From the NCBI RefSeq assembly GCF_011421595.1, contig NZ_WTLH01000016.1, positions 1 through 54,773 of the forward strand: a DNA stretch of 54,773 nucleotides. The letters are read 5' to 3'. The position numbers were made by a program, and so were the translations under genes. Within the stretch, counting starts at the first letter, position 1. Each line of letters starts with the position of its first letter. This stretch comes from Streptomyces sp. YIM 98790. Lineage in GTDB: Bacteria > Actinomycetota > Actinomycetes > Streptomycetales > Streptomycetaceae. A model generated the notes under the pieces. It was not told where the DNA came from and made no database searches. It saw only the letters and a list, made by a program, of their open reading frames with translations. This document shows, piece by piece, positions 1 through 54,773 of this stretch.

Positions 1-1429
1 GGGCGCCTGCGCCGATCTGGAGGGCGGCCGGGGCGGGGGCGCCGCAGCAGCCGCCCCCGGCTGCGGCGCTGTCCTGGGCGGCGCCGGGCTCGTCGAAGAG
101 GCCCGCGCCGCCGCAGACCCCGGTCTCCGGGAGGGTCAGCTCGACGCGCTCGGCGGCCTCGCGGTCGCCGGCCAGTGCGGCGGCCAGGGAGCGGACCTGC
201 TCGTAGCCGGTCAGGGCCAGGAAGGTGGGGGCGCGGCCGTAGGACTTCATCCCGGCGAGGTAGACGCCCTCGTCCGGGTGGGAGAGCTCCTTGACGCCGT
301 GCGGGTAGACGGTGCCGCAGGAGTGGACGTTGGGGTCGATCAGCGGTGCCAGGGCCACCGGGGCCTGGAGGCGTTCGTCCAGGCCGAGGCGGACCTCGGA
401 GAGGAAGGTGAGATCGGGGCGGAAGCCGGTCAGGACGACGATCTCGTCCAGCGGTTCGGTGCGGCGGCCGTCCTCGGCGAGCAGGACCAGGCGGCCGTCC
501 TCGGCGCGTTCCACGGCGGCTGTGCGGAAGCCGGTGACGGCGCTGGCGTGGCCGTCCTCCACGGCCGCCTTGGCGCGCAGGCCCAGCGCGCCGCGCGCGG
601 GCAGCTGGTCGGCCTCGCCGCCGCCGTAGGTCCCCGCGCCGAGGCCGCGCCGCAGAATCCACCGGGTGTGGGTGCCGGGGACGTCCCTGGCCAGTTCGGC
701 GAGCAGGGCCAGGGCGGTGAAGGCGGAGGCGCCGGAGCCGACCACGGCGGTGCGGCGCCCGGCGTAGCGGGCGCGGGTGGCCGGGTCGGTGAGGTCCGGG
801 ACGCGGTAGGAGATGCGGTCGGCGGCGGCGCGCTCGCCGAGGGCGGGGAGGCCGTTGCCGCCCAGCGGGGCGGGCGTGGTCCAGGTGCCGGAGGCGTCGA
901 TGACGGCGCGGGCGGTCAGGCGTTCCTCGGTGCCGTCGGCGGTGGTGAGGTGGACGGTGAAGGGCTGCTGCTCGCGGTCGGCGTCCACGATCCGGTCCCG
1001 GCCGGTGCGTGCGACGCCGGTGACGGTGGCGCCGTAGCGCACCCGCGCGCCGAGGGCGTCGGCCAGCGGCTGGAGGTAGCGCTCGGCCCACTCGCCGCCG
1101 GTGGGGTAGGCGGCGGCGTCCGGCCGGACCCAGCCGGTGGGGGCGAGGAGCTTCTCGGCGGCCGGGTCGGTCACCTCCGGCCACGGGGAGAACAGCCGGA
1201 TGTGCGACCACTCGCGCACCGCCGTCCCGGCGTGCGGGCCGGCCTCCAGCACCAGCGGTTCCAGGCCGCGCTCGACCAGGCGCGCGGCGGCGGCCAGACC
1301 GACGGGCCCGGCTCCGATCACCACCACGGGCAGCTCTCCGGGATCGGCGGCAGTGGCGGCGGCGTCGGTGGCCTCGGTGGCGTCGGCGTTCTCGGTGGCC
1401 TGGGTGTTCACGGCTGCTCCCTGCTGCAT
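1..1429 (-). CDS. FAD/NAD(P)-dependent flavoprotein monooxygenase-like oxidoreductase (3' end cut by window)
   Basis: Two dinucleotide-binding folds are visible. The FAD motif VVVIGAGPVGLAAAARL has its glycines at about residues 39, 41 and 44, and a second Rossmann motif, VVGSGASAFTALALL, lies mid-protein. This is the layout of class B-type flavin monooxygenases and ArsO-like flavoproteins that use FAD and NADPH. The frame is open to base 1 with no stop, so the C-terminus is missing. Its last visible part carries a GGGCCG cysteine pair. The start ATG at 1429 is chosen because the Ala/Thr-rich N-terminus begins there; a GTG six codons later (AVNTQ) is an alternative. Proteins of this kind often sit in actinomycete arsenic loci, and the dyad upstream would fit an ArsR-family repressor. 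No arsenic gene is visible, so substrate and role are open. Confidence 0.7.
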   Translation of the reverse strand, partial: MQQGAAVNTQATENADATEATDAAATAADPGELPVVVIGAGPVGLAAAARLVERGLEPLVLEAGPHAGTAVREWSHIRLFSPWPEVTDPAAEKLLAPTGWVRPDAAAYPTGGEWAERYLQPLADALGARVRYGATVTGVARTGRDRIVDADREQQPFTVHLTTADGTEERLTARAVIDASGTWTTPAPLGGNGLPALGERAAADRISYRVPDLTDPATRARYAGRRTAVVGSGASAFTALALLAELARDVPGTHTRWILRRGLGAGTYGGGEADQLPARGALGLRAKAAVEDGHASAVTGFRTAAVERAEDGRLVLLAEDGRRTEPLDEIVVLTGFRPDLTFLSEVRLGLDERLQAPVALAPLIDPNVHSCGTVYPHGVKELSHPDEGVYLAGMKSYGRAPTFLALTGYEQVRSLAAALAGDREAAERVELTLPETGVCGGAGLFDEPGAAQDSAAAGGGCCGAPAPAALQIGAGA

Positions 1430-1468
1430 CGGTGACTGCTTCGACGGACGTCGATGCAAGCGCCAGCA

Positions 1469-1492
1469 TGACATCTGGATCGATGGACGTCA
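1469..1492. promoter_or_regulatory. 24-bp inverted repeat in the promoter of the flavoprotein gene
   Basis: The arms are TGACATC and GACGTCA separated by 10 bp, with one arm mismatch. A leftward -35-like TTGACG (1493-1488) overlaps the right end, and a weak CATGCT lies 17 bp further on. Further GACGTC- and GACATC-like words occur on both sides (1444-1455, 1497-1507). The placement fits a repressor of the ArsR/SmtB size class; the regulator itself is not in the window. Confidence 0.4.
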
Positions 1493-1697
1493 ACATAGAC
1501 ATCCGTCTCATCAGATGCGGCGGGGAGTGCACCGAGGCGTCGGCGCCGGACGCGACCCGGCACCGGCAAGGGGAATCGCTCCCCTGCATTGCTCGTACTG
1601 CTGATGGCCCGTCACTCCGCCGGGCGGCCCGCCGGTGCCCGGGCGGGCCCCGCCCCGCGGCACACCGCGAGAGGGGGCCCGCCCCGCACGGGCACGG

Positions 1698-1868
1698 TCA
1701 GTCCTCCGGCCTCAGCAAGCCGCGCCGGTAGGCGGGGACGAGAGAGCGGGGGACGCGGAAGGTACGGCCGTCGACGGTGACGGTCACCAGCTGCGGCGCG
1801 GCGGCCTTCCACCGGGCCCGCCGGTGGCGGGTGTTGCTGCGGGACATCTTGCGCTTGGGCACGGCCAT
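1698..1868 (-). CDS. rpmF: 50S ribosomal protein L32, zinc-free paralogue
   Basis: A 56-residue protein starting [20 protein letters not shown], the diagnostic N-terminus of bacterial L32. The usual C-terminal zinc ribbon (two CxxC pairs) is absent and there is no cysteine at all, so it is the C-minus form made when zinc is scarce. It is the last gene of the leftward set rpmG-rpmE2-COG0523-rpmF, 27 bp after the COG0523 gene, with GGAGGAG just upstream of the ATG. Together with the Zur-like box at the head of the unit this supports zinc-dependent repression (inference from the known Zur regulon of Streptomyces). Confidence 0.9.
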
Positions 1869-1895
1869 GGACTGCTCCTCCTGGGGGCTGTGGGG

Positions 1896-3062
1896 TCAGG
1901 ATCGGGTGGCGGGGTCGAGCCAGGTGTCGAAGACGGCGGGCAGCCGTCGCCAGGCGTCCGGGCCGGCGGCGTGCTCCTCGGGAGTCAGCAGGCAGGAGTC
2001 CAGCAGGGCGGCCAGGCCGCCGCGGTCCAGGCCGGGACCGGTGAAGACCAGGTGCTGGCCGCGGTCGCCGTGCACCGGGTCCCAGTCCAGGGCGGCGGCG
2101 ATCCGCCGCTCCGGCGGGACGAGGTCCCAGGCGCCTTCCGGGAGCGCCGCCAGCCAGGGGCCGGCGCTCTCCACGCACAGCGCGCCCCCGGCGGCGTCCC
2201 AGGACAGCAGGACGTCGGGGCGGTCGGCCAGCCAGAACCGGCCCCGGCTGCGCACGGCCGCGCAGGCGATCTCCTCCAGGGCCCGGTGCAGCCGTTCGGG
2301 GTGGAAGGGGCGGCCGGCCCGCCACACCAGGGTGGCCACGCCCGCCTCCTCGGCGGGCTGCGGCAGCCGCGCGCAGGCCGGATGCTGCGCGGCGGCCGCC
2401 GCCTCCGGATCGAAGCCGGCGAAGGCCAGCCCGGTCAGCGCGGCGGAGTCGGCGGTGACCTGACGCGCGGTCGGGTGCAGCTGCCACAGCAGCGCGAGAT
2501 CCTCCGGCCCGGCGGGCTCGCCGCCCTCGGCGACGGCCAGCACCGGCGGGTACTCCAGCTGGCGGGCGAAGGTGTCGGCCACCACCCGGTGGTCGCCGGG
2601 AGCCACCGCCAGCCCGGCCGCCGCCAGATCGTCACCGTTGGCCAGGCACGGCAGCACCAGCGCCGGGTCGACGGCGGTGACCACACCGCTCAGCCGCACC
2701 GCCTCGCCGCACCGGCCGGCGATCAGCTCGGCGATGCCGCGCGGCTCCACCGACTCCCACAGCTCGACCACCGCCAGGCCGTACCGCCCGGCCGCGGACA
2801 GGCTCCGGAGCAGTCCGGGCAGGTCCTCGCGGAGCGCGCAGCAGCCGCAGTCCTCCACCGGCGGCAGCACGGCGGACTCCACCTCCCCCACCGCGTCGCC
2901 GAGGACGCGGCGGACCGGGCCGCCCTCCGCGGCCCGTGACAGGTCGTGGTGCACCGCCAGCGAGCCGGGCACGGTGCGCAGCAGGTGCCCGACGGCCGCG
3001 GCGCGGGCCTCGGCGTGCATGCCGGCGACCAGCACCACGGGCAGCGCGGGGCGCCCGGTCAC
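1896..3062 (-). CDS. COG0523/CobW-family zinc metallochaperone-like protein with degenerate P-loop
   Basis: A 388-residue member of the COG0523 (CobW, YciC, ZNG1) family. It has the metal-binding CxCC signature ([10 protein letters not shown], Cys72, Cys74, Cys75) and a C-terminal CobW_C domain ([11 protein letters not shown] and LLTPEE near the end). These proteins are G3E GTPases that deliver zinc or act in zinc homeostasis. The N-terminal Walker A region, where family members have GxxGxGKT, reads [20 protein letters not shown]: the GKT lysine is missing, so GTP hydrolysis is doubtful. The GTG start at 3062 overlaps the rpmE2 stop by 4 bp (GTGA), which implies translational coupling. It sits in the Zur-type island and is probably derepressed at low zinc. 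Confidence 0.85.
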
Positions 3063-3340
3063 CGGGCCGCCTCCCCGCCGCCGTCCCTGCCGCCGTCCCT
3101 GCCGCCGTAGCGCTGCCGGAACCGCTCCACCCGGCCGGCGGTGTCCAGCACCCGGGCCCGGCCGGTGTAGAAGGGGTGGCTCGCGGAGGAGATCTCCACA
3201 TCGACGAGCGGATAGGTGTTGCCGTCCTCCCACTCGATGGTCCGGTCGCTGGTGGCGGTGGAGCGGGTGAGGAAGGCGAATCCGGCGGCGCGGTCGCGGA
3301 AGACGACCGGGCCGTACGGCGGATGGATACCTGGCTTCAT
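3059..3340 (-). CDS. rpmE2: 50S ribosomal protein L31 type B, zinc-free
   Basis: A 93-residue L31 of the B type. It begins [16 protein letters not shown] and contains [23 protein letters not shown], the conserved L31 C-terminal block. The CxxC pair of the zinc-binding A type is absent. Type B L31 replaces the zinc form in ribosomes under zinc limitation and frees stored zinc. The tail is Gly/Arg-rich ([10 protein letters not shown]). It lies 66 bp downstream of rpmG and overlaps the COG0523 gene by 4 bp. Confidence 0.95.
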
Positions 3341-3406
3341 GACGTCGTGGTCCTTGCTCTGGGTCCGGGGCTGCGGGGCGGCGGGGCTGCGGGGCGGCCG
3401 GAGGGG

Positions 3407-3571
3407 TCAGCGCTCTTCGCGGAAGTCGACATGACGCCGCACCACCGGGTCGTACTTGCGCAGCACCATGCGGTCGGGGTCGTTACGGCGGTTCTTGCGG
3501 GTGACGTAGGTGTAGCCGGTGCCCGCGGTGGAGCGGAGCTTGATGACCGGGCGGAGTTCACTGCGTGCCAT
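3407..3571 (-). CDS. rpmG: 50S ribosomal protein L33, zinc-free paralogue
   Basis: A 54-residue protein beginning [20 protein letters not shown] with the typical [16 protein letters not shown] segment of L33. The two CxxC motifs of zinc-binding L33 are replaced and no cysteine is present. It is the first gene of the leftward zinc-sparing unit. The ATG lies seven bases after a TATGCT -10 element, so the mRNA is probably leaderless. The Zur-like box immediately precedes that element. Confidence 0.93.
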
Positions 3572-3578
3572 GCGAGGT

Positions 3579-3584
3579 AGCATA
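3579..3584 (-). promoter_or_regulatory. -10 element of rpmG, likely leaderless transcript
   Basis: TATGCT on the minus strand ends seven bases before the A of the rpmG ATG, putting the expected transcription start at or within one base of the start codon. No Shine-Dalgarno can fit. The Zur-like box directly abuts it on the upstream side, so bound repressor would cover the spacer and -35 region. Confidence 0.6.
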
Positions 3585-3599
3585 CGACAACGATTTTCA
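3585..3599. promoter_or_regulatory. Zur-like operator in the divergent rpmG/rpmB promoter region
   Basis: The sequence CGACAACGATTTTCA (reverse complement TGAAAATCGTTGTCG) matches most positions of the actinobacterial Zur box, an AT-rich TGAAAATnATTTTCA-type palindrome, and is the only AT-rich island in the 89-bp intergenic region. All genes diverging from it encode zinc-free ribosomal proteins or a zinc chaperone. This matches the known Zur regulons of Streptomyces and Mycobacterium. Confidence 0.75.
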
Positions 3600-3660
3600 T
3601 TAGCGTGAGGCTCCCGCGCTTCGCGGCGGCCGCGCAGACGTTCCCGGAGGTAACGCCACC

Positions 3661-3897
3661 TTGTCCGCCCGCTGCCAGCTGACCGGCACCCAGCCGGGCT
3701 TCGGCAACCGCATCTCGCACTCCCACCGGCGCACCCGGCGCCGGTTCGACCCCAACATCCAGCGCAAGCGCTACTGGCTGCCCAGCGAGAACCGCTGGAT
3801 CCGCCTCACCCTCAGCGCCCGCGGCATCAAGACCGTGGACGTCATCGGCATCGAGGCCGCCGTCGCCCGCATCCGCGCCCGCGGGGAGAAGATCTGA
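3661..3897 (+). CDS. rpmB: 50S ribosomal protein L28, zinc-free paralogue
   Basis: A 78-residue L28: [20 protein letters not shown], then [16 protein letters not shown] and [21 protein letters not shown], all conserved in L28. Only one cysteine is present, so the four-cysteine zinc site of the C-plus form is lost. The start is TTG at 3661, supported by GGAGGT at 3646-3651. The stop overlaps the rpsN ATG (TGATG), so the two are translationally coupled. It is transcribed away from the shared Zur-like box. Confidence 0.93.
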
Positions 3898-4202
3898 TGG
3901 CCAAGAAGAGCAAGATCGCCAAGAACGAGCAGCGCCGCGCGATCGTCGCCCGCTACGCCGCCCGCCGCGCCGAACTGAAGGAGATCATCCGCCGCCCGGA
4001 CACCCCGCCCGAGGCACGCGAGGCCGCACAGCGCGAACTGCGCCGCCAGCCGCGCGACGCCAGCGCCACCCGGCTGCGCAACCGGGACAGCACCGACGGC
4101 CGCCCCCGCGGCCACCTGCGCAAGTTCGGTCTCTCCCGGGTGAGCTTCCGCCACCAGGCCCACGCCGGCCACCTGCCGGGCGTCACCAAGTCCTCCTGGT
4201 GA
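3897..4202 (+). CDS. rpsN: 30S ribosomal protein S14, zinc-free paralogue
   Basis: A 101-residue long-form S14 beginning [21 protein letters not shown] and ending with the conserved [29 protein letters not shown] block. The zinc-binding form is about 61 residues with CxxC pairs; this form has no cysteine. It is the second gene of the rightward Zur-type pair, one base overlapping rpmB, and is followed by a GC-rich hairpin. Confidence 0.95.
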
Positions 4203-4207
4203 CCCAC

Positions 4208-4247
4208 GGCCGGGTCGCGGCCCCCGGCCCCGCCCCGCGACCCGGCC
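4208..4247 (+). terminator. Hairpin terminator after rpsN
   Basis: A perfect 13-bp stem (GGCCGGGTCGCGG and its complement) with a 14-base C-rich loop begins 5 bp after the rpsN stop. There is no U-tract, as is common in Streptomyces. Confidence 0.6.
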
Positions 4248-4394
4248 AGCCCCGGCCACCCCCGGCAAGGCCCGGACGAACCGGGCCCGTTCGGCCGGGG
4301 GCGGGCGGGTCGGTAGGCTGCCCGGGGTACGGCCGGTCCGCGTGGGCGGTGACGGCCGGTGGCAGCGATGCGGAGCAGGGGGGATCTGGAGGAC

Positions 4395-5027
4395 ATGGAC
4401 CCGACCCGGGAGCCGGAGGCCGCCGGCGCGCAGCGCCCCGTCTCGTACCGGCTGATCACCCCGCTGGAGTGGTTCCGCATCCCGCTCGCCTCCGAGGAGG
4501 CCCGCAACCGGTCGGTCCGGGTGCTGGTGGACCGGACCTTCCCGAACCGGGACCAGGACACGGTCCGGCGCCGGGAGTTCGCCGAGCTGATCGGCAACCT
4601 CGCCTGGGAATCGGCCGTCAAGGACGGCCTGGAGCTGTATCTGTCGACCCAGGCGGTCCTGGGTGTGCCCGTTCCGGCGGCGCTCGTGGTCACCGTGGAG
4701 GCACCGGACGAGCCCGGCAGCAGCCTCCAGGCGCCGCCCGCCGTGCTGGCCGAGGCGCAGCAGCGCGAGTATCCCGGCGCCGAGGTCGGGGTGGTCTCGC
4801 TGGCGGCCGGGCAGTCGGTGCGGGTCCGCCGCTCCGAAGTCCCCGCGCATGCCGAGGAACTGGGTGCGCCGCAGGGGCGGACGAGTACGCTGCTGACGCA
4901 CATCGTGCCGGTCCCGGACACCGGGGCGCTGCTGGTGCTGTCGTTCAGCACCCCGCTGGAGGAACTGGCGGACGCCCTGGTGGAGGTGTTCGACGCGATC
5001 GCCGGGTCCCTTCGATGGCAGGAGTGA
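4395..5027 (+). CDS. Conserved hypothetical protein at head of WXG-type cassette
   Basis: About 210 residues, soluble, no signal peptide or membrane segment, opening with RPVSYRLITPLEWFRIPL. The C-terminal half (TLLTHIVPVPDTGALLVLSFSTP) resembles the end of the product at 6703-7308 (VVEFTVSWTPL... ADEMAAGL). The two therefore look like members of one family flanking the WXG genes. The start is uncertain: ATG 4395 has GGAGG only 2 bp upstream; ATG 4368 and GTG 4359 are in frame. It is 40 bp upstream of the WXG100-like gene. A chaperone or immunity-like role beside the secreted proteins is a guess from context. Confidence 0.65.
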   Translation: MDPTREPEAAGAQRPVSYRLITPLEWFRIPLASEEARNRSVRVLVDRTFPNRDQDTVRRREFAELIGNLAWESAVKDGLELYLSTQAVLGVPVPAALVVTVEAPDEPGSSLQAPPAVLAEAQQREYPGAEVGVVSLAAGQSVRVRRSEVPAHAEELGAPQGRTSTLLTHIVPVPDTGALLVLSFSTPLEELADALVEVFDAIAGSLRWQE

Positions 5028-5067
5028 GGCCGCACACCACCGGGGAACGTTTCCGAGGAGACACGTC

Positions 5068-5355
5068 TTGAGCGATCACGATCTGTCGATCAGATACCAG
5101 GAGGTGCGCGATCTCGGCCTGGGGCTGGAGATCGTGGCCGGTGAGCTGGAGGCGTCGGAGGACATCGCCGAGGACTACGCCGAGCAGGTGAGCCACGACG
5201 ACCTCGCTGACGCCCTTGAGGAGTTCGCGAGCAACTGGTCCGACAAGCGCACCGAACTCGTGGAGAGCATCCGAGCCGTCGCGTGGATGGCGGAGCTGGC
5301 CGGCGACACCTTCCAGGGCCTGGACCGGGACCTGGCCGACGCCGTGCAGGAATGA
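5068..5355 (+). CDS. WXG100-like small helical protein (ESX-type)
   Basis: A 95-residue acidic, entirely helical protein of WXG100 size. It has a central FASNWSDKR turn (Trp57) where WXG100 proteins carry WxG between two helices, so the glycine is not conserved. Such proteins are secreted by type VII systems, usually as partners of a larger WXG or LXG protein. The start is TTG 5068, with GAGGAG at 5055-5060. The next gene, 18 bp downstream, has a true WVG motif and is the likely partner. No T7SS machinery gene (EccB/C/D, MycP) is in the window. Confidence 0.65.
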   Translation: MSDHDLSIRYQEVRDLGLGLEIVAGELEASEDIAEDYAEQVSHDDLADALEEFASNWSDKRTELVESIRAVAWMAELAGDTFQGLDRDLADAVQE

Positions 5356-5373
5356 CGGGGGACAACAGCCCAC

Positions 5374-6597
5374 ATGCGAGCGAAAGACTGGACGCCCCTC
5401 ACCGAGGACGGCAAGGACCCGGTGCCCGGTGACTGGGAGGCGGTCAAGGACGCCGCCGAGCAGTACGCGGGCATGGCCGACCTGATCCGGCGGTGCAGCG
5501 ACACCCTTGTCGCGGTGGACGAGGACTCCCAGTGCTGGGTGGGCGAGTCGGCCAACGCGTTCCGGGAGCACGCCACCGATCTCGGGGACCGGCTCGGCAA
5601 GGCGCACGGCCGCTACGAGACCACCGCCGAGGCCCTGGACACCTACTGGCCGGTGCTGCGCGACGCGCAGGAGGAGAGCGAGGAACTGCGGCGCCAGGCG
5701 GTGGCGGCGCAGGAGACCATCGACACCTACGGCCCCAAGGCCGAGGAGGCCGAGGACGAGGACTCCGAGTTCCACGACCAGTGCGAGTTCTATCAGGAGC
5801 AGTGCAGCACGGCGGAATCCTGCCTGCAGGGCCTGCGGACCCGGCTGGGAGAGATCGTCGCCGAGAAGAACGCGGCGGCCGCGGCGGCCGCCGAGGACAT
5901 CCGCGACTTCATCAAGAACGACGGCCTGAAGAACAAGGGCGGCTTCTGGCAGGGGCTCCAGGACGTCCTCGGCACCATCGGCACCGTCGCCGGGAAGATC
6001 GCCGGCTACGCGGGCATGGCGGCACTCGTGCTGGGATGGGTGCCCATCCTCGGCCAGGCCCTGGCGCTCATCGCCATCGTCGGAACCGCGCTGTCGCTGG
6101 TCGGGAACCTGGTCAACGGGAACTGGAAGGGCGTGGCCCTCGACACCCTGGGCCTGCTCGCCCCCGGCATCGGGCGCGCGGTCGGGAAGCTGGCGACCGC
6201 CGCCGGCAAAATGAACAAGCTGAAGGGCTACAGCACCGTCCTGCAGCGGGGCAAGGGGTCGCTCAACCGGGCCACCCGCACCCGCAACGCGCAGGAGGCG
6301 ATGGGCGCCACCAAGACCCAGCTGCGCAACAGCGCCACCCAGGCCCGCACCGCGTCCCCGAACAGCCTGTCCAGCTTCGGCCGGGAGACCTTCGAGGGTG
6401 TGCGGGACCAGTTCCTGTTCCGGGGCGGCGGCCCGACGCCCGGCGGCGTCATGGAGCGCGCCGGCGACATCGCGCCGCTGGTGCGCAGCGGCCAGTGGGG
6501 GCTCGCCGCCTCCACCACCGCCGCGCACACCGGCTACGCTGCGGTCAACGCGGGCGGGGCGGTGATCGCGGCCAACTCGGTCTACGACTTCATCTGA
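5374..6597 (+). CDS. Putative type VII-secreted protein with N-terminal WXG domain and hydrophobic core
   Basis: 407 residues. Residues 20-130 form a WXG-like helical hairpin with CWVGESANAFREHA (Trp55-Gly57), followed by a long acidic coiled-coil (about 95-175) ending in a poly-Ala run. Residues 195-275 are hydrophobic with two to three possible membrane helices (MAALVLGWVPILGQALALIAIVGTALSLVGNL). The C-terminal 130 residues are basic, then Gly/Ala-rich, with no toxin fold I recognise. The layout matches the Streptomyces family annotated as putative T7SS-secreted protein. It follows the WXG100-like gene directly and likely pairs with it; the next gene, 105 bp on, may supply an accessory protein. 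Confidence 0.65.
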   Translation: MRAKDWTPLTEDGKDPVPGDWEAVKDAAEQYAGMADLIRRCSDTLVAVDEDSQCWVGESANAFREHATDLGDRLGKAHGRYETTAEALDTYWPVLRDAQEESEELRRQAVAAQETIDTYGPKAEEAEDEDSEFHDQCEFYQEQCSTAESCLQGLRTRLGEIVAEKNAAAAAAAEDIRDFIKNDGLKNKGGFWQGLQDVLGTIGTVAGKIAGYAGMAALVLGWVPILGQALALIAIVGTALSLVGNLVNGNWKGVALDTLGLLAPGIGRAVGKLATAAGKMNKLKGYSTVLQRGKGSLNRATRTRNAQEAMGATKTQLRNSATQARTASPNSLSSFGRETFEGVRDQFLFRGGGPTPGGVMERAGDIAPLVRSGQWGLAASTTAAHTGYAAVNAGGAVIAANSVYDFI

Positions 6598-6702
6598 TCC
6601 GCCGGACCCGCAGCCGGGCGGCAGCCGGGACGGGCGGGATGACCGGGACGGGCGGGACGGCCGGGAGGCGGCCACCGGAACCGGAGAAGGGAGCGAGGGC
6701 AC

Positions 6703-7308
6703 GTGCACAGGTACACGGGGGGATTCCCCTTCGAGGAACCGGAGTGGGTGCAGCTCGTCGTCTCCGATCCCGAGGGCGCGGAGCGGGCCGCGCAGCAGAT
6801 CGCGGACCGGGGCGGCGAGGAGGACCCGCAGTACGCGGAGGCGGTCTACCCGGAGCTGCGCACGGTGCAGGAGCGGGCGGCCGAACGGGGTGCCGCACCG
6901 GTGGCCGTCTATGTGCCCGACGTGCGCCCGGCCGCCCCGCCGCTGGTGCCGGCCACCGCGTTCATGATGCTGCAGGAGCCGCCCGAGGCGGGGCGCACCC
7001 TTGACGCGCTGTCGGCGCTGGCCCGCGAACCGCGCGGCTACCGGCTCCAGGAACCCGAGGTGCGGACGGTGGAGCTGCCGCTGGGCCCGGCCTGCCGGGT
7101 GCGGGAACTCGCCTACGACGGGGAGACCGCGGACGGCCGCGAAGTGCTGGTGGAGTACCTCACGCACCATGTGCTGTCCCCCGTCTTCCCCGAGGGCGTG
7201 GTCGAATTCACGGTGAGCTGGACGCCGCTGGCGCTCGGCCCGGCCATGCTGGAGACGGCCGACGAGATGGCGGCCGGTCTGACGCTGTCGGCCGGCCGGG
7301 ACGGCTGA
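6703..7308 (+). CDS. Conserved hypothetical protein of the WXG cassette
   Basis: 201 residues, soluble, no signal peptide. The C-terminal region (EVLVEYLTHHVLSPVFPEGVVEF, then a final helix ADEMAAGLTLS) parallels the first gene of the cassette, suggesting paralogy. The GTG start at 6703 follows GGAG at 6684-6687 and a GAGGG stretch. It lies between the WXG protein and a small membrane protein, all on one strand with gaps near 105 bp. Function is unknown; a dedicated chaperone or immunity factor is possible but unsupported. Confidence 0.65.
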   Translation: MHRYTGGFPFEEPEWVQLVVSDPEGAERAAQQIADRGGEEDPQYAEAVYPELRTVQERAAERGAAPVAVYVPDVRPAAPPLVPATAFMMLQEPPEAGRTLDALSALAREPRGYRLQEPEVRTVELPLGPACRVRELAYDGETADGREVLVEYLTHHVLSPVFPEGVVEFTVSWTPLALGPAMLETADEMAAGLTLSAGRDG

Positions 7309-7416
7309 GAAGGCTGTGAACGCTGTGCAGGCTGCGACGGCCGGGACCGCCCGGGACGGCCGGGAGCGCCCGGAGAGCCGGGGACCACGGCCGGCACCGA
7401 GGAACGGAGAGGGAAC

Positions 7417-7932
7417 GTGTCGCTGACCGAGGCCGAACAGCGCAGGGCCGCGGCCCTGGGCACCGCAGTCGCCGTCCCCGCCCTCACCGGCGCCGTGCTG
7501 CTCACCCTGGGCCTGGGGGAACGGCTGACCTCCTGGGCCCGGGACTGGCCGGGCGGCGCGGCCGGATTCACCGTCACCCTTGCGCTGGCCTCGGCGGTGT
7601 CGCTGCTGGTGCTGGCCGCGACCTGCCTGATGTACGCCTGGCCGGAGCGGACCCCGGACCGCCTGCGGCTGCCGGCCCGGGCCCGTACCGTGTGCGCGGT
7701 CCTGGCCGGCCTGGTCGCGTGCTTCGCCTCGGTGCCCCTGGCGATGACGCTGCGCCGGCCGGGAGCCCGTGAACTGGGCTGCGATCCGAACGAGCTGTTC
7801 TGCTACCTCCACACCGAGGAGCCGGGGGCCATGCCGGTGTGGATCGGCGTCTTCCTCACCGTCTGTCTCCTGGGTTCCCTCGGCCTCTACTTCCTCCTCG
7901 CCCGGCCGCGCGCCGCCGCCCGCCTGCGGTGA
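7417..7932 (+). CDS. Four-helix integral membrane protein
   Basis: 171 residues with four hydrophobic segments at roughly residues 15-35, 48-70, 87-108 and 139-163. A short extracytoplasmic loop holds two cysteines (GCDPNELFCYLH, before helix 4) that could form a disulphide. The GTG start follows GGAGAGGG. I do not recognise the family. Its position at the end of the WXG cassette suggests a membrane component or an immunity protein. Confidence 0.65.
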   Translation: MSLTEAEQRRAAALGTAVAVPALTGAVLLTLGLGERLTSWARDWPGGAAGFTVTLALASAVSLLVLAATCLMYAWPERTPDRLRLPARARTVCAVLAGLVACFASVPLAMTLRRPGARELGCDPNELFCYLHTEEPGAMPVWIGVFLTVCLLGSLGLYFLLARPRAAARLR

Positions 7933-7961
7933 CCTGCCGCCCGCCCCGGCGGCGGCGTGCG

Positions 7962-7997
7962 CGGCGGGCTCAGCCGGCGGGCTCAGCCGGCGGGTCT
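7962..7997. repeat. 13-bp tandem duplication at the end of the spermidine-synthase-like gene
   Basis: Two perfect copies of CGGCGGGCTCAGC (7962-7974, 7975-7987) and a partial third. The stop codon (TCA on the plus strand, 7983-7985) lies in the second copy, and the first copy would supply an identical stop if the second were lost. The core GGCTCAGC recurs in the repeat at 19619. Confidence 0.75.
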
Positions 7998-8702
7998 GCG
8001 GGAGACGTACACGGTGTTGGCCGCGGTGCCGCCGTGCACGGGGTTGGGGAAGCGCACCACGTGCGCCTCGACGTCGGTGAACACCTGGGCGAGAACGCCG
8101 CGGAAGGAGTCCCGGGGCGGGTCGTCGGACCACAGGGCGAAGACTCCGCCCGGCCGCAGGTGCCCCGACAGGGCTTGCAGGCCCGCCTCGGTGTAGAACC
8201 CGGCGTTGTCCGGGCGCAGCAGGTGGTCCGGGGAGTGGTCGATGTCCAGCAGCACCGCGTCGAACTGCCGCCGCGGCCGGTGCGGGTCGAATCCGTCACC
8301 GGCGGCCATGGCGAAGAAGTCGCCGTGCACCAGGCGGCAGCGGGGGTCGCCGGTCAGCCGCCCGCCGAGCGGCACCAGTTCCCGCCGGTGCCAGGAGATC
8401 ACCTGCTCCAGGGCCTCCACCACCAGCAGCGCACGGACCCGGCTGTCCTGGAGGGCCGTCACCGCGGTGTGGCCCAGCCCCAGTCCGCCGACCACGACCT
8501 CGGGGGCGGGGCTCGCCGATGCCGCCAGACCGAGCGTGGCCAGGGCCTCCTCCCCGGCCGTGAACAGGTCGGACATCAGGAACTCGTCGCCGAGTTTCAC
8601 CTCGTGGATCTGCCTGCCGGAGACCGGCTCGATACGGCGGCGCAGGCTGATGTCCCCCATCGGGGTGCGCTGCCAGTCCAGTTCCGCGAATCGCACGCCC
8701 AT
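7983..8702 (-). CDS. Spermidine-synthase-like class I SAM-dependent transferase
   Basis: 239 residues of the polyamine aminopropyltransferase/SpeE-like fold. The nucleotide-binding loop is VVVGGLGLGHTA, followed by ALLVVEALEQVISWH (acidic residue binding the ribose) and FDAVLLDIDHSPDHLL at the active-site strand. Short SpeE-like proteins of this kind are common in Streptomyces and their substrate is often unknown; no speD is nearby. The ATG at 8702 has GAGGACGG upstream. It is 173 bp downstream of the formyltransferase gene on the same strand, so it may belong to the diaminopropionate cluster or have its own promoter. The spacer holds CCGGTC repeats. Confidence 0.75.
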   Translation of the reverse strand: MGVRFAELDWQRTPMGDISLRRRIEPVSGRQIHEVKLGDEFLMSDLFTAGEEALATLGLAASASPAPEVVVGGLGLGHTAVTALQDSRVRALLVVEALEQVISWHRRELVPLGGRLTGDPRCRLVHGDFFAMAAGDGFDPHRPRRQFDAVLLDIDHSPDHLLRPDNAGFYTEAGLQALSGHLRPGGVFALWSDDPPRDSFRGVLAQVFTDVEAHVVRFPNPVHGGTAANTVYVSRRPAG

Positions 8703-8875
8703 GGCAAACCGTCCTCGTCCGTCTGTCGTCTGTCCCCGGTCCCGGTCCCGGTCCCGGCCCCGGCCCCCGCCCGGTCCGGTCCGGTCCGGCCGCGTCGGCG
8801 GCTGCTCGTCACGGCCACGACGGGAACCGCGAGGGGAGGCCACTCCTATCACACCGCGGCCGGCCCGGGCCGTGG

Positions 8876-9667
8876 TCAGGGGGTTCGGGGGCGCCGGGGG
8901 CGGAGGCGGGTCCGGGTGCGGCGCAGCCAGTGGATCATGTCGTGGGAGGGACCGCGGTCGCGTGTCCGGTAGGTCCTGCCGACGGAGGCGGGCTGGGGTG
9001 TGGCCGGGAGTTCGGTCCCCTCCTCCAGCCGCTGCAGATGGGCGAGCAGCCGGTGGATGGCGAGCCGCTCGGCGCGGCAGTACAGCTGCTCTGCCGTCTC
9101 CGTTCCCGTCATGGGCGGCCGGACGGTTTCGATGACGGGCCCGGCGTCGACCCCGGTGGTGACGTGGTGGATCGTCGACCCGACGCGGTCGGGGCGGCCG
9201 TGGTGGAGCGCGAAGAAGAAGCAGTGGTTTCCGCGGTAGTACGGGAGCAGGCCGCCGTGCACGTTGACCATGCGCGGGCCGGCCGCTCTGATGATCCGGG
9301 CCTTCAGGACCGAGCATCCGATGATCACGGTCACATCGGGCCGGGCCAGTCGCAGCGCGGCCTCGGCCTCGGGGGCGTTCGCCGACGGCACGTGCAGGCG
9401 CAGGGTGCGGCCGTCGGGCGGGGGGAGGGGGTGCCCGGCGAAGTAGTTCCTGCGGTAGCGGTTCTTCCCGGTCAGGCGCCGGCGCCGCCGGTGGTAGACG
9501 CTGTAGGCCCAGTCCCGGTACTTCCGGCGGCGGCGCAGCGCCCGGATCTTCTCGCTCTCCGGCTCGACCACCACGAGCGGCACCGTGAACCGGGAGCGCA
9601 GCAGGGACTCCAGGTACCGGTGGTGGTGATCGTCGGAGTGGATGACGGCCACCCGGAGTCCGGGCAT
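8876..9667 (-). CDS. Formyltransferase-family enzyme of the diaminopropionate cluster
   Basis: 263 residues of the Fmt/GART formyltransferase fold. The catalytic Asn-x-His and Asp are all present: MVNVHGGLLPYYRG (Asn135, His137) and TGVDAGPVIE (Asp174), spaced as in methionyl-tRNA formyltransferase. The N-terminus is a Rossmann-like start (LRVAVIHSDDHHH) with an Arg-rich insertion (45-75). The Fmt C-terminal tRNA-binding domain is missing, so the acceptor is a small molecule. It would transfer a formyl group from 10-formyltetrahydrofolate to an amine. The ATG overlaps the SbnB-like stop by one base (TGATG), which is strong evidence of coupled expression. Diaminopropionate or a derivative is the obvious candidate substrate (inference). 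Confidence 0.8.
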   Translation of the reverse strand: MPGLRVAVIHSDDHHHRYLESLLRSRFTVPLVVVEPESEKIRALRRRRKYRDWAYSVYHRRRRRLTGKNRYRRNYFAGHPLPPPDGRTLRLHVPSANAPEAEAALRLARPDVTVIIGCSVLKARIIRAAGPRMVNVHGGLLPYYRGNHCFFFALHHGRPDRVGSTIHHVTTGVDAGPVIETVRPPMTGTETAEQLYCRAERLAIHRLLAHLQRLEEGTELPATPQPASVGRTYRTRDRGPSHDMIHWLRRTRTRLRPRRPRTP

Positions 9668-10767
9668 CAGCGGCTCCCTCCGCGGGCCGGCGGTCCCTGT
9701 TCCTCTTCCCGTTCCTCTTCCCCCGCTGTTCCCGGCCCCTGCGGGTGGTGGTGGCCGGGCCATCTGCGGGTCTCGCCGAAGAAGTCGGGGACGGTGACCG
9801 TGGTGCCCGCCTGCCGGGCCCGGCCGAGCACGTGGGCGCCGACCGCGATGTCCAGGACGCCCAGCCCGAAGGGGGAGAAGACCACCGGGCGGTCCCCCGC
9901 CGGGCGGACGCTGCCGTCCAGCACGCCGGCGAGGGTCCCGGTGACGAAGTCGCGCCTTCCGGTGCGCTGTTCCGCCAGGTGCGGGGAGGTACCGGCGGTC
10001 AGGCAGTGGTCGACGTCGTCCAGGATGTTGTCGGCCTGGAGGATCACCTCCGGCGCGAGATCCCGCAGGGAGATGTGCAGGACGAGCTGTCCGGGCTTGA
10101 AGGGGGCGTGCACATACGGGGTCGTGGCGGTGGTCGCGAACACCACGGTCTCGCACTCCAGGGCGCTGCCCGGGTCCGGGGCGAAGGAGGCCCGCTGTCC
10201 GTGGGCCGCCGCGAGGTGCGCCGTGAGGGCCCGGCCGGATGCCTCGTCGAGGTCGTGGACGACGAAGCGGTCCGGCAGGCAGTCCGCGGCCACCAGGTAG
10301 TCGCAGACGGCGCGGGCGATGACGCCGGCGCCGACCACGCCGATCCGGGTGTCCCGGTGGCCCCGGGGCCGCAGTGCGCGGGCCGCCACGGCCGCCGACG
10401 CACCGGTGCGCGCGGCGCTGATGCCGGCGGCCTCCAGGCAGGCGACCGGGTGGCCGGTCCCGTAGTCGTTGAGGATCAGGACGGCCGAGGCCCGGGGCAG
10501 GCCGGCGGCGGTGTTGGCCGGGAATCCGGAGACCCATTTGATCCCGGCGAGTGCGGCCTGCCCGCCGTCGCCGGTGAGGTGGGCCGGGAGGGCGATGATC
10601 CGCGCCTCCGGCTTCCCGGGGAAGCGCAGGAAGCAGCTCGGCGGGTTGACGGTCTCTCCCCTGCCGTGGGCGCGGTAGGTGTCCTCGACGAGCGCCAGGA
10701 TCTCCGGGCGCCCGGTGTCGAGGACGGAGCGGACCGCCGGGCCGGGAACGATCACGAAGTCAAACAC
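9667..10767 (-). CDS. sbnB: SbnB-like N-(carboxyethyl)-diaminopropionate dehydrogenase (ornithine cyclodeaminase family)
   Basis: 366 residues of the ornithine cyclodeaminase/mu-crystallin family, with AGIKWVSGFPAN (Lys77) and an NAD-binding RIGVVGAGVIAR near 141-152. Paired with an SbnA-like enzyme it fits SbnB, which oxidatively splits N-(1-amino-1-carboxyl-2-ethyl)-glutamate to L-2,3-diaminopropionate and 2-oxoglutarate. The GTG start overlaps the SbnA-like stop by 8 bp, and the stop overlaps the formyltransferase ATG. The last 35 residues are a charged low-complexity tail (Glu/Arg/Gly-rich) beyond the usual family end. No separate regulator is seen. Confidence 0.88.
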   Translation of the reverse strand: MFDFVIVPGPAVRSVLDTGRPEILALVEDTYRAHGRGETVNPPSCFLRFPGKPEARIIALPAHLTGDGGQAALAGIKWVSGFPANTAAGLPRASAVLILNDYGTGHPVACLEAAGISAARTGASAAVAARALRPRGHRDTRIGVVGAGVIARAVCDYLVAADCLPDRFVVHDLDEASGRALTAHLAAAHGQRASFAPDPGSALECETVVFATTATTPYVHAPFKPGQLVLHISLRDLAPEVILQADNILDDVDHCLTAGTSPHLAEQRTGRRDFVTGTLAGVLDGSVRPAGDRPVVFSPFGLGVLDIAVGAHVLGRARQAGTTVTVPDFFGETRRWPGHHHPQGPGTAGEEEREEEQGPPARGGSR

Positions 10768-11752
10768 GGCTCACATCCTTCGCCGCGGGAGCGGGCGTGC
10801 CGGCTGCGAGCAGGTGCGGCCATCTGCGGGCCACCCACTCGTCGTCGTAGATGGTGTCCAGGTAGTGCATGCCCAGGTCCGGGGAGATCGCGACCACCAC
10901 GCTGCCGTGCGGGATGCGCCGGGACTCGCGGCGCAGCGCGGCGAGGACGCTTCCGGTCGATCCGCCGGCGAGCAGCCCGCGCTCCTTCGCCAGGGCCCGG
11001 CATGCCTGCACCGTGTCGGCCTCGCTGACGACGACCACCTGGTCGGTCAGTGTCTCGTCGAGTATCTCCGGACGTCTGCTGGCGCCCATCCCGGGGACGC
11101 AGCGCCGTCCGGGAGGGCCGCCGAATATCACCGAGCCCTCGACGTCGACGGCGACGATCCGGGTCCGCGGGCTGTGCTGCCTGAGGTAGGAGGCGCAGCC
11201 CATGAGGGTTCCGGTGGTTCCCGCGGCGATGAAGAGTTCGTCGACGCGGTCGAACTGCTCGACGACGGCGCGGCCGGTGCGGGCCCGGTGCGCCTCCACA
11301 CCGGCGGGGTTGGCGTACTGGTTCAGCCAGTGCAGGGTGGGGTCGCGCAGCATCCGCAGCCGGATGTACTCGATGCGGGAGTTGAGGTATCCGCCGTTCC
11401 GGTCCCGGCGGCTGATGACGACGACCTCGGTTCCGAGCGCTTCCATCATCCGGATCGACTGCGCGTTGGTGTTGGGGTCGGTCACGCAGGTGAGGGGATA
11501 CCCCTTGGCCGCGCAGATGACGGACAGCGCGATGCCCAGATTTCCCGAAGTCGATTCGATGAGCCGGGTCCGCGGACGAATGCACCCGGCCTTCTCCGCC
11601 TCCTCGACGAGCGCCACCGCGGTTTTGATCTTGATCGAGCCCGCCGGATTGCATGCCTCGATCTTCAGGAAGCCGCTGCTGCCGGGAACGTATTCGTCTA
11701 TCCGGAGAAACACGTCCTCCACGACGAGGTCATGGGCTTCGTTCGCGATCAT
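10760..11752 (-). CDS. sbnA: SbnA-like PLP-dependent N-(carboxyethyl)-diaminopropionate synthase
   Basis: 330 residues of the cysteine synthase-like fold-type II PLP family. The PLP lysine lies in ACNPAGSIKIK (Lys41), the asparagine loop is ESTSGNLGIALS, and the phosphate-binding loop is AAGTTGTLMG. SbnA condenses O-phosphoserine with glutamate; with SbnB it forms the two-step route to L-2,3-diaminopropionate. The ATG at 11752 has a strong GAGGGAGG eight bases upstream. It is 76 bp after the ligase gene and overlaps sbnB by 8 bp. Confidence 0.9.
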   Translation of the reverse strand: MIANEAHDLVVEDVFLRIDEYVPGSSGFLKIEACNPAGSIKIKTAVALVEEAEKAGCIRPRTRLIESTSGNLGIALSVICAAKGYPLTCVTDPNTNAQSIRMMEALGTEVVVISRRDRNGGYLNSRIEYIRLRMLRDPTLHWLNQYANPAGVEAHRARTGRAVVEQFDRVDELFIAAGTTGTLMGCASYLRQHSPRTRIVAVDVEGSVIFGGPPGRRCVPGMGASRRPEILDETLTDQVVVVSEADTVQACRALAKERGLLAGGSTGSVLAALRRESRRIPHGSVVVAISPDLGMHYLDTIYDDEWVARRWPHLLAAGTPAPAAKDVSRV

Positions 11753-11828
11753 GTGACCGCCTCCCTCGGGATGTGGCGGGCGGGCCCGGCCGCCGCCCGT
11801 GCGGACGCCGCGCCCGGCATGCCCGGCC

Positions 11829-12995
11829 TCAGCCCAGATCGCCCGCGGGGGTCTGGGCCGCCAGCAGGTGCACGACGTCGGTGAGGCGTCCGCGGCGGCG
11901 GAAGGCGGCACGCTGCCGGTCGGCTCCGGTACCGGCCGCCCGCAGCCGCCGCAGGCCCGTGCCGGCCAGCCGGCGGTCGCCGGTCTCCTCCAGTGCCGGG
12001 CCGATGTGCCGCTCCAGGGCGTCGACGACCGCGCCGGTCTCCGTGACGCCTCCGGTGACGGGGTCCATGCACTGCCCGTGCAGTCCGTCGCGCGCCGCCC
12101 GCCAGCAGCCCGCCCGCAGCAGGTCCGGCGACAGGGGCGGACCGGGGTCGCCGCGGGCGACGGCGTGCAGGGCCGTCACGGCGAGGCCGCGGACCAGGGT
12201 GGCGAACAGCACGCTCTCCTCGGCGGTCATCGGCACGTCGGCGACCCGGACCTCAAGGGTGGGGTAGCGGGTGGAGGGCCGGATGTCCCAGAAGAGACTG
12301 CGCCGGTCCACCAGGGCGCCGCTGTCGGACAGCGCGTCCACCAGCCGGTCGTGGTCCTCCAGGGAGGGGAAGTACGGCGGCGGGCCCGAGACCGGCCAGC
12401 GGCCCCACAGCATCCGGCGCCAGCTCGCGTAGCCGGTGTCCCGTCCGGCGAAGTAGGGGGAATTGGCCATGAGCGCGCTCAGCACGGGAATCCAGGGGCG
12501 CAGATGGTTGCTCACCAGCACCGCGCGTTCCGGGTCCGGTATGCCGATGTGCACGTGGACGGCACAGATGAAATGCTCCGCCACCAGCCCCCGGTAGGTG
12601 TCCGACTGGGAGAGGTAGCGGGGAAGGCCGGTCACCCGCAGCGGGGCCGCGCCGTCGAGCGGTGCGGTGCCGCAGGCGATGGCGCTGGCCCCGGCGGCCC
12701 CGGCCGCGTCGGCGACGGATGCCCGCATCCGCCCGATCTGCCGCCGGAGTTCGGCGGCCTCGGTGCACGGCGGGGTCTGTGCCTCCACCTGGCACTGCCC
12801 CAGTTCGGTGGTGACCATGTCCCCCAGCGCCGCCTCGGCGTGGCGGACCGCATCGCCCGCGCCGGAGACAACGCGATGGCTCACCGGGTCCACCAGAAGG
12901 TACTCCTCCTCCACCCCCATGGTCATGCCCGCGTGGGTCGCATGTCCCGGCTCAAAGGCATCGCCCGTGGGCAACGCCATGACGTCACCGGTCAT
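11829..12995 (-). CDS. GCS2-family carboxylate-amine ligase (YbdK/EgtA-like)
   Basis: 388 residues of the glutamate-cysteine ligase family 2. The diagnostic MGVEEEYLLVDP opens the domain, followed by AVHVHIGIPD and TLEVRVADVPMTAEE, which belong to the ATP/Mg and amino-acid site. Members join a carboxylate to an amine with ATP (YbdK, EgtA, BshC-independent ligases). The start is ATG 12995; ATG 12980 is an alternative. It is the first gene of a leftward set with sbnA, sbnB and a formyltransferase. It could therefore couple glutamate or another acid to diaminopropionate (inference). YbdK-type proteins are also scattered in Streptomyces genomes with no known role, so the link to the cluster rests on position. 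Confidence 0.8.
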   Translation of the reverse strand: MTGDVMALPTGDAFEPGHATHAGMTMGVEEEYLLVDPVSHRVVSGAGDAVRHAEAALGDMVTTELGQCQVEAQTPPCTEAAELRRQIGRMRASVADAAGAAGASAIACGTAPLDGAAPLRVTGLPRYLSQSDTYRGLVAEHFICAVHVHIGIPDPERAVLVSNHLRPWIPVLSALMANSPYFAGRDTGYASWRRMLWGRWPVSGPPPYFPSLEDHDRLVDALSDSGALVDRRSLFWDIRPSTRYPTLEVRVADVPMTAEESVLFATLVRGLAVTALHAVARGDPGPPLSPDLLRAGCWRAARDGLHGQCMDPVTGGVTETGAVVDALERHIGPALEETGDRRLAGTGLRRLRAAGTGADRQRAAFRRRGRLTDVVHLLAAQTPAGDLG

Positions 12996-13188
12996 GATCC
13001 CCACGGTAGGAGATGTGCCGGACCGCCGCATCCCGGGCCGGGACGGCGGCGGGGCGGGGAATGCGGGGAAGGGAACGGGCGAAGGAGCGGGCGCCGCGGA
13101 CCGTCGGCGGGGCCGGCATTCTCCCGCGTTCCTCTGCGTTCGCCCGTGTTCTCCCGCGCTCTCCGCGTTCGCCCGCGCTCTCCCGCCC

Positions 13189-15396
13189 CTATCCGCCGGG
13201 CGGGGCGGCGGCCGGGCCGGGAGCCGCCGACGCGGGGGCGGCGGCCGGTGCGGGGGCCGGGGGTTCGCCGGGGAGGGGCTGTTCGGCCCAGATGGCCTTG
13301 CCGGTGGCGGTGTAGCGGCTGCCCCACCGGCGGGTGAGCTGGGCGATCAGGAACAGGCCGCGTCCGCCCTCGTCGGTCAGCCGGGCCCGGCGCAGGTGCG
13401 GCTGGGTCTGGCTGGGGTCGGAAACCTCGCAGATCAGCGTTCCGTCCCTGATCAGCCGCAGCCCGATGGGGCCTCCGGCGTAGCGGACGGCGTTGGTGAC
13501 CAGTTCACTGACGATCAGTTCCGTGGTGAAGGCCAGCTCCTCCAGTCCCCAGGCCGCCAGCCGGGCGGCGGCCAGGTCACGGGCCCGGGCGACCACGGCC
13601 GGGTCGGCGGCGAACTCCCAGTGGGCGGTGGCGTCCTCGGGCAGCGCCCGCACTCTGGTCACCAGCAGCGCCGCGTCCCGGGACAGCGGTGCGGTCAGCA
13701 CCCGGCCGAGCAGCTCGCGGGCGATCTCGGCGGGCGGACGGCCGTCGGCGGCGGCCCCGTCCGGCAGCAGCCCGGGGCCGGGACCGGGGCCCGGCCCGGC
13801 GGGGCACAGCAGCGCATCGGTGGCGAAGACCAGCACGCTGCCCGGCTCCAGGTACAGCTCGACGGGCTCGAAGGGCTGTCCGCCCGCTCCCAGGGCCGGG
13901 CCCGGGGCGAGCTCCACCGGCCGGGTGCGGCCGTCCGGCCCGGCCAGCAGCGGAGCCGGATGGCCCGCGCTGGCCATCACGCACCGCCCGGTGACCGGGT
14001 CGTACACGCAGTACAGGCAGCGGGTGCCGGCCGCCGCCCCCGGGCCCTGGGGCTGCTGCGGCTCGGTGGCGGCCAGCCGGATCACGAGATCGTCCAGCCG
14101 GGTGAGCAGTTCCTCCGGGGCGAGGTCCAGGTCGGCCAGGGTCTGCACGGCCGTCTGCAGCCTGCCCATGGTGGCCGCCGCGCCCAGCCCGTGCCCGGCC
14201 ACGTCACCGATGACGAAGGCCACCCGGCAGGAGGACAGCTCGACCACGTCGTACCAGCAGCCGCCCACGCCCGACGCGGTACCGGCCGACACATACGTCC
14301 CGGCCGTCTCCGCGGCGCTGAGCTCCATCCCGGCCGGGGGCAGCAGACTGCGTTGCAGCGTCTCCACGGTGCGCAGCTCGCTGGTGTAGCGCCGGGCGTT
14401 CTCCAGGCTCAGCGCCGCCCGGGAGGCGATCTCCTCGATCAGCGGGACATCGCCGGGGGCGTAGGGCGCCCGTGCGCCCCTGCGCCACAGCCCCAGCACG
14501 CCCAGCACGTTGCCCCGGGCGTACAGCGGGACGAACAGCGCCGACGTCACCCCCTCCGGGAACAGCAGCCGCAGCCGCTCCTCGTCGATCTCCAGCTCCT
14601 CGCGCCAGGCGGCCATGTCGGGCACCAGCACGCTTCCGCCGCCGCGCAGGTTCTCGCTCTCCGACTCCCGGGCCCGGACGGTGTCGCCGACCTGGTACGT
14701 TCCGGCGGGCCACACGCCGTCCGCCGAGGCCACGGCGGTCCGGCGCAGCCGTGTCCCGGGGACGAACGCGTCGGCCTCCCGGCCCTCGAACACGGTGCCG
14801 GACAGGTCGATGCTGGCCAGGTCGGCGAAGGCGGGCACCAGGATCGCGGTCAGCTCCTCGGCGTTGCGGGTGATGTCCAGGGTGCGGCCGACCCGGGTGG
14901 CGGCGTCGTACAGCAGCCTGAGCCGCTGCCGGGCGACGTACTGCTCGGTGACATCGGTGAAGACGGCGGCGACGCCGACGGCGCGGCCCTGCTCGTCGGA
15001 CAGCCGGAAGGCGGACAGCGACACCATCCGCTCCTCGCCGGGCGCGGCCAGCGGGCGCGCCGAGTGCTGCCAGCCGGTCAGCGGTTCCCCGCTGACGAGC
15101 ACCCGCCGCAGCCGTTCCTCGATCGCCGAGGCGTCCTGCGGAACCACCAGGTCCGCCGTGCGCAGCCCGCGCAGCGGGCGCGGCTCCCGGCTTCCCGGGG
15201 CGCGCCGCCACTCCGGCCGCAGGCTGGCCCGCCGGATGCGCAGATCGGGCCCGCAGACGACCAGCCCGATGTGGCCCTGGCCGAAGAGGGCCCGGACCAG
15301 GGCACGGTCCTCCGTCCCGGGCCCGGCGGGCCCGGCGGGTCCGGCCGCACCGTCCGGCTGCCGGTCGGTGCCATGAGCATGCGGGGACGGATTCAC
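13189..15396 (-). CDS. PAS-GAF-SpoIIE phosphatase with C-terminal anti-sigma-type ATPase domain, altered metal ligand
   Basis: 735 residues: PAS (35-160), GAF (170-340), PP2C/SpoIIE phosphatase (360-580) and an RsbW-like HATPase_c (595-705, SELVTNAVRYAG N-box, DEGGRGLFL G-box), then a Pro/Ala tail. Such proteins control partner-switching of sigma factors by dephosphorylating anti-anti-sigma factors and binding sigma. The first phosphatase motif reads GVGGCWYDV where the family has GGDWYD: the metal-binding Asp is Cys380. The second, IGDVAGHGLG, is intact. Catalysis may be weak or altered. GTG start at 15396. Monocistronic, transcribed away from the threonine-synthase-like gene. Confidence 0.85.
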   Translation of the reverse strand: MNPSPHAHGTDRQPDGAAGPAGPAGPGTEDRALVRALFGQGHIGLVVCGPDLRIRRASLRPEWRRAPGSREPRPLRGLRTADLVVPQDASAIEERLRRVLVSGEPLTGWQHSARPLAAPGEERMVSLSAFRLSDEQGRAVGVAAVFTDVTEQYVARQRLRLLYDAATRVGRTLDITRNAEELTAILVPAFADLASIDLSGTVFEGREADAFVPGTRLRRTAVASADGVWPAGTYQVGDTVRARESESENLRGGGSVLVPDMAAWREELEIDEERLRLLFPEGVTSALFVPLYARGNVLGVLGLWRRGARAPYAPGDVPLIEEIASRAALSLENARRYTSELRTVETLQRSLLPPAGMELSAAETAGTYVSAGTASGVGGCWYDVVELSSCRVAFVIGDVAGHGLGAAATMGRLQTAVQTLADLDLAPEELLTRLDDLVIRLAATEPQQPQGPGAAAGTRCLYCVYDPVTGRCVMASAGHPAPLLAGPDGRTRPVELAPGPALGAGGQPFEPVELYLEPGSVLVFATDALLCPAGPGPGPGPGLLPDGAAADGRPPAEIARELLGRVLTAPLSRDAALLVTRVRALPEDATAHWEFAADPAVVARARDLAAARLAAWGLEELAFTTELIVSELVTNAVRYAGGPIGLRLIRDGTLICEVSDPSQTQPHLRRARLTDEGGRGLFLIAQLTRRWGSRYTATGKAIWAEQPLPGEPPAPAPAAAPASAAPGPAAAPPGG

Positions 15397-15558
15397 GTGC
15401 CGGTCTCACCTCGGGAACGCGACAACTCCTGCGGCCATTGAAACCCGCCCCGGCCACCCGCGCATGGCGACGGCCGCCCCGCCCTCCGGGCGGGCGCCGG
15501 CCGGGCTTACCGTGTGTCCGGTGCTGGAAGGTTCCCCGGGAGCGGAGGGAGAGGGCCG

Positions 15559-16734
15559 GTGACCGATCCGGAGCACGGCGTCCCGTACCTGGCCGACGAG
15601 CGGAGCGGCCGTGCCTACGAACTGGATCCGCTGCGGTGGCGGGGCGACGACGGGGCGCCGCTGACCGTTTCGCCGCTGGCCGCGCCCGCCCCGGAGGACC
15701 TCGCCACCGGCTCCGGGACCCCCGGCGGTCCCGCCGCCCGGGGCCTGTGGCGCTACCGGGCCGCGCTCCCGCTGCCCGCCGGCCGGCCCGCCGTGACGCT
15801 CGGCGAGGGCGGTACGCCGCTCGTCGAGCGGGAGTGGGAGGGCGGGCCCGTGCGGTTCAAGCTGGAGTGGGCCAACCCGACCGGCAGTTTCAAGGACCGG
15901 GGCAGCAGCGTGATGATCTCGGCGCTGGCGGCGCGCGGCGTCACCGAGGTCATCGAGGACAGCTCCGGCAACGGCGGCTCCTCGGTCGCCGCCTACTGCG
16001 CGGCGGCCGGGATACGGGCCCGCATCCTGGTCCCGGAGGGGACCTCACCGGCCAAGATCCTCCAGAGCCGGGCGTACGGCGCGGACATCCGTCCGGTCCC
16101 CGGCGGCCGGGACGCCACGGCGGCCGAGGCCCTGCGCCAGTCGGCCGCGACCTGTTACGCCGGGCACAACTGGCACCCGTTCTTCCTCCAGGGCACCAAG
16201 ACCCTCGCCTACGAGCTGTGGGAGGACCTGGGCTTCACCGCCCCGGACGCGGTGGTCACCGTGGCCGGTGCGGGCAGCATCGTGCTCGGCTGCGACCTCG
16301 GCTTCGGCGAGCTGCTGGCGGCCGGGCGGATCGCCCGGCGGCCCCGGCTGCTGGCCGCCCAGCCCGCCGCCTGCGCCCCCGTCCATGCCGCCTTCCATTC
16401 CGCCCCGGCGCCGGACTTCGGGCCGACGATCGCCGAGGGCGCGGCCATCCGGGAGCCGGTGCGGCTGCCGGAAGTGGTGGCGGCGGTCCGCCGCTCCGGC
16501 GGGGACATGGCGGCGATCGCCGAGGAGGACATCGTCGCCGCCGTCCGCGGCCTGGCCGCCCGGGGCCTGTACGCGGAGCCCACGAGCGCGGTGGCCGCCG
16601 CGGCGGTCCGCGTCTTCCGGGCCCGGGGCGCGATCCGGGACGGCGAGACCACAGTGGTGATACTCACCGGCTCCGCCCTCAAGACCCCGGCCGCCATGGA
16701 CCGCCTCATCTCCCCCTCCGGCACCACCACATGA
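15559..16734 (+). CDS. Threonine synthase-like PLP-dependent enzyme
   Basis: 391 residues of fold-type II PLP enzymes. The PLP lysine is in WANPTGSFKDRG (Lys112), the Asn/Gly loop is DSSGNGGSSVAAY, and VTVAGAGSIVLG replaces the usual Gly-rich phosphate loop. A C-terminal TGSALK completes the site. This is the threonine synthase/serine-threonine dehydratase pattern. It is a stand-alone gene and not beside hom or thrB, so a catabolic or secondary role is as likely as threonine synthesis. The GTG start at 15559 has GGAGGGAGAGGG directly upstream. Confidence 0.8.
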   Translation: MTDPEHGVPYLADERSGRAYELDPLRWRGDDGAPLTVSPLAAPAPEDLATGSGTPGGPAARGLWRYRAALPLPAGRPAVTLGEGGTPLVEREWEGGPVRFKLEWANPTGSFKDRGSSVMISALAARGVTEVIEDSSGNGGSSVAAYCAAAGIRARILVPEGTSPAKILQSRAYGADIRPVPGGRDATAAEALRQSAATCYAGHNWHPFFLQGTKTLAYELWEDLGFTAPDAVVTVAGAGSIVLGCDLGFGELLAAGRIARRPRLLAAQPAACAPVHAAFHSAPAPDFGPTIAEGAAIREPVRLPEVVAAVRRSGGDMAAIAEEDIVAAVRGLAARGLYAEPTSAVAAAAVRVFRARGAIRDGETTVVILTGSALKTPAAMDRLISPSGTTT

Positions 16735-16826
16735 CCACCGCACCGAAGTCGGCGGTCGAGAGCAACGGGGGGGCCTCAGGGGGCATGCCGATGGTGCTGG
16801 GTGATCCGGCGCAGGGGCGACGATCG

Positions 16827-17018
16827 TCAGAGCAGGTGGTCGGCCTTGCCGGCCTTTATCTCCCGGATGAGGGTACGCAGGGCTTCGGCCGTGTCGGTGA
16901 GGTAGTGGTTCTCCCGGCCCTGGACGGCGATGTAGGCGTTGCCCTCGGCGTCGGTACCGAACCGGAAGCAGTTGTTGCCCGCAGCGCAGAAGGGGTCTTC
17001 CCAGACGATGTCAGACAT
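16827..17018 (-). CDS. DUF397 protein
   Basis: 63 residues beginning MSDIVWEDPFCAAGNNCFRF and ending EALRTLIREIKAGKADHLL, the DUF397 pattern of small actinomycete proteins encoded beside DUF5753 HTH regulators. AGGAGG precedes the ATG. It is 11 bp after the XRE gene, in the same unit. Such pairs form with RsbW-like ATPases in regulatory or toxin-antitoxin-like trios, and such an ATPase is encoded just across the divergent promoter. Confidence 0.85.
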   Translation of the reverse strand: MSDIVWEDPFCAAGNNCFRFGTDAEGNAYIAVQGRENHYLTDTAEALRTLIREIKAGKADHLL

Positions 17019-17029
17019 GAGCGTCCTCC

Positions 17030-17878
17030 TCAGAGCTGATCGGCGATCGCATGGATGAAGTCTCTCGACGCGTCGGCGGGCAGCGTGTTCTTGGCCATCC
17101 ACTCCAGGTGCGCCTGGTACCGGGTGAGGTCGGTCGCGGTGTGCGTGAACACCGGTCCATGTGCCGAATCCAGTTGCACGGTGTCGAGTTGGGGGACTGC
17201 CCCTTCGGCATAGAGCATGGCGTGTCCTGCGCCCGGGAAGGCACCGCACTGCACGGGGATGACCCGGAGGGTGATGTTCTCGCGTTCCGACATCGAGCAG
17301 AGATGGCGGAGCTGCGCGCGCATCACTTCGCGGCCACCGAACTGCATGCGCAGCGCGGCCTCGTGGACGTATCCCTCGTAGGGACGGGCGATCTCGTCGA
17401 CGACACGCTGGCGCTCCATGCGGTGGCGTACATGCAGTTCGACCTCAAGCCGTGACATGGGCGGCAGTCCGGAGCTGAAGACGGCACGCGCGTAGTCCTC
17501 GGTCTGAAGCAGTCCGGGCACATGCACGGTCTGGGCGGTGCGCAGGCGGGACGCGTGCCACTCCAGTTCGGCGATGTCGAGCATCCCGGCCGGCAGGGTC
17601 TCCCGGTACTGCTCCCACCAGCCGCGTTCCCGGTTGCCGGCCATCGCCACCAGTGCCTCGACGTAAGCGGTGTCTGAGCACCCGTAGTCACTCGTCATCA
17701 TTCGCACACGTTCGGGGCTGATCACACGGATGCCCGACTCCATATTGGAGATCCGGGTGCGCTCCAGCCCCAGCAGACCGGCGACGTGATCGGTGCTTCT
17801 GCCCGCAGCCATACGGAGTTTTCGCAGCTCAGCGCCCAGACGTTTCTGACGCTCGGTGGGAGCGCGTCGACTTGGCAT
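17030..17878 (-). CDS. XRE-family regulator with DUF5753 domain
   Basis: 282 residues. An N-terminal HTH (15-70, RKLRMAAGRSTDHVAGLLGLERTRISNMES in shorter pieces) is followed by a DUF5753 sensor domain (PGLLQTEDYARAV, RMERQRVV, PYEGYVHEAALR). The start ATG 17878 gives the standard MPSRRAPTERQKRLG opening; a longer frame exists but lacks a ribosome site. Its upstream region is unusually AT-rich for this window and holds an inverted repeat that it may bind. It is co-transcribed with the DUF397 gene. Confidence 0.88.
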   Translation of the reverse strand: MPSRRAPTERQKRLGAELRKLRMAAGRSTDHVAGLLGLERTRISNMESGIRVISPERVRMMTSDYGCSDTAYVEALVAMAGNRERGWWEQYRETLPAGMLDIAELEWHASRLRTAQTVHVPGLLQTEDYARAVFSSGLPPMSRLEVELHVRHRMERQRVVDEIARPYEGYVHEAALRMQFGGREVMRAQLRHLCSMSERENITLRVIPVQCGAFPGAGHAMLYAEGAVPQLDTVQLDSAHGPVFTHTATDLTRYQAHLEWMAKNTLPADASRDFIHAIADQL

Positions 17879-17965
17879 GCCGTCCCCTCTGTCGCTTCGG
17901 AGCCAGTTTGCCGCGCCTGGAGCCCGGGAGTCCAACCCATTTGAGGTAATTAGAACTAGAGCGGT

Positions 17966-17976
17966 GTTAATTTAAC
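17966..17976. promoter_or_regulatory. GTTAA-N-TTAAC inverted repeat in AT-rich promoter region
   Basis: A perfect 5-bp dyad with one-base spacer sits inside an AT-rich stretch (17938-17995) between the leftward XRE gene and the rightward ATPase gene. AT-rich words are rare in this window, so this is likely the divergent promoter and probable XRE operator. No -35/-10 pair is clear enough to name. Confidence 0.4.
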
Positions 17977-18155
17977 TCCCACTTCGCTAGCTTAGGGTGT
18001 CGCGCGAACCACGTACGGCTACGTCGGAAGTGCACCGCGTGGGCGTGCCCGCCTTTCCCCGGGGCGGGTGCGTTCGCGCCCGGGGAGGCGAGCCACCGGT
18101 GCGGCCGTCCATGCGCGTCTCATCGAACACCCCCTGTGCCCTGAGGAGTTCGCCC

Positions 18156-18587
18156 ATGCCCGCCTCCCCCGTCCATGTCCCGCCGGTGCCCGCGCACTGG
18201 CTGCTGCCCGCCGATCCGGCCTCCGTGCCGCGCGCCCGCCGGGCCGTGACCGAGGCGCTGCCCGCCGGCTGCCGCCCGCAGCTCCGCGACGACCTGAGGC
18301 TGCTGGCCTCGGAACTGGTCACCAATGCGGTCCGCCACCACTCATGCGCGGACCGGGGCCAGTTGGTGGAGCTGGTGCTGTGGCCGGCCGACGGCCATTA
18401 CTGGGTCGCGGTCTCGGACGGCGGCCCCGCGCTGTCGCTCGCCCCCGCCGATCCCGGGCCGGACTCCTGCGGCGGGCGTGGCCTGCTGCTGGTGGACGCG
18501 GTGTCCGCCGCCTGGGCGGTGGTGCCGCGCCCGGCCCGGGGCAAGTCGGTGGTGGCCGGAATCCGTCTGGGGCGTCACACCTCTTGA
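18156..18587 (+). CDS. RsbW-like ATP-binding protein (anti-sigma kinase family)
   Basis: 143 residues with the GHKL ATPase motifs: LLASELVTNAVRHH (N-box), VAVSDGGPAL (G1) and DSCGGRGLLLVDAVS (G2). Small proteins of this type in Streptomyces act as anti-sigma kinases or partners of DUF397/DUF5753 pairs. The ATG at 18156 follows TGAGGAG; longer upstream frames lack a ribosome site. It is divergent from the XRE/DUF397 unit. Confidence 0.85.
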   Translation: MPASPVHVPPVPAHWLLPADPASVPRARRAVTEALPAGCRPQLRDDLRLLASELVTNAVRHHSCADRGQLVELVLWPADGHYWVAVSDGGPALSLAPADPGPDSCGGRGLLLVDAVSAAWAVVPRPARGKSVVAGIRLGRHTS

Positions 18588-18601
18588 CCGTGGCCGGGAA
18601 C

Positions 18602-18633
18602 AGGTCTAGACCTAACGGGGAAGGTATAGACCT
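18602..18633 (+). promoter_or_regulatory. Chitinase-type 12-bp direct repeat / DasR-like sites upstream of the LPMO gene
   Basis: AGGTCTAGACCT (18602-18613, a perfect palindrome) and AGGTATAGACCT (18622-18633, one change) are spaced 20 bp start to start. Streptomyces chitinase promoters carry such 12-bp direct repeats, and GGTCTAGACC is the core of DasR responsive elements. They lie about 195 bp upstream of the LPMO start. This predicts chitin/N-acetylglucosamine control. Confidence 0.8.
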
Positions 18634-18825
18634 GCGGAGGGCCAGTCGTGTGTCCTGCCGGTGGTTCCGGCATGTCCGGGCCGGGCCCGCCGCCGGTCGT
18701 CCATGCACCATTTGCTCCACCTCACCCCCCCACAACGAGGCCGGGAGCCCGGAAGCGGTGCCCGTGCATGCCGCCGGTACCGCTGCGCCTCCGGGACCCC
18801 GGCCTCGGCAGAGAAGGAGTCCGGC

Positions 18826-19551
18826 ATGCATCCGAAACGAAGACTGGCCGCCCTGATAGGCGCGGTCATCGCTCCCGTGCTCGCGGTCGCGCTTCCCGCG
18901 CCCACCGCCGCCGCACACGGCTATGTGTCCTCACCGCCCAGCAGGCAGGCGCAGTGCGCGGCGGGCACGGTGAGCTGCGGGCAGATCCAGTGGGAGCCGC
19001 AGAGCGTCGAGGGCCCCAAGGGCCTGCGCTCGTGCAGCGGCGGCAACGCGCAGTTCGCGGAGCTCGACGACGACAGCAAGGGCTGGCGGGTCACGCCCGT
19101 CGGCAGCACCGCGACCTTCACCTGGCAGCTGACCGCCCGGCACGCGACCAGCACCTGGCAGTACTTCGTCGGGAACCAGAAGGTGGCGGAGTTCCACGAC
19201 GGAGGCGCACAGCCCGGCGCGACCGTCAGCCACCAGGTCAGCTTCGGCGGCCTCACCGGGCAGCAGAAGGTGCTCGCCGTCTGGAACATCGCCGACACGG
19301 CCAACGCCTTCTACGCCTGCATCGATGTGCAGATCGGTGGCGGTGGCGGCGGCGGAGGGGGCGGCGGCGGGGACGACGACCCGGCGTGCCTGCCCGCCCG
19401 CTGGGACCCGAACGCCGTGTACACCGGCGGCTCCACCGTCACCTGGAACGGTCACAACTGGCGGGCCAAGTGGTGGGTGAGGGGCGAGGAGCCCGGCACC
19501 ACCGGCCAGTGGGGCGTCTGGGAGGACCTCGGCGCCTGCTCCACCGGCTGA
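18826..19551 (+). CDS. AA10 lytic polysaccharide monooxygenase with CBM5/12, chitin-active type
   Basis: 241 residues. Signal peptide 1-30 ends ALPAPTAAA, and the mature protein begins HGYVSSPPSR with His31, the N-terminal half of the copper histidine brace. The second brace His is His106 (TARHATSTWQY), and the axial Phe162 lies in NAFYACIDV. A poly-Gly/Asp linker (171-186) leads to a CBM5/12 (CLPARWDPNAVYTGG... NGHNWRAKWWVRGEEP). It oxidatively cleaves crystalline chitin outside the cell. ATG 18826 is preceded by GAAGGAG. The upstream 12-bp direct repeats support chitin regulation, and a perfect hairpin follows. Confidence 0.95.
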   Translation: MHPKRRLAALIGAVIAPVLAVALPAPTAAAHGYVSSPPSRQAQCAAGTVSCGQIQWEPQSVEGPKGLRSCSGGNAQFAELDDDSKGWRVTPVGSTATFTWQLTARHATSTWQYFVGNQKVAEFHDGGAQPGATVSHQVSFGGLTGQQKVLAVWNIADTANAFYACIDVQIGGGGGGGGGGGGDDDPACLPARWDPNAVYTGGSTVTWNGHNWRAKWWVRGEEPGTTGQWGVWEDLGACSTG

Positions 19552-19578
19552 CGGCCGCCGGGGCGGGATTCCGCCACG

Positions 19579-19621
19579 GCCGATGCAGCCGCCCGGGCCG
19601 GTCCCGGGCGGCTGCATCGGC
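19579..19621. terminator. Bidirectional hairpin terminator between LPMO and RHS genes
   Basis: A perfect 19-bp stem (19579-19597 with 19603-19621) and a 5-base loop lie 27 bp after the LPMO stop and 57 bp beyond the end of the convergent RHS gene. They can terminate both transcripts. Confidence 0.85.
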
Positions 19622-19682
19622 TCAGCGGCTCACCGGCTCACCGGCTCAGCGGCTCAGCGGCTCAGCGGCTCAGCGGCTCAGC
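19619..19682. repeat. Eight tandem copies of GGCTCA(G/C)C
   Basis: Exact 8-bp periodicity over 64 bp. Two of eight copies differ by one base. The array begins in the foot of the terminator stem and ends inside the RHS stop codon (TCA 19678-19680). Each copy contains TCA, a minus-strand stop. Confidence 0.9.
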
Positions 19683-22600
19683 AGAACTTTCCGCCGCTGC
19701 AGCCGAAGCCCCACGCCAGGTGACGCAGGCCGTCGGAGATCTTCCGGCGCCACGGGCCCAGCAGCGGGTCCCGGGGATTGTGCGCGAAGTCCTGCGCCCC
19801 GGTGTAGATCCCCGCGGGGGAACCGGAGACCAGTTTCTTGAGAGCCTGCTCGTAGACGTTGCCGCGCATGATGCTTTCGAAGGTCTCCCTGGCCGCCTCG
19901 TGGTCCCCCACGGCGAGGTGTCCCAGCAGGTCGGCATAGCCCAGCGGACTCATGTCCTGGTGCACGCTGAGGAAGGGGACCTCCGGCTCCGGCCTCTCCG
20001 ACTCCTCCGGCTCCGGGTCACCGCCCACGGGCTCCGGCTGCCGGGTGAGCTCGGTGTAGCAGGCGTCGTAGTCGCCGCTCCGGAAGGAGCAGAGCCGGGC
20101 GAGGAAGTGCACCTCGTTCATCACGATCATCTCGTTCGCCATCACGCGGTTGACGTCGTCGATGGTGAGGCTGCGGTCGATCTCCATCTGGAGCCGGAAG
20201 TTGAACAGCGTGAGCTGGTCGTACTCCTCCTGCGTGAGTTCCCGGCCCAGGAACAGGTCCTTGTCCGACGCGGCGGGCCTGGTGTCACCGCCGGAGGTGC
20301 CCCGGCCGCCGCCGGCGGGCTTGGCCGAGGGGCCGTGCGGGAACCACGTGCCGCTGCTTCCGGTGTTGCCGGGCGTTCCCGGGTTGCCCTGGAAGTTGGT
20401 GCTGCCGCCGGACGAGCGCTTCGACGAGCCCGAGGAACCCCAGCCCCTGCACTGGGCGGCGTCCTCGGGCGGCAGCATGTTGCAGTCCAGCAGGCCCGAG
20501 GGGTCGGTGTAGGTGAGCGGGTTGTTGCGGGCGTAGCTGTAGCCCTGCATCTGGTCGGCGCTGGTCACGTCCAGTACCGGGTCGGGGCTGAGGAATCTGC
20601 CGGTCTGCGGGTCGTACTGCCGGGCCCCCACCTGCACCAGCCCGGTGCCGGGATCGTCGGTCTTGCCGAGGAAGCCCTTGTCGTCCACCCAGGTGCCGAT
20701 GGCCCCCTCGGTCCGCTCGCTGCCGAAGGGCATCGTGTACCGCTTGGCGAAGTCCTGGTTCAGCGCCTCGACCGCCAGGCTGGAGGTGCCGTACTGGTCA
20801 CCGGCCAGATAGTGCACCTTCTCCTGCCCGGTGTCGTTGGTGCGCACGGCCACGGTCCGGTCGTCGGCCGCGTAGTAGCGCTGGGCCCAGACCCGGCCGT
20901 CGGCCTCCAGGCGGAACTCGGTGCTGCCCGCGTACAGCACGCTCTCGCCGTCCGGATTGCGGCGGATCAGCAGCCCTCCGTCGGCGTCGTAGAGGTACTC
21001 CGTGGTGCCGGCCGTGTCCTCGGCGCGGGCCAGGCGGTTCTCGCTGTTCCAGCTGAGCTGCTGGTCCCCGGCCGGGCCGGGCCGGCCGGTGGTGTTGCCG
21101 GCGTCGTCGTAGCGGAACTCCTGGTCCGGCTCCCCGGCGCAGGTGCCGTCGGTGACCAGCCCGGTCAGCGCGTACGGCCGGGCCGGGTCGGTGTAGCAGT
21201 ACGCGGTGGTCTGCGTCCCGCCGGCGGTGCGCCGGGTTTCGCCGGTGCGGCTGCCGGAGGCGTTGTCGTAGCTGTAGCTGGTCCAGTGCGGGGCCGGGCC
21301 GCCGAGGTTCGAGGCCGAGCGGTTGCCGGTGGAGCAGTCGCCGGCGGCGGGCGTCCACACGTCCGTCAGCCGCCGCTGCCCGTCGTAGGAGAAGCACTGC
21401 AGGTCCGCCGCGGACGTCCCGCCGAGGTGGGTGGGGTCCTCGATGGACAGCACGTTCCCGGCGTCGTCATAGCGGTAGTTGAGGTCCTGGAGCATGTACG
21501 GGTGGGTCTGGTCGGTGACATGGCTGCGCAGCAGCCGGCCGGTTCCCTCCTCGTAGGTCTGGGTCAGGTAGGTCTTCTGGCGTTCCGGGCTGCTGGACAG
21601 GCCGAGGGTGAGCTGCTGGGGCCGGCCCTGCGGCGAGTAGTCGGCGTGCAGCAGGTAGCCGGCCGCGCCGGTGACCTTGGTGACCAGGCCCAGGGCGTTG
21701 CGTTCGTAGGAGACGGTCTCCTGCGGCAGTCCGCCGAGCGCGGGCTCGGTGACGCTGCCCAGGGTGCCGTCGATCCGGTAGGCGGCGGCGAGCGGGATGG
21801 TCTGCGGGGCGCCGGCGGCGACCAGCGGGTCGTCCGCGTCCAGCCGCATCTCCTCGCCGGTGACCCGGTAGAGGCTGTCGTAGGCGGTGATCTGGCGGGT
21901 GTAGGCGAGGCCGTCCGTGCCGCCGACGTAGCGGGTGGAGCTCTCCGGGTGTCCCTTGACCAGGCCGTCGTAGGTGTGGCCGGTCATCCGGGTGGCGTCG
22001 CTGACGGTGCCCGCCCAGGTGCCGGTGGGCCGCCCCAGGGCGTCGTAGCGGGTCAGGACGGTCTCGCCCCGGGCGTCGGTGCGGGAGGTCTCCAGGTCCA
22101 GGGCGTTGTACTGCTTGGTGAGCCGTCCGCTGGTGGGGTCGTCGATCTCCACGGTACGGCCGTACAGGTCGTAGCTGTGGGTCCGCACGGCCCCGCCGGG
22201 GTCGGTGAGGGTCAGCAGCCGGCCGTCCGGGGCGTACTCGAACCGTGTCGCCAGATGGCCGGAGCCGGCCGCGCCGCCCCAGTCGGGGTCCTCCGGGTCG
22301 GGGCCGTTGTAGCTGCGGCGCTCGACGGTGCGGCCGCGGACGTCCACCACGGTGCGGGCGGCGGTGCCGCCGGTCACGGCGCTGGTGGCGGTGGAGTCTC
22401 CGGTGTAGGAGGTCTCGGTGGTCCACCGCTCGGTGCCGTAGACCAGCAGGGTGTCGGCGACGGTCCGGCCGGCGCCGTCGAAGGTGATGTTGTGCTGGCG
22501 CGGCGCCTCGCCGTACTCGGCGCGGGCGTAGGTGCCCTTGGGTTCCGTGGCGGGGTCGAAGATGTCGGCGTAGGTCTGGAAGGCCCGGCCGGCGGAGTCG

Positions 22601-25600
22601 TAGCGGGTGTCGGTCAGCAGCCGGCCGCCCTGGGCGGCGGGGGCCTGGGTCTGCAGGGGCCGCAGCAGCGAGTCGTAGATCTCGTAGGTGGTCAGGTAGC
22701 TGGTGCCGTCGGCCTTGATCCGGGAGGTCGCGATGGAGGACTGGCCGGTGTTGCTGATGCGGTACTCGAAGGTGAGGTTGGCTCCGTAGCCGGCGGCCCG
22801 GTTGCGGTTGGGCAGCCAGACGGCGGTGATCCGGCCCAGTGCGTCGTGGGTGAGCTCGGTCTTCTTGAGGTTGGCGTCGTAGGAGCGCAGCGCCAGTGCG
22901 CGGCGCGGGTCGTAGAAGGTGCGCTCGATGTGGCCGAGCGGGTTGGTCACCGTGATCCTGGTGACCGGGCCACCGTCGGCGGGGGTGAAGGCCGTGGTGG
23001 TGGTGTTGCCCGCGGCGTCGGTGGCGGAGACCACGCGGCCCAGCGCGTCATGGGTGTTGGTCATGACGGTCTGCCAGCCGGTGGGGTGCCGTTCGCCGCT
23101 GCCGGCGGCGGCCGGGTAGCCGGTGGGGCGCCCGCTCCAGGTCACCTCGCCCTTGACGGGCTGCTGGCCGGGGGACCAGCCGGTGGCGTCGGGATTGTCG
23201 TAGACCGTGGCGGTGTCGTTGAGCACGTCCCCGCGCCGGCTGCTGTCGGCCGGCAGGTCCAGATCGGCCTCGCCGGCGGAGCAGGGCCGGGCCACGGTGC
23301 GTTCACGGGACGTGGTGGCGATGATGCCGAGCGCGTCGTTGCGGGCGTACCAGGTGCGGGTGCAGGTCTCGTCCCCGGAGACGCCGTCCTGGCCGAGGTC
23401 CTCCTGGAGCCGGGCCATGCCGTAGTCGTCGTAGGTGGTGCGCTGGGTGCGGGAACGCCAGGCGCCGGTGGCGGTGAGCAGGGTGTGGTCGGTGGTCTTC
23501 GCGATCCGGACGTAGCGGGCCTTCGCATCGCGGGCGTCGGGCACGCTCTGGGTGGCGGTGGTCCGCGACCACGGCTCGTGGACCCGGGTGCTGAGGGCGG
23601 TGGCGCCGTCGTAGGTGATGCTCTGCCGGATCATGCCGGCGTACTGCTCGTGGTCGGTGACGGCGGGGATGGCCAGGCCGGGCAGGGAGACGGCGGTGAG
23701 CTGCCGGCTGCGGGCGGAGCCGTCGGCGAGGCGGTCGCCGTGCATGCCCTGGAAGAACACCGAGGTGGTTGCGGTGCGCACGGCCTGGAGGTTGCCGGTG
23801 CGGGTGGTCACCTTGCGGTAGCCGCGCCACTGGGACCAGGTGCGGTCGGATTCGGGCAGGAACGGGTCGTGGTTGTAGGCCCAGGCCGCGCCGGAGTATG
23901 CGTAGGCGTGCTCGACGGGCTCGTTGTGGCCGGTGGGGTCGGCCAGGACCACGGCCTCCACCCGGTACTTGTGGAACCAGTCGACGGAGGACTCCTGGGC
24001 GCCGTTGATGTGCCAGTACTGCGGGAAGCAGGAGCGGGTGTTGGTGTCCTCGGCGGCACCGGTGAGCTCGCTGCGGCGGCATTCCGGTTCCGAGTAGGTG
24101 ACGGTGATGATGCCGCCGGTCTCGGAGGTGACGGTGTTCAGCCGGGGGCGGTGCAGCGGCAGGATGTCGTCGACGGCATCCACCCGGTTGGGCCGCATGT
24201 GATAGGTGAACTCCACGGGGTTGACGGTGATGGCGGTGCCGGTGTGGCCGGTCCGCTGGAGGGAGGTGAGCACCAGGGTGTTGTCGGAGGTGTCACCGAT
24301 GTCCCCGGGGTCCAGGTAGTCCTGGGTGAGGTCCCAGGAGTCGACCTTGTCGTAGGCGGCGGAGGAGGCGTTCCAGCTGTAGGAGGCGATGCCGGTCAGC
24401 CGCTTGCGGGTGAAGAAGGCGGGGCTCTCGGCCAGGCAGTCGGTGTCGCCGCTGGTGCACAGGGCGTCGAAGGGGACGTCGGGCCAGTTGTCGGCGGTGT
24501 CCTCGTTGAGGTCGGTGCAGTCGGCGGCGGTGCAGCGCTCGGCGTAGAAGAAGCGGACCCGGGCGTCGGCGCTGCGGGTGAACAGGCTGTCCTTGCGCTG
24601 GCCGTAGTCGATGCGGGTCAGGTAGCCGCCGCGGGTGTAGGCGGTGTCGGCCGAGGACGCGCCGTTCTTCTTGTAGTGGTTGGTCTCCTTGGTGTACCAG
24701 TACGTCGCCACGTTGCCGTGGGTGTCCTCGACGTAGTCGAGGTTCCACCGCCATGCCTGGGTCACCGACCGGTCCGCGAAGGTGCCGCCCTGGCTGTAGC
24801 CGGGCTCCCCTGAGTCGTCGCCGAAGACCGGCACGGTCCACACCGAGTGGGTGCGCTCGGTGCCCGCGCCGGGCAGCTTGTGCAGGCCGAAGACGTACCT
24901 GGTGCCGTCCCCGGTGACGACGGTCCAGTGCTCGCCGTTGTCGTCCCCGTTGGCCGCGCCCGTGGAGCGGGTCACCGTCGAGGCATCGTCGTTCTCCAGC
25001 CGCCAGCGGCCGGTGGCGTCGTCCTTGACGAGCTGGTTGGCAAGGCCGTTCAGGACCAGCGTGGCGTTGTCGAACTTCCAGCACCGGTCGTGGACGTCGT
25101 CGTGACCGTCCTTGTCGCAGCTGGTGTAGGAGCGCTCGATGTAGGACTCGGTCAGGGAGAAGCCCTCGCCGACCTGGCTGCCCTGGTTGTTGGTGGTGGC
25201 GGTACGGCCGTCGACCGAGCCGGAGTCGTAGGACAGGGACAGGCCCGGAGACGGCCCGGCGGCCACCGGCGGCAGATCCAGGGCGTAGGACCAGGTGAAG
25301 GAGCCGGAGCTGCCTCCCGCCTCCCAGGTCGCGGACTCCGACAGCGGGGTGGCGGAGTAGTCGCCGCTTCCGGTGCCGCCCGACCCGGCGGAGGCCGCGG
25401 TCACGGCCAGCACGGCCGGCCCGGAGGCCGCCGCGGTGCGGGCGGCGCCGTCTGCGCCGGACGGCGATCCGCCGATCCGGGCGGTGACGGTCTGCCCCGC
25501 CCGGTCGTTGACCGAGTCCAGCGGGGTCTGCTCCCGGCACTCCGGCTTCTGCGGAGTGGTCAGGGCGCAGCCGGGCAGTTCCACCAGCCGCAGCCGGCCC

Positions 25601-26196
25601 GCCCAGTCACCGCCGATCGCCCCGGCGAACCCGCTGTAGTCCACGCTCACCTCGGTGCCGTCCGGCGCGGGCAGATCGGCGGTGAGCAGCACACCGGTCA
25701 CCCCGGCGGCACGGGCCGCCTCCTGGTCCAGCACCTCGACCTCCGGCCGGCTACCGGCCCGGCCGGCCCCGGCCGGCCGCTCCGCCGCCTTCGCGGAGCG
25801 GGGCACCCGCAGCTCCACCGGCAGCCCGCCGGGCCGCAGCGCGGCCGAGCCGTCACCGGACGGTGCCGCGGTGTCCTCGCCCGGCTCCGGCCAGCCGGCC
25901 GCGTCGCCGGAGCGGCGCGCCTCCTCCGCCTGGGCCTCGTTCTCGGCGCGCGAAGCGGCGACCAGTTCCCGGGCCTCCTCGGCGCCGAGCCCGGTCACCT
26001 CGCTCACCTCGCTCGCCCGGGGCTCGGGCAGTTCCGGGCGGCCCAGGCCGCCCGGGCCGTCCGTGGCGGCCCCGGCCATGGGCGCGAATCCCAGGGGCAT
26101 CAGCAGGGCGAGAAGCGCCGCCGTGATCAGTGTCCGGCGGGCGCGCCGCCCTGCCCGGTGCCCGCGCCGTGTGGAGGTGCCTGTACCTGTCCGCAT
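19678..26196 (-). CDS. Large secreted RHS/YD-repeat protein
   Basis: 2172 residues. A signal peptide (basic MRTGTGTSTRRGHRAGRRARR, then TLITAALLALLMPLGF and AGAA) directs export. A long beta-rich part with YD repeats follows, and the RHS core ends in YDPQTGRFLSPDP... GYSYARNNPLTYTDPSG near residue 1900. The remaining 271 residues are the variable tail: a Ser/Gly/Thr/Pro linker, an acidic helical section (TQEEYDQLTLFNF, DDVNRVMANE) and a Cys-containing end. I see no HINT, nuclease or deaminase motif. Downstream is only a terminator, so no immunity gene is adjacent. It follows a LamG/DNRLRE protein on the same strand, a pairing also seen in Streptomyces RHS loci. Confidence 0.85.
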   Translation of the reverse strand: MRTGTGTSTRRGHRAGRRARRTLITAALLALLMPLGFAPMAGAATDGPGGLGRPELPEPRASEVSEVTGLGAEEARELVAASRAENEAQAEEARRSGDAAGWPEPGEDTAAPSGDGSAALRPGGLPVELRVPRSAKAAERPAGAGRAGSRPEVEVLDQEAARAAGVTGVLLTADLPAPDGTEVSVDYSGFAGAIGGDWAGRLRLVELPGCALTTPQKPECREQTPLDSVNDRAGQTVTARIGGSPSGADGAARTAAASGPAVLAVTAASAGSGGTGSGDYSATPLSESATWEAGGSSGSFTWSYALDLPPVAAGPSPGLSLSYDSGSVDGRTATTNNQGSQVGEGFSLTESYIERSYTSCDKDGHDDVHDRCWKFDNATLVLNGLANQLVKDDATGRWRLENDDASTVTRSTGAANGDDNGEHWTVVTGDGTRYVFGLHKLPGAGTERTHSVWTVPVFGDDSGEPGYSQGGTFADRSVTQAWRWNLDYVEDTHGNVATYWYTKETNHYKKNGASSADTAYTRGGYLTRIDYGQRKDSLFTRSADARVRFFYAERCTAADCTDLNEDTADNWPDVPFDALCTSGDTDCLAESPAFFTRKRLTGIASYSWNASSAAYDKVDSWDLTQDYLDPGDIGDTSDNTLVLTSLQRTGHTGTAITVNPVEFTYHMRPNRVDAVDDILPLHRPRLNTVTSETGGIITVTYSEPECRRSELTGAAEDTNTRSCFPQYWHINGAQESSVDWFHKYRVEAVVLADPTGHNEPVEHAYAYSGAAWAYNHDPFLPESDRTWSQWRGYRKVTTRTGNLQAVRTATTSVFFQGMHGDRLADGSARSRQLTAVSLPGLAIPAVTDHEQYAGMIRQSITYDGATALSTRVHEPWSRTTATQSVPDARDAKARYVRIAKTTDHTLLTATGAWRSRTQRTTYDDYGMARLQEDLGQDGVSGDETCTRTWYARNDALGIIATTSRERTVARPCSAGEADLDLPADSSRRGDVLNDTATVYDNPDATGWSPGQQPVKGEVTWSGRPTGYPAAAGSGERHPTGWQTVMTNTHDALGRVVSATDAAGNTTTTAFTPADGGPVTRITVTNPLGHIERTFYDPRRALALRSYDANLKKTELTHDALGRITAVWLPNRNRAAGYGANLTFEYRISNTGQSSIATSRIKADGTSYLTTYEIYDSLLRPLQTQAPAAQGGRLLTDTRYDSAGRAFQTYADIFDPATEPKGTYARAEYGEAPRQHNITFDGAGRTVADTLLVYGTERWTTETSYTGDSTATSAVTGGTAARTVVDVRGRTVERRSYNGPDPEDPDWGGAAGSGHLATRFEYAPDGRLLTLTDPGGAVRTHSYDLYGRTVEIDDPTSGRLTKQYNALDLETSRTDARGETVLTRYDALGRPTGTWAGTVSDATRMTGHTYDGLVKGHPESSTRYVGGTDGLAYTRQITAYDSLYRVTGEEMRLDADDPLVAAGAPQTIPLAAAYRIDGTLGSVTEPALGGLPQETVSYERNALGLVTKVTGAAGYLLHADYSPQGRPQQLTLGLSSSPERQKTYLTQTYEEGTGRLLRSHVTDQTHPYMLQDLNYRYDDAGNVLSIEDPTHLGGTSAADLQCFSYDGQRRLTDVWTPAAGDCSTGNRSASNLGGPAPHWTSYSYDNASGSRTGETRRTAGGTQTTAYCYTDPARPYALTGLVTDGTCAGEPDQEFRYDDAGNTTGRPGPAGDQQLSWNSENRLARAEDTAGTTEYLYDADGGLLIRRNPDGESVLYAGSTEFRLEADGRVWAQRYYAADDRTVAVRTNDTGQEKVHYLAGDQYGTSSLAVEALNQDFAKRYTMPFGSERTEGAIGTWVDDKGFLGKTDDPGTGLVQVGARQYDPQTGRFLSPDPVLDVTSADQMQGYSYARNNPLTYTDPSGLLDCNMLPPEDAAQCRGWGSSGSSKRSSGGSTNFQGNPGTPGNTGSSGTWFPHGPSAKPAGGGRGTSGGDTRPAASDKDLFLGRELTQEEYDQLTLFNFRLQMEIDRSLTIDDVNRVMANEMIVMNEVHFLARLCSFRSGDYDACYTELTRQPEPVGGDPEPEESERPEPEVPFLSVHQDMSPLGYADLLGHLAVGDHEAARETFESIMRGNVYEQALKKLVSGSPAGIYTGAQDFAHNPRDPLLGPWRRKISDGLRHLAWGFGCSGGKFC

Positions 26197-26405
26197 CAAG
26201 AGATCCCGCCCATGCCGTGGTGTCGGTCGGAGGAGAGGTCGGTGGAAAGGGGAGAGCGCAGAGGAGAAGCCGGAGAAGACGGTGGAGAGGGTCGAGACGG
26301 TGGAGGAGGAGAGGGAGGGGGCGGGCCGCCGGTCCGGGCCGCCGGGCCCGGGCGCGCTGCAGGGGCGGGGACGCGGCGGCCCGGTGACCGCGTCCCCGCC
26401 CGCCG

Positions 26406-29400
26406 TCACAGGCCGGTCACCTCGGCGACCTGCTGCTCACTGGCCAGGGCACCGGACCAGACACGCACATCGGTGATCCGGCCGGGCAGGTGGTGCCCCC
26501 AGGTCTGGTCGCTCATGCCCTTGCCGACCGCCAGTTCGCCGGCTCCGCTGAGGGTGGCGAACGCCCCGGGTTCGCCATTGCGCTCTCCCCCGACGTAGAG
26601 GCTGATCTTCCCGAACGGGGCCTCGTAGGTGCCGGTGAGGCGTACCTCGCCGTCCAGCACGGCCGGTTCGTCGGAGCTGACGGAGGAGAAGGTGCCGTCG
26701 CTCAGCCGGCGGCCGAAGTGCCAGATACCGACCGGCAGTTCCCGTTCCTCTCCCAGGTCGTCGATGACCAGGTCCTTGCCGGTCAGTTCGAACCACAGCC
26801 CCCAGGCCGAGCCGTCGGCGGTGCGCTGGCCGACGACCTGTGCGGCGTAGCCCACGGGTTTCGCGGCCAGCGCGGCTCCGTCCGCCTCGACCGAGGCGGT
26901 GACCGTGAAGGAGCCGCGGTCGTCCACCACCGGGCCGGGGGTGGTGCCCGCCGCGTCGGTGCCGTTCAGCGCGAGTGCCTCGCCGTCCAGGACGGCGCCG
27001 CCCTCCAGGGCCAGATCCCGGCCGTAGCCGGCGCCCGCGTCGGGCAGCGGGCCGCCGCCCTCGGCGCCCTGCGGGTCCCAGGCCGCGACCAGTTCGGTGT
27101 CGGCGTACCCCTCGGTGGTCAGCACCCGGGCTTCCCTCTTCACTTCCTCCCTGGTCAGCGCGCGCTGCCAGACGGCGACCTCGTCGATGCTGCCGGCGAA
27201 GTGGAAATGGCGGACCCCGGCCCACTGGTAGCGCCCGATCTGCAGGGGGCCGGGTGCCGCCCAGGAGCCCTCGTGGTAGGCCGTGCTGTACTGCTGGCGG
27301 CCGTTCACGTACAGGGTGAGTGCGCCGGTCCGCGGGTCGTAGGTGCCCGCCACATGGGTCCACACGCCGAGCTGCGGTTCCAGCACCGAGAACCTGCCGA
27401 AGTACGCCCGGCCGGTGGCTTCGTCCGACTCCTTCACCCCGAAGAACCAGATGTCGCGATCCGCGAGGTAGGCGAGGATGAAGGGGCTGTACTGCTGCCC
27501 GTCCTGGGACAGGATGATCTGGTCGTTGTCCTTGTGGTCCAGGCGCACCCAGGCGGCGACGGTGTAGGGGGAGCGGGTCTCCAGCACCGGCCCGGCCGTC
27601 CGGGCGTGGTCGTCGGTGCCGTCCAGGAGCATGCCGCGGTCGGTCACGGGCTCGGGCAGCAGTTCCCCCGAGGAGTCCCGGGTGAGCAGGCCGCGCCGTC
27701 CCCGGTCGTCGCGGGCCGCGCCGCCGTAGAGGGTGGCGTCGTGCTGCGGGGCGCCGTCGGCGGTGGCGGAGTCCACGGCGGGGCCGGTGGTCTCGCCGAA
27801 GTGCCAGCGCGCCACCGGGCCGTCGCCCATGGCGACCAGGAAGTCGAAGACCGCCTGCTCGCCCCAGCGTCCGACGGTGTCCTTGGCCCGCGCGGTGACC
27901 TGGACGGTGCCGGACTCCTCCGGGTCGAAGGAGGCCGTCCAGGCGGAGCCGGAGGCGGTGGCGCTGCGCCAGGTGGTCTCGGTGGACAGCCGGTACTGGA
28001 TGGCGGTGACGGGGTCGTCACCGGATGCGGCGCGGAAGGTGAGGGTGGCCTGCTCGCCGGGGCCGCCGGCGGCGGGGCAGTCGTTGGGCAGGCACTCCGC
28101 GTAGGGCGCGCCGATGCTGATCTGCGGTGCCTTCGGTGCGGTGGGGTCGACCTTGAAGTAGCACCAGCCCGGGGAGGACTGGGTGGAGTCGCTGGAGATG
28201 AACTTGATCTCGTCGTTCCACAGGTAGTACGCCCGGTTCCAGGCCCGGTAGCGGTAGAGGGTGTCCTCCGCCAGGGTGGTGGGCCAGTTGATGGTCATGG
28301 TGGTGCCGTGGCCCACATAGCCGGTGGAGGGACGCTCGGTCGGGGTGCGGGTGTTGGACCAGGTGCCGTCCGCGTTCCGCTTGTCCACGTCGAACACCGC
28401 CCGGCCGGTCATGCTGTCGCCGCCGGGGGCGGCCCGCACCGTGGCCTTGAGCGTCGGGTTGGGGCTGGCCACGATCTGCGGGGAGGAGGAACTCCTCTCG
28501 CACACCGTGCCGCTGCCGGTCACCACGCCCACGTTGGTCGGCTTGTCCGGCAGCGAGCTGTAGACCACCGACAGCACCGCGTCGTTGCGGAACCGCTTCC
28601 AGTAGCTGGTGTCGGACTCGCTGCGCGCCTTGAGCATCAGGTTCAGCCGGGAGAACTCCCCCTTGGCGAACTTCTTCACCGTGGAGGTCAGGGTGCTGGT
28701 GCTGAACTCCACCGGAGCCGGGGGCTGCGAGGGGCTGCACGCGGTGCCGCGCCCGTGGTTCACATTGCGGCTGCCCATGGTGCCCAGGTGCGAGGGGCCT
28801 GGCCACTTGGTGGACGAGGAGAAACCGTTGGTGCGCACCAGGTCCACGGTGCGCGGATCACACACGAAGGACCACGCCTGGGTGGCCCGGAAGGTGGCCT
28901 GCAGCACGTTCTTGCCGGCCAGCGCGTCCGGGGTGAACTGGAAGTACAGCCGCTGGGTGTAGTTCGCCGTGCTGCACACATAGCCGTTCCAGGTGCCGCA
29001 CCGGCCGGTGCCCTTGCCGGTGTTCTCCGCGCCGTTGCCCCAGTTGTAGTTGACGTACCCGTCGGAGCGCAGCAGCGTGCGCCGCGACATGGACAGCCCC
29101 ACCGGAGGGTCGATGTACAGCGGGAACGCCTCGGCCGGGGTGCCGGTCAGCATCTTCTGGTCCGGCACCAGGGTCAGCGCATCCTGCGACAGCTCGGTCT
29201 CCGGCTCGGCCACGGTGTCGGCGTGCCCGGGCTCGCGCTCGCGTGCCACCGCGCCCTCACCGGCCGCGTCCCGGGCGGCCGGGGAACGCCCGGCTCCGGC
29301 GGCGGACGGCTCTTCCGGGGCTCCCCCGGCCGCCGCGGCCTTCCCTGCGGAGTCCCACATCAGGGCCGGGGCGGCCTGGAACACGGCGTTGCCGTTGGCG

Positions 29401-30083
29401 TCGTCGGCGCGGAAGGTGCCGCCGGCGCCCTCGCGCAGGGTCAGCCCCTCGGCCGTCAGCGGGTACTCCAGGCGGCGCAGCGCCGGCTGGGCCGCCGCCT
29501 GGGGCGTCTTCACCACCAGGACGTGGGAGAAGCCCTCCGCCTCGGCGGTGACCTGCAGGTCCACACCGGGCAGGACCTCCCGGTACAGCGCACTCGGCCC
29601 GTCCAGCTCCGGCTCCGGGAGCGGATGCGGCCACTGGACGGTCAGGGTCTGCCCGTCCCGGGTGAGGGAGGCCATGGCCCGGTCGCCGCCGCCGGAGAAG
29701 CTCATCCGCGCCGCCGCCGCCCGGGGGCCGACCGTGCCGTCCTCGCGCACCTCCAAGGTGGCGTCCGGCTCGGTCCAGCCGCCGTCCGCATCCCGCACCC
29801 GGACCGGCACCGCCGACATCTCCAGCGTGAAGGTGCCGTCCTCCGGGTTGGCGAACACCGTGGTGTACTCGCTGCGTTCGCCGACGACCTCGACCTGTTC
29901 GCCGGTGCGCCCGGCCTCCGCCGACGCCCGCGCCGCCTCGGTGGCGGGCCCCTCCTGCGCCGTTCCGGTGACGCCTCCGTCATCGTCCGGGTTCGCCCGG
30001 GCGTCCGGTGTGGCGGTGAGCACCAGCGCGCACAGCGCGGCCACCGCACCCGCCCCGTGACGCCACCGCCGCGCGGCAGCCAT
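26406..30083 (-). CDS. Secreted LamG/DNRLRE-domain protein
   Basis: 1225 residues. Signal peptide WRHGAGAVAALCALVLTATPDARA. The N-terminal third is beta-rich, and a DNRLRE-like domain follows (RTLLRSDGYVNYNWG... QRLYFQFTPDALAGKNV). After FN3-like segments there are two LamG/concanavalin-like domains: PYTVAAWVRLDHKDNDQ through FAGSIDEVAVWQRALT, and a degenerate one reaching ITDVRVWSGAL at the end. Such proteins are cell-surface or extracellular binding proteins. The ATG at 30083 follows GGGGGGAGATG. It is 209 bp upstream of the RHS gene, and both are probably expressed and act together. Confidence 0.85.
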   Translation of the reverse strand: MAAARRWRHGAGAVAALCALVLTATPDARANPDDDGGVTGTAQEGPATEAARASAEAGRTGEQVEVVGERSEYTTVFANPEDGTFTLEMSAVPVRVRDADGGWTEPDATLEVREDGTVGPRAAAARMSFSGGGDRAMASLTRDGQTLTVQWPHPLPEPELDGPSALYREVLPGVDLQVTAEAEGFSHVLVVKTPQAAAQPALRRLEYPLTAEGLTLREGAGGTFRADDANGNAVFQAAPALMWDSAGKAAAAGGAPEEPSAAGAGRSPAARDAAGEGAVAREREPGHADTVAEPETELSQDALTLVPDQKMLTGTPAEAFPLYIDPPVGLSMSRRTLLRSDGYVNYNWGNGAENTGKGTGRCGTWNGYVCSTANYTQRLYFQFTPDALAGKNVLQATFRATQAWSFVCDPRTVDLVRTNGFSSSTKWPGPSHLGTMGSRNVNHGRGTACSPSQPPAPVEFSTSTLTSTVKKFAKGEFSRLNLMLKARSESDTSYWKRFRNDAVLSVVYSSLPDKPTNVGVVTGSGTVCERSSSSPQIVASPNPTLKATVRAAPGGDSMTGRAVFDVDKRNADGTWSNTRTPTERPSTGYVGHGTTMTINWPTTLAEDTLYRYRAWNRAYYLWNDEIKFISSDSTQSSPGWCYFKVDPTAPKAPQISIGAPYAECLPNDCPAAGGPGEQATLTFRAASGDDPVTAIQYRLSTETTWRSATASGSAWTASFDPEESGTVQVTARAKDTVGRWGEQAVFDFLVAMGDGPVARWHFGETTGPAVDSATADGAPQHDATLYGGAARDDRGRRGLLTRDSSGELLPEPVTDRGMLLDGTDDHARTAGPVLETRSPYTVAAWVRLDHKDNDQIILSQDGQQYSPFILAYLADRDIWFFGVKESDEATGRAYFGRFSVLEPQLGVWTHVAGTYDPRTGALTLYVNGRQQYSTAYHEGSWAAPGPLQIGRYQWAGVRHFHFAGSIDEVAVWQRALTREEVKREARVLTTEGYADTELVAAWDPQGAEGGGPLPDAGAGYGRDLALEGGAVLDGEALALNGTDAAGTTPGPVVDDRGSFTVTASVEADGAALAAKPVGYAAQVVGQRTADGSAWGLWFELTGKDLVIDDLGEERELPVGIWHFGRRLSDGTFSSVSSDEPAVLDGEVRLTGTYEAPFGKISLYVGGERNGEPGAFATLSGAGELAVGKGMSDQTWGHHLPGRITDVRVWSGALASEQQVAEVTGL

Positions 30084-30127
30084 GTTCACATCTCCCCCCA
30101 AAGCATGGAACTGATGTGGCAACCACG

Positions 30128-30158
30128 AATCTATCTACGGGTGTTGTGCTCTTGTCAA
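30128..30158 (-). promoter_or_regulatory. Putative promoter of the LamG-RHS unit
   Basis: A consensus -35 TTGACA (30158-30153 on the minus strand) is followed by TAGATA (15-bp spacer) or TAGATT (19-bp spacer) in an AT-rich segment, about 45-50 bp before the LamG start. Spacing is off the optimum either way, so assignment is tentative. Confidence 0.45.
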
Positions 30159-30188
30159 TGGGACCGATCACCAGAACGCCGCCGCGGG

Positions 30189-30224
30189 GAGGGGGATGCG
30201 GTGCGCAGGCACCGCATCCCCCTC
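30189..30224 (-). terminator. Terminator of the GH39-to-GH127 operon
   Basis: A perfect 16-bp stem (GAGGGGGATGCGGTGC and complement) with a 4-base loop starts 40 bp after the GH127 stop and separates the operon from the LamG promoter. Confidence 0.85.
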
Positions 30225-30263
30225 GGGTCCGTACTCCGCCGTGCCGCTTCCCGCCGCGGACGG

Positions 30264-32312
30264 TCAGCGGGGAGGGGCGACGGGGAGCCAGACCCGCATG
30301 GCGGTGGGGCCGTTCTCGGCCCACCGGTAGTAGGGGGTGAGGGCGACCTCGGCGGACGCCGTGCGCCCGCCGTCACCGCCGTCACCGCCGCCGGGCCCGG
30401 TGCGGTACGGCCATTCCGCCTCCGGGCCGGTGCGGGCGGTGAGCAGCGCGCGCACGCCCACCGTGCCGCCGTCGCCGTCCACCGGGGCGGTGCCGGGGTC
30501 CACCGCCAGGTCCTCCAGCACGGCACCGCCGGGCAGGGCGGCGGATTCGGCGCAGTAGACCAGCGGGCCGCGTTCCACCGCCACGCAGCCGCGCAGCGCG
30601 TCGATCCGCGCGTCGGGCCAGGTGAAGCGGGGCGTCACCGGCAGCCGCAGCCGGATCTCCTCGCCCGCGGCGAGCTCCCGGTCCAGCACCGCCCAGCCGG
30701 GGGCGGCAGGGCGCCGCCGGCCGCCCTCCTCCAGTTCGGCGCCGCGGGCCCAGGACGGCACCCGCAGCCGCAGCGCCACCGGGCCCGGCGGGGCCTGCTC
30801 CACCCGCACGGTGACCAGCCCGCGGTGCGGGTAGCCGGTCTCCACGGACAGGGCGAGCGGACGGCCGTCGCCCAGCTCGGTGGTGATCCGGGCGGGCGCG
30901 TACTGCAGCAGGGTCAGCTCCCGCTCCCCGGCCGCGGCCAGGTGGGTGTGCCAGGCGGCCAGGGTGCGGGCCACATTGGTCGGGCAGCAGGACACGTCGA
31001 ACCAGGCGGCGCGGGTGCCGCCCTCCGCCCGCGGGCTGACCGCGCCGTCGTCGGTCGGTTCGCCGGGTGCCCGCTGCTGGAGCGGGTTGGCGTAGAAGAA
31101 GGCCCGGCCGTCGGAGCGCGGCGAGGCGGCGATGACGTTGTAGCAGGTCCGCTCGATGAGATCGGCGTACCGCACCTGGCCGGTGGCCAGGAACAGCCGC
31201 CAGGAGACCATCACCGAGGCGACCCCGGCGCAGGTCTCGCAGTAGGCGCGGTCCGCGGGCAGCTCCCAGTCCTCGCCGAAGCCCTCGTCCTGGTGGCGCG
31301 AGCCCATGCCGCCGGTCAGATGGGTGCGCCGGGCCACGGTGCGGCTCCACTGCCGCTCGATCGCCGTCAGCAGTTCCTTGTCCTCGTGCTCGACGGCCAC
31401 GTCCACGGCCGCGGCGGACAGGTACAGGGCGCGCACCGCGTGGCCGCGCCACACCTCGGCGTGCCGGACGGGGATGTCGTCCTGGAAGTAGGCGCGGCCC
31501 AGCGGGATGTCCTTCAGGGTGCGGTGGCCGCGGCGGTCCAGGAACAGCCGCGCCTGGGCCAGGTAGCGGGGCTCGTCCAGGGCCCGGCCCAGTTCGGCCA
31601 GGCCGGCCTCGATGCCGGGGTGGCCGCAGATGCCGGGCAGCGGCCCGTCCGGGCCGAAGACGGCGCAGACGTGGTCGGCCGCGCGGCGGGCCACGGTCAC
31701 CAGCTCGTCCTCGCCGGCGGCGCCCTCGCCGGCGGTGCGGACCCGGGCCACGGCGGCCTGGAGCAGATGCCCGGTGCAGTACAGCTCGTGGCCGAATTCC
31801 AGGTCGCTGTAGCGGGGCGGCCGGCCGGGGTGGCCGAAGCAGGTGTTGAGGTAGCCGTCCGGGTCCTGGGCGCGGGCGATGCGGGCGGTCAGGCGGCGGA
31901 TCGCGGCCTCGTGGCGGGGGTCGCCGGTGCGGCCGTGCTCCCAGGACAGGGCCTCCAGCAGCTTGTAGACCTCGGAGTCGGAGAAGGACCAGCCGGGCCG
32001 CTCCGGGCCGGTGGTGCCCTCGGCCACCCGGTCGAAGTTGGCCAGCCAGCCGACCCGTTCCATCCACCGCTCGCAGTGGTCGAGGGTGGCGGTGGCGTTG
32101 GTGTGCTGGAGATCCGCCCACAGACCGCCGGTGAGCGTCACCTCGGTGAGGCCCAGCGGGCGCAGCGGGCCCCGGGACGGTGCCACGGGGCCGCCGGGAC
32201 CGCCCGGGCGGCCGGGGCTGCCCGCTCTGCCGCCGTGCCCGGGGGCCCGGACGCCGGCGGCGGTGGGGTGGGGGGCGTGGTCCGCCGCGGTCATGTCGGT
32301 GTTCTCCCTCAT
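30264..32312 (-). CDS. GH127 beta-L-arabinofuranosidase
   Basis: 682 residues of the GH127 (HypBA1) family, which releases beta-L-arabinofuranose using a zinc-bound cysteine nucleophile. Active-site residues align with HypBA1: Glu343 (HQDEGFGEDW), Glu359 and Cys361 (CETCAG), and Cys442-Cys443 (DVSCCPTN). There is no signal peptide, so it acts in the cytoplasm on imported oligosaccharides. The N-terminal 50 residues are a Gly/Pro-rich, probably disordered extension. The ATG overlaps the GH31 stop (ATGA), making it the last gene of the operon before a strong hairpin. Confidence 0.92.
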   Translation of the reverse strand: MRENTDMTAADHAPHPTAAGVRAPGHGGRAGSPGRPGGPGGPVAPSRGPLRPLGLTEVTLTGGLWADLQHTNATATLDHCERWMERVGWLANFDRVAEGTTGPERPGWSFSDSEVYKLLEALSWEHGRTGDPRHEAAIRRLTARIARAQDPDGYLNTCFGHPGRPPRYSDLEFGHELYCTGHLLQAAVARVRTAGEGAAGEDELVTVARRAADHVCAVFGPDGPLPGICGHPGIEAGLAELGRALDEPRYLAQARLFLDRRGHRTLKDIPLGRAYFQDDIPVRHAEVWRGHAVRALYLSAAAVDVAVEHEDKELLTAIERQWSRTVARRTHLTGGMGSRHQDEGFGEDWELPADRAYCETCAGVASVMVSWRLFLATGQVRYADLIERTCYNVIAASPRSDGRAFFYANPLQQRAPGEPTDDGAVSPRAEGGTRAAWFDVSCCPTNVARTLAAWHTHLAAAGERELTLLQYAPARITTELGDGRPLALSVETGYPHRGLVTVRVEQAPPGPVALRLRVPSWARGAELEEGGRRRPAAPGWAVLDRELAAGEEIRLRLPVTPRFTWPDARIDALRGCVAVERGPLVYCAESAALPGGAVLEDLAVDPGTAPVDGDGGTVGVRALLTARTGPEAEWPYRTGPGGGDGGDGGRTASAEVALTPYYRWAENGPTAMRVWLPVAPPR

Positions 32313-34312
32313 GCGGTCAACGGGACGTCGGCACCCTCACGGGTGAGGACGGGGATGCGGTCCAGCGGCGCGTCGGCGGTCACGGTGCGCCCGCCGTCGT
32401 GGGTCGCTCCGGTGGCCGGGTCGTGCCAGCGGGTGCCGGCCGGGAGGTAGACCTCCCGGGAGCGGGCGCCGGGCTCGGCGACCGGGGCGACCAGCAGGTC
32501 CGGGCCGAGGAGGAACTGGTCCTCGACCGTCCAGGCGTGCGGATCACCGGGGTGGTCCACGAACAGCGGGCGCATCGGCGGCAGACCGCTGCGGGCGGCC
32601 TCGGCCATCTGCCGGTGCAGGTAGGGGCGCAGCCGCTCGCGCAGGTGCAGCAGACCGGAGAGGATGCGGTACGCCTCCTCGCCGAAGGACCACACCTCGT
32701 TGGGGCCGCCGCTCTGGTCGTGGCCGGTGGGGATGCGCGGCTCGCGGTCGCCGTGCAGCCGGAACAGGGGGCAGAACACGCCGAACTGGAACCAGCGGAT
32801 CATCAGTTCCCGGTAGGCCGGGTCGCGGGCGTCGCCGCCGTGGAAGCCGCCGATGTCGCTGGTCCACCAGGGGATGCCGGAGAGCGCGATGCTCAGGCCG
32901 GCCCGGATCTGCTGCCGCAGCGACTCCCAGGTGGCGGGGATGTCGCCGGACCAGACGGCCGCCCCGTACTTCTGTGCCCCGGCCCAGGCGGAGCGGCACA
33001 GCAGCACGGTCGGCGGCTCGCCGTCCGCGGCCATGCCCTCGGCGAACAGCCGGGCGTTGTCCCGGGGGTAGGCGCAGGCGGTCTCGGCGCCGGGCCCGGC
33101 GTACAGGGCCAGGTGGGCCGGGTGGGCGGGGTTCAGTTCGGGCTCGCAGGCGTCCAGCCAGAAGACCCGGATGCCCAGCGAGCGGTAGTTGCGCCGGACG
33201 AGATCCCAGACGAACGCGCGGGTCTCCGGGTTGCTGGGGTCGTAGAAGGCGACCGGCATGGGCGCGGCCATGCCCTTGTCGCGGATGGTCTGGTGGAACT
33301 CCACGCCCTGGTCGGTGCCGGCCAGCAGGCCGCGGTCGCGGTAGGTCTCCCAGTGCTCGGAGAGCGGGGAGACGGTGGGCCAGACGGACACCATCAGCTC
33401 CACGCCCATGGCGGCCAGTTCCTCGGTCATGGCCTTGGGGTCGGGCCATTCGGCCGTGTCGAAGCGGTAGTCGCCCATGGCGGACCAGTGGAAGTAGTCG
33501 GCGACGACGACGGACAGCGGCAGGCCGCGGCGGCGGTGCTCGCGGGCCACCGCAAGCAGCTCCTCCTGGTCGCGGTAGCGGAGCTTGGACTGCCAGAAAC
33601 CGCTTGCCCAGGAGGGGAGTTCGGGGGCGTGCCCGGTGGCGTCGGCGTACCGGGCGAGGACGGCGGCCGGGGTGGGGGCGGCGGTGAACCAGTAGTCGAT
33701 CTCCCGGGCCTGCCCGGCCTGCCAGCGGGTGGCGTTGGCGGCGAACTCCACCCGGCCGAGCGCGGGCAGGTTCCACAGCATCCCGTAGCCGCGGCTGGAG
33801 AGCACGAACGGGATGTTCACCTCGCCGTTGCGCTGCACCAGGTCCAGGGCCAGGCCCTTGAGGTCGAGCCGGCCGTGGGTGCGCTGGCCCATGCCGTACA
33901 GCCGCTCCCCGTCGTAGGCGGCGAACTGCTGGTGGACCTCGTAGCCGCCGGAGCGGTTGCCGGTGAGGACGCGGGCGCCGGGCATCCAGAAGTGCTCGCG
34001 GCTCTCGGCCAGCAGCTCCTCCCCCGTGGAGGTGCGCCGGAAGGTGAGCAGCGGTTCGGGGTAGGCCGCGGTGCGGTCGAAGCGGACCTCGACGGTGAGC
34101 TCGCCGTGGACCAGCTCGGCGCGGTCCGTGCCGGTGGTGATCCGCGGCGGGGCGCAGGGCGGGGGTTCGTCCAGGGCGCCGTGGCTCACGGCGGGTATCC
34201 GGAAGCGGGAGGCCCGCACCCGGACGCTGTCGGCTCCCCACGCCCGGACGGTCAGCACCTCGTGCCGGTGCCGGACCTCCAGGCAGGTGGGGGACGTGCG
34301 GAAGTACACCAT
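32309..34312 (-). CDS. GH31 alpha-glycosidase (alpha-xylosidase/alpha-glucosidase type)
   Basis: 667 residues of GH31. The nucleophile is Asp387 in RVFWLDACEPE and the acid/base is Asp457 in AVWSGDIPATWESL. GIPWWTSDIGGFHGG is also typical of the family. There is no signal peptide, so it is cytoplasmic. The N-domain motif GERLYGMGQRTHGRLDLKG is characteristic of YicI-like members, which act on alpha-xylosides. Substrate within this operon is unproven; alpha-linked galactosyl, xylosyl or glucosyl caps on arabinose-containing oligosaccharides are possible. ATG 34312 with GGGAAG upstream; 56 bp after the second permease gene. Confidence 0.88.
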   Translation of the reverse strand: MVYFRTSPTCLEVRHRHEVLTVRAWGADSVRVRASRFRIPAVSHGALDEPPPCAPPRITTGTDRAELVHGELTVEVRFDRTAAYPEPLLTFRRTSTGEELLAESREHFWMPGARVLTGNRSGGYEVHQQFAAYDGERLYGMGQRTHGRLDLKGLALDLVQRNGEVNIPFVLSSRGYGMLWNLPALGRVEFAANATRWQAGQAREIDYWFTAAPTPAAVLARYADATGHAPELPSWASGFWQSKLRYRDQEELLAVAREHRRRGLPLSVVVADYFHWSAMGDYRFDTAEWPDPKAMTEELAAMGVELMVSVWPTVSPLSEHWETYRDRGLLAGTDQGVEFHQTIRDKGMAAPMPVAFYDPSNPETRAFVWDLVRRNYRSLGIRVFWLDACEPELNPAHPAHLALYAGPGAETACAYPRDNARLFAEGMAADGEPPTVLLCRSAWAGAQKYGAAVWSGDIPATWESLRQQIRAGLSIALSGIPWWTSDIGGFHGGDARDPAYRELMIRWFQFGVFCPLFRLHGDREPRIPTGHDQSGGPNEVWSFGEEAYRILSGLLHLRERLRPYLHRQMAEAARSGLPPMRPLFVDHPGDPHAWTVEDQFLLGPDLLVAPVAEPGARSREVYLPAGTRWHDPATGATHDGGRTVTADAPLDRIPVLTREGADVPLTA

Positions 34313-34368
34313 GAAAACGCTTCCCTTGAGAGGAGGTCGGCGGCCTGTCCGGGTTCTCCGGCGGCCGG

Positions 34369-35232
34369 TCAGTCCTTGACGGCTCCGGCGACCACGCCGC
34401 CGGCCACGAACCGCTGGGCGACCACCAGCAGCACGGCGGCGGGCACGGAGGCCACCACCGCGGTCGCCATGATCGAGTTCCACTGGGTGGTGTTGTTGCC
34501 GATGTAGGCGTAGATGCCGAGGGTGACCGGGACGGCGTCCGCGTTGCGGCTGAGCGTGGAGGCGAAGATGAAGTCCGACCACGCCCACAGGAAGGCGAAC
34601 AGCGACACGGTGAGCAGCGCGTTGCGGCTGAGCGGCAGGATCACCGAGACGAAGGTGCGCCAGCGGCCCGCGCCGTCGATCCGGGCCGCCTGGAGGAGTT
34701 CCCCGGGCACCCCGGCCATGAAGGAGGTCAGCACCAGCACGCCGAACGGCACGGCGATGGTGGAGTCGGCCAGGATCAGGCCCCACACGGTGTTGAGCCA
34801 GCCCAGCCGCACGTAGACGGCGTAGAAGCCGATGGCCATCACCACGCTGGGGATCATCTGCACCACCAGCAGCAGGAAGCTCAGCGGTCCGGCGCCCCAG
34901 GGCCGGAGCTTGGCCAGGGCGAAGGCGGCCGGCGCGGAGACCGCCAGGGTCAGCGCCACGCACCCCAGGCCGATCCCCAGGCTGGTCGTCATGGCGGGGA
35001 GCTGGTCCCGCAGCACATTGCCGTAGCCCTCCAGGGTGGGGTCCCACGGGAACCACTGCGGCGGGTCGGCCCGCATGTCCTCGGTCCTGGTCAGCGAGAC
35101 GTTGACCATCCAGTAGACCGGGAACAGCATCAGGGCGGTGAGCAGCACGCCGAGCGCGGTCTGCCACCTGGTCCGGCGGCGCCGGGGCCGGGCCGCCGTC
35201 CGGATCGTGGCGCTTCGGCCGGCGGTGGTCAT
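34369..35232 (-). CDS. Sugar ABC transporter permease (MalG-like)
   Basis: 287 residues with six predicted membrane helices, starting TALGVLLTALMLFPVYWMVNVSL. The cytoplasmic EAA-type loop is ELLQAARIDGAGRWRTFVSVILPLSR, which contacts the ATPase. The family is CUT1 (carbohydrate) importers. The ATG overlaps the stop of the partner permease (ATGA). Confidence 0.93.
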   Translation of the reverse strand: MTTAGRSATIRTAARPRRRRTRWQTALGVLLTALMLFPVYWMVNVSLTRTEDMRADPPQWFPWDPTLEGYGNVLRDQLPAMTTSLGIGLGCVALTLAVSAPAAFALAKLRPWGAGPLSFLLLVVQMIPSVVMAIGFYAVYVRLGWLNTVWGLILADSTIAVPFGVLVLTSFMAGVPGELLQAARIDGAGRWRTFVSVILPLSRNALLTVSLFAFLWAWSDFIFASTLSRNADAVPVTLGIYAYIGNNTTQWNSIMATAVVASVPAAVLLVVAQRFVAGGVVAGAVKD

Positions 35233-36230
35233 GTCGTCCGCTCCTGTCGACGCTGGAGGTGGAGGTAGAGGAAGCCGAAGGCCAGGGCGATGAGCAGCAG
35301 CAGATTGCCGATGGCCGCGGCGGGCGAGAAGTCGGGCAGCCCGGTGCCGAACGCCTCCCGGTAGGACCACACGGCCAGGGTGGTGGAGGCCCCGCCGGGC
35401 CCGCCGGTGGTCATGATCCAGATGACGTCCACGACCTTGAGCGTGTAGACCAGCCCGAGCAGCAGGGTGATGCCGGACACCGGCCGCAGCAGCGGGAAGG
35501 TGATCCGCCAGAACTGCTGCCAGGCGTTCGCCCCGTCCAGGGCCGCGGCCTCGTACAGGTCCTCCGGGATGTTCTGCAGCCCGGAGTAGAGGATCACCAG
35601 GTTGAACGGGATGCCCAGCCAGATGTTGGCGGTGATGACCGAGACCAGCGCCCAGTCCGGGTCGGTCAGCCAGTTGACCTGCCCGATGCCGAACGCCTGC
35701 AGCGCCGCGTTGACGATGCCGTTGTCGCTGTTCAGCATCCAGGCCCAGACGGAGCCGGAGACGATCAGCGGCAGCAGCCACGGCACCAGGAACATCGCCC
35801 GCAGCAGCCCGGAGAGCCGGAAGTTGTTGCGGAAGAAGACGGCCAGGGCCAGGCCGATGGCGTACTGCGCGGCGATCGAGACGAAGGTGAACAGGAAGGT
35901 GTTGCGCAGCGCCGCACCGAAGCCGCGGTCCGTGAGGACGTCCCGGTAGTTCTCCAGCCCGGTGAACTCGGCCCCGCCCTGCACGAAGGAGCGCACGGTG
36001 TAGTCGTGCACGCTGAGGTCGATGTTCCGGTACAGCGGATAGGCGTAGCAGACCAGCAGGTAGACGATGAGCGGGGCGAGGAAGCCGAGCGCCGCCCACT
36101 GGGTGGAACGCACCCGGACGCGGGCCCGGGGGCGGCGGCGGGGGGCGGGGGCCGGCGTGCCGGCCCCCGCCCCGCGCGTCCGCCGGGTCCCCGGCGCGGG
36201 CCCCGGGGAGAGCTTGGTGGACACAGGCAT
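35229..36230 (-). CDS. Sugar ABC transporter permease (MalF-like)
   Basis: 333 residues with a basic Pro-rich cytoplasmic N-tail (RRRPRARVRVRS), then about six helices. The EAA loop is DLYEAAALDGANAWQQFWRITFPLLR. A CUT1 partner of the next permease. GAGGAG lies upstream of ATG 36230, 23 bp after the binding-protein gene. Confidence 0.93.
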   Translation of the reverse strand: MPVSTKLSPGPAPGTRRTRGAGAGTPAPAPRRRPRARVRVRSTQWAALGFLAPLIVYLLVCYAYPLYRNIDLSVHDYTVRSFVQGGAEFTGLENYRDVLTDRGFGAALRNTFLFTFVSIAAQYAIGLALAVFFRNNFRLSGLLRAMFLVPWLLPLIVSGSVWAWMLNSDNGIVNAALQAFGIGQVNWLTDPDWALVSVITANIWLGIPFNLVILYSGLQNIPEDLYEAAALDGANAWQQFWRITFPLLRPVSGITLLLGLVYTLKVVDVIWIMTTGGPGGASTTLAVWSYREAFGTGLPDFSPAAAIGNLLLLIALAFGFLYLHLQRRQERTT

Positions 36231-36253
36231 GGGGAGTCGCTCCTCGGCCGGCC

Positions 36254-37549
36254 TCAGCCGAGCTCGTCCTCGGCCGTGGCCTGCGCCTCGGCGAGGGCGT
36301 CGGCCGGTCCGGCCGCGCCGCTGAGGGCCTTCTGCACGGCGGTCCACAGCGCCTCGGAGATGACGGGGTAGTCGGTGCCCAGGTTGTCGCTGGTGCGGCC
36401 GCGGGCCACGCGCACCGCGTCCACCCACGGCTGCAGGTCCGGGTTGTCCGCCAGGAGCTGCTGCTGGCCCTGGGCGGTCGGCGGGATGTAGTACGCGAAG
36501 GCGGTGGCGGTCTCGACCATGCCCTCGGGGGTGGTCATGCACTCCACGATCTGCTTGGTGACCTCGTAGCGGCCGGTGTCGCTCTGCACCGGGGCGGTGA
36601 TGAACTCGCCGCCGGTGGGCGCGGGGGCGGCGCCGCCCTCCTGCGCCGGGATGGGCAGCACGCCGGTGGCGAAGTCCGCCCCGGCGGCACTGTTGACCTG
36701 CCAGGTGCCGTTGACCGCGAAGCCGAAGTCGCCGGTGAGGAACTCCTCCCAGGTGGTGTTCTGGGAGTTGTTGATCACCGAGTTGGGGGCGTGGCCGTTC
36801 TCCAGCCAGCCGGTCCACAGCTCCAGGGCCTCGGCGGCGTCCGGGGAGGAGAGGTCCCGCAGGTCGGCCCCGGCGCCCCAGAACCAGGGCAGGAACTGGA
36901 AGGAGCCCTCCTCGGTGCCGATGGCGGCGAAGGTGATGCCCTTGTGCCCGGCGCCGGTGACCTGCTCCAGGGCCGCGGTGAGCGACTCCCAGTCGGTGAC
37001 CGCGGCGGGGTCCACCCCGGCCGCGTCCAGCACGTCCTGGTTGTAGTAGAGGGCGAGGGTGTTGGCGCCGATGGGTATGCCGTACGCCTGGCCGTCCAGC
37101 ACGCCGGCCGCCAGCAGGTTCTCGTCGATGCCGGAGGTGTCCAGGCCGAACTCCTCCATGGTGGTCAGCATGCCGGTCTCGGCCAGCGTGGAGACGGCCG
37201 GGTTGTCCAGCAGGATGATGTCGGGGGAGGTGCCCTCCTGGGCCGCCAGCAGCGCCTGGTTGGTCAGCGCGGTGGTGTCGTAGGCGGTGCGGTCGATGGT
37301 GACGCCCGCCTCGGTGCCGCACTTGTCCACGCGCCCCGCCCAGTCGGAGGAGTCGTCGTGCTGCGGGTAGGGGTCCCACCAGGTGTAGGTGCCCCCGCCC
37401 TGGGCGCCGTCACCGCTGCCGCCGCTGCCGCCGGAGGAGCCGCCGGAGCCGGAGGAGCAGGCGGCGGCGCCGGCCAGGGTGAGCAGGGCGGCGCCGAGCG
37501 CCAGGGTGGTGCGGGCGGGTCTGGCGGGACGTCCGGTGGTACGGGTCAT
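36254..37549 (-). CDS. Sugar ABC transporter substrate-binding lipoprotein
   Basis: 431 residues. A lipoprotein signal (RTTLALGAALLTLAGAAAC, Cys31) is followed by a Ser/Gly tether, then the family 1 extracellular solute-binding fold. NGTWQVNSAAGADFATGVLPIP and GGEFITAPVQSD are typical of CUT1 binding proteins. The ATG overlaps the LacI stop by 4 bp. No ATPase gene is in the operon; Streptomyces CUT1 importers usually share the MsiK ATPase encoded elsewhere. Confidence 0.92.
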   Translation of the reverse strand: MTRTTGRPARPARTTLALGAALLTLAGAAACSSGSGGSSGGSGGSGDGAQGGGTYTWWDPYPQHDDSSDWAGRVDKCGTEAGVTIDRTAYDTTALTNQALLAAQEGTSPDIILLDNPAVSTLAETGMLTTMEEFGLDTSGIDENLLAAGVLDGQAYGIPIGANTLALYYNQDVLDAAGVDPAAVTDWESLTAALEQVTGAGHKGITFAAIGTEEGSFQFLPWFWGAGADLRDLSSPDAAEALELWTGWLENGHAPNSVINNSQNTTWEEFLTGDFGFAVNGTWQVNSAAGADFATGVLPIPAQEGGAAPAPTGGEFITAPVQSDTGRYEVTKQIVECMTTPEGMVETATAFAYYIPPTAQGQQQLLADNPDLQPWVDAVRVARGRTSDNLGTDYPVISEALWTAVQKALSGAAGPADALAEAQATAEDELG

Positions 37550-38601
37550 GGGGTGTGCTCCTTGTGGTGACGGGTGGGTGCCGGGGACGGCGGCGGACCG
37601 CTGCTGCCCCGGTCGACGAGTTCGGGTGCCAGGAGCCGCACCACATGCGGCTCCCGGCGGGCCTCCGGCTCGGTGATCCGGCGCACCAGCTGCCGGACGG
37701 CCATCTCGCCGAGGCGGTCGGGCGCGCTCTCGATGGAGGAGAACGGCAGGGAGAAGGTGCGGGCGAACTCGTCGGAGTAGCGGCCGATGACCGACAGGTC
37801 CCGGGGCGCCGACAGTCCGCGCGCGTGCAGCACGGAGGGCAGGGCTGCCGCCGCTGCCTCGTTGTTGAGCAGCAGGCCGGTGGCGGCCGGGTGGGCGTCC
37901 AGCACGGCGTGCAGACAGCGTCCGGCGGCGGGCTGCCGCGACTCGCCGTAGACGGCGTGCAGCCGGATGCCGCGGGCCTCGGCCTGCTGCACCACGGCGT
38001 CCTGGAGCCGCCAGACGTAGGCGCCGCCGCGCTGCACCACGTGCTCGGGCTGCGACATCAGGATGAGTTCCCGGTGGCGCAGGGCGTGCATGTGGTCCAC
38101 CATCAGCCGGCCGGCCGCCTCGAAGTCGAGGTCGAAGACGTCCACCCCGGTGCAGTCGCCGGGCATGCCGACCAGGGCGCCGGGCCGGCCGGCCGATCGC
38201 AGGACGGGCAGGCGGGCGTCGTCCTGCGCGACGTTCAGCAGGACGACGCCGTCCACCATGCGGGAGTCGGTGATCCGGCGCAGGGCACGCGCCCCGTCCG
38301 CCTCGGTGACCAGCAGGGTGTCGTATCCCAGCGCGCGGGCGGTGTCGGAGACGCCCAGCATGTACTGCAGCATGGCGGGGGCGAACTCGTCCTCCAGGAA
38401 CTGGGCGAGCAGCCCGATCACCATGGTCTCCGAGGTGGCCAGCGCGCGGGCGCCGGCGTTGGGGGTGTAGCCCAGCTCCCGCACCGCCCGCTCCACGCGC
38501 TGCCGGACCTCGGCCGAGATGGACCGCTTGCCGGACAGGGCGTAGGACGCGGTGCTGCGGGAAACCCCGGCGGCGCGCGCGATGTCGCCGATCGTGACCA
38601 T
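37546..38601 (-). CDS. LacI-family transcriptional regulator
   Basis: 351 residues: HTH VTIGDIARAAGVSRSTASYALSG with hinge helix TPNAGARALATS, then a periplasmic-binding-like sensor domain. It lies inside the operon it probably controls, second after the GH39-like gene, with GGGAG before ATG 38601. The paired palindromes upstream of the operon are LacI-type and the obvious targets. The ligand would be an oligosaccharide imported by the adjacent transporter (inference). Confidence 0.92.
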   Translation of the reverse strand: MVTIGDIARAAGVSRSTASYALSGKRSISAEVRQRVERAVRELGYTPNAGARALATSETMVIGLLAQFLEDEFAPAMLQYMLGVSDTARALGYDTLLVTEADGARALRRITDSRMVDGVVLLNVAQDDARLPVLRSAGRPGALVGMPGDCTGVDVFDLDFEAAGRLMVDHMHALRHRELILMSQPEHVVQRGGAYVWRLQDAVVQQAEARGIRLHAVYGESRQPAAGRCLHAVLDAHPAATGLLLNNEAAAAALPSVLHARGLSAPRDLSVIGRYSDEFARTFSLPFSSIESAPDRLGEMAVRQLVRRITEPEARREPHVVRLLAPELVDRGSSGPPPSPAPTRHHKEHTP

Positions 38602-38639
38602 CGAACTCCCTTTCTCTCCTCTGCTCCCCGATCGCCGGG

Positions 38640-41600
38640 TCACGGCCGGGCGGCCGAGAACCGGGCGAGGGTGATCCTGTCGATCAGGGGCGCGGAAGAC
38701 GAGCGCAGCAGCACTCCGGGGAAGGTGTCCGAGGCGTAGCTGGTGCCGTCGAAGTTGGGCAGTTCCTCGGAGCGGAAGGTGAGGGTGTTCTCCCCCTGCT
38801 CCAGCGTCACGGGGACGGTGAGCTCCCAGAAGTTGTTCTCGTGGAACGAGTGCGGGAAGGTGACCCGGCTGGGCTCGGCGCCGTTGACCGAGAGGTCGGC
38901 GTGGCGCACCAGCGGGTCGGGGTTGTAGTGGGTGGCCTCGGACTGCTCGGGGTTGGCGTAGCGGATGCGCAGGGCGTGCAGGCCGGCCTGCTCGGCGGTG
39001 ACCCGGAAGGTGAGGGTGTTGCCGTTGCCGGGGTCGCCGCCCACGCCGGTGACCGCGGTGCCGCCGTCGGCGAGGGAGAGCGCGGCGGGGGCGGCGGTGC
39101 CGGCGAGTTCCGCGTCCTCGGCCTGGTAGGTCCGCGGGTCGAGTGCGCCGCTGGTGGGCCGGACGGTGATCCGGTCGACCAGGGTCTTTCCGGTCAGCCC
39201 GGTCAGGGTGACCTTGTTGATGCCGCCGGAGAGCGAGACCGCCGCCCGCGAGCTGCCGCCCTGCGCGTCCAGCACGTCGTGGCCGTTGACGGCGAGGCGG
39301 GCCTTGCCGCCGCCGAGGAGGCGGACGTCGAGGGTGGATTCGGCGTCGGCGGCGGAGTACACCCAGAAGGTGACGCCGTCGCCCCTGCCGAGGCGCGCGG
39401 CGCCGGAGCCGGAGGCCGGGCGGTTGCCGGGCAGGTCGTAGACCGGGCGGGCGCCGCCGGTCATGGCGGCCAGTTCGGCGTCGTGGACGGCGGTGTCCGC
39501 GCCGGGCGCGGGCAGCGTCAGCGTGATCCGGTCCACGATGGCGTCGCCCCGGGTGGCGCCGGTGCCGTCCAGGCTCTGCGCGGCGAGGGTGAGGGTGTGC
39601 TCGCCGGCGGTCAGCTCCACGGTGGTGTCGGTGTGGTCCCAGACCACCCACTTGTAGCCCAGCGGCAGGAACAGTTCCTGTTCGGCGCCGCCGTCCACGG
39701 TGAGGAAGACGTTGGTCGGTCCCTGCTCCTCGATCAGGCCGTAGGTGTTGAGGGAGTTGGCGAAGACGCTCAGGTCGTAGGTGCCGTCCCGGGGCACGTC
39801 GACGGTGAAGGACAGCCGCCCGTCGGAGCCGGTGCGCAGGCCGCCGACGTTGTATCCGCCGGAGGTGTAGAACTTGGACACGTCGGACGGGGAGCCCTCG
39901 GGGCCGTTGCGGCTGTAGCCGCCGCCGGTGTACTCGGCGTCCTCGGCCTCGTAGCTGCCCTGCCACAGGGCGGGGGCGGCGGAGGTCTCGGTGCCGGAGC
40001 CGGCCGGGGTGAGCACGATCTCGTAGGCGGAGGACTCCTCCAGTGCGGGCAGGGCGCCGTCCTCGCCGCCGAAGTCGAAGGCCACGGTGGCGTCCTCGCT
40101 CACCGGGAGGTCGGTCTCGGTGATCAGCCGGGGGCCGGGCGAGTCGCCGATCTGCCCGGTCCAGGGGATCTCCCGCACCCAGGCGTGCACGGCGGAGCCG
40201 AACAGCTCCCGCGGCACGTTGGCGAACCGGATGTGGCCCTTGCCGGAGGTGCCGCCGAACAGCGCGCGGGCCTGGGCCTTGTCCTCGTCGAGGGTGGCCA
40301 CGCCCTGCAGGGTGTAGTTCTGCCCGGGGAACGGCGGGGTGACCTCGACGGTGTGGCCGGTCATGGAGCCGTAGGCGTTGTACAGCCACCACTGGCCGTT
40401 GCCCCGGTTGGACTGGACGGCCGAGTCGGAGAGGTTGCCGTCGATGTTCCAGTAGGCGATGTCGGCGTCGACCTTGGACTCCTCGATGGCGGAGATCCAC
40501 TGGATCATCTGGCCGGGCACCGAGGTGTGGTAGTTGAAGGCGTACTCGTTGATGTTGACGGGCAGCTGCCTGCCCTCGTGCTCGGTGCCGGCGAACACCT
40601 CCTGCTCCCAGACGCGGTAGCGGGCGACGCTGGTGCGCACCTGCTCGGGGTGGCTGAGTTCGTGCCAGGTCATCACGTCCGGGACGGTGCCGGCCTGCAC
40701 GGTGTGCTCCAGGAAGCCCTTGACCTGGGCGTACAGCACGCTGGTGTTGGGGCCGGCGATCCGCGCGTCCGGCATCTTCCCCTTGATCAGCCGGTAGAAG
40801 TCGTCCCAGGTGGCGAAGTAGTCGGTGGGGTCCGACAGCCAGCTGACGCGGTTGTAGCTCCATTCGCCGGTGCCGAACATGTTGCCCTCGGGCTCGTTGA
40901 AGGGCACGAAGACGATGTTGTCCTGGTATTCCTCGGGAAGCTGGAGCACCTGGTCGACCTGCTTGGCGACCTTCTCCCGGTACGTGGCGACCTTCTCCTG
41001 CGGGGTGTCGCCCTCCCACTGGTAGGGGAAGCCCCGGTGGATGTCGGTCATGTAGATGTAGACGTCGCCGTCGGTGGAGTCGGCCAGCGGCTTCACCACT
41101 TCGAGGGCGTCGGCGCCGGGGTGCTGCGGCCCGTCCTGCGCCTTGGTGGAGACGGTGCGCAGGTTCATGCCCTCGATGAGGTTGTTGGTGGGCACGTCCT
41201 GCCCGTACAGGCCGTAGAGGGTGCCGGCGGCGCCGCCGTGGAAATCGCCGGTGGCGGTGGCCAGGTCGATGGTGAGCTCGCCCTCGCGGACCACGGTGAC
41301 CTCGGCGGTGACCTGCCGCCCGGCGGCGGTGCCGGAGACGGTGAAGGTGCCGGGCTCGGCGTAGTCGGCGGGATCGGCCGCGTCCCAGGTGACGGGAACG
41401 TCCCGGTCGTAGCCGTCGGAGAAGGCGGCGCGGACGGCGCCGGGCAGCGCGGGGGCGGTTCCGGTGGTGGTGCGGACCTCGAAGGCGGTCCGGGACAGTT
41501 CGGTCATCTCGGGGGTCTCCCCCACGGTCTGCGCGACCTGTTCGGCGGTCAGGGCGGTGTGGTAGACGGCGAAGTCGTCCACGGCCCCGTCGAACAGCGG

Positions 41601-42302
41601 GTCGGGGTAGAACGACTTGCCGAGATAGCCGGCGAAGGAGGTGGCGTCGTCCAGCAGGGCGGCGGCGCTCACCGAGGTGGCGGCGGAGGAGACCGCGACG
41701 CCGTCCAGATAGGTCGTCACCCGGCCGGCGCCGGTGTCGAGCGTGACGGTGAGGGTCCGCCACTGGCCGGCGGGCAGCGCGGCATACCCGGTGACCTGGG
41801 CCTCGCCGCCGGCGAAGGAGGAGGTGACGGCGGTGCGGAGCCGGCCGTCCCCGTTGTAGGGGGTGGTGAAGAGGTAGCGGCTGGTGTCCTTGCCCAGGGC
41901 GTAGATCCACTGCCAGGGTGCGGTGGTGCCGTCCCACTTCACCCGCGCCGAGACGGTCAGGTCGGTGGCGCCGGCCAGGGCCTGACGGGGCAGCCGGACA
42001 TGCGCGCCGCCCGAGTCGGGGCCGCCGCCGGGCAGGTCCAGGGCGGAGCCTTCGCCGGCGCCCTCGACCAGGGCGGCGGTGGAGCCGCCCACCAGGGTGC
42101 CGTCGAGGCCGTTGCCGGAGCTGTCGGTGATGGTTCCGGAGCCGAGGTCGTCGGTGTCGAAGGTGTAGTGCAGCACCGGGTCGGGCAGTTCCGCGGCCGC
42201 CGCCGTCACGGGCAGTCCCGCGGCCAGCAGGCCGGCGCCGAGTGCGGCCACGGCCCCGTTCCGCAGGCCGGGGCCCGCCCGTCTTATCCGAGATAGCACC
42301 AT
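38640..42302 (-). CDS. Secreted multidomain GH39-like glycoside hydrolase with LamG and carbohydrate-binding modules
   Basis: 1220 residues. Signal peptide (GAVAALGAGLLAAGLPVTAAAA), LamG domain (40-260), Ig-like Big_4 segment (about 265-340), then a clan GH-A TIM barrel. In the barrel Glu470 in FVPFNEPEGN fits the acid/base and Glu586 in VNINEYAFNY the nucleophile. Two or three beta-sandwich modules (CBM35/CBM6-like, YEAEDAEYTGGGY and TYQAEDAELAG) fill the C-terminus. The barrel motifs place it near GH39. Recently described GH39 members release arabinose-containing disaccharides from arabinogalactan or arabinan, which would suit the downstream GH127. It is the operon's first gene, with GGGAGC before ATG 42302. 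Confidence 0.8.
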   Translation of the reverse strand: MVLSRIRRAGPGLRNGAVAALGAGLLAAGLPVTAAAAELPDPVLHYTFDTDDLGSGTITDSSGNGLDGTLVGGSTAALVEGAGEGSALDLPGGGPDSGGAHVRLPRQALAGATDLTVSARVKWDGTTAPWQWIYALGKDTSRYLFTTPYNGDGRLRTAVTSSFAGGEAQVTGYAALPAGQWRTLTVTLDTGAGRVTTYLDGVAVSSAATSVSAAALLDDATSFAGYLGKSFYPDPLFDGAVDDFAVYHTALTAEQVAQTVGETPEMTELSRTAFEVRTTTGTAPALPGAVRAAFSDGYDRDVPVTWDAADPADYAEPGTFTVSGTAAGRQVTAEVTVVREGELTIDLATATGDFHGGAAGTLYGLYGQDVPTNNLIEGMNLRTVSTKAQDGPQHPGADALEVVKPLADSTDGDVYIYMTDIHRGFPYQWEGDTPQEKVATYREKVAKQVDQVLQLPEEYQDNIVFVPFNEPEGNMFGTGEWSYNRVSWLSDPTDYFATWDDFYRLIKGKMPDARIAGPNTSVLYAQVKGFLEHTVQAGTVPDVMTWHELSHPEQVRTSVARYRVWEQEVFAGTEHEGRQLPVNINEYAFNYHTSVPGQMIQWISAIEESKVDADIAYWNIDGNLSDSAVQSNRGNGQWWLYNAYGSMTGHTVEVTPPFPGQNYTLQGVATLDEDKAQARALFGGTSGKGHIRFANVPRELFGSAVHAWVREIPWTGQIGDSPGPRLITETDLPVSEDATVAFDFGGEDGALPALEESSAYEIVLTPAGSGTETSAAPALWQGSYEAEDAEYTGGGYSRNGPEGSPSDVSKFYTSGGYNVGGLRTGSDGRLSFTVDVPRDGTYDLSVFANSLNTYGLIEEQGPTNVFLTVDGGAEQELFLPLGYKWVVWDHTDTTVELTAGEHTLTLAAQSLDGTGATRGDAIVDRITLTLPAPGADTAVHDAELAAMTGGARPVYDLPGNRPASGSGAARLGRGDGVTFWVYSAADAESTLDVRLLGGGKARLAVNGHDVLDAQGGSSRAAVSLSGGINKVTLTGLTGKTLVDRITVRPTSGALDPRTYQAEDAELAGTAAPAALSLADGGTAVTGVGGDPGNGNTLTFRVTAEQAGLHALRIRYANPEQSEATHYNPDPLVRHADLSVNGAEPSRVTFPHSFHENNFWELTVPVTLEQGENTLTFRSEELPNFDGTSYASDTFPGVLLRSSSAPLIDRITLARFSAARP

Positions 42303-42333
42303 CTTTGCTGCTCCCTAGCTGGTCTCCCCGCGG

Positions 42334-42347
42334 TCGAATCGGTTCGA
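42334..42347. promoter_or_regulatory. LacI-type operator, proximal copy
   Basis: TCGAATCGGTTCGA is an imperfect 14-bp palindrome with a central CG step typical of LacI-family operators, 32 bp upstream of the GH39-like start. Confidence 0.75.
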
Positions 42348-42369
42348 CACCGCCTCTGCCACAGGCGGG

Positions 42370-42383
42370 TCGAACCGGTTCGA
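42370..42383. promoter_or_regulatory. LacI-type operator, distal copy
   Basis: TCGAACCGGTTCGA, a perfect 14-bp palindrome. Its centre is 36 bp from that of the proximal copy. The rest of the 338-bp region 42303-42640 shows no gene; it also holds the presumed leftward promoter and the start of the hydrogenase cluster. Confidence 0.8.
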
Positions 42384-42640
42384 ATGGCGGGCTGTTCGAC
42401 ATGGCGAACGGGGTACGGGATTTCGTGACGACGAGGATGGTGCCACCTGTGGCCGGAAGTCAACACCCGCGACACATGAAGGCAACGGGCAACGGAAGGC
42501 GGGCGCCCGCCCCGCGGCGCGGTCTCCCGCCGCCGGGCGCACCGGCCGTTGTGCCGGAGGGGTGAAATCGGCCCCCGGCCCGGCCGCCGCACCCCGCCGC
42601 GGCACCCGGCCGCAGCCGCCCCTGCCTAACGTGGCCGCCC

Positions 42641-43045
42641 ATGCACGAGCTGTCGATCGCCGCCGCCGTGGCCGAGCGGGCCGGGGAGGTGGCCCGCGCG
42701 CACGGGGCGGCCCGCGTCGAGGCGGTCCGGCTGCGCGTGGGCGAACTGTCCGGCGTGGTCCCCGACGCCCTGCGTTTCTCCTTCGGCCTGGTCACGGAGG
42801 ACACCGCGGCGGCCGGGGCGGAGCTGATCGTCGAGGAGGTCCCGGCACTCGCCCGGTGCGGCGGCTGCGGCGAACGGTTCGCCGTGGGCTGCCCGCCCCG
42901 CCTGGCGTGCCCGCACTGCGGGCGGGGCGCGGCGGACGTGCTGAGCGGGCGCGAACTGGAACTGACCGAGGTGCGCCTGGGCGACGAGGCGGACACCGGC
43001 CGTCACCCGGCTGCACCGACACAACGCGCGCAAACGGATAAATAG
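42641..43045 (+). CDS. hypA: Hydrogenase nickel-insertion protein HypA
   Basis: 134 residues. MHELSIA with nickel-binding His2, and a zinc site made of CGGCGERF and CPHCGRG. HypA hands nickel to the hydrogenase large subunit. It heads the rightward hydrogenase cluster; hypB, C, D, E and F are not in the window. TAACGT ends nine bases before the ATG and no ribosome site is seen, so a leaderless transcript is possible. The 20-residue tail is polar and extends past the usual family end. Confidence 0.93.
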   Translation: MHELSIAAAVAERAGEVARAHGAARVEAVRLRVGELSGVVPDALRFSFGLVTEDTAAAGAELIVEEVPALARCGGCGERFAVGCPPRLACPHCGRGAADVLSGRELELTEVRLGDEADTGRHPAAPTQRAQTDK

Positions 43046-43126
43046 GGCAAACGTTAAGGAGCGCGGAGAACAGTAGAGACGAGGGCCGGGCCGTACCGGG
43101 CAGCGGCGACGGAAGGCGGAGACGCG

Positions 43127-44638
43127 ATGACGGACGACCCGGCGGACCGCGCCCCCGGCGCGGGCGTACGGCCGGAGGCAGCCGGTTTCGAGGGGCTGCG
43201 TCCCCTCGCCGACGCCGTGCTCTACGAGGGCTATCTGCTCTACCCCTACCGGCGTTCCTCGCCGAAGAACCGGATGCGCTGGCAGTTCGGCGTCCTGGCG
43301 CCGCGCGCCTGGGCGGAGCGCGGCGGACCGGTCGCCCCGAGCGTGGCCGGCTCCGCCGAGTCGTGGTTCCAGCAGACCGAGTGCCTGCTGCAGGCCGGCG
43401 GCGACGACCCCGTGGTCCGGGTCCGGGTGCGCTACCTGCAGCTCCAGCACAAGAGCGTGGAACGCCGGACGGACGACGGCCGGTACGAACCCGTCGCCTC
43501 CCTGGAGGCCGGCGGCACCGTCCACCTGGCGTTCGACGAGGCGGTGGAGCGGGAGACCGAGGCCGCGATCCCGCTGGCCGCGCTGTGCGACGGGACCGGC
43601 CGCACCGTCCCGGTCGGCGCACCGGGCGGCGAGGAGACCGAGCCGCTGCCCGGCGGGGCAGGCCGGCTGGTGCGGCGGCGCGGCCCCGTCGAGGCGGCCA
43701 CCACCCTCACCGCCGAGGTGCTCGACGCCGGCCACGGCCGCTACCGGCTGCGGGTGCGCACCGAGAACACCGCGGACCGCCCGGACGCCGGGGCCGGCGC
43801 CCCCCGGGAGCGGGCGCTGCGCCACGCGCTGATCGCCTGCCACACCTTCCTGGGCGGGGAGGGGCTGTCCTTCTGCTCCCTGACCGATCCCCCGCCCTGG
43901 GCGGCGGGCCCCGCCCGGGAGTGCCGCAACCTGCACACCTTCCCGGTGCTCGCCGGCGGGGCGGACGGCAGCGGCCTGATGCTGTCCTCGCCGATCCTGC
44001 TGCCGGACCACCCGCGGATCGCACCGGAGAGCCCGGGCGACCTCTACGACGCGTCGGAGATCGACGAGATCCTCTCGCTGCGCACCATGCTGCTGACCGA
44101 CGAGGAGAAGCGGGAGGCCCGGGCCACCGACCCGCGCGCGGCACGGATTCTGGACCGGGTCGAGGGCATGCCCCCGGAGGCCTTCGCCCGGCTGCACGGC
44201 ACCATCCGCTCCCGCCGCCCGCTCCCCGCGCCACCCGCTGAACCCGCCGGGCCCGCCGCCGGGACGCCGCGCCGGGCGCGGCAGCCCTGGTGGCAGGACG
44301 GCGACGGGCAGGGCGGCGGCCCGGCCGCCGACCGGGTGCCGGTCGGCGGAACCGCTGTGGCCAGGGGCAGCAGGGTGCGGCTGTGCCCGAGCGGCCGGGG
44401 CGCCGACGCCCACGACATGTTCCTGGCCGGCCGCACCGCCCGGGTGGCGGCGGTCTTCCGCGATGTGGACGGCGGCACCCATCTGGCCGTCACCCTCGAC
44501 GACGACCCGGCCGCCGAGCTGCACACCTGGTACGGCCGGTTCTACTACTTCCGTCCCGACGAGATCGAACCGCTGGCCGCCTGCGGCACAACCGATGAGG
44601 AGAGCGCCGATGGACGCCATCGAGCTGTTGAAGCATGA
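43127..44638 (+). CDS. Conserved protein of actinobacterial group 1h hydrogenase clusters, function unknown
   Basis: 503 residues, no signal peptide. The N-terminal 300 residues are a beta-rich domain (DAVLYEGYLLYPYRRSSPKNR, HTFLGGEGLSFCSLTDPP, RECRNLHTFPVL, ASEIDEILSLRTMLLTDEEK). A Pro/Ala linker (about 365-410) leads to a small C-terminal barrel (TAVARGSRVRLCPSG... AELHTWYGRFYYFRPDEIEPL). I have no enzymatic motif to name. Its place between hypA and the structural genes, with a 29-bp overlap into the hemerythrin gene, argues for a role in hydrogenase maturation or electron transfer. Confidence 0.75.
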   Translation: MTDDPADRAPGAGVRPEAAGFEGLRPLADAVLYEGYLLYPYRRSSPKNRMRWQFGVLAPRAWAERGGPVAPSVAGSAESWFQQTECLLQAGGDDPVVRVRVRYLQLQHKSVERRTDDGRYEPVASLEAGGTVHLAFDEAVERETEAAIPLAALCDGTGRTVPVGAPGGEETEPLPGGAGRLVRRRGPVEAATTLTAEVLDAGHGRYRLRVRTENTADRPDAGAGAPRERALRHALIACHTFLGGEGLSFCSLTDPPPWAAGPARECRNLHTFPVLAGGADGSGLMLSSPILLPDHPRIAPESPGDLYDASEIDEILSLRTMLLTDEEKREARATDPRAARILDRVEGMPPEAFARLHGTIRSRRPLPAPPAEPAGPAAGTPRRARQPWWQDGDGQGGGPAADRVPVGGTAVARGSRVRLCPSGRGADAHDMFLAGRTARVAAVFRDVDGGTHLAVTLDDDPAAELHTWYGRFYYFRPDEIEPLAACGTTDEESADGRHRAVEA

Positions 44639-45155
44639 CCACCGGATGGTGGAGCAGTTGTTCCGCGACTACCACGCGGCTGCCTCCGACACCCAGCGCC
44701 GGGGCGTGGTGGAGATCCTCGTCCGCGAACTCTCCAAGCACGCGGCGCTGGAGGAACTGCTGGTCTACCCGCTGGCCAGGGAGAGCATCCCGGACGGCGA
44801 CCGGCTGGTGGACGGCCATCTGGCCGAGCACATGGACGTGAAGAAGACCCTGCTCGCCCTGGACCGGCTCTCCTCCGGCGACGAGCGCACCGACGCCCTG
44901 ATGGCCCAGCTCGAACGGGAGACCGAGGAACACGTACGGGAGGAGGAGGACGAGTTCATGCCCAGGCTGCGCGACGCGGTCGGACAGCAGGCCCTCGACG
45001 AACTCGGCCGGACGCTGAAGGAGGCCAAGCGCACCGCACCGACCCGGCCGCACCCGCACGCACCGGACCAGCCGCCGGCGCTGGCGCTGGCCGGCCCGGT
45101 GGCCGCGCTCTACGACCGGGTGCGCGACCGGCTCCAGGGGAGGCCGCTGACATGA
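44610..45155 (+). CDS. Hemerythrin HHE-domain protein of the hydrogenase cluster
   Basis: 181 residues. Diiron-type ligands are recognisable: LLKHDHRMVEQ (His9, His11), SKHAALEELLVYP, GHLAEHMD and EEHVREEEDEFMP, matching the HHE cation-binding pattern. The C-terminal 45 residues are a His/Pro-rich linker plus a short amphipathic helix. An oxygen-binding or oxygen-sensing diiron protein would suit a hydrogenase working in air (inference). ATG 44610 with GAGGAGAG upstream. The stop overlaps the hhyS start by 4 bp. Confidence 0.85.
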   Translation: MDAIELLKHDHRMVEQLFRDYHAAASDTQRRGVVEILVRELSKHAALEELLVYPLARESIPDGDRLVDGHLAEHMDVKKTLLALDRLSSGDERTDALMAQLERETEEHVREEEDEFMPRLRDAVGQQALDELGRTLKEAKRTAPTRPHPHAPDQPPALALAGPVAALYDRVRDRLQGRPLT

Positions 45156-46282
45156 GCACCGGCAGGAACGCAGGTACGACCGACCGCATGACCGCCGGCC
45201 CGGGCAGCGGTGCCGCGATCGCCGGCGAGCGGCCCGCCGCGGCCGGGAAGCGCCGCGGCTTCGAGGAGATCGACATTCTGTGGATCTCCGAGGGCATGAG
45301 CTGCGACGGCGACACGGTCTCGATGACCGCCTCCGGCCAGCCGGCCATCGAGGACCTCGTGCAGGGGCTGATCCCCGGCCTGCCGAAGGTGAACCTGCAC
45401 AACAAGGTGCTCTCCCCCACCGTGGGCGGCGAAGCGTTCCTGGCGCCGTTCCGGGCCGCGGCACGCGGCGACCTGAGCCCGTTCATCCTGGTCATCGAGG
45501 GGTCGATCCCCAATCAGAACATCATCGAGGGCGACGGCTACTGGACCTCCTTCGGCAACGACCCGGAGACCGGCGAGCCGCTCACCCTGAACTGGTGGAT
45601 CGACCGCCTGGCACCCCGGGCGTGGGCGGTGGTGGCGGCCGGCACCTGCGCCACCTTCGGCGGCATCCACGCCATGGCGGGCAACCCGACCGGCTGCATG
45701 GGCCTGGCCGACTACCTGGGCTGGGATTTCCGCGCACAGAGCGCGCTGCCGATCGTCAACGTGCCGGGCTGCCCGATCCAGCCGGAGAACTTCATGGAGA
45801 CCCTGACCTGGCTGCTCTACCACGCCGCGGGGTCGGCGCCCCCGCCGCCGCTGGACCGGAACCTGCGCCCGCAGTGGCTGTTCGGCAAGACCGTGCACGA
45901 GGGCTGCGACCGCGCCGCCTACTACGAGCAGGGGGACTTCGCCAAGGACTACAACTCCCCCAAGTGCCAGGTGAAGGTGGGCTGCTGGGGCCCGGTGATC
46001 AACTGCAACGTGCCCAAGCGCGGCTGGATGTCCTCGGTCGGCGGCTGCCCGAACGTGGGCGGTGTCTGCATCGGCTGCACCATGCCGGGCTTCCCCGACG
46101 CCTTCATGCCGTTCATGGACGAGCCCTCCGGCGGCAGCCTGTCGTCGACCCTGATCAGGCCCTACGGAGCCGTCATGCGCCGGCTGCGGGGGATCACCAA
46201 CTACGCCGTCAACCGCGAGCCCAAGTGGCACCACAACGGGCCGGAGCTGACCAGCGGCTACGACCCGCGCTGGCGTCCCTGA
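45152..46282 (+). CDS. hhyS: [NiFe]-hydrogenase small subunit, group 1h (high-affinity, actinobacterial type)
   Basis: 376 residues. The iron-sulphur electron-transfer subunit. The first proximal-cluster motif is SCDGDT: Cys51 is kept but the usual second Cys is Asp54. This Asp ligand is reported for the oxygen-insensitive actinobacterial-type hydrogenase of Ralstonia. Further cysteines occur in AGTCATFGG, VPGCPIQPE, HEGCDR, KCQVKVGCWGPVINC and GGCPNVGGVCIGCTMP. No Tat signal or C-terminal membrane helix, as in this group. These enzymes scavenge atmospheric hydrogen in resting cells and spores. Confidence 0.93.
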   Translation: MSTGRNAGTTDRMTAGPGSGAAIAGERPAAAGKRRGFEEIDILWISEGMSCDGDTVSMTASGQPAIEDLVQGLIPGLPKVNLHNKVLSPTVGGEAFLAPFRAAARGDLSPFILVIEGSIPNQNIIEGDGYWTSFGNDPETGEPLTLNWWIDRLAPRAWAVVAAGTCATFGGIHAMAGNPTGCMGLADYLGWDFRAQSALPIVNVPGCPIQPENFMETLTWLLYHAAGSAPPPPLDRNLRPQWLFGKTVHEGCDRAAYYEQGDFAKDYNSPKCQVKVGCWGPVINCNVPKRGWMSSVGGCPNVGGVCIGCTMPGFPDAFMPFMDEPSGGSLSSTLIRPYGAVMRRLRGITNYAVNREPKWHHNGPELTSGYDPRWRP

Positions 46283-46350
46283 CCAGGCCGGAACCCAACC
46301 CCGCGGAGCAACACCCCGCCCGCACGACGAGAGCGAGACGAGCAACCGAT

Positions 46351-48150
46351 ATGACGGCCACCGAGGCACGCCCCGAGGCGGGGCAGCGCAAGCCCCCGCA
46401 GGTCGTGGAGATGTCGTGGGACCCGATCACCCGGATCATCGGAAACCTGGGCATCTACACCAAGATCGACTTCGCCAACCGGGAGGTGACGGAGTGCCAT
46501 AGCACGTCCTCGCTGTTCCGGGGCTACTCGGTGTTCATGAAGGGCAAGGACCCGCGGGACGCCGGTTTCATCACCAGCCGGATCTGCGGCATCTGCGGCG
46601 ACAACCACACCACCTGCTCCGACTACGCGCAGCAGATGGCCTACGGCGTCAAGCCGCCGCCGCTGGCCGAGCACATCGTCAACCTCGGCGAAGCGGCCGA
46701 GTACATGTTCGACCACACCATCTTCCAGGACAACATGGTGTTCGTGGACTTCTGCGAGGCCATGGTCCGGGAGACCAACCCGGGCGTGCTGGCCAGGGCC
46801 GAGCGGACCGCGGCGCCCCGCGGGCACGTCCACGGCTACCGCACGGTCGCCGACATCATGCGGGCCTTCAACCCCTTCGAGGGGGAGGTGTACAAGCAGG
46901 CGCTCCAGGTCAGCCGGGTCACCCGGGAGATGTTCTGCCTGATGGAGGGCAGGCATGTGCACCCCTCCACGCTGTATCCGGGCGGGGTGGGCACCATGCC
47001 CTCGCCCACCACCTTCACCGACTACCTGACCCGGCTGCTGCGGATCACCGACTTCGTCAAGAAGGCGGTGGCCATGAACGACGACGTCTTCGACTTCTTC
47101 TACGAGGCGCTGCCCGGCTACGAGGAGGTCGGCCGCCGCCGCATCATGCTCGGCTGCTGGGGAGCCTGGCAGAACCCGGACGTCTGCGACTACCGGTACG
47201 AGACGATGAACGAGTGGGGCCGGGCGATGTACGTCACCCCCGGCATCGTCGTGGACGGCGAACTGGTCACCAACAACCTGGTCGACATCAACCTGGGCAT
47301 GCGCATCCTGCTCGGCAGCTCCTTCTACGAGGACTGGGTCAACGAGGAGCCCTTCGTCCGCCAGGACCCGCTGGGCAACCCGGTCGACATGCGCCACCCG
47401 TGGAACCAGACCACACTGCCGGAGCCGCAGAAGCGGGACTTCGACGGCAACTACAGCTGGGTGATGAGCCCGCGCTGGTACGACCGGAACACCGGGCAGC
47501 ACCTGGCGCTGGACACCGGCGGCGGCCCGCTGGCGCGGCTGTGGTCCACCGCCCTGAACGGCCTGGTGGACACCCCCTACGTGAAGGCCACCGGGCACAG
47601 CGTGCGGATCTCGCTGCCGAAGAGCGAGCAGCTTCCGGAGATGACCCTGGAGTGGAACATCCCGCGCTGGAGCAACACCCTGGAGCGGGACCGGGCCCGC
47701 CCCTACTTCGTCGCCTACGCGGCGGCCATGGCCTTCGACTTCATCGACCGGGCGCTGGGCCGGGTCCGGGCCGGGGACACCCGGGTGTTCAGCGACTTCG
47801 AGGTGCCCGAGGAGGCCATCGGCTGCGGCTTCCACGAGGCGGTGCGCGGGTTGCTCTCGCACCACCTGGTCATCAAGGACAAGAAGATCGCCAACTACCA
47901 CCCGTACCCGCCGACGCCGTGGAACGCCAGCCCCCGGGACAGCTACGGCACGCCCGGCCCCTACGAGGACGCCGTCCAGGGCCAGCCCGTCTTCGAGGAG
48001 AACGACCCGGAGAACTTCAAGGGCGTGGACATCATGCGCACCGTGCGCAGCTTCGACCCGTGCCTGCCGTGCGGGGTGCACATGTACCTGGGCAACGGCA
48101 AGGTGCTCCAGACCCGCCACTCCCCGGTGTACGGAGAGACCCATGGCTGA
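46351..48150 (+). CDS. hhyL: [NiFe]-hydrogenase large subunit, group 1h
   Basis: 599 residues carrying the NiFe(CN)2CO site. The L1 motif is SRICGICGDNHTTC (Cys79, Cys82) and the L2 motif is FDPCLPCGVH (Cys571, Cys574, His577). The 22 residues after His577 form the C-terminal extension normally removed by a maturation endopeptidase; no such protease gene is in the window. The start ATG 46351 lies 68 bp after hhyS. The stop overlaps the NifU-like gene by 8 bp. Confidence 0.95.
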   Translation: MTATEARPEAGQRKPPQVVEMSWDPITRIIGNLGIYTKIDFANREVTECHSTSSLFRGYSVFMKGKDPRDAGFITSRICGICGDNHTTCSDYAQQMAYGVKPPPLAEHIVNLGEAAEYMFDHTIFQDNMVFVDFCEAMVRETNPGVLARAERTAAPRGHVHGYRTVADIMRAFNPFEGEVYKQALQVSRVTREMFCLMEGRHVHPSTLYPGGVGTMPSPTTFTDYLTRLLRITDFVKKAVAMNDDVFDFFYEALPGYEEVGRRRIMLGCWGAWQNPDVCDYRYETMNEWGRAMYVTPGIVVDGELVTNNLVDINLGMRILLGSSFYEDWVNEEPFVRQDPLGNPVDMRHPWNQTTLPEPQKRDFDGNYSWVMSPRWYDRNTGQHLALDTGGGPLARLWSTALNGLVDTPYVKATGHSVRISLPKSEQLPEMTLEWNIPRWSNTLERDRARPYFVAYAAAMAFDFIDRALGRVRAGDTRVFSDFEVPEEAIGCGFHEAVRGLLSHHLVIKDKKIANYHPYPPTPWNASPRDSYGTPGPYEDAVQGQPVFEENDPENFKGVDIMRTVRSFDPCLPCGVHMYLGNGKVLQTRHSPVYGETHG

Positions 48151-48793
48151 CCTGGCCCCGGACGGCGGACGGGACCTGGAACGGGAACAGGACCCGGGAC
48201 GGGACCCGGGGCGGGACGTGGAGCGGGAGCGGGAAGGGGACGGGCGGCTCGACGGCCCGGCGCTCGGGCGGCAGCTCTCCCGCCTCGACGAGCTGCTGGA
48301 GCGCGTCCAGGATGTGCCGGGCCCGACCGCCGAGGCGGCGGTGGAGGCGGTGCGGGCGCTCACCGCGGTCTACGGCGAGGCCCTCGCCCGGGTGCTGGAC
48401 GTGGCGGCCGGCCGCGGACTCACCGGCCGGCTGCTCGACGACGAACTGCTCGGCCATCTGCTGGTGCTGCACGGGCTCCACCCGGAGCCGGTGGAGCGCC
48501 GGGCCGCCCGTGGTGTCGACCGGGTCCGCGGGGCGGTGCGGGAGCACGGCGGGGAGGTGGAGCTGACGGGTGTCGAGGACGGAGTGGCCCGGGTACGGCT
48601 GACCGCCCGGGGCTGCGGCGGCTCCTCTGGCGCGCTGGAAGCGGCGGTCCGGGAAGCGGTGCTGGCCATGGCCCCGGAGCTGTCCGGGGTGGAGCGGGAA
48701 CCGGCGGCGGGCGGTTCTCCGGCGGCCTTCGTCCCGGTCGCCGCACTGGCCCGCCGGGCGGTGCCCGCCGGGCCGGCCGAGGAGCCGGTGTGA
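48143..48793 (+). CDS. NifU-like protein of the hydrogenase cluster, one cluster cysteine lost
   Basis: 216 residues. A charged Arg/Asp/Gly repeat-like N-terminus (1-35) is followed by a helical segment and a NifU C-terminal-type domain (RVRGAVREHGGEVELTGVEDGVARVRLTARGCGGSSGALEAAV in pieces). The family signature has CxxC before PSS. Here it is GCGGSSGAL: one cysteine only, the second position being serine. An Fe-S scaffold role is therefore uncertain unless it dimerises. Coupled to hhyL (8-bp overlap) and to the next gene (GTGA). Confidence 0.75.
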   Translation: MADLAPDGGRDLEREQDPGRDPGRDVEREREGDGRLDGPALGRQLSRLDELLERVQDVPGPTAEAAVEAVRALTAVYGEALARVLDVAAGRGLTGRLLDDELLGHLLVLHGLHPEPVERRAARGVDRVRGAVREHGGEVELTGVEDGVARVRLTARGCGGSSGALEAAVREAVLAMAPELSGVEREPAAGGSPAAFVPVAALARRAVPAGPAEEPV

Positions 48794-49419
48794 CCACCGG
48801 GGCGCTGGCCCGGCTGATCCGCCAGTCCGGGCAGTCCGGGCAGTCCGGGCAGGCCGGGCAGGCCGGGCAGGCCACGGGCGCGGAACCGGCGCAGCGGTGC
48901 GATCTGTGCGCCGCACCGGCCGGGGAGGAGCACCGGCATCTGCTCGACACCGGCGGCGCGGAGCTGCTCTGCGCCTGCCGGGCGTGCGCGCTGCTGTTCG
49001 TCCCGGACGCGGCCGGCCGCGGGAACCTCAGGCTGGTGCCGGAGCGCCGGGTGCGGCTGGGCCCGGTGGCCACGGACCTGCTGGGGGTGCCGGTCGGCAT
49101 GGCGTTCTTCGTGCCCCGCGCGGACGGCACGGTGCTCGCCCACTACCCCAGCCCGGCCGGGGCCACCCGGTGGGAGGTGGAGCCCGGCAGGTGGCGGGAC
49201 ACCGCCGGCCGCCACCCGGCGCTCGGCACTCTTGAGCCCGAGGTGGAGGCGCTGCTGGTCAACACGGCGCGGGGCGCCTCCCACCACTGGATCGTCCCGG
49301 TCGACGACTGTTTCCGGCTGGTGGCCGTGGTGCGGCGGGAATGGCGGGGGCTTTCCGGAGGTACCCGGATCTGGCCCGCCGTGGAGCGCTTCTTCACAGA
49401 ACTGACCCCCCGCAGCTGA
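48790..49419 (+). CDS. DUF5947 rubredoxin-like protein of the hydrogenase cluster
   Basis: 209 residues. Two cysteine pairs, CDLCAAP and CACRACALL, resemble the metal site of rubredoxins or zinc ribbons. A mixed alpha/beta domain follows (LLGVPVGMAFFVPRADG, SHHWIVPVDDCFRLVAVVRREWRGLSGG in pieces). The N-terminus encodes a Ser-Gly-Gln/Ala-Gly-Gln repeat. DUF5947 genes are neighbours of group 1h hydrogenases; rubredoxin-type electron transfer or maturation is plausible. The GTG start overlaps the upstream stop by 4 bp. Confidence 0.8.
   Translation: MTTGALARLIRQSGQSGQSGQAGQAGQATGAEPAQRCDLCAAPAGEEHRHLLDTGGAELLCACRACALLFVPDAAGRGNLRLVPERRVRLGPVATDLLGVPVGMAFFVPRADGTVLAHYPSPAGATRWEVEPGRWRDTAGRHPALGTLEPEVEALLVNTARGASHHWIVPVDDCFRLVAVVRREWRGLSGGTRIWPAVERFFTELTPRS
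48823..48876 (+). repeat. 9-bp in-frame tandem repeat in the DUF5947 gene
   Basis: Three copies of CAGTCCGGG, two of CAGGCCGGG and a decayed sixth, encoding the SGQ/AGQ triplet repeat. Copy-number change keeps the frame. Confidence 0.9.
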
Positions 49420-49445
49420 TCCCCGCATCCGAGGGAGGAAGACCC

Positions 49446-49652
49446 ATGGGCAGCATCCGCACCGGAAAACCCGATGCCAGGCCGGACACCCCGACCCATG
49501 TTCCCGGCATTCACCAGGGGAACGAGGGCCCCTACGAGAAGCAGGTGGGACACCACAGGGGCGGCACCGCGGACGCGCGCCGTTCCACCGGAGTGAACCC
49601 GAAGCGGCTCAACGCGACCTCGAAGATCATGCCCAGTCTTCCGCCGGGCTGA
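49446..49652 (+). CDS. Small conserved protein of the hydrogenase cluster
   Basis: 68 residues, hydrophilic, Gly/Pro/His-rich: DTPTHVPGIHQGNEGPYEKQ, then VGHHRGGTADARRSTGVNPK. It probably lacks a stable fold of its own. ATG 49446 follows GAGGGAGGAAG. The motif arrangement (THVPGxHQGN... STGVxPKxR) looks conserved, not random. Its place in the cluster suggests a structural or accessory role. Function unknown. Confidence 0.7.
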   Translation: MGSIRTGKPDARPDTPTHVPGIHQGNEGPYEKQVGHHRGGTADARRSTGVNPKRLNATSKIMPSLPPG

Positions 49653-49672
49653 GCGAGGCGGAGCACACCCCG

Positions 49673-49735
49673 CAGGACGGACAGGACAGGCAGGACAGGC
49701 AGGACAGGCGGGACAGGCAGGACAGGCAGGACAGG
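49673..49735. repeat. Seven tandem copies of a 9-bp unit, CAGGACAGG
   Basis: Perfect 9-bp periodicity over 63 bp: the first copy is degenerate, copy five has one change, the other five are identical. It lies between the 68-residue gene and the 46-residue membrane protein gene. Confidence 0.95.
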
Positions 49736-49758
49736 AAGCGACGACAGCAGGAGAGGTC

Positions 49759-49899
49759 ATGGCCAAACGTGTACTCATCGCCGAGCTCGTGCTGTTCACC
49801 GTCATGGTGCTCGGGCTGGTGGTGAAGGAGATCCCGGGCATGGTCCGCGAATACCGCATCTGGCGGATGGCCGGCCGGCGGCTCCCCCGGCGCGGCTGA
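49759..49899 (+). CDS. Single-helix membrane microprotein at end of hydrogenase cluster
   Basis: 46 residues: MAKRVLIAELVLFTVMVLGL opens a transmembrane helix (about 5-23), followed by a basic tail (REYRIWRMAGRRLPRRG) that would be cytoplasmic. GGAGAGG precedes the ATG closely. It is like the very small DUF6893-type proteins of Streptomyces. It could anchor or stabilise the hydrogenase complex at the membrane, since the small subunit has no anchor of its own (inference). Confidence 0.65.
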   Translation: MAKRVLIAELVLFTVMVLGLVVKEIPGMVREYRIWRMAGRRLPRRG

Positions 49900-49908
49900 G
49901 CACGGGAC

Positions 49909-49943
49909 CCGCCCCGGCCGGGATGTACACCCGGCCGGGGCGG
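49909..49943. terminator. Hairpin between hydrogenase cluster and CE15 gene
   Basis: A perfect 14-bp stem (CCGCCCCGGCCGGG and complement) with a 7-base loop lies between the convergent genes and can serve both. Confidence 0.85.
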
Positions 49944-49973
49944 CTCCGCTCTGTGCGGCGGAGGGGGAGGGGG

Positions 49974-51713
49974 TCAGGGACTTGTGCAGGTGAGGTTGCC
50001 GGGTGCCGAGGAACTGCCCGTGGCGACATAGCCGAAGGTGACGCTGCCGCCGGGCGCGATACTGCCGTTCCAGGCGGTGTTGCGCACCGTGATGGAGCCG
50101 CTGGTCCCGGTGTTCTGGCCGTTCCAGAGGTTGCTGATGGTCTGCCCGGAGGCCAGGGTCATGCCGACGGTCCAGCCGCTGAGCGAGCTGGTGCCGTTGT
50201 TGCTGACGGTCACCTCGCCCTGGAAGCCACCGGGCCAGCTGTTGACCGTGCGGTGGCTGGCGGTGCAGGCACCGTTGTTGCCGCCGGTGGTTCCTTCGGT
50301 CGTCCCGGCGTTGGTCCCGGCGTTCGTGCCCGCGTTCGTCCCGGCGTTCGTCCCGGCGTTGGTCCCGGCACTGGTGCCCTCGGTCGTCCCGGCGTCGGTG
50401 CCTCCGTTCGTCCCGGTGGTGGTGCCGGCGTTGGTGCCGGTGGTGGTGCCTCCGGTGTCGGCGAGGGTGGGAGTGGTCCAGTTGCGCCACTGGGAGAGGC
50501 TGCCGGACTTGCTGGGCGCGATACGGAAGACCGCCGGTGCGCTGCCGGAATCGCGCAGGAACTTCTGGATGGACTGCTGCAGCGGGGTACGCCACTCCGA
50601 ACGCGAGGCGCAGTGCGTGCCGTCCTGGACATCGGACCAGTAGGAGATGTTCGCCTGTGCGCCCAGGGCCTTGTAGACCTCCGCGCCGGCCAGGGCGGCC
50701 ACGCTCCCGGAACGGGCGCCGAGCCAGTCCACGTGCGGGTTCTCCATGATGAACAGCCCGCGCGGGGCGATCATCCCCACGATCTGGTGGGTGTCCACCG
50801 GCAGACCGCCGGGGTTGGAGGTGTAGGAGCCGAAGGCATCGCCCAGCCACGGCTGCTCACCGTAGGCGCTGGACAACGGCTGCGCCCCGCTCTCCTGCGC
50901 CACCCCGCGCAGGATGGGCGCCCCCGCGGTACCGGACTCGACCGGCATCGTCAGCCCGATACGCTGATCGAAGGCACCGGCGACGAAGGCACCCTTGCCG
51001 TAGCGCGAGCAGCCGGTCACACCCGTGGCGTCCGCACGCAGGATGCTGCCGCCGGACTGCTCGATCACGTCGATGATCCGGCTCACCCCCCAGGACCAGG
51101 CCATCAGCAGCCCGGTGCTGGAGGAGGAGCCGTAGATGCTGTAGAAGGCGCCCTGCTTGCTGGACCGCGAGGTGCCCTCCTGACCCACCGCCAGCGGGTC
51201 GTAACTGATCACCGCCGCCCCCGCGGCCTTGATCGCGGCGGTGTCCGCCCCGAACCCGCCCAGCACGATCACCGCCGGGAAGGGCCCCGAACCGCTGGGC
51301 AGATCCACCCCCGCGGAGAAACTCGCACTGCGCCCCTGATCGGAGACGTTCACCGTGATCCGGCTGCTGGTGACGGTGCCGCTCACAGCCGAAGGCGGGG
51401 CCGGCTTCTGGCCGTAGACGGTCCGCTCGGCCAGCTCCCTGATCTCCGCCCGACGGCACCGCCACTCACCCTTGGTGGTGACACGGGTCCCGTCCAGCTT
51501 CGTGAACGGATCGGGAAGCAGGGAACTGGACGCCGAGCCGGTACCGGGCACCGGACAATCCGCACCCTCGTCCTCGACGGCCGAGGCCAGGGTGGCGGCA
51601 CTGACGCCGTCGGCGGCACCCGCCTGCGGGATGAGACTTGTGGTGGCCAGGCTCGCCACGGCGGCACAGGCCGCGGCCGCCCACGCCCAGGGCCGATATC
51701 GGGGGAAGCGCAT
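49974..51713 (-). CDS. CE15 glucuronoyl methylesterase with C-terminal CBM2
   Basis: 579 residues. Signal peptide WAWAAAACAAVASLATTS...AGA; catalytic domain about 60-385; Thr/Gly/Asn linker about 405-470; CBM2 (HRTVNSWPGGFQGEVTVSNNG... PGNLTC). The nucleophile is Ser236 in GCSRYGKG, the CE15 signature, with Glu259 (PVESGTAG) and His367 (DGTHCASR). It cleaves ester bonds between lignin and the glucuronic acid of xylan; the CBM2 targets cellulose or xylan. ATG 51713 with TTGGAGG upstream. The CebR-type operator and promoter upstream tie it to cello-oligosaccharide control. Confidence 0.92.
   Translation of the reverse strand: MRFPRYRPWAWAAAACAAVASLATTSLIPQAGAADGVSAATLASAVEDEGADCPVPGTGSASSSLLPDPFTKLDGTRVTTKGEWRCRRAEIRELAERTVYGQKPAPPSAVSGTVTSSRITVNVSDQGRSASFSAGVDLPSGSGPFPAVIVLGGFGADTAAIKAAGAAVISYDPLAVGQEGTSRSSKQGAFYSIYGSSSSTGLLMAWSWGVSRIIDVIEQSGGSILRADATGVTGCSRYGKGAFVAGAFDQRIGLTMPVESGTAGAPILRGVAQESGAQPLSSAYGEQPWLGDAFGSYTSNPGGLPVDTHQIVGMIAPRGLFIMENPHVDWLGARSGSVAALAGAEVYKALGAQANISYWSDVQDGTHCASRSEWRTPLQQSIQKFLRDSGSAPAVFRIAPSKSGSLSQWRNWTTPTLADTGGTTTGTNAGTTTGTNGGTDAGTTEGTSAGTNAGTNAGTNAGTNAGTNAGTTEGTTGGNNGACTASHRTVNSWPGGFQGEVTVSNNGTSSLSGWTVGMTLASGQTISNLWNGQNTGTSGSITVRNTAWNGSIAPGGSVTFGYVATGSSSAPGNLTCTSP
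50296..50451. repeat. 12-bp tandem repeat coding for the TxxG linker of the CE15 enzyme
   Basis: Thirteen consecutive 12-bp units, consensus GCGTT(C/G)GTCCCG on the plus strand, each encoding a tetrapeptide such as TNAG, TTEG or TTTG. The central copies are nearly identical. Confidence 0.9.
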
Positions 51714-51899
51714 TGAGGTCCTCCAAGGGGAGGCGCGCCGCCGGCCGGGACCGCTCCCTGCCGGTGCACGCCAGTTGGTCGGATATGCGCCGGTCCGGCC
51801 GGGCGGAGGTGCCGCCGCGAGCGCGTCACTGCCGGGAGGCGTACCGGCTTCCCGGTGAAGGTGGGGCGCGGGTCGCGGAGGCGCCGGAACCAGGCTTGT

Positions 51900-51913
51900 T
51901 GGGAGCGCTCCCA
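51900..51913. promoter_or_regulatory. CebR-type operator
   Basis: TGGGAGCGCTCCCA is the perfect 14-bp palindrome bound by CebR, the LacI-family cello-oligosaccharide repressor of Streptomyces. It begins at the last base of the -10 element, so repressor would block initiation. Confidence 0.92.
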
Positions 51914-51941
51914 GCGTAGGAGTTGTATCGGTACATGACAA
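51913..51941 (-). promoter_or_regulatory. Promoter of the CE15 gene
   Basis: -35 TTGTCA (51941-51936) and -10 TACGCT (51918-51913) with a 17-bp spacer on the minus strand. The leader to the ATG is about 195 bases. The rest of 51714-52049 shows no gene; it holds this control region and the hairpin at 51999. Confidence 0.75.
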
Positions 51942-51998
51942 TAGAAAATTTCGGTCACTTCCCGGTCGGAGAGCGGAAGATTTCCGGAAAGCTTTCTG

Positions 51999-52031
51999 CC
52001 GGTCCGCCCCGGACGGGCCGGGGCGGACCGG
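51999..52031 (-). terminator. Terminator of the oxidoreductase/NB-ARC unit
   Basis: A perfect 14-bp stem (CCGGTCCGCCCCGG and complement), 5-base loop, 18 bp after the oxidoreductase stop. Confidence 0.85.
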
Positions 52032-52049
52032 TTCCCCGGCGGGCCGTGG

Positions 52050-53135
52050 TCAGGTGTGGGCGCCCGCCAGGTGCCAGGTGCGCAGCCGGTCCTGGGCGGA
52101 GCGGATGCCGCTCTGCAGCAGCAGCACGTCGGTGGCCCCGGCGTCGAAGTAGCGGCGCAGCCCGGCCGCGACGGTGGTCTCGTCACCGATCAGGGCGAGT
52201 TCGGCGGGATGGGCGACGCCTTCGTCGTCCAGCACGCGGCGGTAGGAGGGGATGGCGGCGTACGGGGCCAGATGGGCCGCGGCCAGGTCCCGCACGATCT
52301 CCGGTTCGTCGGTCACCACGGCGGGCACGGCGACCGCGATCCTCGGGGCGGGCCGGCCGGCCTCCCGGGCGGCCCGCAGCACCGCGGGCACGATGCGCCC
52401 GGACAGGGTCCGCGGCCCCGCCAGGAACGGCAGGATGCCATCGGCGAGTGCGCCCGCCGCCCGCACCGCCTGCGGGCCCATGGCGGCCACCAGCACGGGC
52501 ACCCCGCTGCCGCCGGGTACGTCGGTGGGCAGCGGCGGGAGGGCGGTGAGGGTCCGGCCGGCCAGGCGGGGGCGTTCCCCGGCCAGGGCCTGGCGCAGCA
52601 CGGTCAGCGCCTCGCGCAGATGCCGGATGGGCGGCGGGAAGGGAATGCCGTAGGCGGGTTCGAGGAGTTCCCGCACGCCGAGGCCGACACCCAGGGTGAA
52701 CCGGCCCCCGGTGGCGGCCTGGGCGGTCTGTGCCTGGGCGGCGAGCAGCAGCGGATGGCGGGGGTGGAGGGGTACCACCGAGGTGCCCACCTCGATGCCC
52801 GGGGCCTCCCGGCCGGCCAGTGCGGCCAGGGTGATCGCGTCGTGGTCGAACAGCTGGGTGAACCAGACCGAGGACAGTCCGGCGCCGGCCGCCCGGCGGG
52901 TCTGGGCGATGAGCTCCTCGACGGTGTTCTTCACCTGCCCGGCGTGCGTGCCGACGTCGCCCGCCGGGAGGATGGCCCCGACGCGCGGTCCGGCGGGCCC
53001 GGGCCCGGCCGTGCGGTCGCCTGCGGTGCCGGTGCTGCGGCCCGTGGTGGTGCGGTCCGTGGTGGGGTCCGTGGTGGTGGGGTCCGTGGTGGTGGGGTCC
53101 GTGGTGGTGGGGTCCGTGGTGCTGCCGTTGGTCAT
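52050..53135 (-). CDS. Luciferase-like (LLM) F420-dependent oxidoreductase
   Basis: 361 residues of the bacterial-luciferase TIM-barrel family: GLSSVWFTQLFDHDAITLAA, HPLLLAAQAQTAQAATGGRFTLGVGLG and PVLVAAMGPQAVRAAGALADG are family blocks for F420- or FMN-dependent hydride transfer. The substrate is unknown. The first 45 residues are a Thr/Asp/Pro repeat (TTDPT) followed by a Gly/Thr linker that is not part of the fold. The ATG overlaps the NB-ARC stop (ATGA), so the two are coupled. Confidence 0.85.
   Translation of the reverse strand: MTNGSTTDPTTTDPTTTDPTTTDPTTDRTTTGRSTGTAGDRTAGPGPAGPRVGAILPAGDVGTHAGQVKNTVEELIAQTRRAAGAGLSSVWFTQLFDHDAITLAALAGREAPGIEVGTSVVPLHPRHPLLLAAQAQTAQAATGGRFTLGVGLGVRELLEPAYGIPFPPPIRHLREALTVLRQALAGERPRLAGRTLTALPPLPTDVPGGSGVPVLVAAMGPQAVRAAGALADGILPFLAGPRTLSGRIVPAVLRAAREAGRPAPRIAVAVPAVVTDEPEIVRDLAAAHLAPYAAIPSYRRVLDDEGVAHPAELALIGDETTVAAGLRRYFDAGATDVLLLQSGIRSAQDRLRTWHLAGAHT
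53071..53115. repeat. 15-bp in-frame tandem repeat at the oxidoreductase N-terminus
   Basis: Three identical copies of GTGGTGGTGGGGTCC with a 12-bp variant on one flank, encoding the TTDPT repeat right after the start codon. Gain or loss of copies keeps the frame. Confidence 0.9.
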
Positions 53136-54773
53136 CGGGTGACGTCCTTCTCGCGGGGGGCGGGGTCCGGGGCGGGAGCGGAGCGGGCCGGGCCGCCGTC
53201 CAGCAGATCCCGGATCACGGCCTCGCCGATCCGGTCCCCGGCCCGGCGGGCGGCGTGCAGGGCCTGCTCGGCGCACTCCCGCCAGTCGCCGGGGCGCTGA
53301 CGGGCGGACAGGTCCGCGACGGCGACGACCAGGTTCCAGCACTGCCGGAAGGCGTTGCTGCCGGCCGCCTGCCGTACCGCGGCCAGCAGCGCGGGGCGTT
53401 CCCGCTCGTACCAGGAGGCCGGCGCGGCCAGCACCGCGTCGGTCACCGGGCGCGCCAGCGGCCAGCGGCCGGCCGCCCCGCGCGGGCCGTCCGCGGGGCC
53501 GGTGCCGAGCCGTGCGCGCGCCTCGTCGGCCAGGAACAGCCAGGCGCCGAAGACCCGCCGCAGGGCCGCGGTCCGCTCCTGCCGGGTGGAGTCGGCGAGC
53601 AGCAGTTCGCGGGCGAAGACCCGGGAGAGTTCGTGCATCCGGCAGCGGGCGGCGGCGCCGGTGCCGTGGGCCACGTCCACCAGGCGGGCGTCCACCAGCG
53701 CCTCCAGGGCGTCGGCGGCCCGGTCGGCGTCCAGGTCCAGCAGCGGGGCGGCCAGCCAGGCGCCCCACGTCCAGGCGGCGGGTGCGGCGGGGTCCGGCTC
53801 CGGCGCGGCCCCCGGGGCCTCCGGGAAACCGGGAGGTCCCGGCGGTCCCGGCGGGCCCGGGGGTTCGAGCAGCGCGAGCCGGGCGTGCAGCAGCCGGGCG
53901 GCGGGCGGCAGCGCGCGATAGCCGCGGTGCAGCGCGGCCCGGACGTCGATGCCCTGGCCGCCGAGCTCGTCCAGGCGGTGGTGCTCGCTGCGGGCCCGGG
54001 CCACCAGATGGGCGAAGGTCCAGTGCGGGCGTGCGGCCAGCCGGGCCGCCGCGCCGCGCAGCGCGATCTGCAGGCCGCCGCACAGCCCGACCAGTTCACG
54101 GGCCTCGCGCTCCTCGGCCGCCACCCGGTCGGGCCCGGCCACGGCGGCGAGCAGGGCGAGCGCCTCCCGGGTGGGCAGCACGTCCAGTTCGAGGACCGCG
54201 GCGCCGGTGGGCGCGGCACTCCGGGCCCTGGCGGTCATCAGCAGCCGGCCGGCCGGGGTGCTGGGCAGCAGCGGCCGGACCTGTGTCTCGTCGGCGGCGT
54301 CGTCCAGCACGATCAGCAGCCGGCGGCCGGCGGTGGCGCTGCGGTAGCAGGCGGCCCGCCCGTCCGGGTCTCCGGGAATCTCGGCGGCGGGCACCCCGAG
54401 CGCCCGCAGGAACCGCTCCAGCACCTCGGCGGTGTCCGCGGGACGCCCGTCCGGGCCGGTCATACGCGCGTAGAGCTGCCCGTCGGGGAACTCCGGGGCG
54501 AGATCGTGGGCGGCCTCCACGGCCACGGCGGACTTGCCGACCCCGCTGCGGCCGGTCAGCACCGCCACCGGCGGAGTGCCCGGGAGCCCCTGGCCGGCGG
54601 TGAGCCGCCGGCGCAGCGCGTCCAGCACCCCGGTCTGGCCGGTGAAGCAGGAGACGCGGGGCGGCAGCATCCTCGGCACCGGGCCGCCGGCGGCCGTGGC
54701 CATGCCCGGACCGGTGTGCAGGCCCGTGCCCGTGCCGGGGGCCGCGCCGGTGCCGGGAAGGCCGCCGCCGGCG
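53132..54773 (-). CDS. NB-ARC ATPase protein, probably C-terminal part of a SARP/AfsR-type regulator (5' end cut by window)
   Basis: The NB-ARC fold is clear: the Walker A motif TGRSGVGKSAVA lies about 50 residues after an in-frame ATG at 54703, Walker B is RRLLIVLDDA, then GRLLMTARAR and LVGLCGGLQIALRGAAARL. Helical and winged parts follow, without TPRs. The frame stays open to the window end, upstream of that ATG, as a Gly/Pro/Thr linker. The phrase LPPRVSCFTGQ matches the junction after the BTAD domain of AfsR-like activators. So the DNA-binding half probably lies beyond the edge. If not, ATG 54703 is the start (523 residues). Confidence 0.75.
   Translation of the reverse strand, partial: AGGGLPGTGAAPGTGTGLHTGPGMATAAGGPVPRMLPPRVSCFTGQTGVLDALRRRLTAGQGLPGTPPVAVLTGRSGVGKSAVAVEAAHDLAPEFPDGQLYARMTGPDGRPADTAEVLERFLRALGVPAAEIPGDPDGRAACYRSATAGRRLLIVLDDAADETQVRPLLPSTPAGRLLMTARARSAAPTGAAVLELDVLPTREALALLAAVAGPDRVAAEEREARELVGLCGGLQIALRGAAARLAARPHWTFAHLVARARSEHHRLDELGGQGIDVRAALHRGYRALPPAARLLHARLALLEPPGPPGPPGPPGFPEAPGAAPEPDPAAPAAWTWGAWLAAPLLDLDADRAADALEALVDARLVDVAHGTGAAARCRMHELSRVFARELLLADSTRQERTAALRRVFGAWLFLADEARARLGTGPADGPRGAAGRWPLARPVTDAVLAAPASWYERERPALLAAVRQAAGSNAFRQCWNLVVAVADLSARQRPGDWRECAEQALHAARRAGDRIGEAVIRDLLDGGPARSAPAPDPAPREKDVTR

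What the first reader, a model, noticed from the sequence alone, without database searches (positions are those of the whole stretch)
7983..12995. Compact diaminopropionate-formyltransferase-ligase cluster: candidate undescribed small-molecule pathway
Seen: SbnA-like and SbnB-like genes overlap by 8 bp, SbnB-like and a formyltransferase overlap by 1 bp, and a GCS2-type carboxylate-amine ligase is 76 bp upstream on the same strand. A SpeE-like transferase follows 173 bp downstream. Known: SbnA/SbnB make L-2,3-diaminopropionate, normally fed to an NRPS or siderophore synthetase. Neither is present. Inference: this set could make diaminopropionate, formylate it (the formyltransferase has an intact Asn-His-Asp triad and no tRNA domain) and join it to an acid by the ligase, giving a small formylated or amide-linked product without NRPS. 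I know of no characterised pathway with this gene combination.
Basis: partly seen in the sequence, partly recalled or inferred. Interest (0 to 1): 0.82.

Follow-up and report, generated by a model that had tools for sequence, protein, structure and literature searches.

The report
Formyl-diaminopropionate small-molecule operon without NRPS
A Streptomyces-type genome carries overlapping sbnA, sbnB and formyltransferase genes, with an amino-acid ligase gene just upstream, that are predicted to make the unusual amino acid 2,3-diaminopropionate, likely cap it with a formyl group and possibly join it to another amino acid; relatives of the formyltransferase gene lie beside predicted diaminopropionate-making genes in several bacterial phyla, so it likely marks a little-described family of amino-acid-mimic pathways.

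Summary
SbnA and SbnB pass NCBI's curated cut-offs. The SpeE-like gene is probably unrelated (77% copy elsewhere in the genome; relatives in 8 of 60 other genus genomes without an FT match). FT is rare in the genus (2 of 391 other genomes at E<=1e-25). Of 28 FT neighbourhoods from elsewhere, 17 hold an SbnA-like PALP gene with argininosuccinate-lyase-like and ATP-grasp genes, 16 of these also a GHMP kinase; two close kin hold a true SbnB one gene away. Their SbnB is far from the window's in the tree, suggesting that one FT family met different diaminopropionate modules more than once. Nine of 28 do not fit. The ligase is the weakest member, supported by two analogues (GCS2 beside sbnAB in L096/L097, beside FT in L018); the full four-gene set was found nowhere else. 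Best reading: diaminopropionate, then N-formylation, then ligation, without NRPS. Product, formylated nitrogen and ligase substrate are inferred. My searches of an open-access library found no paper on the combination.

The parts
11829..12995 (-). GCS2/YbdK-type carboxylate-amine ligase, NF010041 subfamily; predicted to join an amino-acid carboxylate to the diaminopropionate unit
   Evidence: weakest member of the set
10760..11752 (-). SbnA: PLP enzyme predicted to condense O-phosphoserine with glutamate
   Evidence: TIGR03945 393.8 bits > cut-off; R126 and Y146 align with R132 and Y152 of S. aureus SbnA, the S185 position is Gly as in all 19 same-genus SbnA compared
9667..10767 (-). SbnB: NAD-dependent dehydrogenase predicted to release L-2,3-diaminopropionate
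   Evidence: TIGR03944 357.9 bits > cut-off; nearest PDB sequences 4m54 (its set includes 4mp3-4mpd) and CmnK 7cxs
8876..9667 (-). 10-formyl-THF-type N-formyltransferase of a subfamily often coded beside diaminopropionate-type modules
7983..8702 (-). SpeE-like protein; considered and judged probably NOT part of the set

Best explanation
The overlapping genes sbnA-sbnB-FT, with a GCS2-type ligase gene 76 bp upstream on the same strand, form a compact set that is predicted to make L-2,3-diaminopropionate, likely formylate one of its amines, and possibly ligate the product to an amino acid such as glutamate, with no NRPS gene seen among the window genes scanned. Steps: SbnA would join O-phosphoserine and glutamate; SbnB would oxidise the adduct to diaminopropionate plus 2-oxoglutarate (chemistry reported for S. 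aureus SbnA/SbnB, inferred here from family membership); FT would transfer formyl from 10-formyl-tetrahydrofolate, most likely to the beta-amine, giving 3-formamidoalanine, an isomer of asparagine with its amide turned round (inferred); GCS2 would add an aminoacyl group, perhaps gamma-glutamyl, to the alpha-amine (inferred, least certain). The likely role is an amino-acid antimetabolite or its dipeptide pro-form (inferred).
For: Gene overlaps of 8 and 1 bp on one strand. SbnA and SbnB above curated cut-offs. Of 28 FT neighbourhoods examined (23; L036-L038; L053, L054), 17 have a PALP relative of SbnA together with lyase and ATP-grasp genes, 16 of these also a GHMP kinase; in the three PALPs scanned the best NCBIfam match is SbnA (225-238 bits, below the cut-off). 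Two more, close kin of each other (L011, L054), have an SbnB above cut-off (343 and 371 bits) one gene before FT. In 16 of the 17 such loci measured FT overlaps or lies within 61 bp of the gene before it (L018: 124 bp). FT tree: window FT lies in a supported actinobacterial clade (100/99) that holds three kinase-type loci and the two SbnB loci. SbnB tree: window sbnB and the L011/L054 sbnB are far apart, which suggests independent pairings. GCS2 stands next to sbnA in L096/L097 and 54 bp after FT in L018. The FT model has the formyltransferase fold. SbnA/SbnB chemistry: PMC9485241, passages.
Against: The exact four-gene set was seen nowhere else. Nine of 28 FT neighbourhoods lack a clear diaminopropionate module (6 beside a DAO-type oxidase, 2 beside an NRPS, 1 partial), among them the only two other FT genes found in the genus, so the subfamily need not always act on diaminopropionate. 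Several of the 28 are near copies (L011/L054, L022/L023, L024/L025, L027/L028), so independent cases are fewer. The window FT's sister placement has modest support (93/68), and the far SbnB branch is a long one in a small tree, so replacement of one sbnB by another is as possible as two separate gains. GCS2 paralogues are common in the genus (34 of 61 genomes, its own included, at E<=1e-60), so its place could be chance; eight GCS2 contexts fetched from other genus genomes show no sbnA. No exporter or tRNA deacylase gene was recognised beside the window's set, and its genome has no PF04414 match. The seven nearest sbnB relatives sit in a different cluster without FT. In the 17 clusters the PALP, lyase and ATP-grasp could make something other than diaminopropionate. 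L015's PALP lacks the PLP lysine.
Confidence: 0.48

Rival explanations
1. SbnA, SbnB and FT form the real operon, giving formyl-diaminopropionate as end product or as a building block used elsewhere in the genome; the GCS2 ligase is a bystander YbdK paralogue.
For: GCS2 is separated by 76 bp while the other three overlap; GCS2 paralogues are frequent in the genus, and eight contexts of relatives (8 of the 21 other genomes) share no neighbour with the window but the ligase itself and, once, an L31 gene.
Against: Same strand and short gap; GCS2 next to sbnA in L096/L097 and next to FT in L018; the 17 PALP-type FT clusters all hold an amino-acid-ligase-like ATP-grasp; best GCS2 in 371 other genus genomes is 52% identical among the candidates scored (5 per genome), so it is no fixed core gene.
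Confidence: 0.27
2. The FT acts on a different amine (for example a peptide or an amino sugar), and its place after sbnAB is a recent rearrangement without a shared pathway.
For: The FT is rare (2 of 391 other genus genomes) and its family also occurs beside NRPS genes (L016, L019) and DAO-type oxidases (6 loci); sbnAB of the nearest clade belong to another five-gene cluster; Foldseek's top hits include sugar formyltransferases.
Against: 1 bp stop-start overlap; FT coded beside diaminopropionate-type genes in 19 of 28 other neighbourhoods, including a distant SbnB lineage. No sugar genes recognised in the set.
Confidence: 0.16
3. A metal chelator (zincophore or siderophore) made under zinc control, since zinc-independent ribosomal protein genes with a Zur-like site lie about 7 kb away.
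For: Zur-like site at 3585-3599 with L31B, L28, S14 and a CobW-type GTPase; diaminopropionate occurs in staphyloferrin B (PMC3179956, passages).
Against: No Zur-like site near the operon in whole-window scans with up to 3 mismatches; the only other hit is at 34312 (the consensus is recalled); no siderophore synthetase or NRPS among scanned window proteins; formylation without a hydroxylase gives no hydroxamate.
Confidence: 0.05

Closest known systems
SbnA/SbnB of staphyloferrin B (with VioB/VioK, CmnB/CmnK and DdaA/DdaB as homologous pairs)
   Same: Same two-enzyme diaminopropionate module, above curated cut-offs; closest solved sequences SbnA 5d84-5d87 and CmnB 8if7, SbnB set 4m54 and CmnK 7cxs; VioB/VioK and DdaA/DdaB named as homologues in PMC3179956 (passages).
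   Different: No NIS synthetase, decarboxylase or NRPS recognised; followed directly by a formyltransferase.
Dapdiamide and bacilysin pathways (DdaF and BacD ATP-grasp ligases)
   Same: Works-like analogy: a modified amino acid joined by a stand-alone ligase. The ATP-grasp of one related FT cluster (L014) weakly matches the DdaF and BacD models (50 and 57 bits against cut-offs 840 and 850).
   Different: The window has a GCS2-type ligase instead; a formyl group is predicted instead of the fumaramoyl or epoxy groups (recalled); not a member.
Kinase-PALP-lyase route to 2,3-diaminobutyrate in uridyl peptide antibiotics (recalled; only a reference title on mureidomycin A was seen)
   Same: Same inferred logic as the 17 FT clusters: phospho-amino acid, PALP with aspartate, fumarate release.
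EgtA/YbdK GCS2 ligases
   Same: GCS2 family; YbdK-type 1r8g and 1tt4 are the only PDB sequences matched at E<=0.001.
   Different: EgtA model only 32.4 bits (cut-off 370.8); substrate unknown.

Membership tests
SbnA (2,3-diaminopropionate biosynthesis, PLP) | Score above TIGR03945 curated cut-off | tested here: met
   393.8 bits vs 349.95
SbnA (2,3-diaminopropionate biosynthesis, PLP) | PLP lysine, SGN loop and phosphoserine-contact residues conserved | tested here: inconclusive
   K in GSIKIK, TSGN, R126 and Y146 conserved, but the S185 position is Gly; Gly also in all 19 same-genus SbnA compared; the roles of these residues are recalled
SbnB | Score above TIGR03944 curated cut-off | tested here: met
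   357.9 vs 326.9
SbnB | Makes diaminopropionate with NAD | not testable with these tools
   needs an assay
10-formyl-THF N-formyltransferase (PF00551) | Domain match, N-x-H...D residues and fold | tested here: met
Methionyl-tRNA formyltransferase or PurN equivalog | Score above curated cut-off | tested here: not met
   Fmt 37.8 vs 201.5; PurN 45.5 vs 150.1
GCS2/YbdK carboxylate-amine ligase | Score above TIGR02050 and NF010041 cut-offs | tested here: met
   258.6 vs 176.4; 403.7 vs 332
EgtA | Score above TIGR03444 cut-off | tested here: not met
   32.4 vs 370.8
Staphyloferrin B-type NIS siderophore cluster | IucA/IucC-type synthetases nearby | tested here: not met
   none among the window proteins scanned (some window genes were not scanned)
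Polyamine aminopropyltransferase (SpeE-like gene) | Score above curated cut-off | tested here: not met
   20.1 vs 260

The most novel reading that the evidence does not exclude
The formyltransferase marks an undescribed, widespread class of NRPS-free pathways (kinase-PALP-lyase-ATP-grasp-FT clusters in six phyla by record titles) that make formyl-diaminopropionate, a reversed-amide isomer of asparagine, and deliver it as a ligase-built dipeptide antimetabolite; many producers carry an archaeal-type D-aminoacyl-tRNA deacylase as self-protection, and this window shows the class rebuilt with a different diaminopropionate module and a different ligase.
Probability: 0.35. Interest if true: 0.82.

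Novelty: new variant of a known kind. Interest (0 to 1): 0.6.

Why it matters
If right, a simple genetic marker (this formyltransferase subfamily) would open a family of small, NRPS-free amino-acid-mimic pathways; because the predicted core product has the formula of asparagine (C4H8N2O3), mass-only metabolomics could easily misread it. It would also be a clear case of one tailoring enzyme meeting different routes to the same precursor.

Tried and rejected
SpeE-like gene as a fifth member: rejected. Its genome has a 77% paralogue on another contig; relatives of 61% or more (two of them matched in two pieces) occur in 8 of 60 other genus genomes, none of which had an FT match at E<=1e-10. Zur control of the operon: no site near it. 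GCS2 as a conserved neighbour of the SpoIIE-type gene upstream: no such neighbour in 8 contexts of other GCS2 genes (8 of the 21 other genomes listed were fetched, one cut by a contig end). A threonine-synthase-like gene at 15559-16734 as counterpart of the second PALP in L018: only 27% identical and on the other strand beyond the SpoIIE-type gene, dropped. D-aminoacyl-tRNA deacylase in the window's genome: no match. NRPS in the window: none among those scanned. Promoter and terminator scan: nothing found. Sequence and fold searches for the FT's substrate: formyltransferases of many substrates, not decisive.

Selection effects and limits: the 20 SbnB neighbourhoods were 18 of the best hits plus L096 and L097, which were chosen because a GCS2 match lay near, so 2 of 20 is not a rate. 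L033 (cut FT) was left out of the FT tree and of the 28. In the tree, 13 database proteins of unknown context were added (one identical to L010's FT). Genome sets overlap, and only the best first-look candidates of each genome were scored (5 to 31 per genome). FT search of the class: 2 of 394 genomes including its own; of the family of Pilimelia: 4 of 300. Gene starts in other loci come from my own simple caller. Pfam or NCBIfam names were obtained for one to three members of each neighbour type; the other members were assigned by BLAST.
Full report

How rare. FT relatives at E<=1e-25 occur in 3 of 392 genus genomes including its own; the two others are about 40% identical and lie beside a DAO-type oxidase, with no sbnA or sbnB in the 18 kb fetched. 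In contrast sbnB relatives at E<=1e-40 occur in 113 of 199 genus genomes and GCS2 relatives at E<=1e-60 in 34 of 61, the own genome counted each time. No GCS2 scored in 371 other genus genomes exceeds 52% identity, although relatives of up to 64% exist in the protein database.

What FT travels with. A genome scan gave 24 named loci. Clustering of neighbouring proteins, a recount with separate references and family scans of representatives show a recurrent set: GHMP kinase, SbnA-like PALP, ATP-grasp ligase (LAL_C2 domain in the L014 member), argininosuccinate-lyase-like protein (fused to the ATP-grasp in L018, L021 and L024-L030), FT, in some loci an exporter (LysE, EamA or MFS), and in 12 of the 23 loci a relative of the PF04414 D-aminoacyl-tRNA deacylase. 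Over 28 neighbourhoods (the 23 without L033; L036-L038; L053, L054) the tally is: 17 PALP plus lyase and ATP-grasp (16 of them with the kinase; L018 lacks it), 2 SbnB (L011, L054, whose neighbours are 95% identical), 6 DAO oxidase, 2 NRPS (with asparaginase genes; L016, L019), 1 partial (L012: short lyase piece and deacylase). Record titles of the 17 name actinomycetes, Blastocatellia, Ktedonobacteraceae, Planctomycetaceae, an uncultured Verrucomicrobia bacterium and several proteobacteria (phylum assignment partly recalled; L053 is unnamed, from the family of Pilimelia). The three PALPs scanned match the SbnA model best but below cut-off. I infer that kinase-PALP-lyase is an aspartate-based route to diaminopropionate (or diaminobutyrate), as recalled for uridyl peptides; this is not tested.

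More than one pairing. In the FT tree (42 rows) the window FT lies in a 16-row actinobacterial clade (100/99) with three kinase-type loci (L010, L013, L053) and the two SbnB loci; its sister group is the one holding L011 and L054, with modest support (93/68). In the SbnB tree (24 rows) the window sbnB groups with seven same-genus sequences (96/99), all seven of whose loci carry a different five-gene cluster, SbnA-SbnB-PF13454-PF01053-BenE (named from L079), without FT; L011/L054 SbnB are separated by a very long branch (2.1 changes per site). So FTs of one clade stand beside sbnB of two distant lineages and beside the kinase-PALP-lyase module. Two gains, or one pairing with later exchange of sbnB, both fit. 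This recurrence is the main argument that the FT works on diaminopropionate or a derivative. The 333-residue protein between SbnB and FT in L011/L054 resembles the ATP-grasp proteins only weakly (27-38% over parts, best E about 1e-8) and has no Pfam (L011) or NCBIfam (L054) match.

The ligase. GCS2 of the same NCBIfam subfamily follows sbnA in L096 and L097 (TauD-SbnB-SbnA-GCS2 beside NRPS genes; family scans on L096), and another GCS2 lies 54 bp after FT in L018. Eight contexts of other GCS2 genes show no sbnA. The ligase is therefore plausible but unproven.

Mechanism. SbnA/SbnB chemistry is taken from PMC9485241 (passages), its role in staphyloferrin B from PMC3179956 (passages). The PLP lysine and two of three phosphoserine-contact residues (roles recalled) are conserved; the third, S185 of SbnA, is Gly here and in all 19 same-genus SbnA compared. 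Beta-formylation is preferred because the product would mimic asparagine; the asparaginase genes beside FT in L016/L019 (domains shown for L016) and the tRNA deacylases fit an amino-acid mimic but do not prove it. The stated confidence was lowered slightly (0.50 to 0.48) after the recount showed that the two SbnB loci are near copies.

Literature. Searches of the open library for formyltransferase with diaminopropionate, SbnA/SbnB, ATP-grasp or argininosuccinate lyase, and for formyl-diaminopropionate itself, returned no paper or papers whose listings are off the subject (two; one, on prediction software). Broader searches gave papers on SbnA/SbnB, uridyl peptides and other clusters, seen as listings only, apart from the two read in passages. 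Subscription papers are mostly not covered.

Noticed in passing
window 1896-4202: Zur-like site (3585-3599) with a CobW/MRF-type GTPase, L31 type B, L28 and S14: a probable zinc-starvation ribosomal protein set.
   Followed up: partly
L012, L014, L017, L018, L020, L021, L024-L028, L031: Relatives of the PF04414 D-aminoacyl-tRNA deacylase sit in 12 of 23 bacterial FT loci (domain confirmed in L014 and L018); among 14 control genomes the family was found only in the four archaea. Possibly self-protection against a mischarged amino acid.
   Followed up: partly
L078-L084: Seven genus genomes share a five-gene cluster SbnA-SbnB-PF13454 oxidoreductase-Cys/Met PLP enzyme-BenE transporter; product unknown to me.
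   Followed up: no
L096, L097: TauD-SbnB-SbnA-GCS2 genes beside small NRPS genes, apparently another diaminopropionate plus GCS2 pathway.
   Followed up: partly
L016:6484-12729, L019:6460-12715: NRPS-like genes followed by an FT relative and an asparaginase gene.
   Followed up: no
L011, L054: B12-binding radical SAM, GNAT, SbnB, a weakly ATP-grasp-like protein, FT and MFS exporter in a row; Couchioplanes (L011) has an SbnA-like gene below cut-off about 58 kb away on the same contig.
   Followed up: partly
L015:6467-7312: PALP without the PLP lysine in an otherwise complete FT cluster.
   Followed up: no
window 19678-26100: 2140-residue protein with RHS repeats; sugar-degradation and nickel-dependent hydrogenase genes further right.
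   Followed up: no
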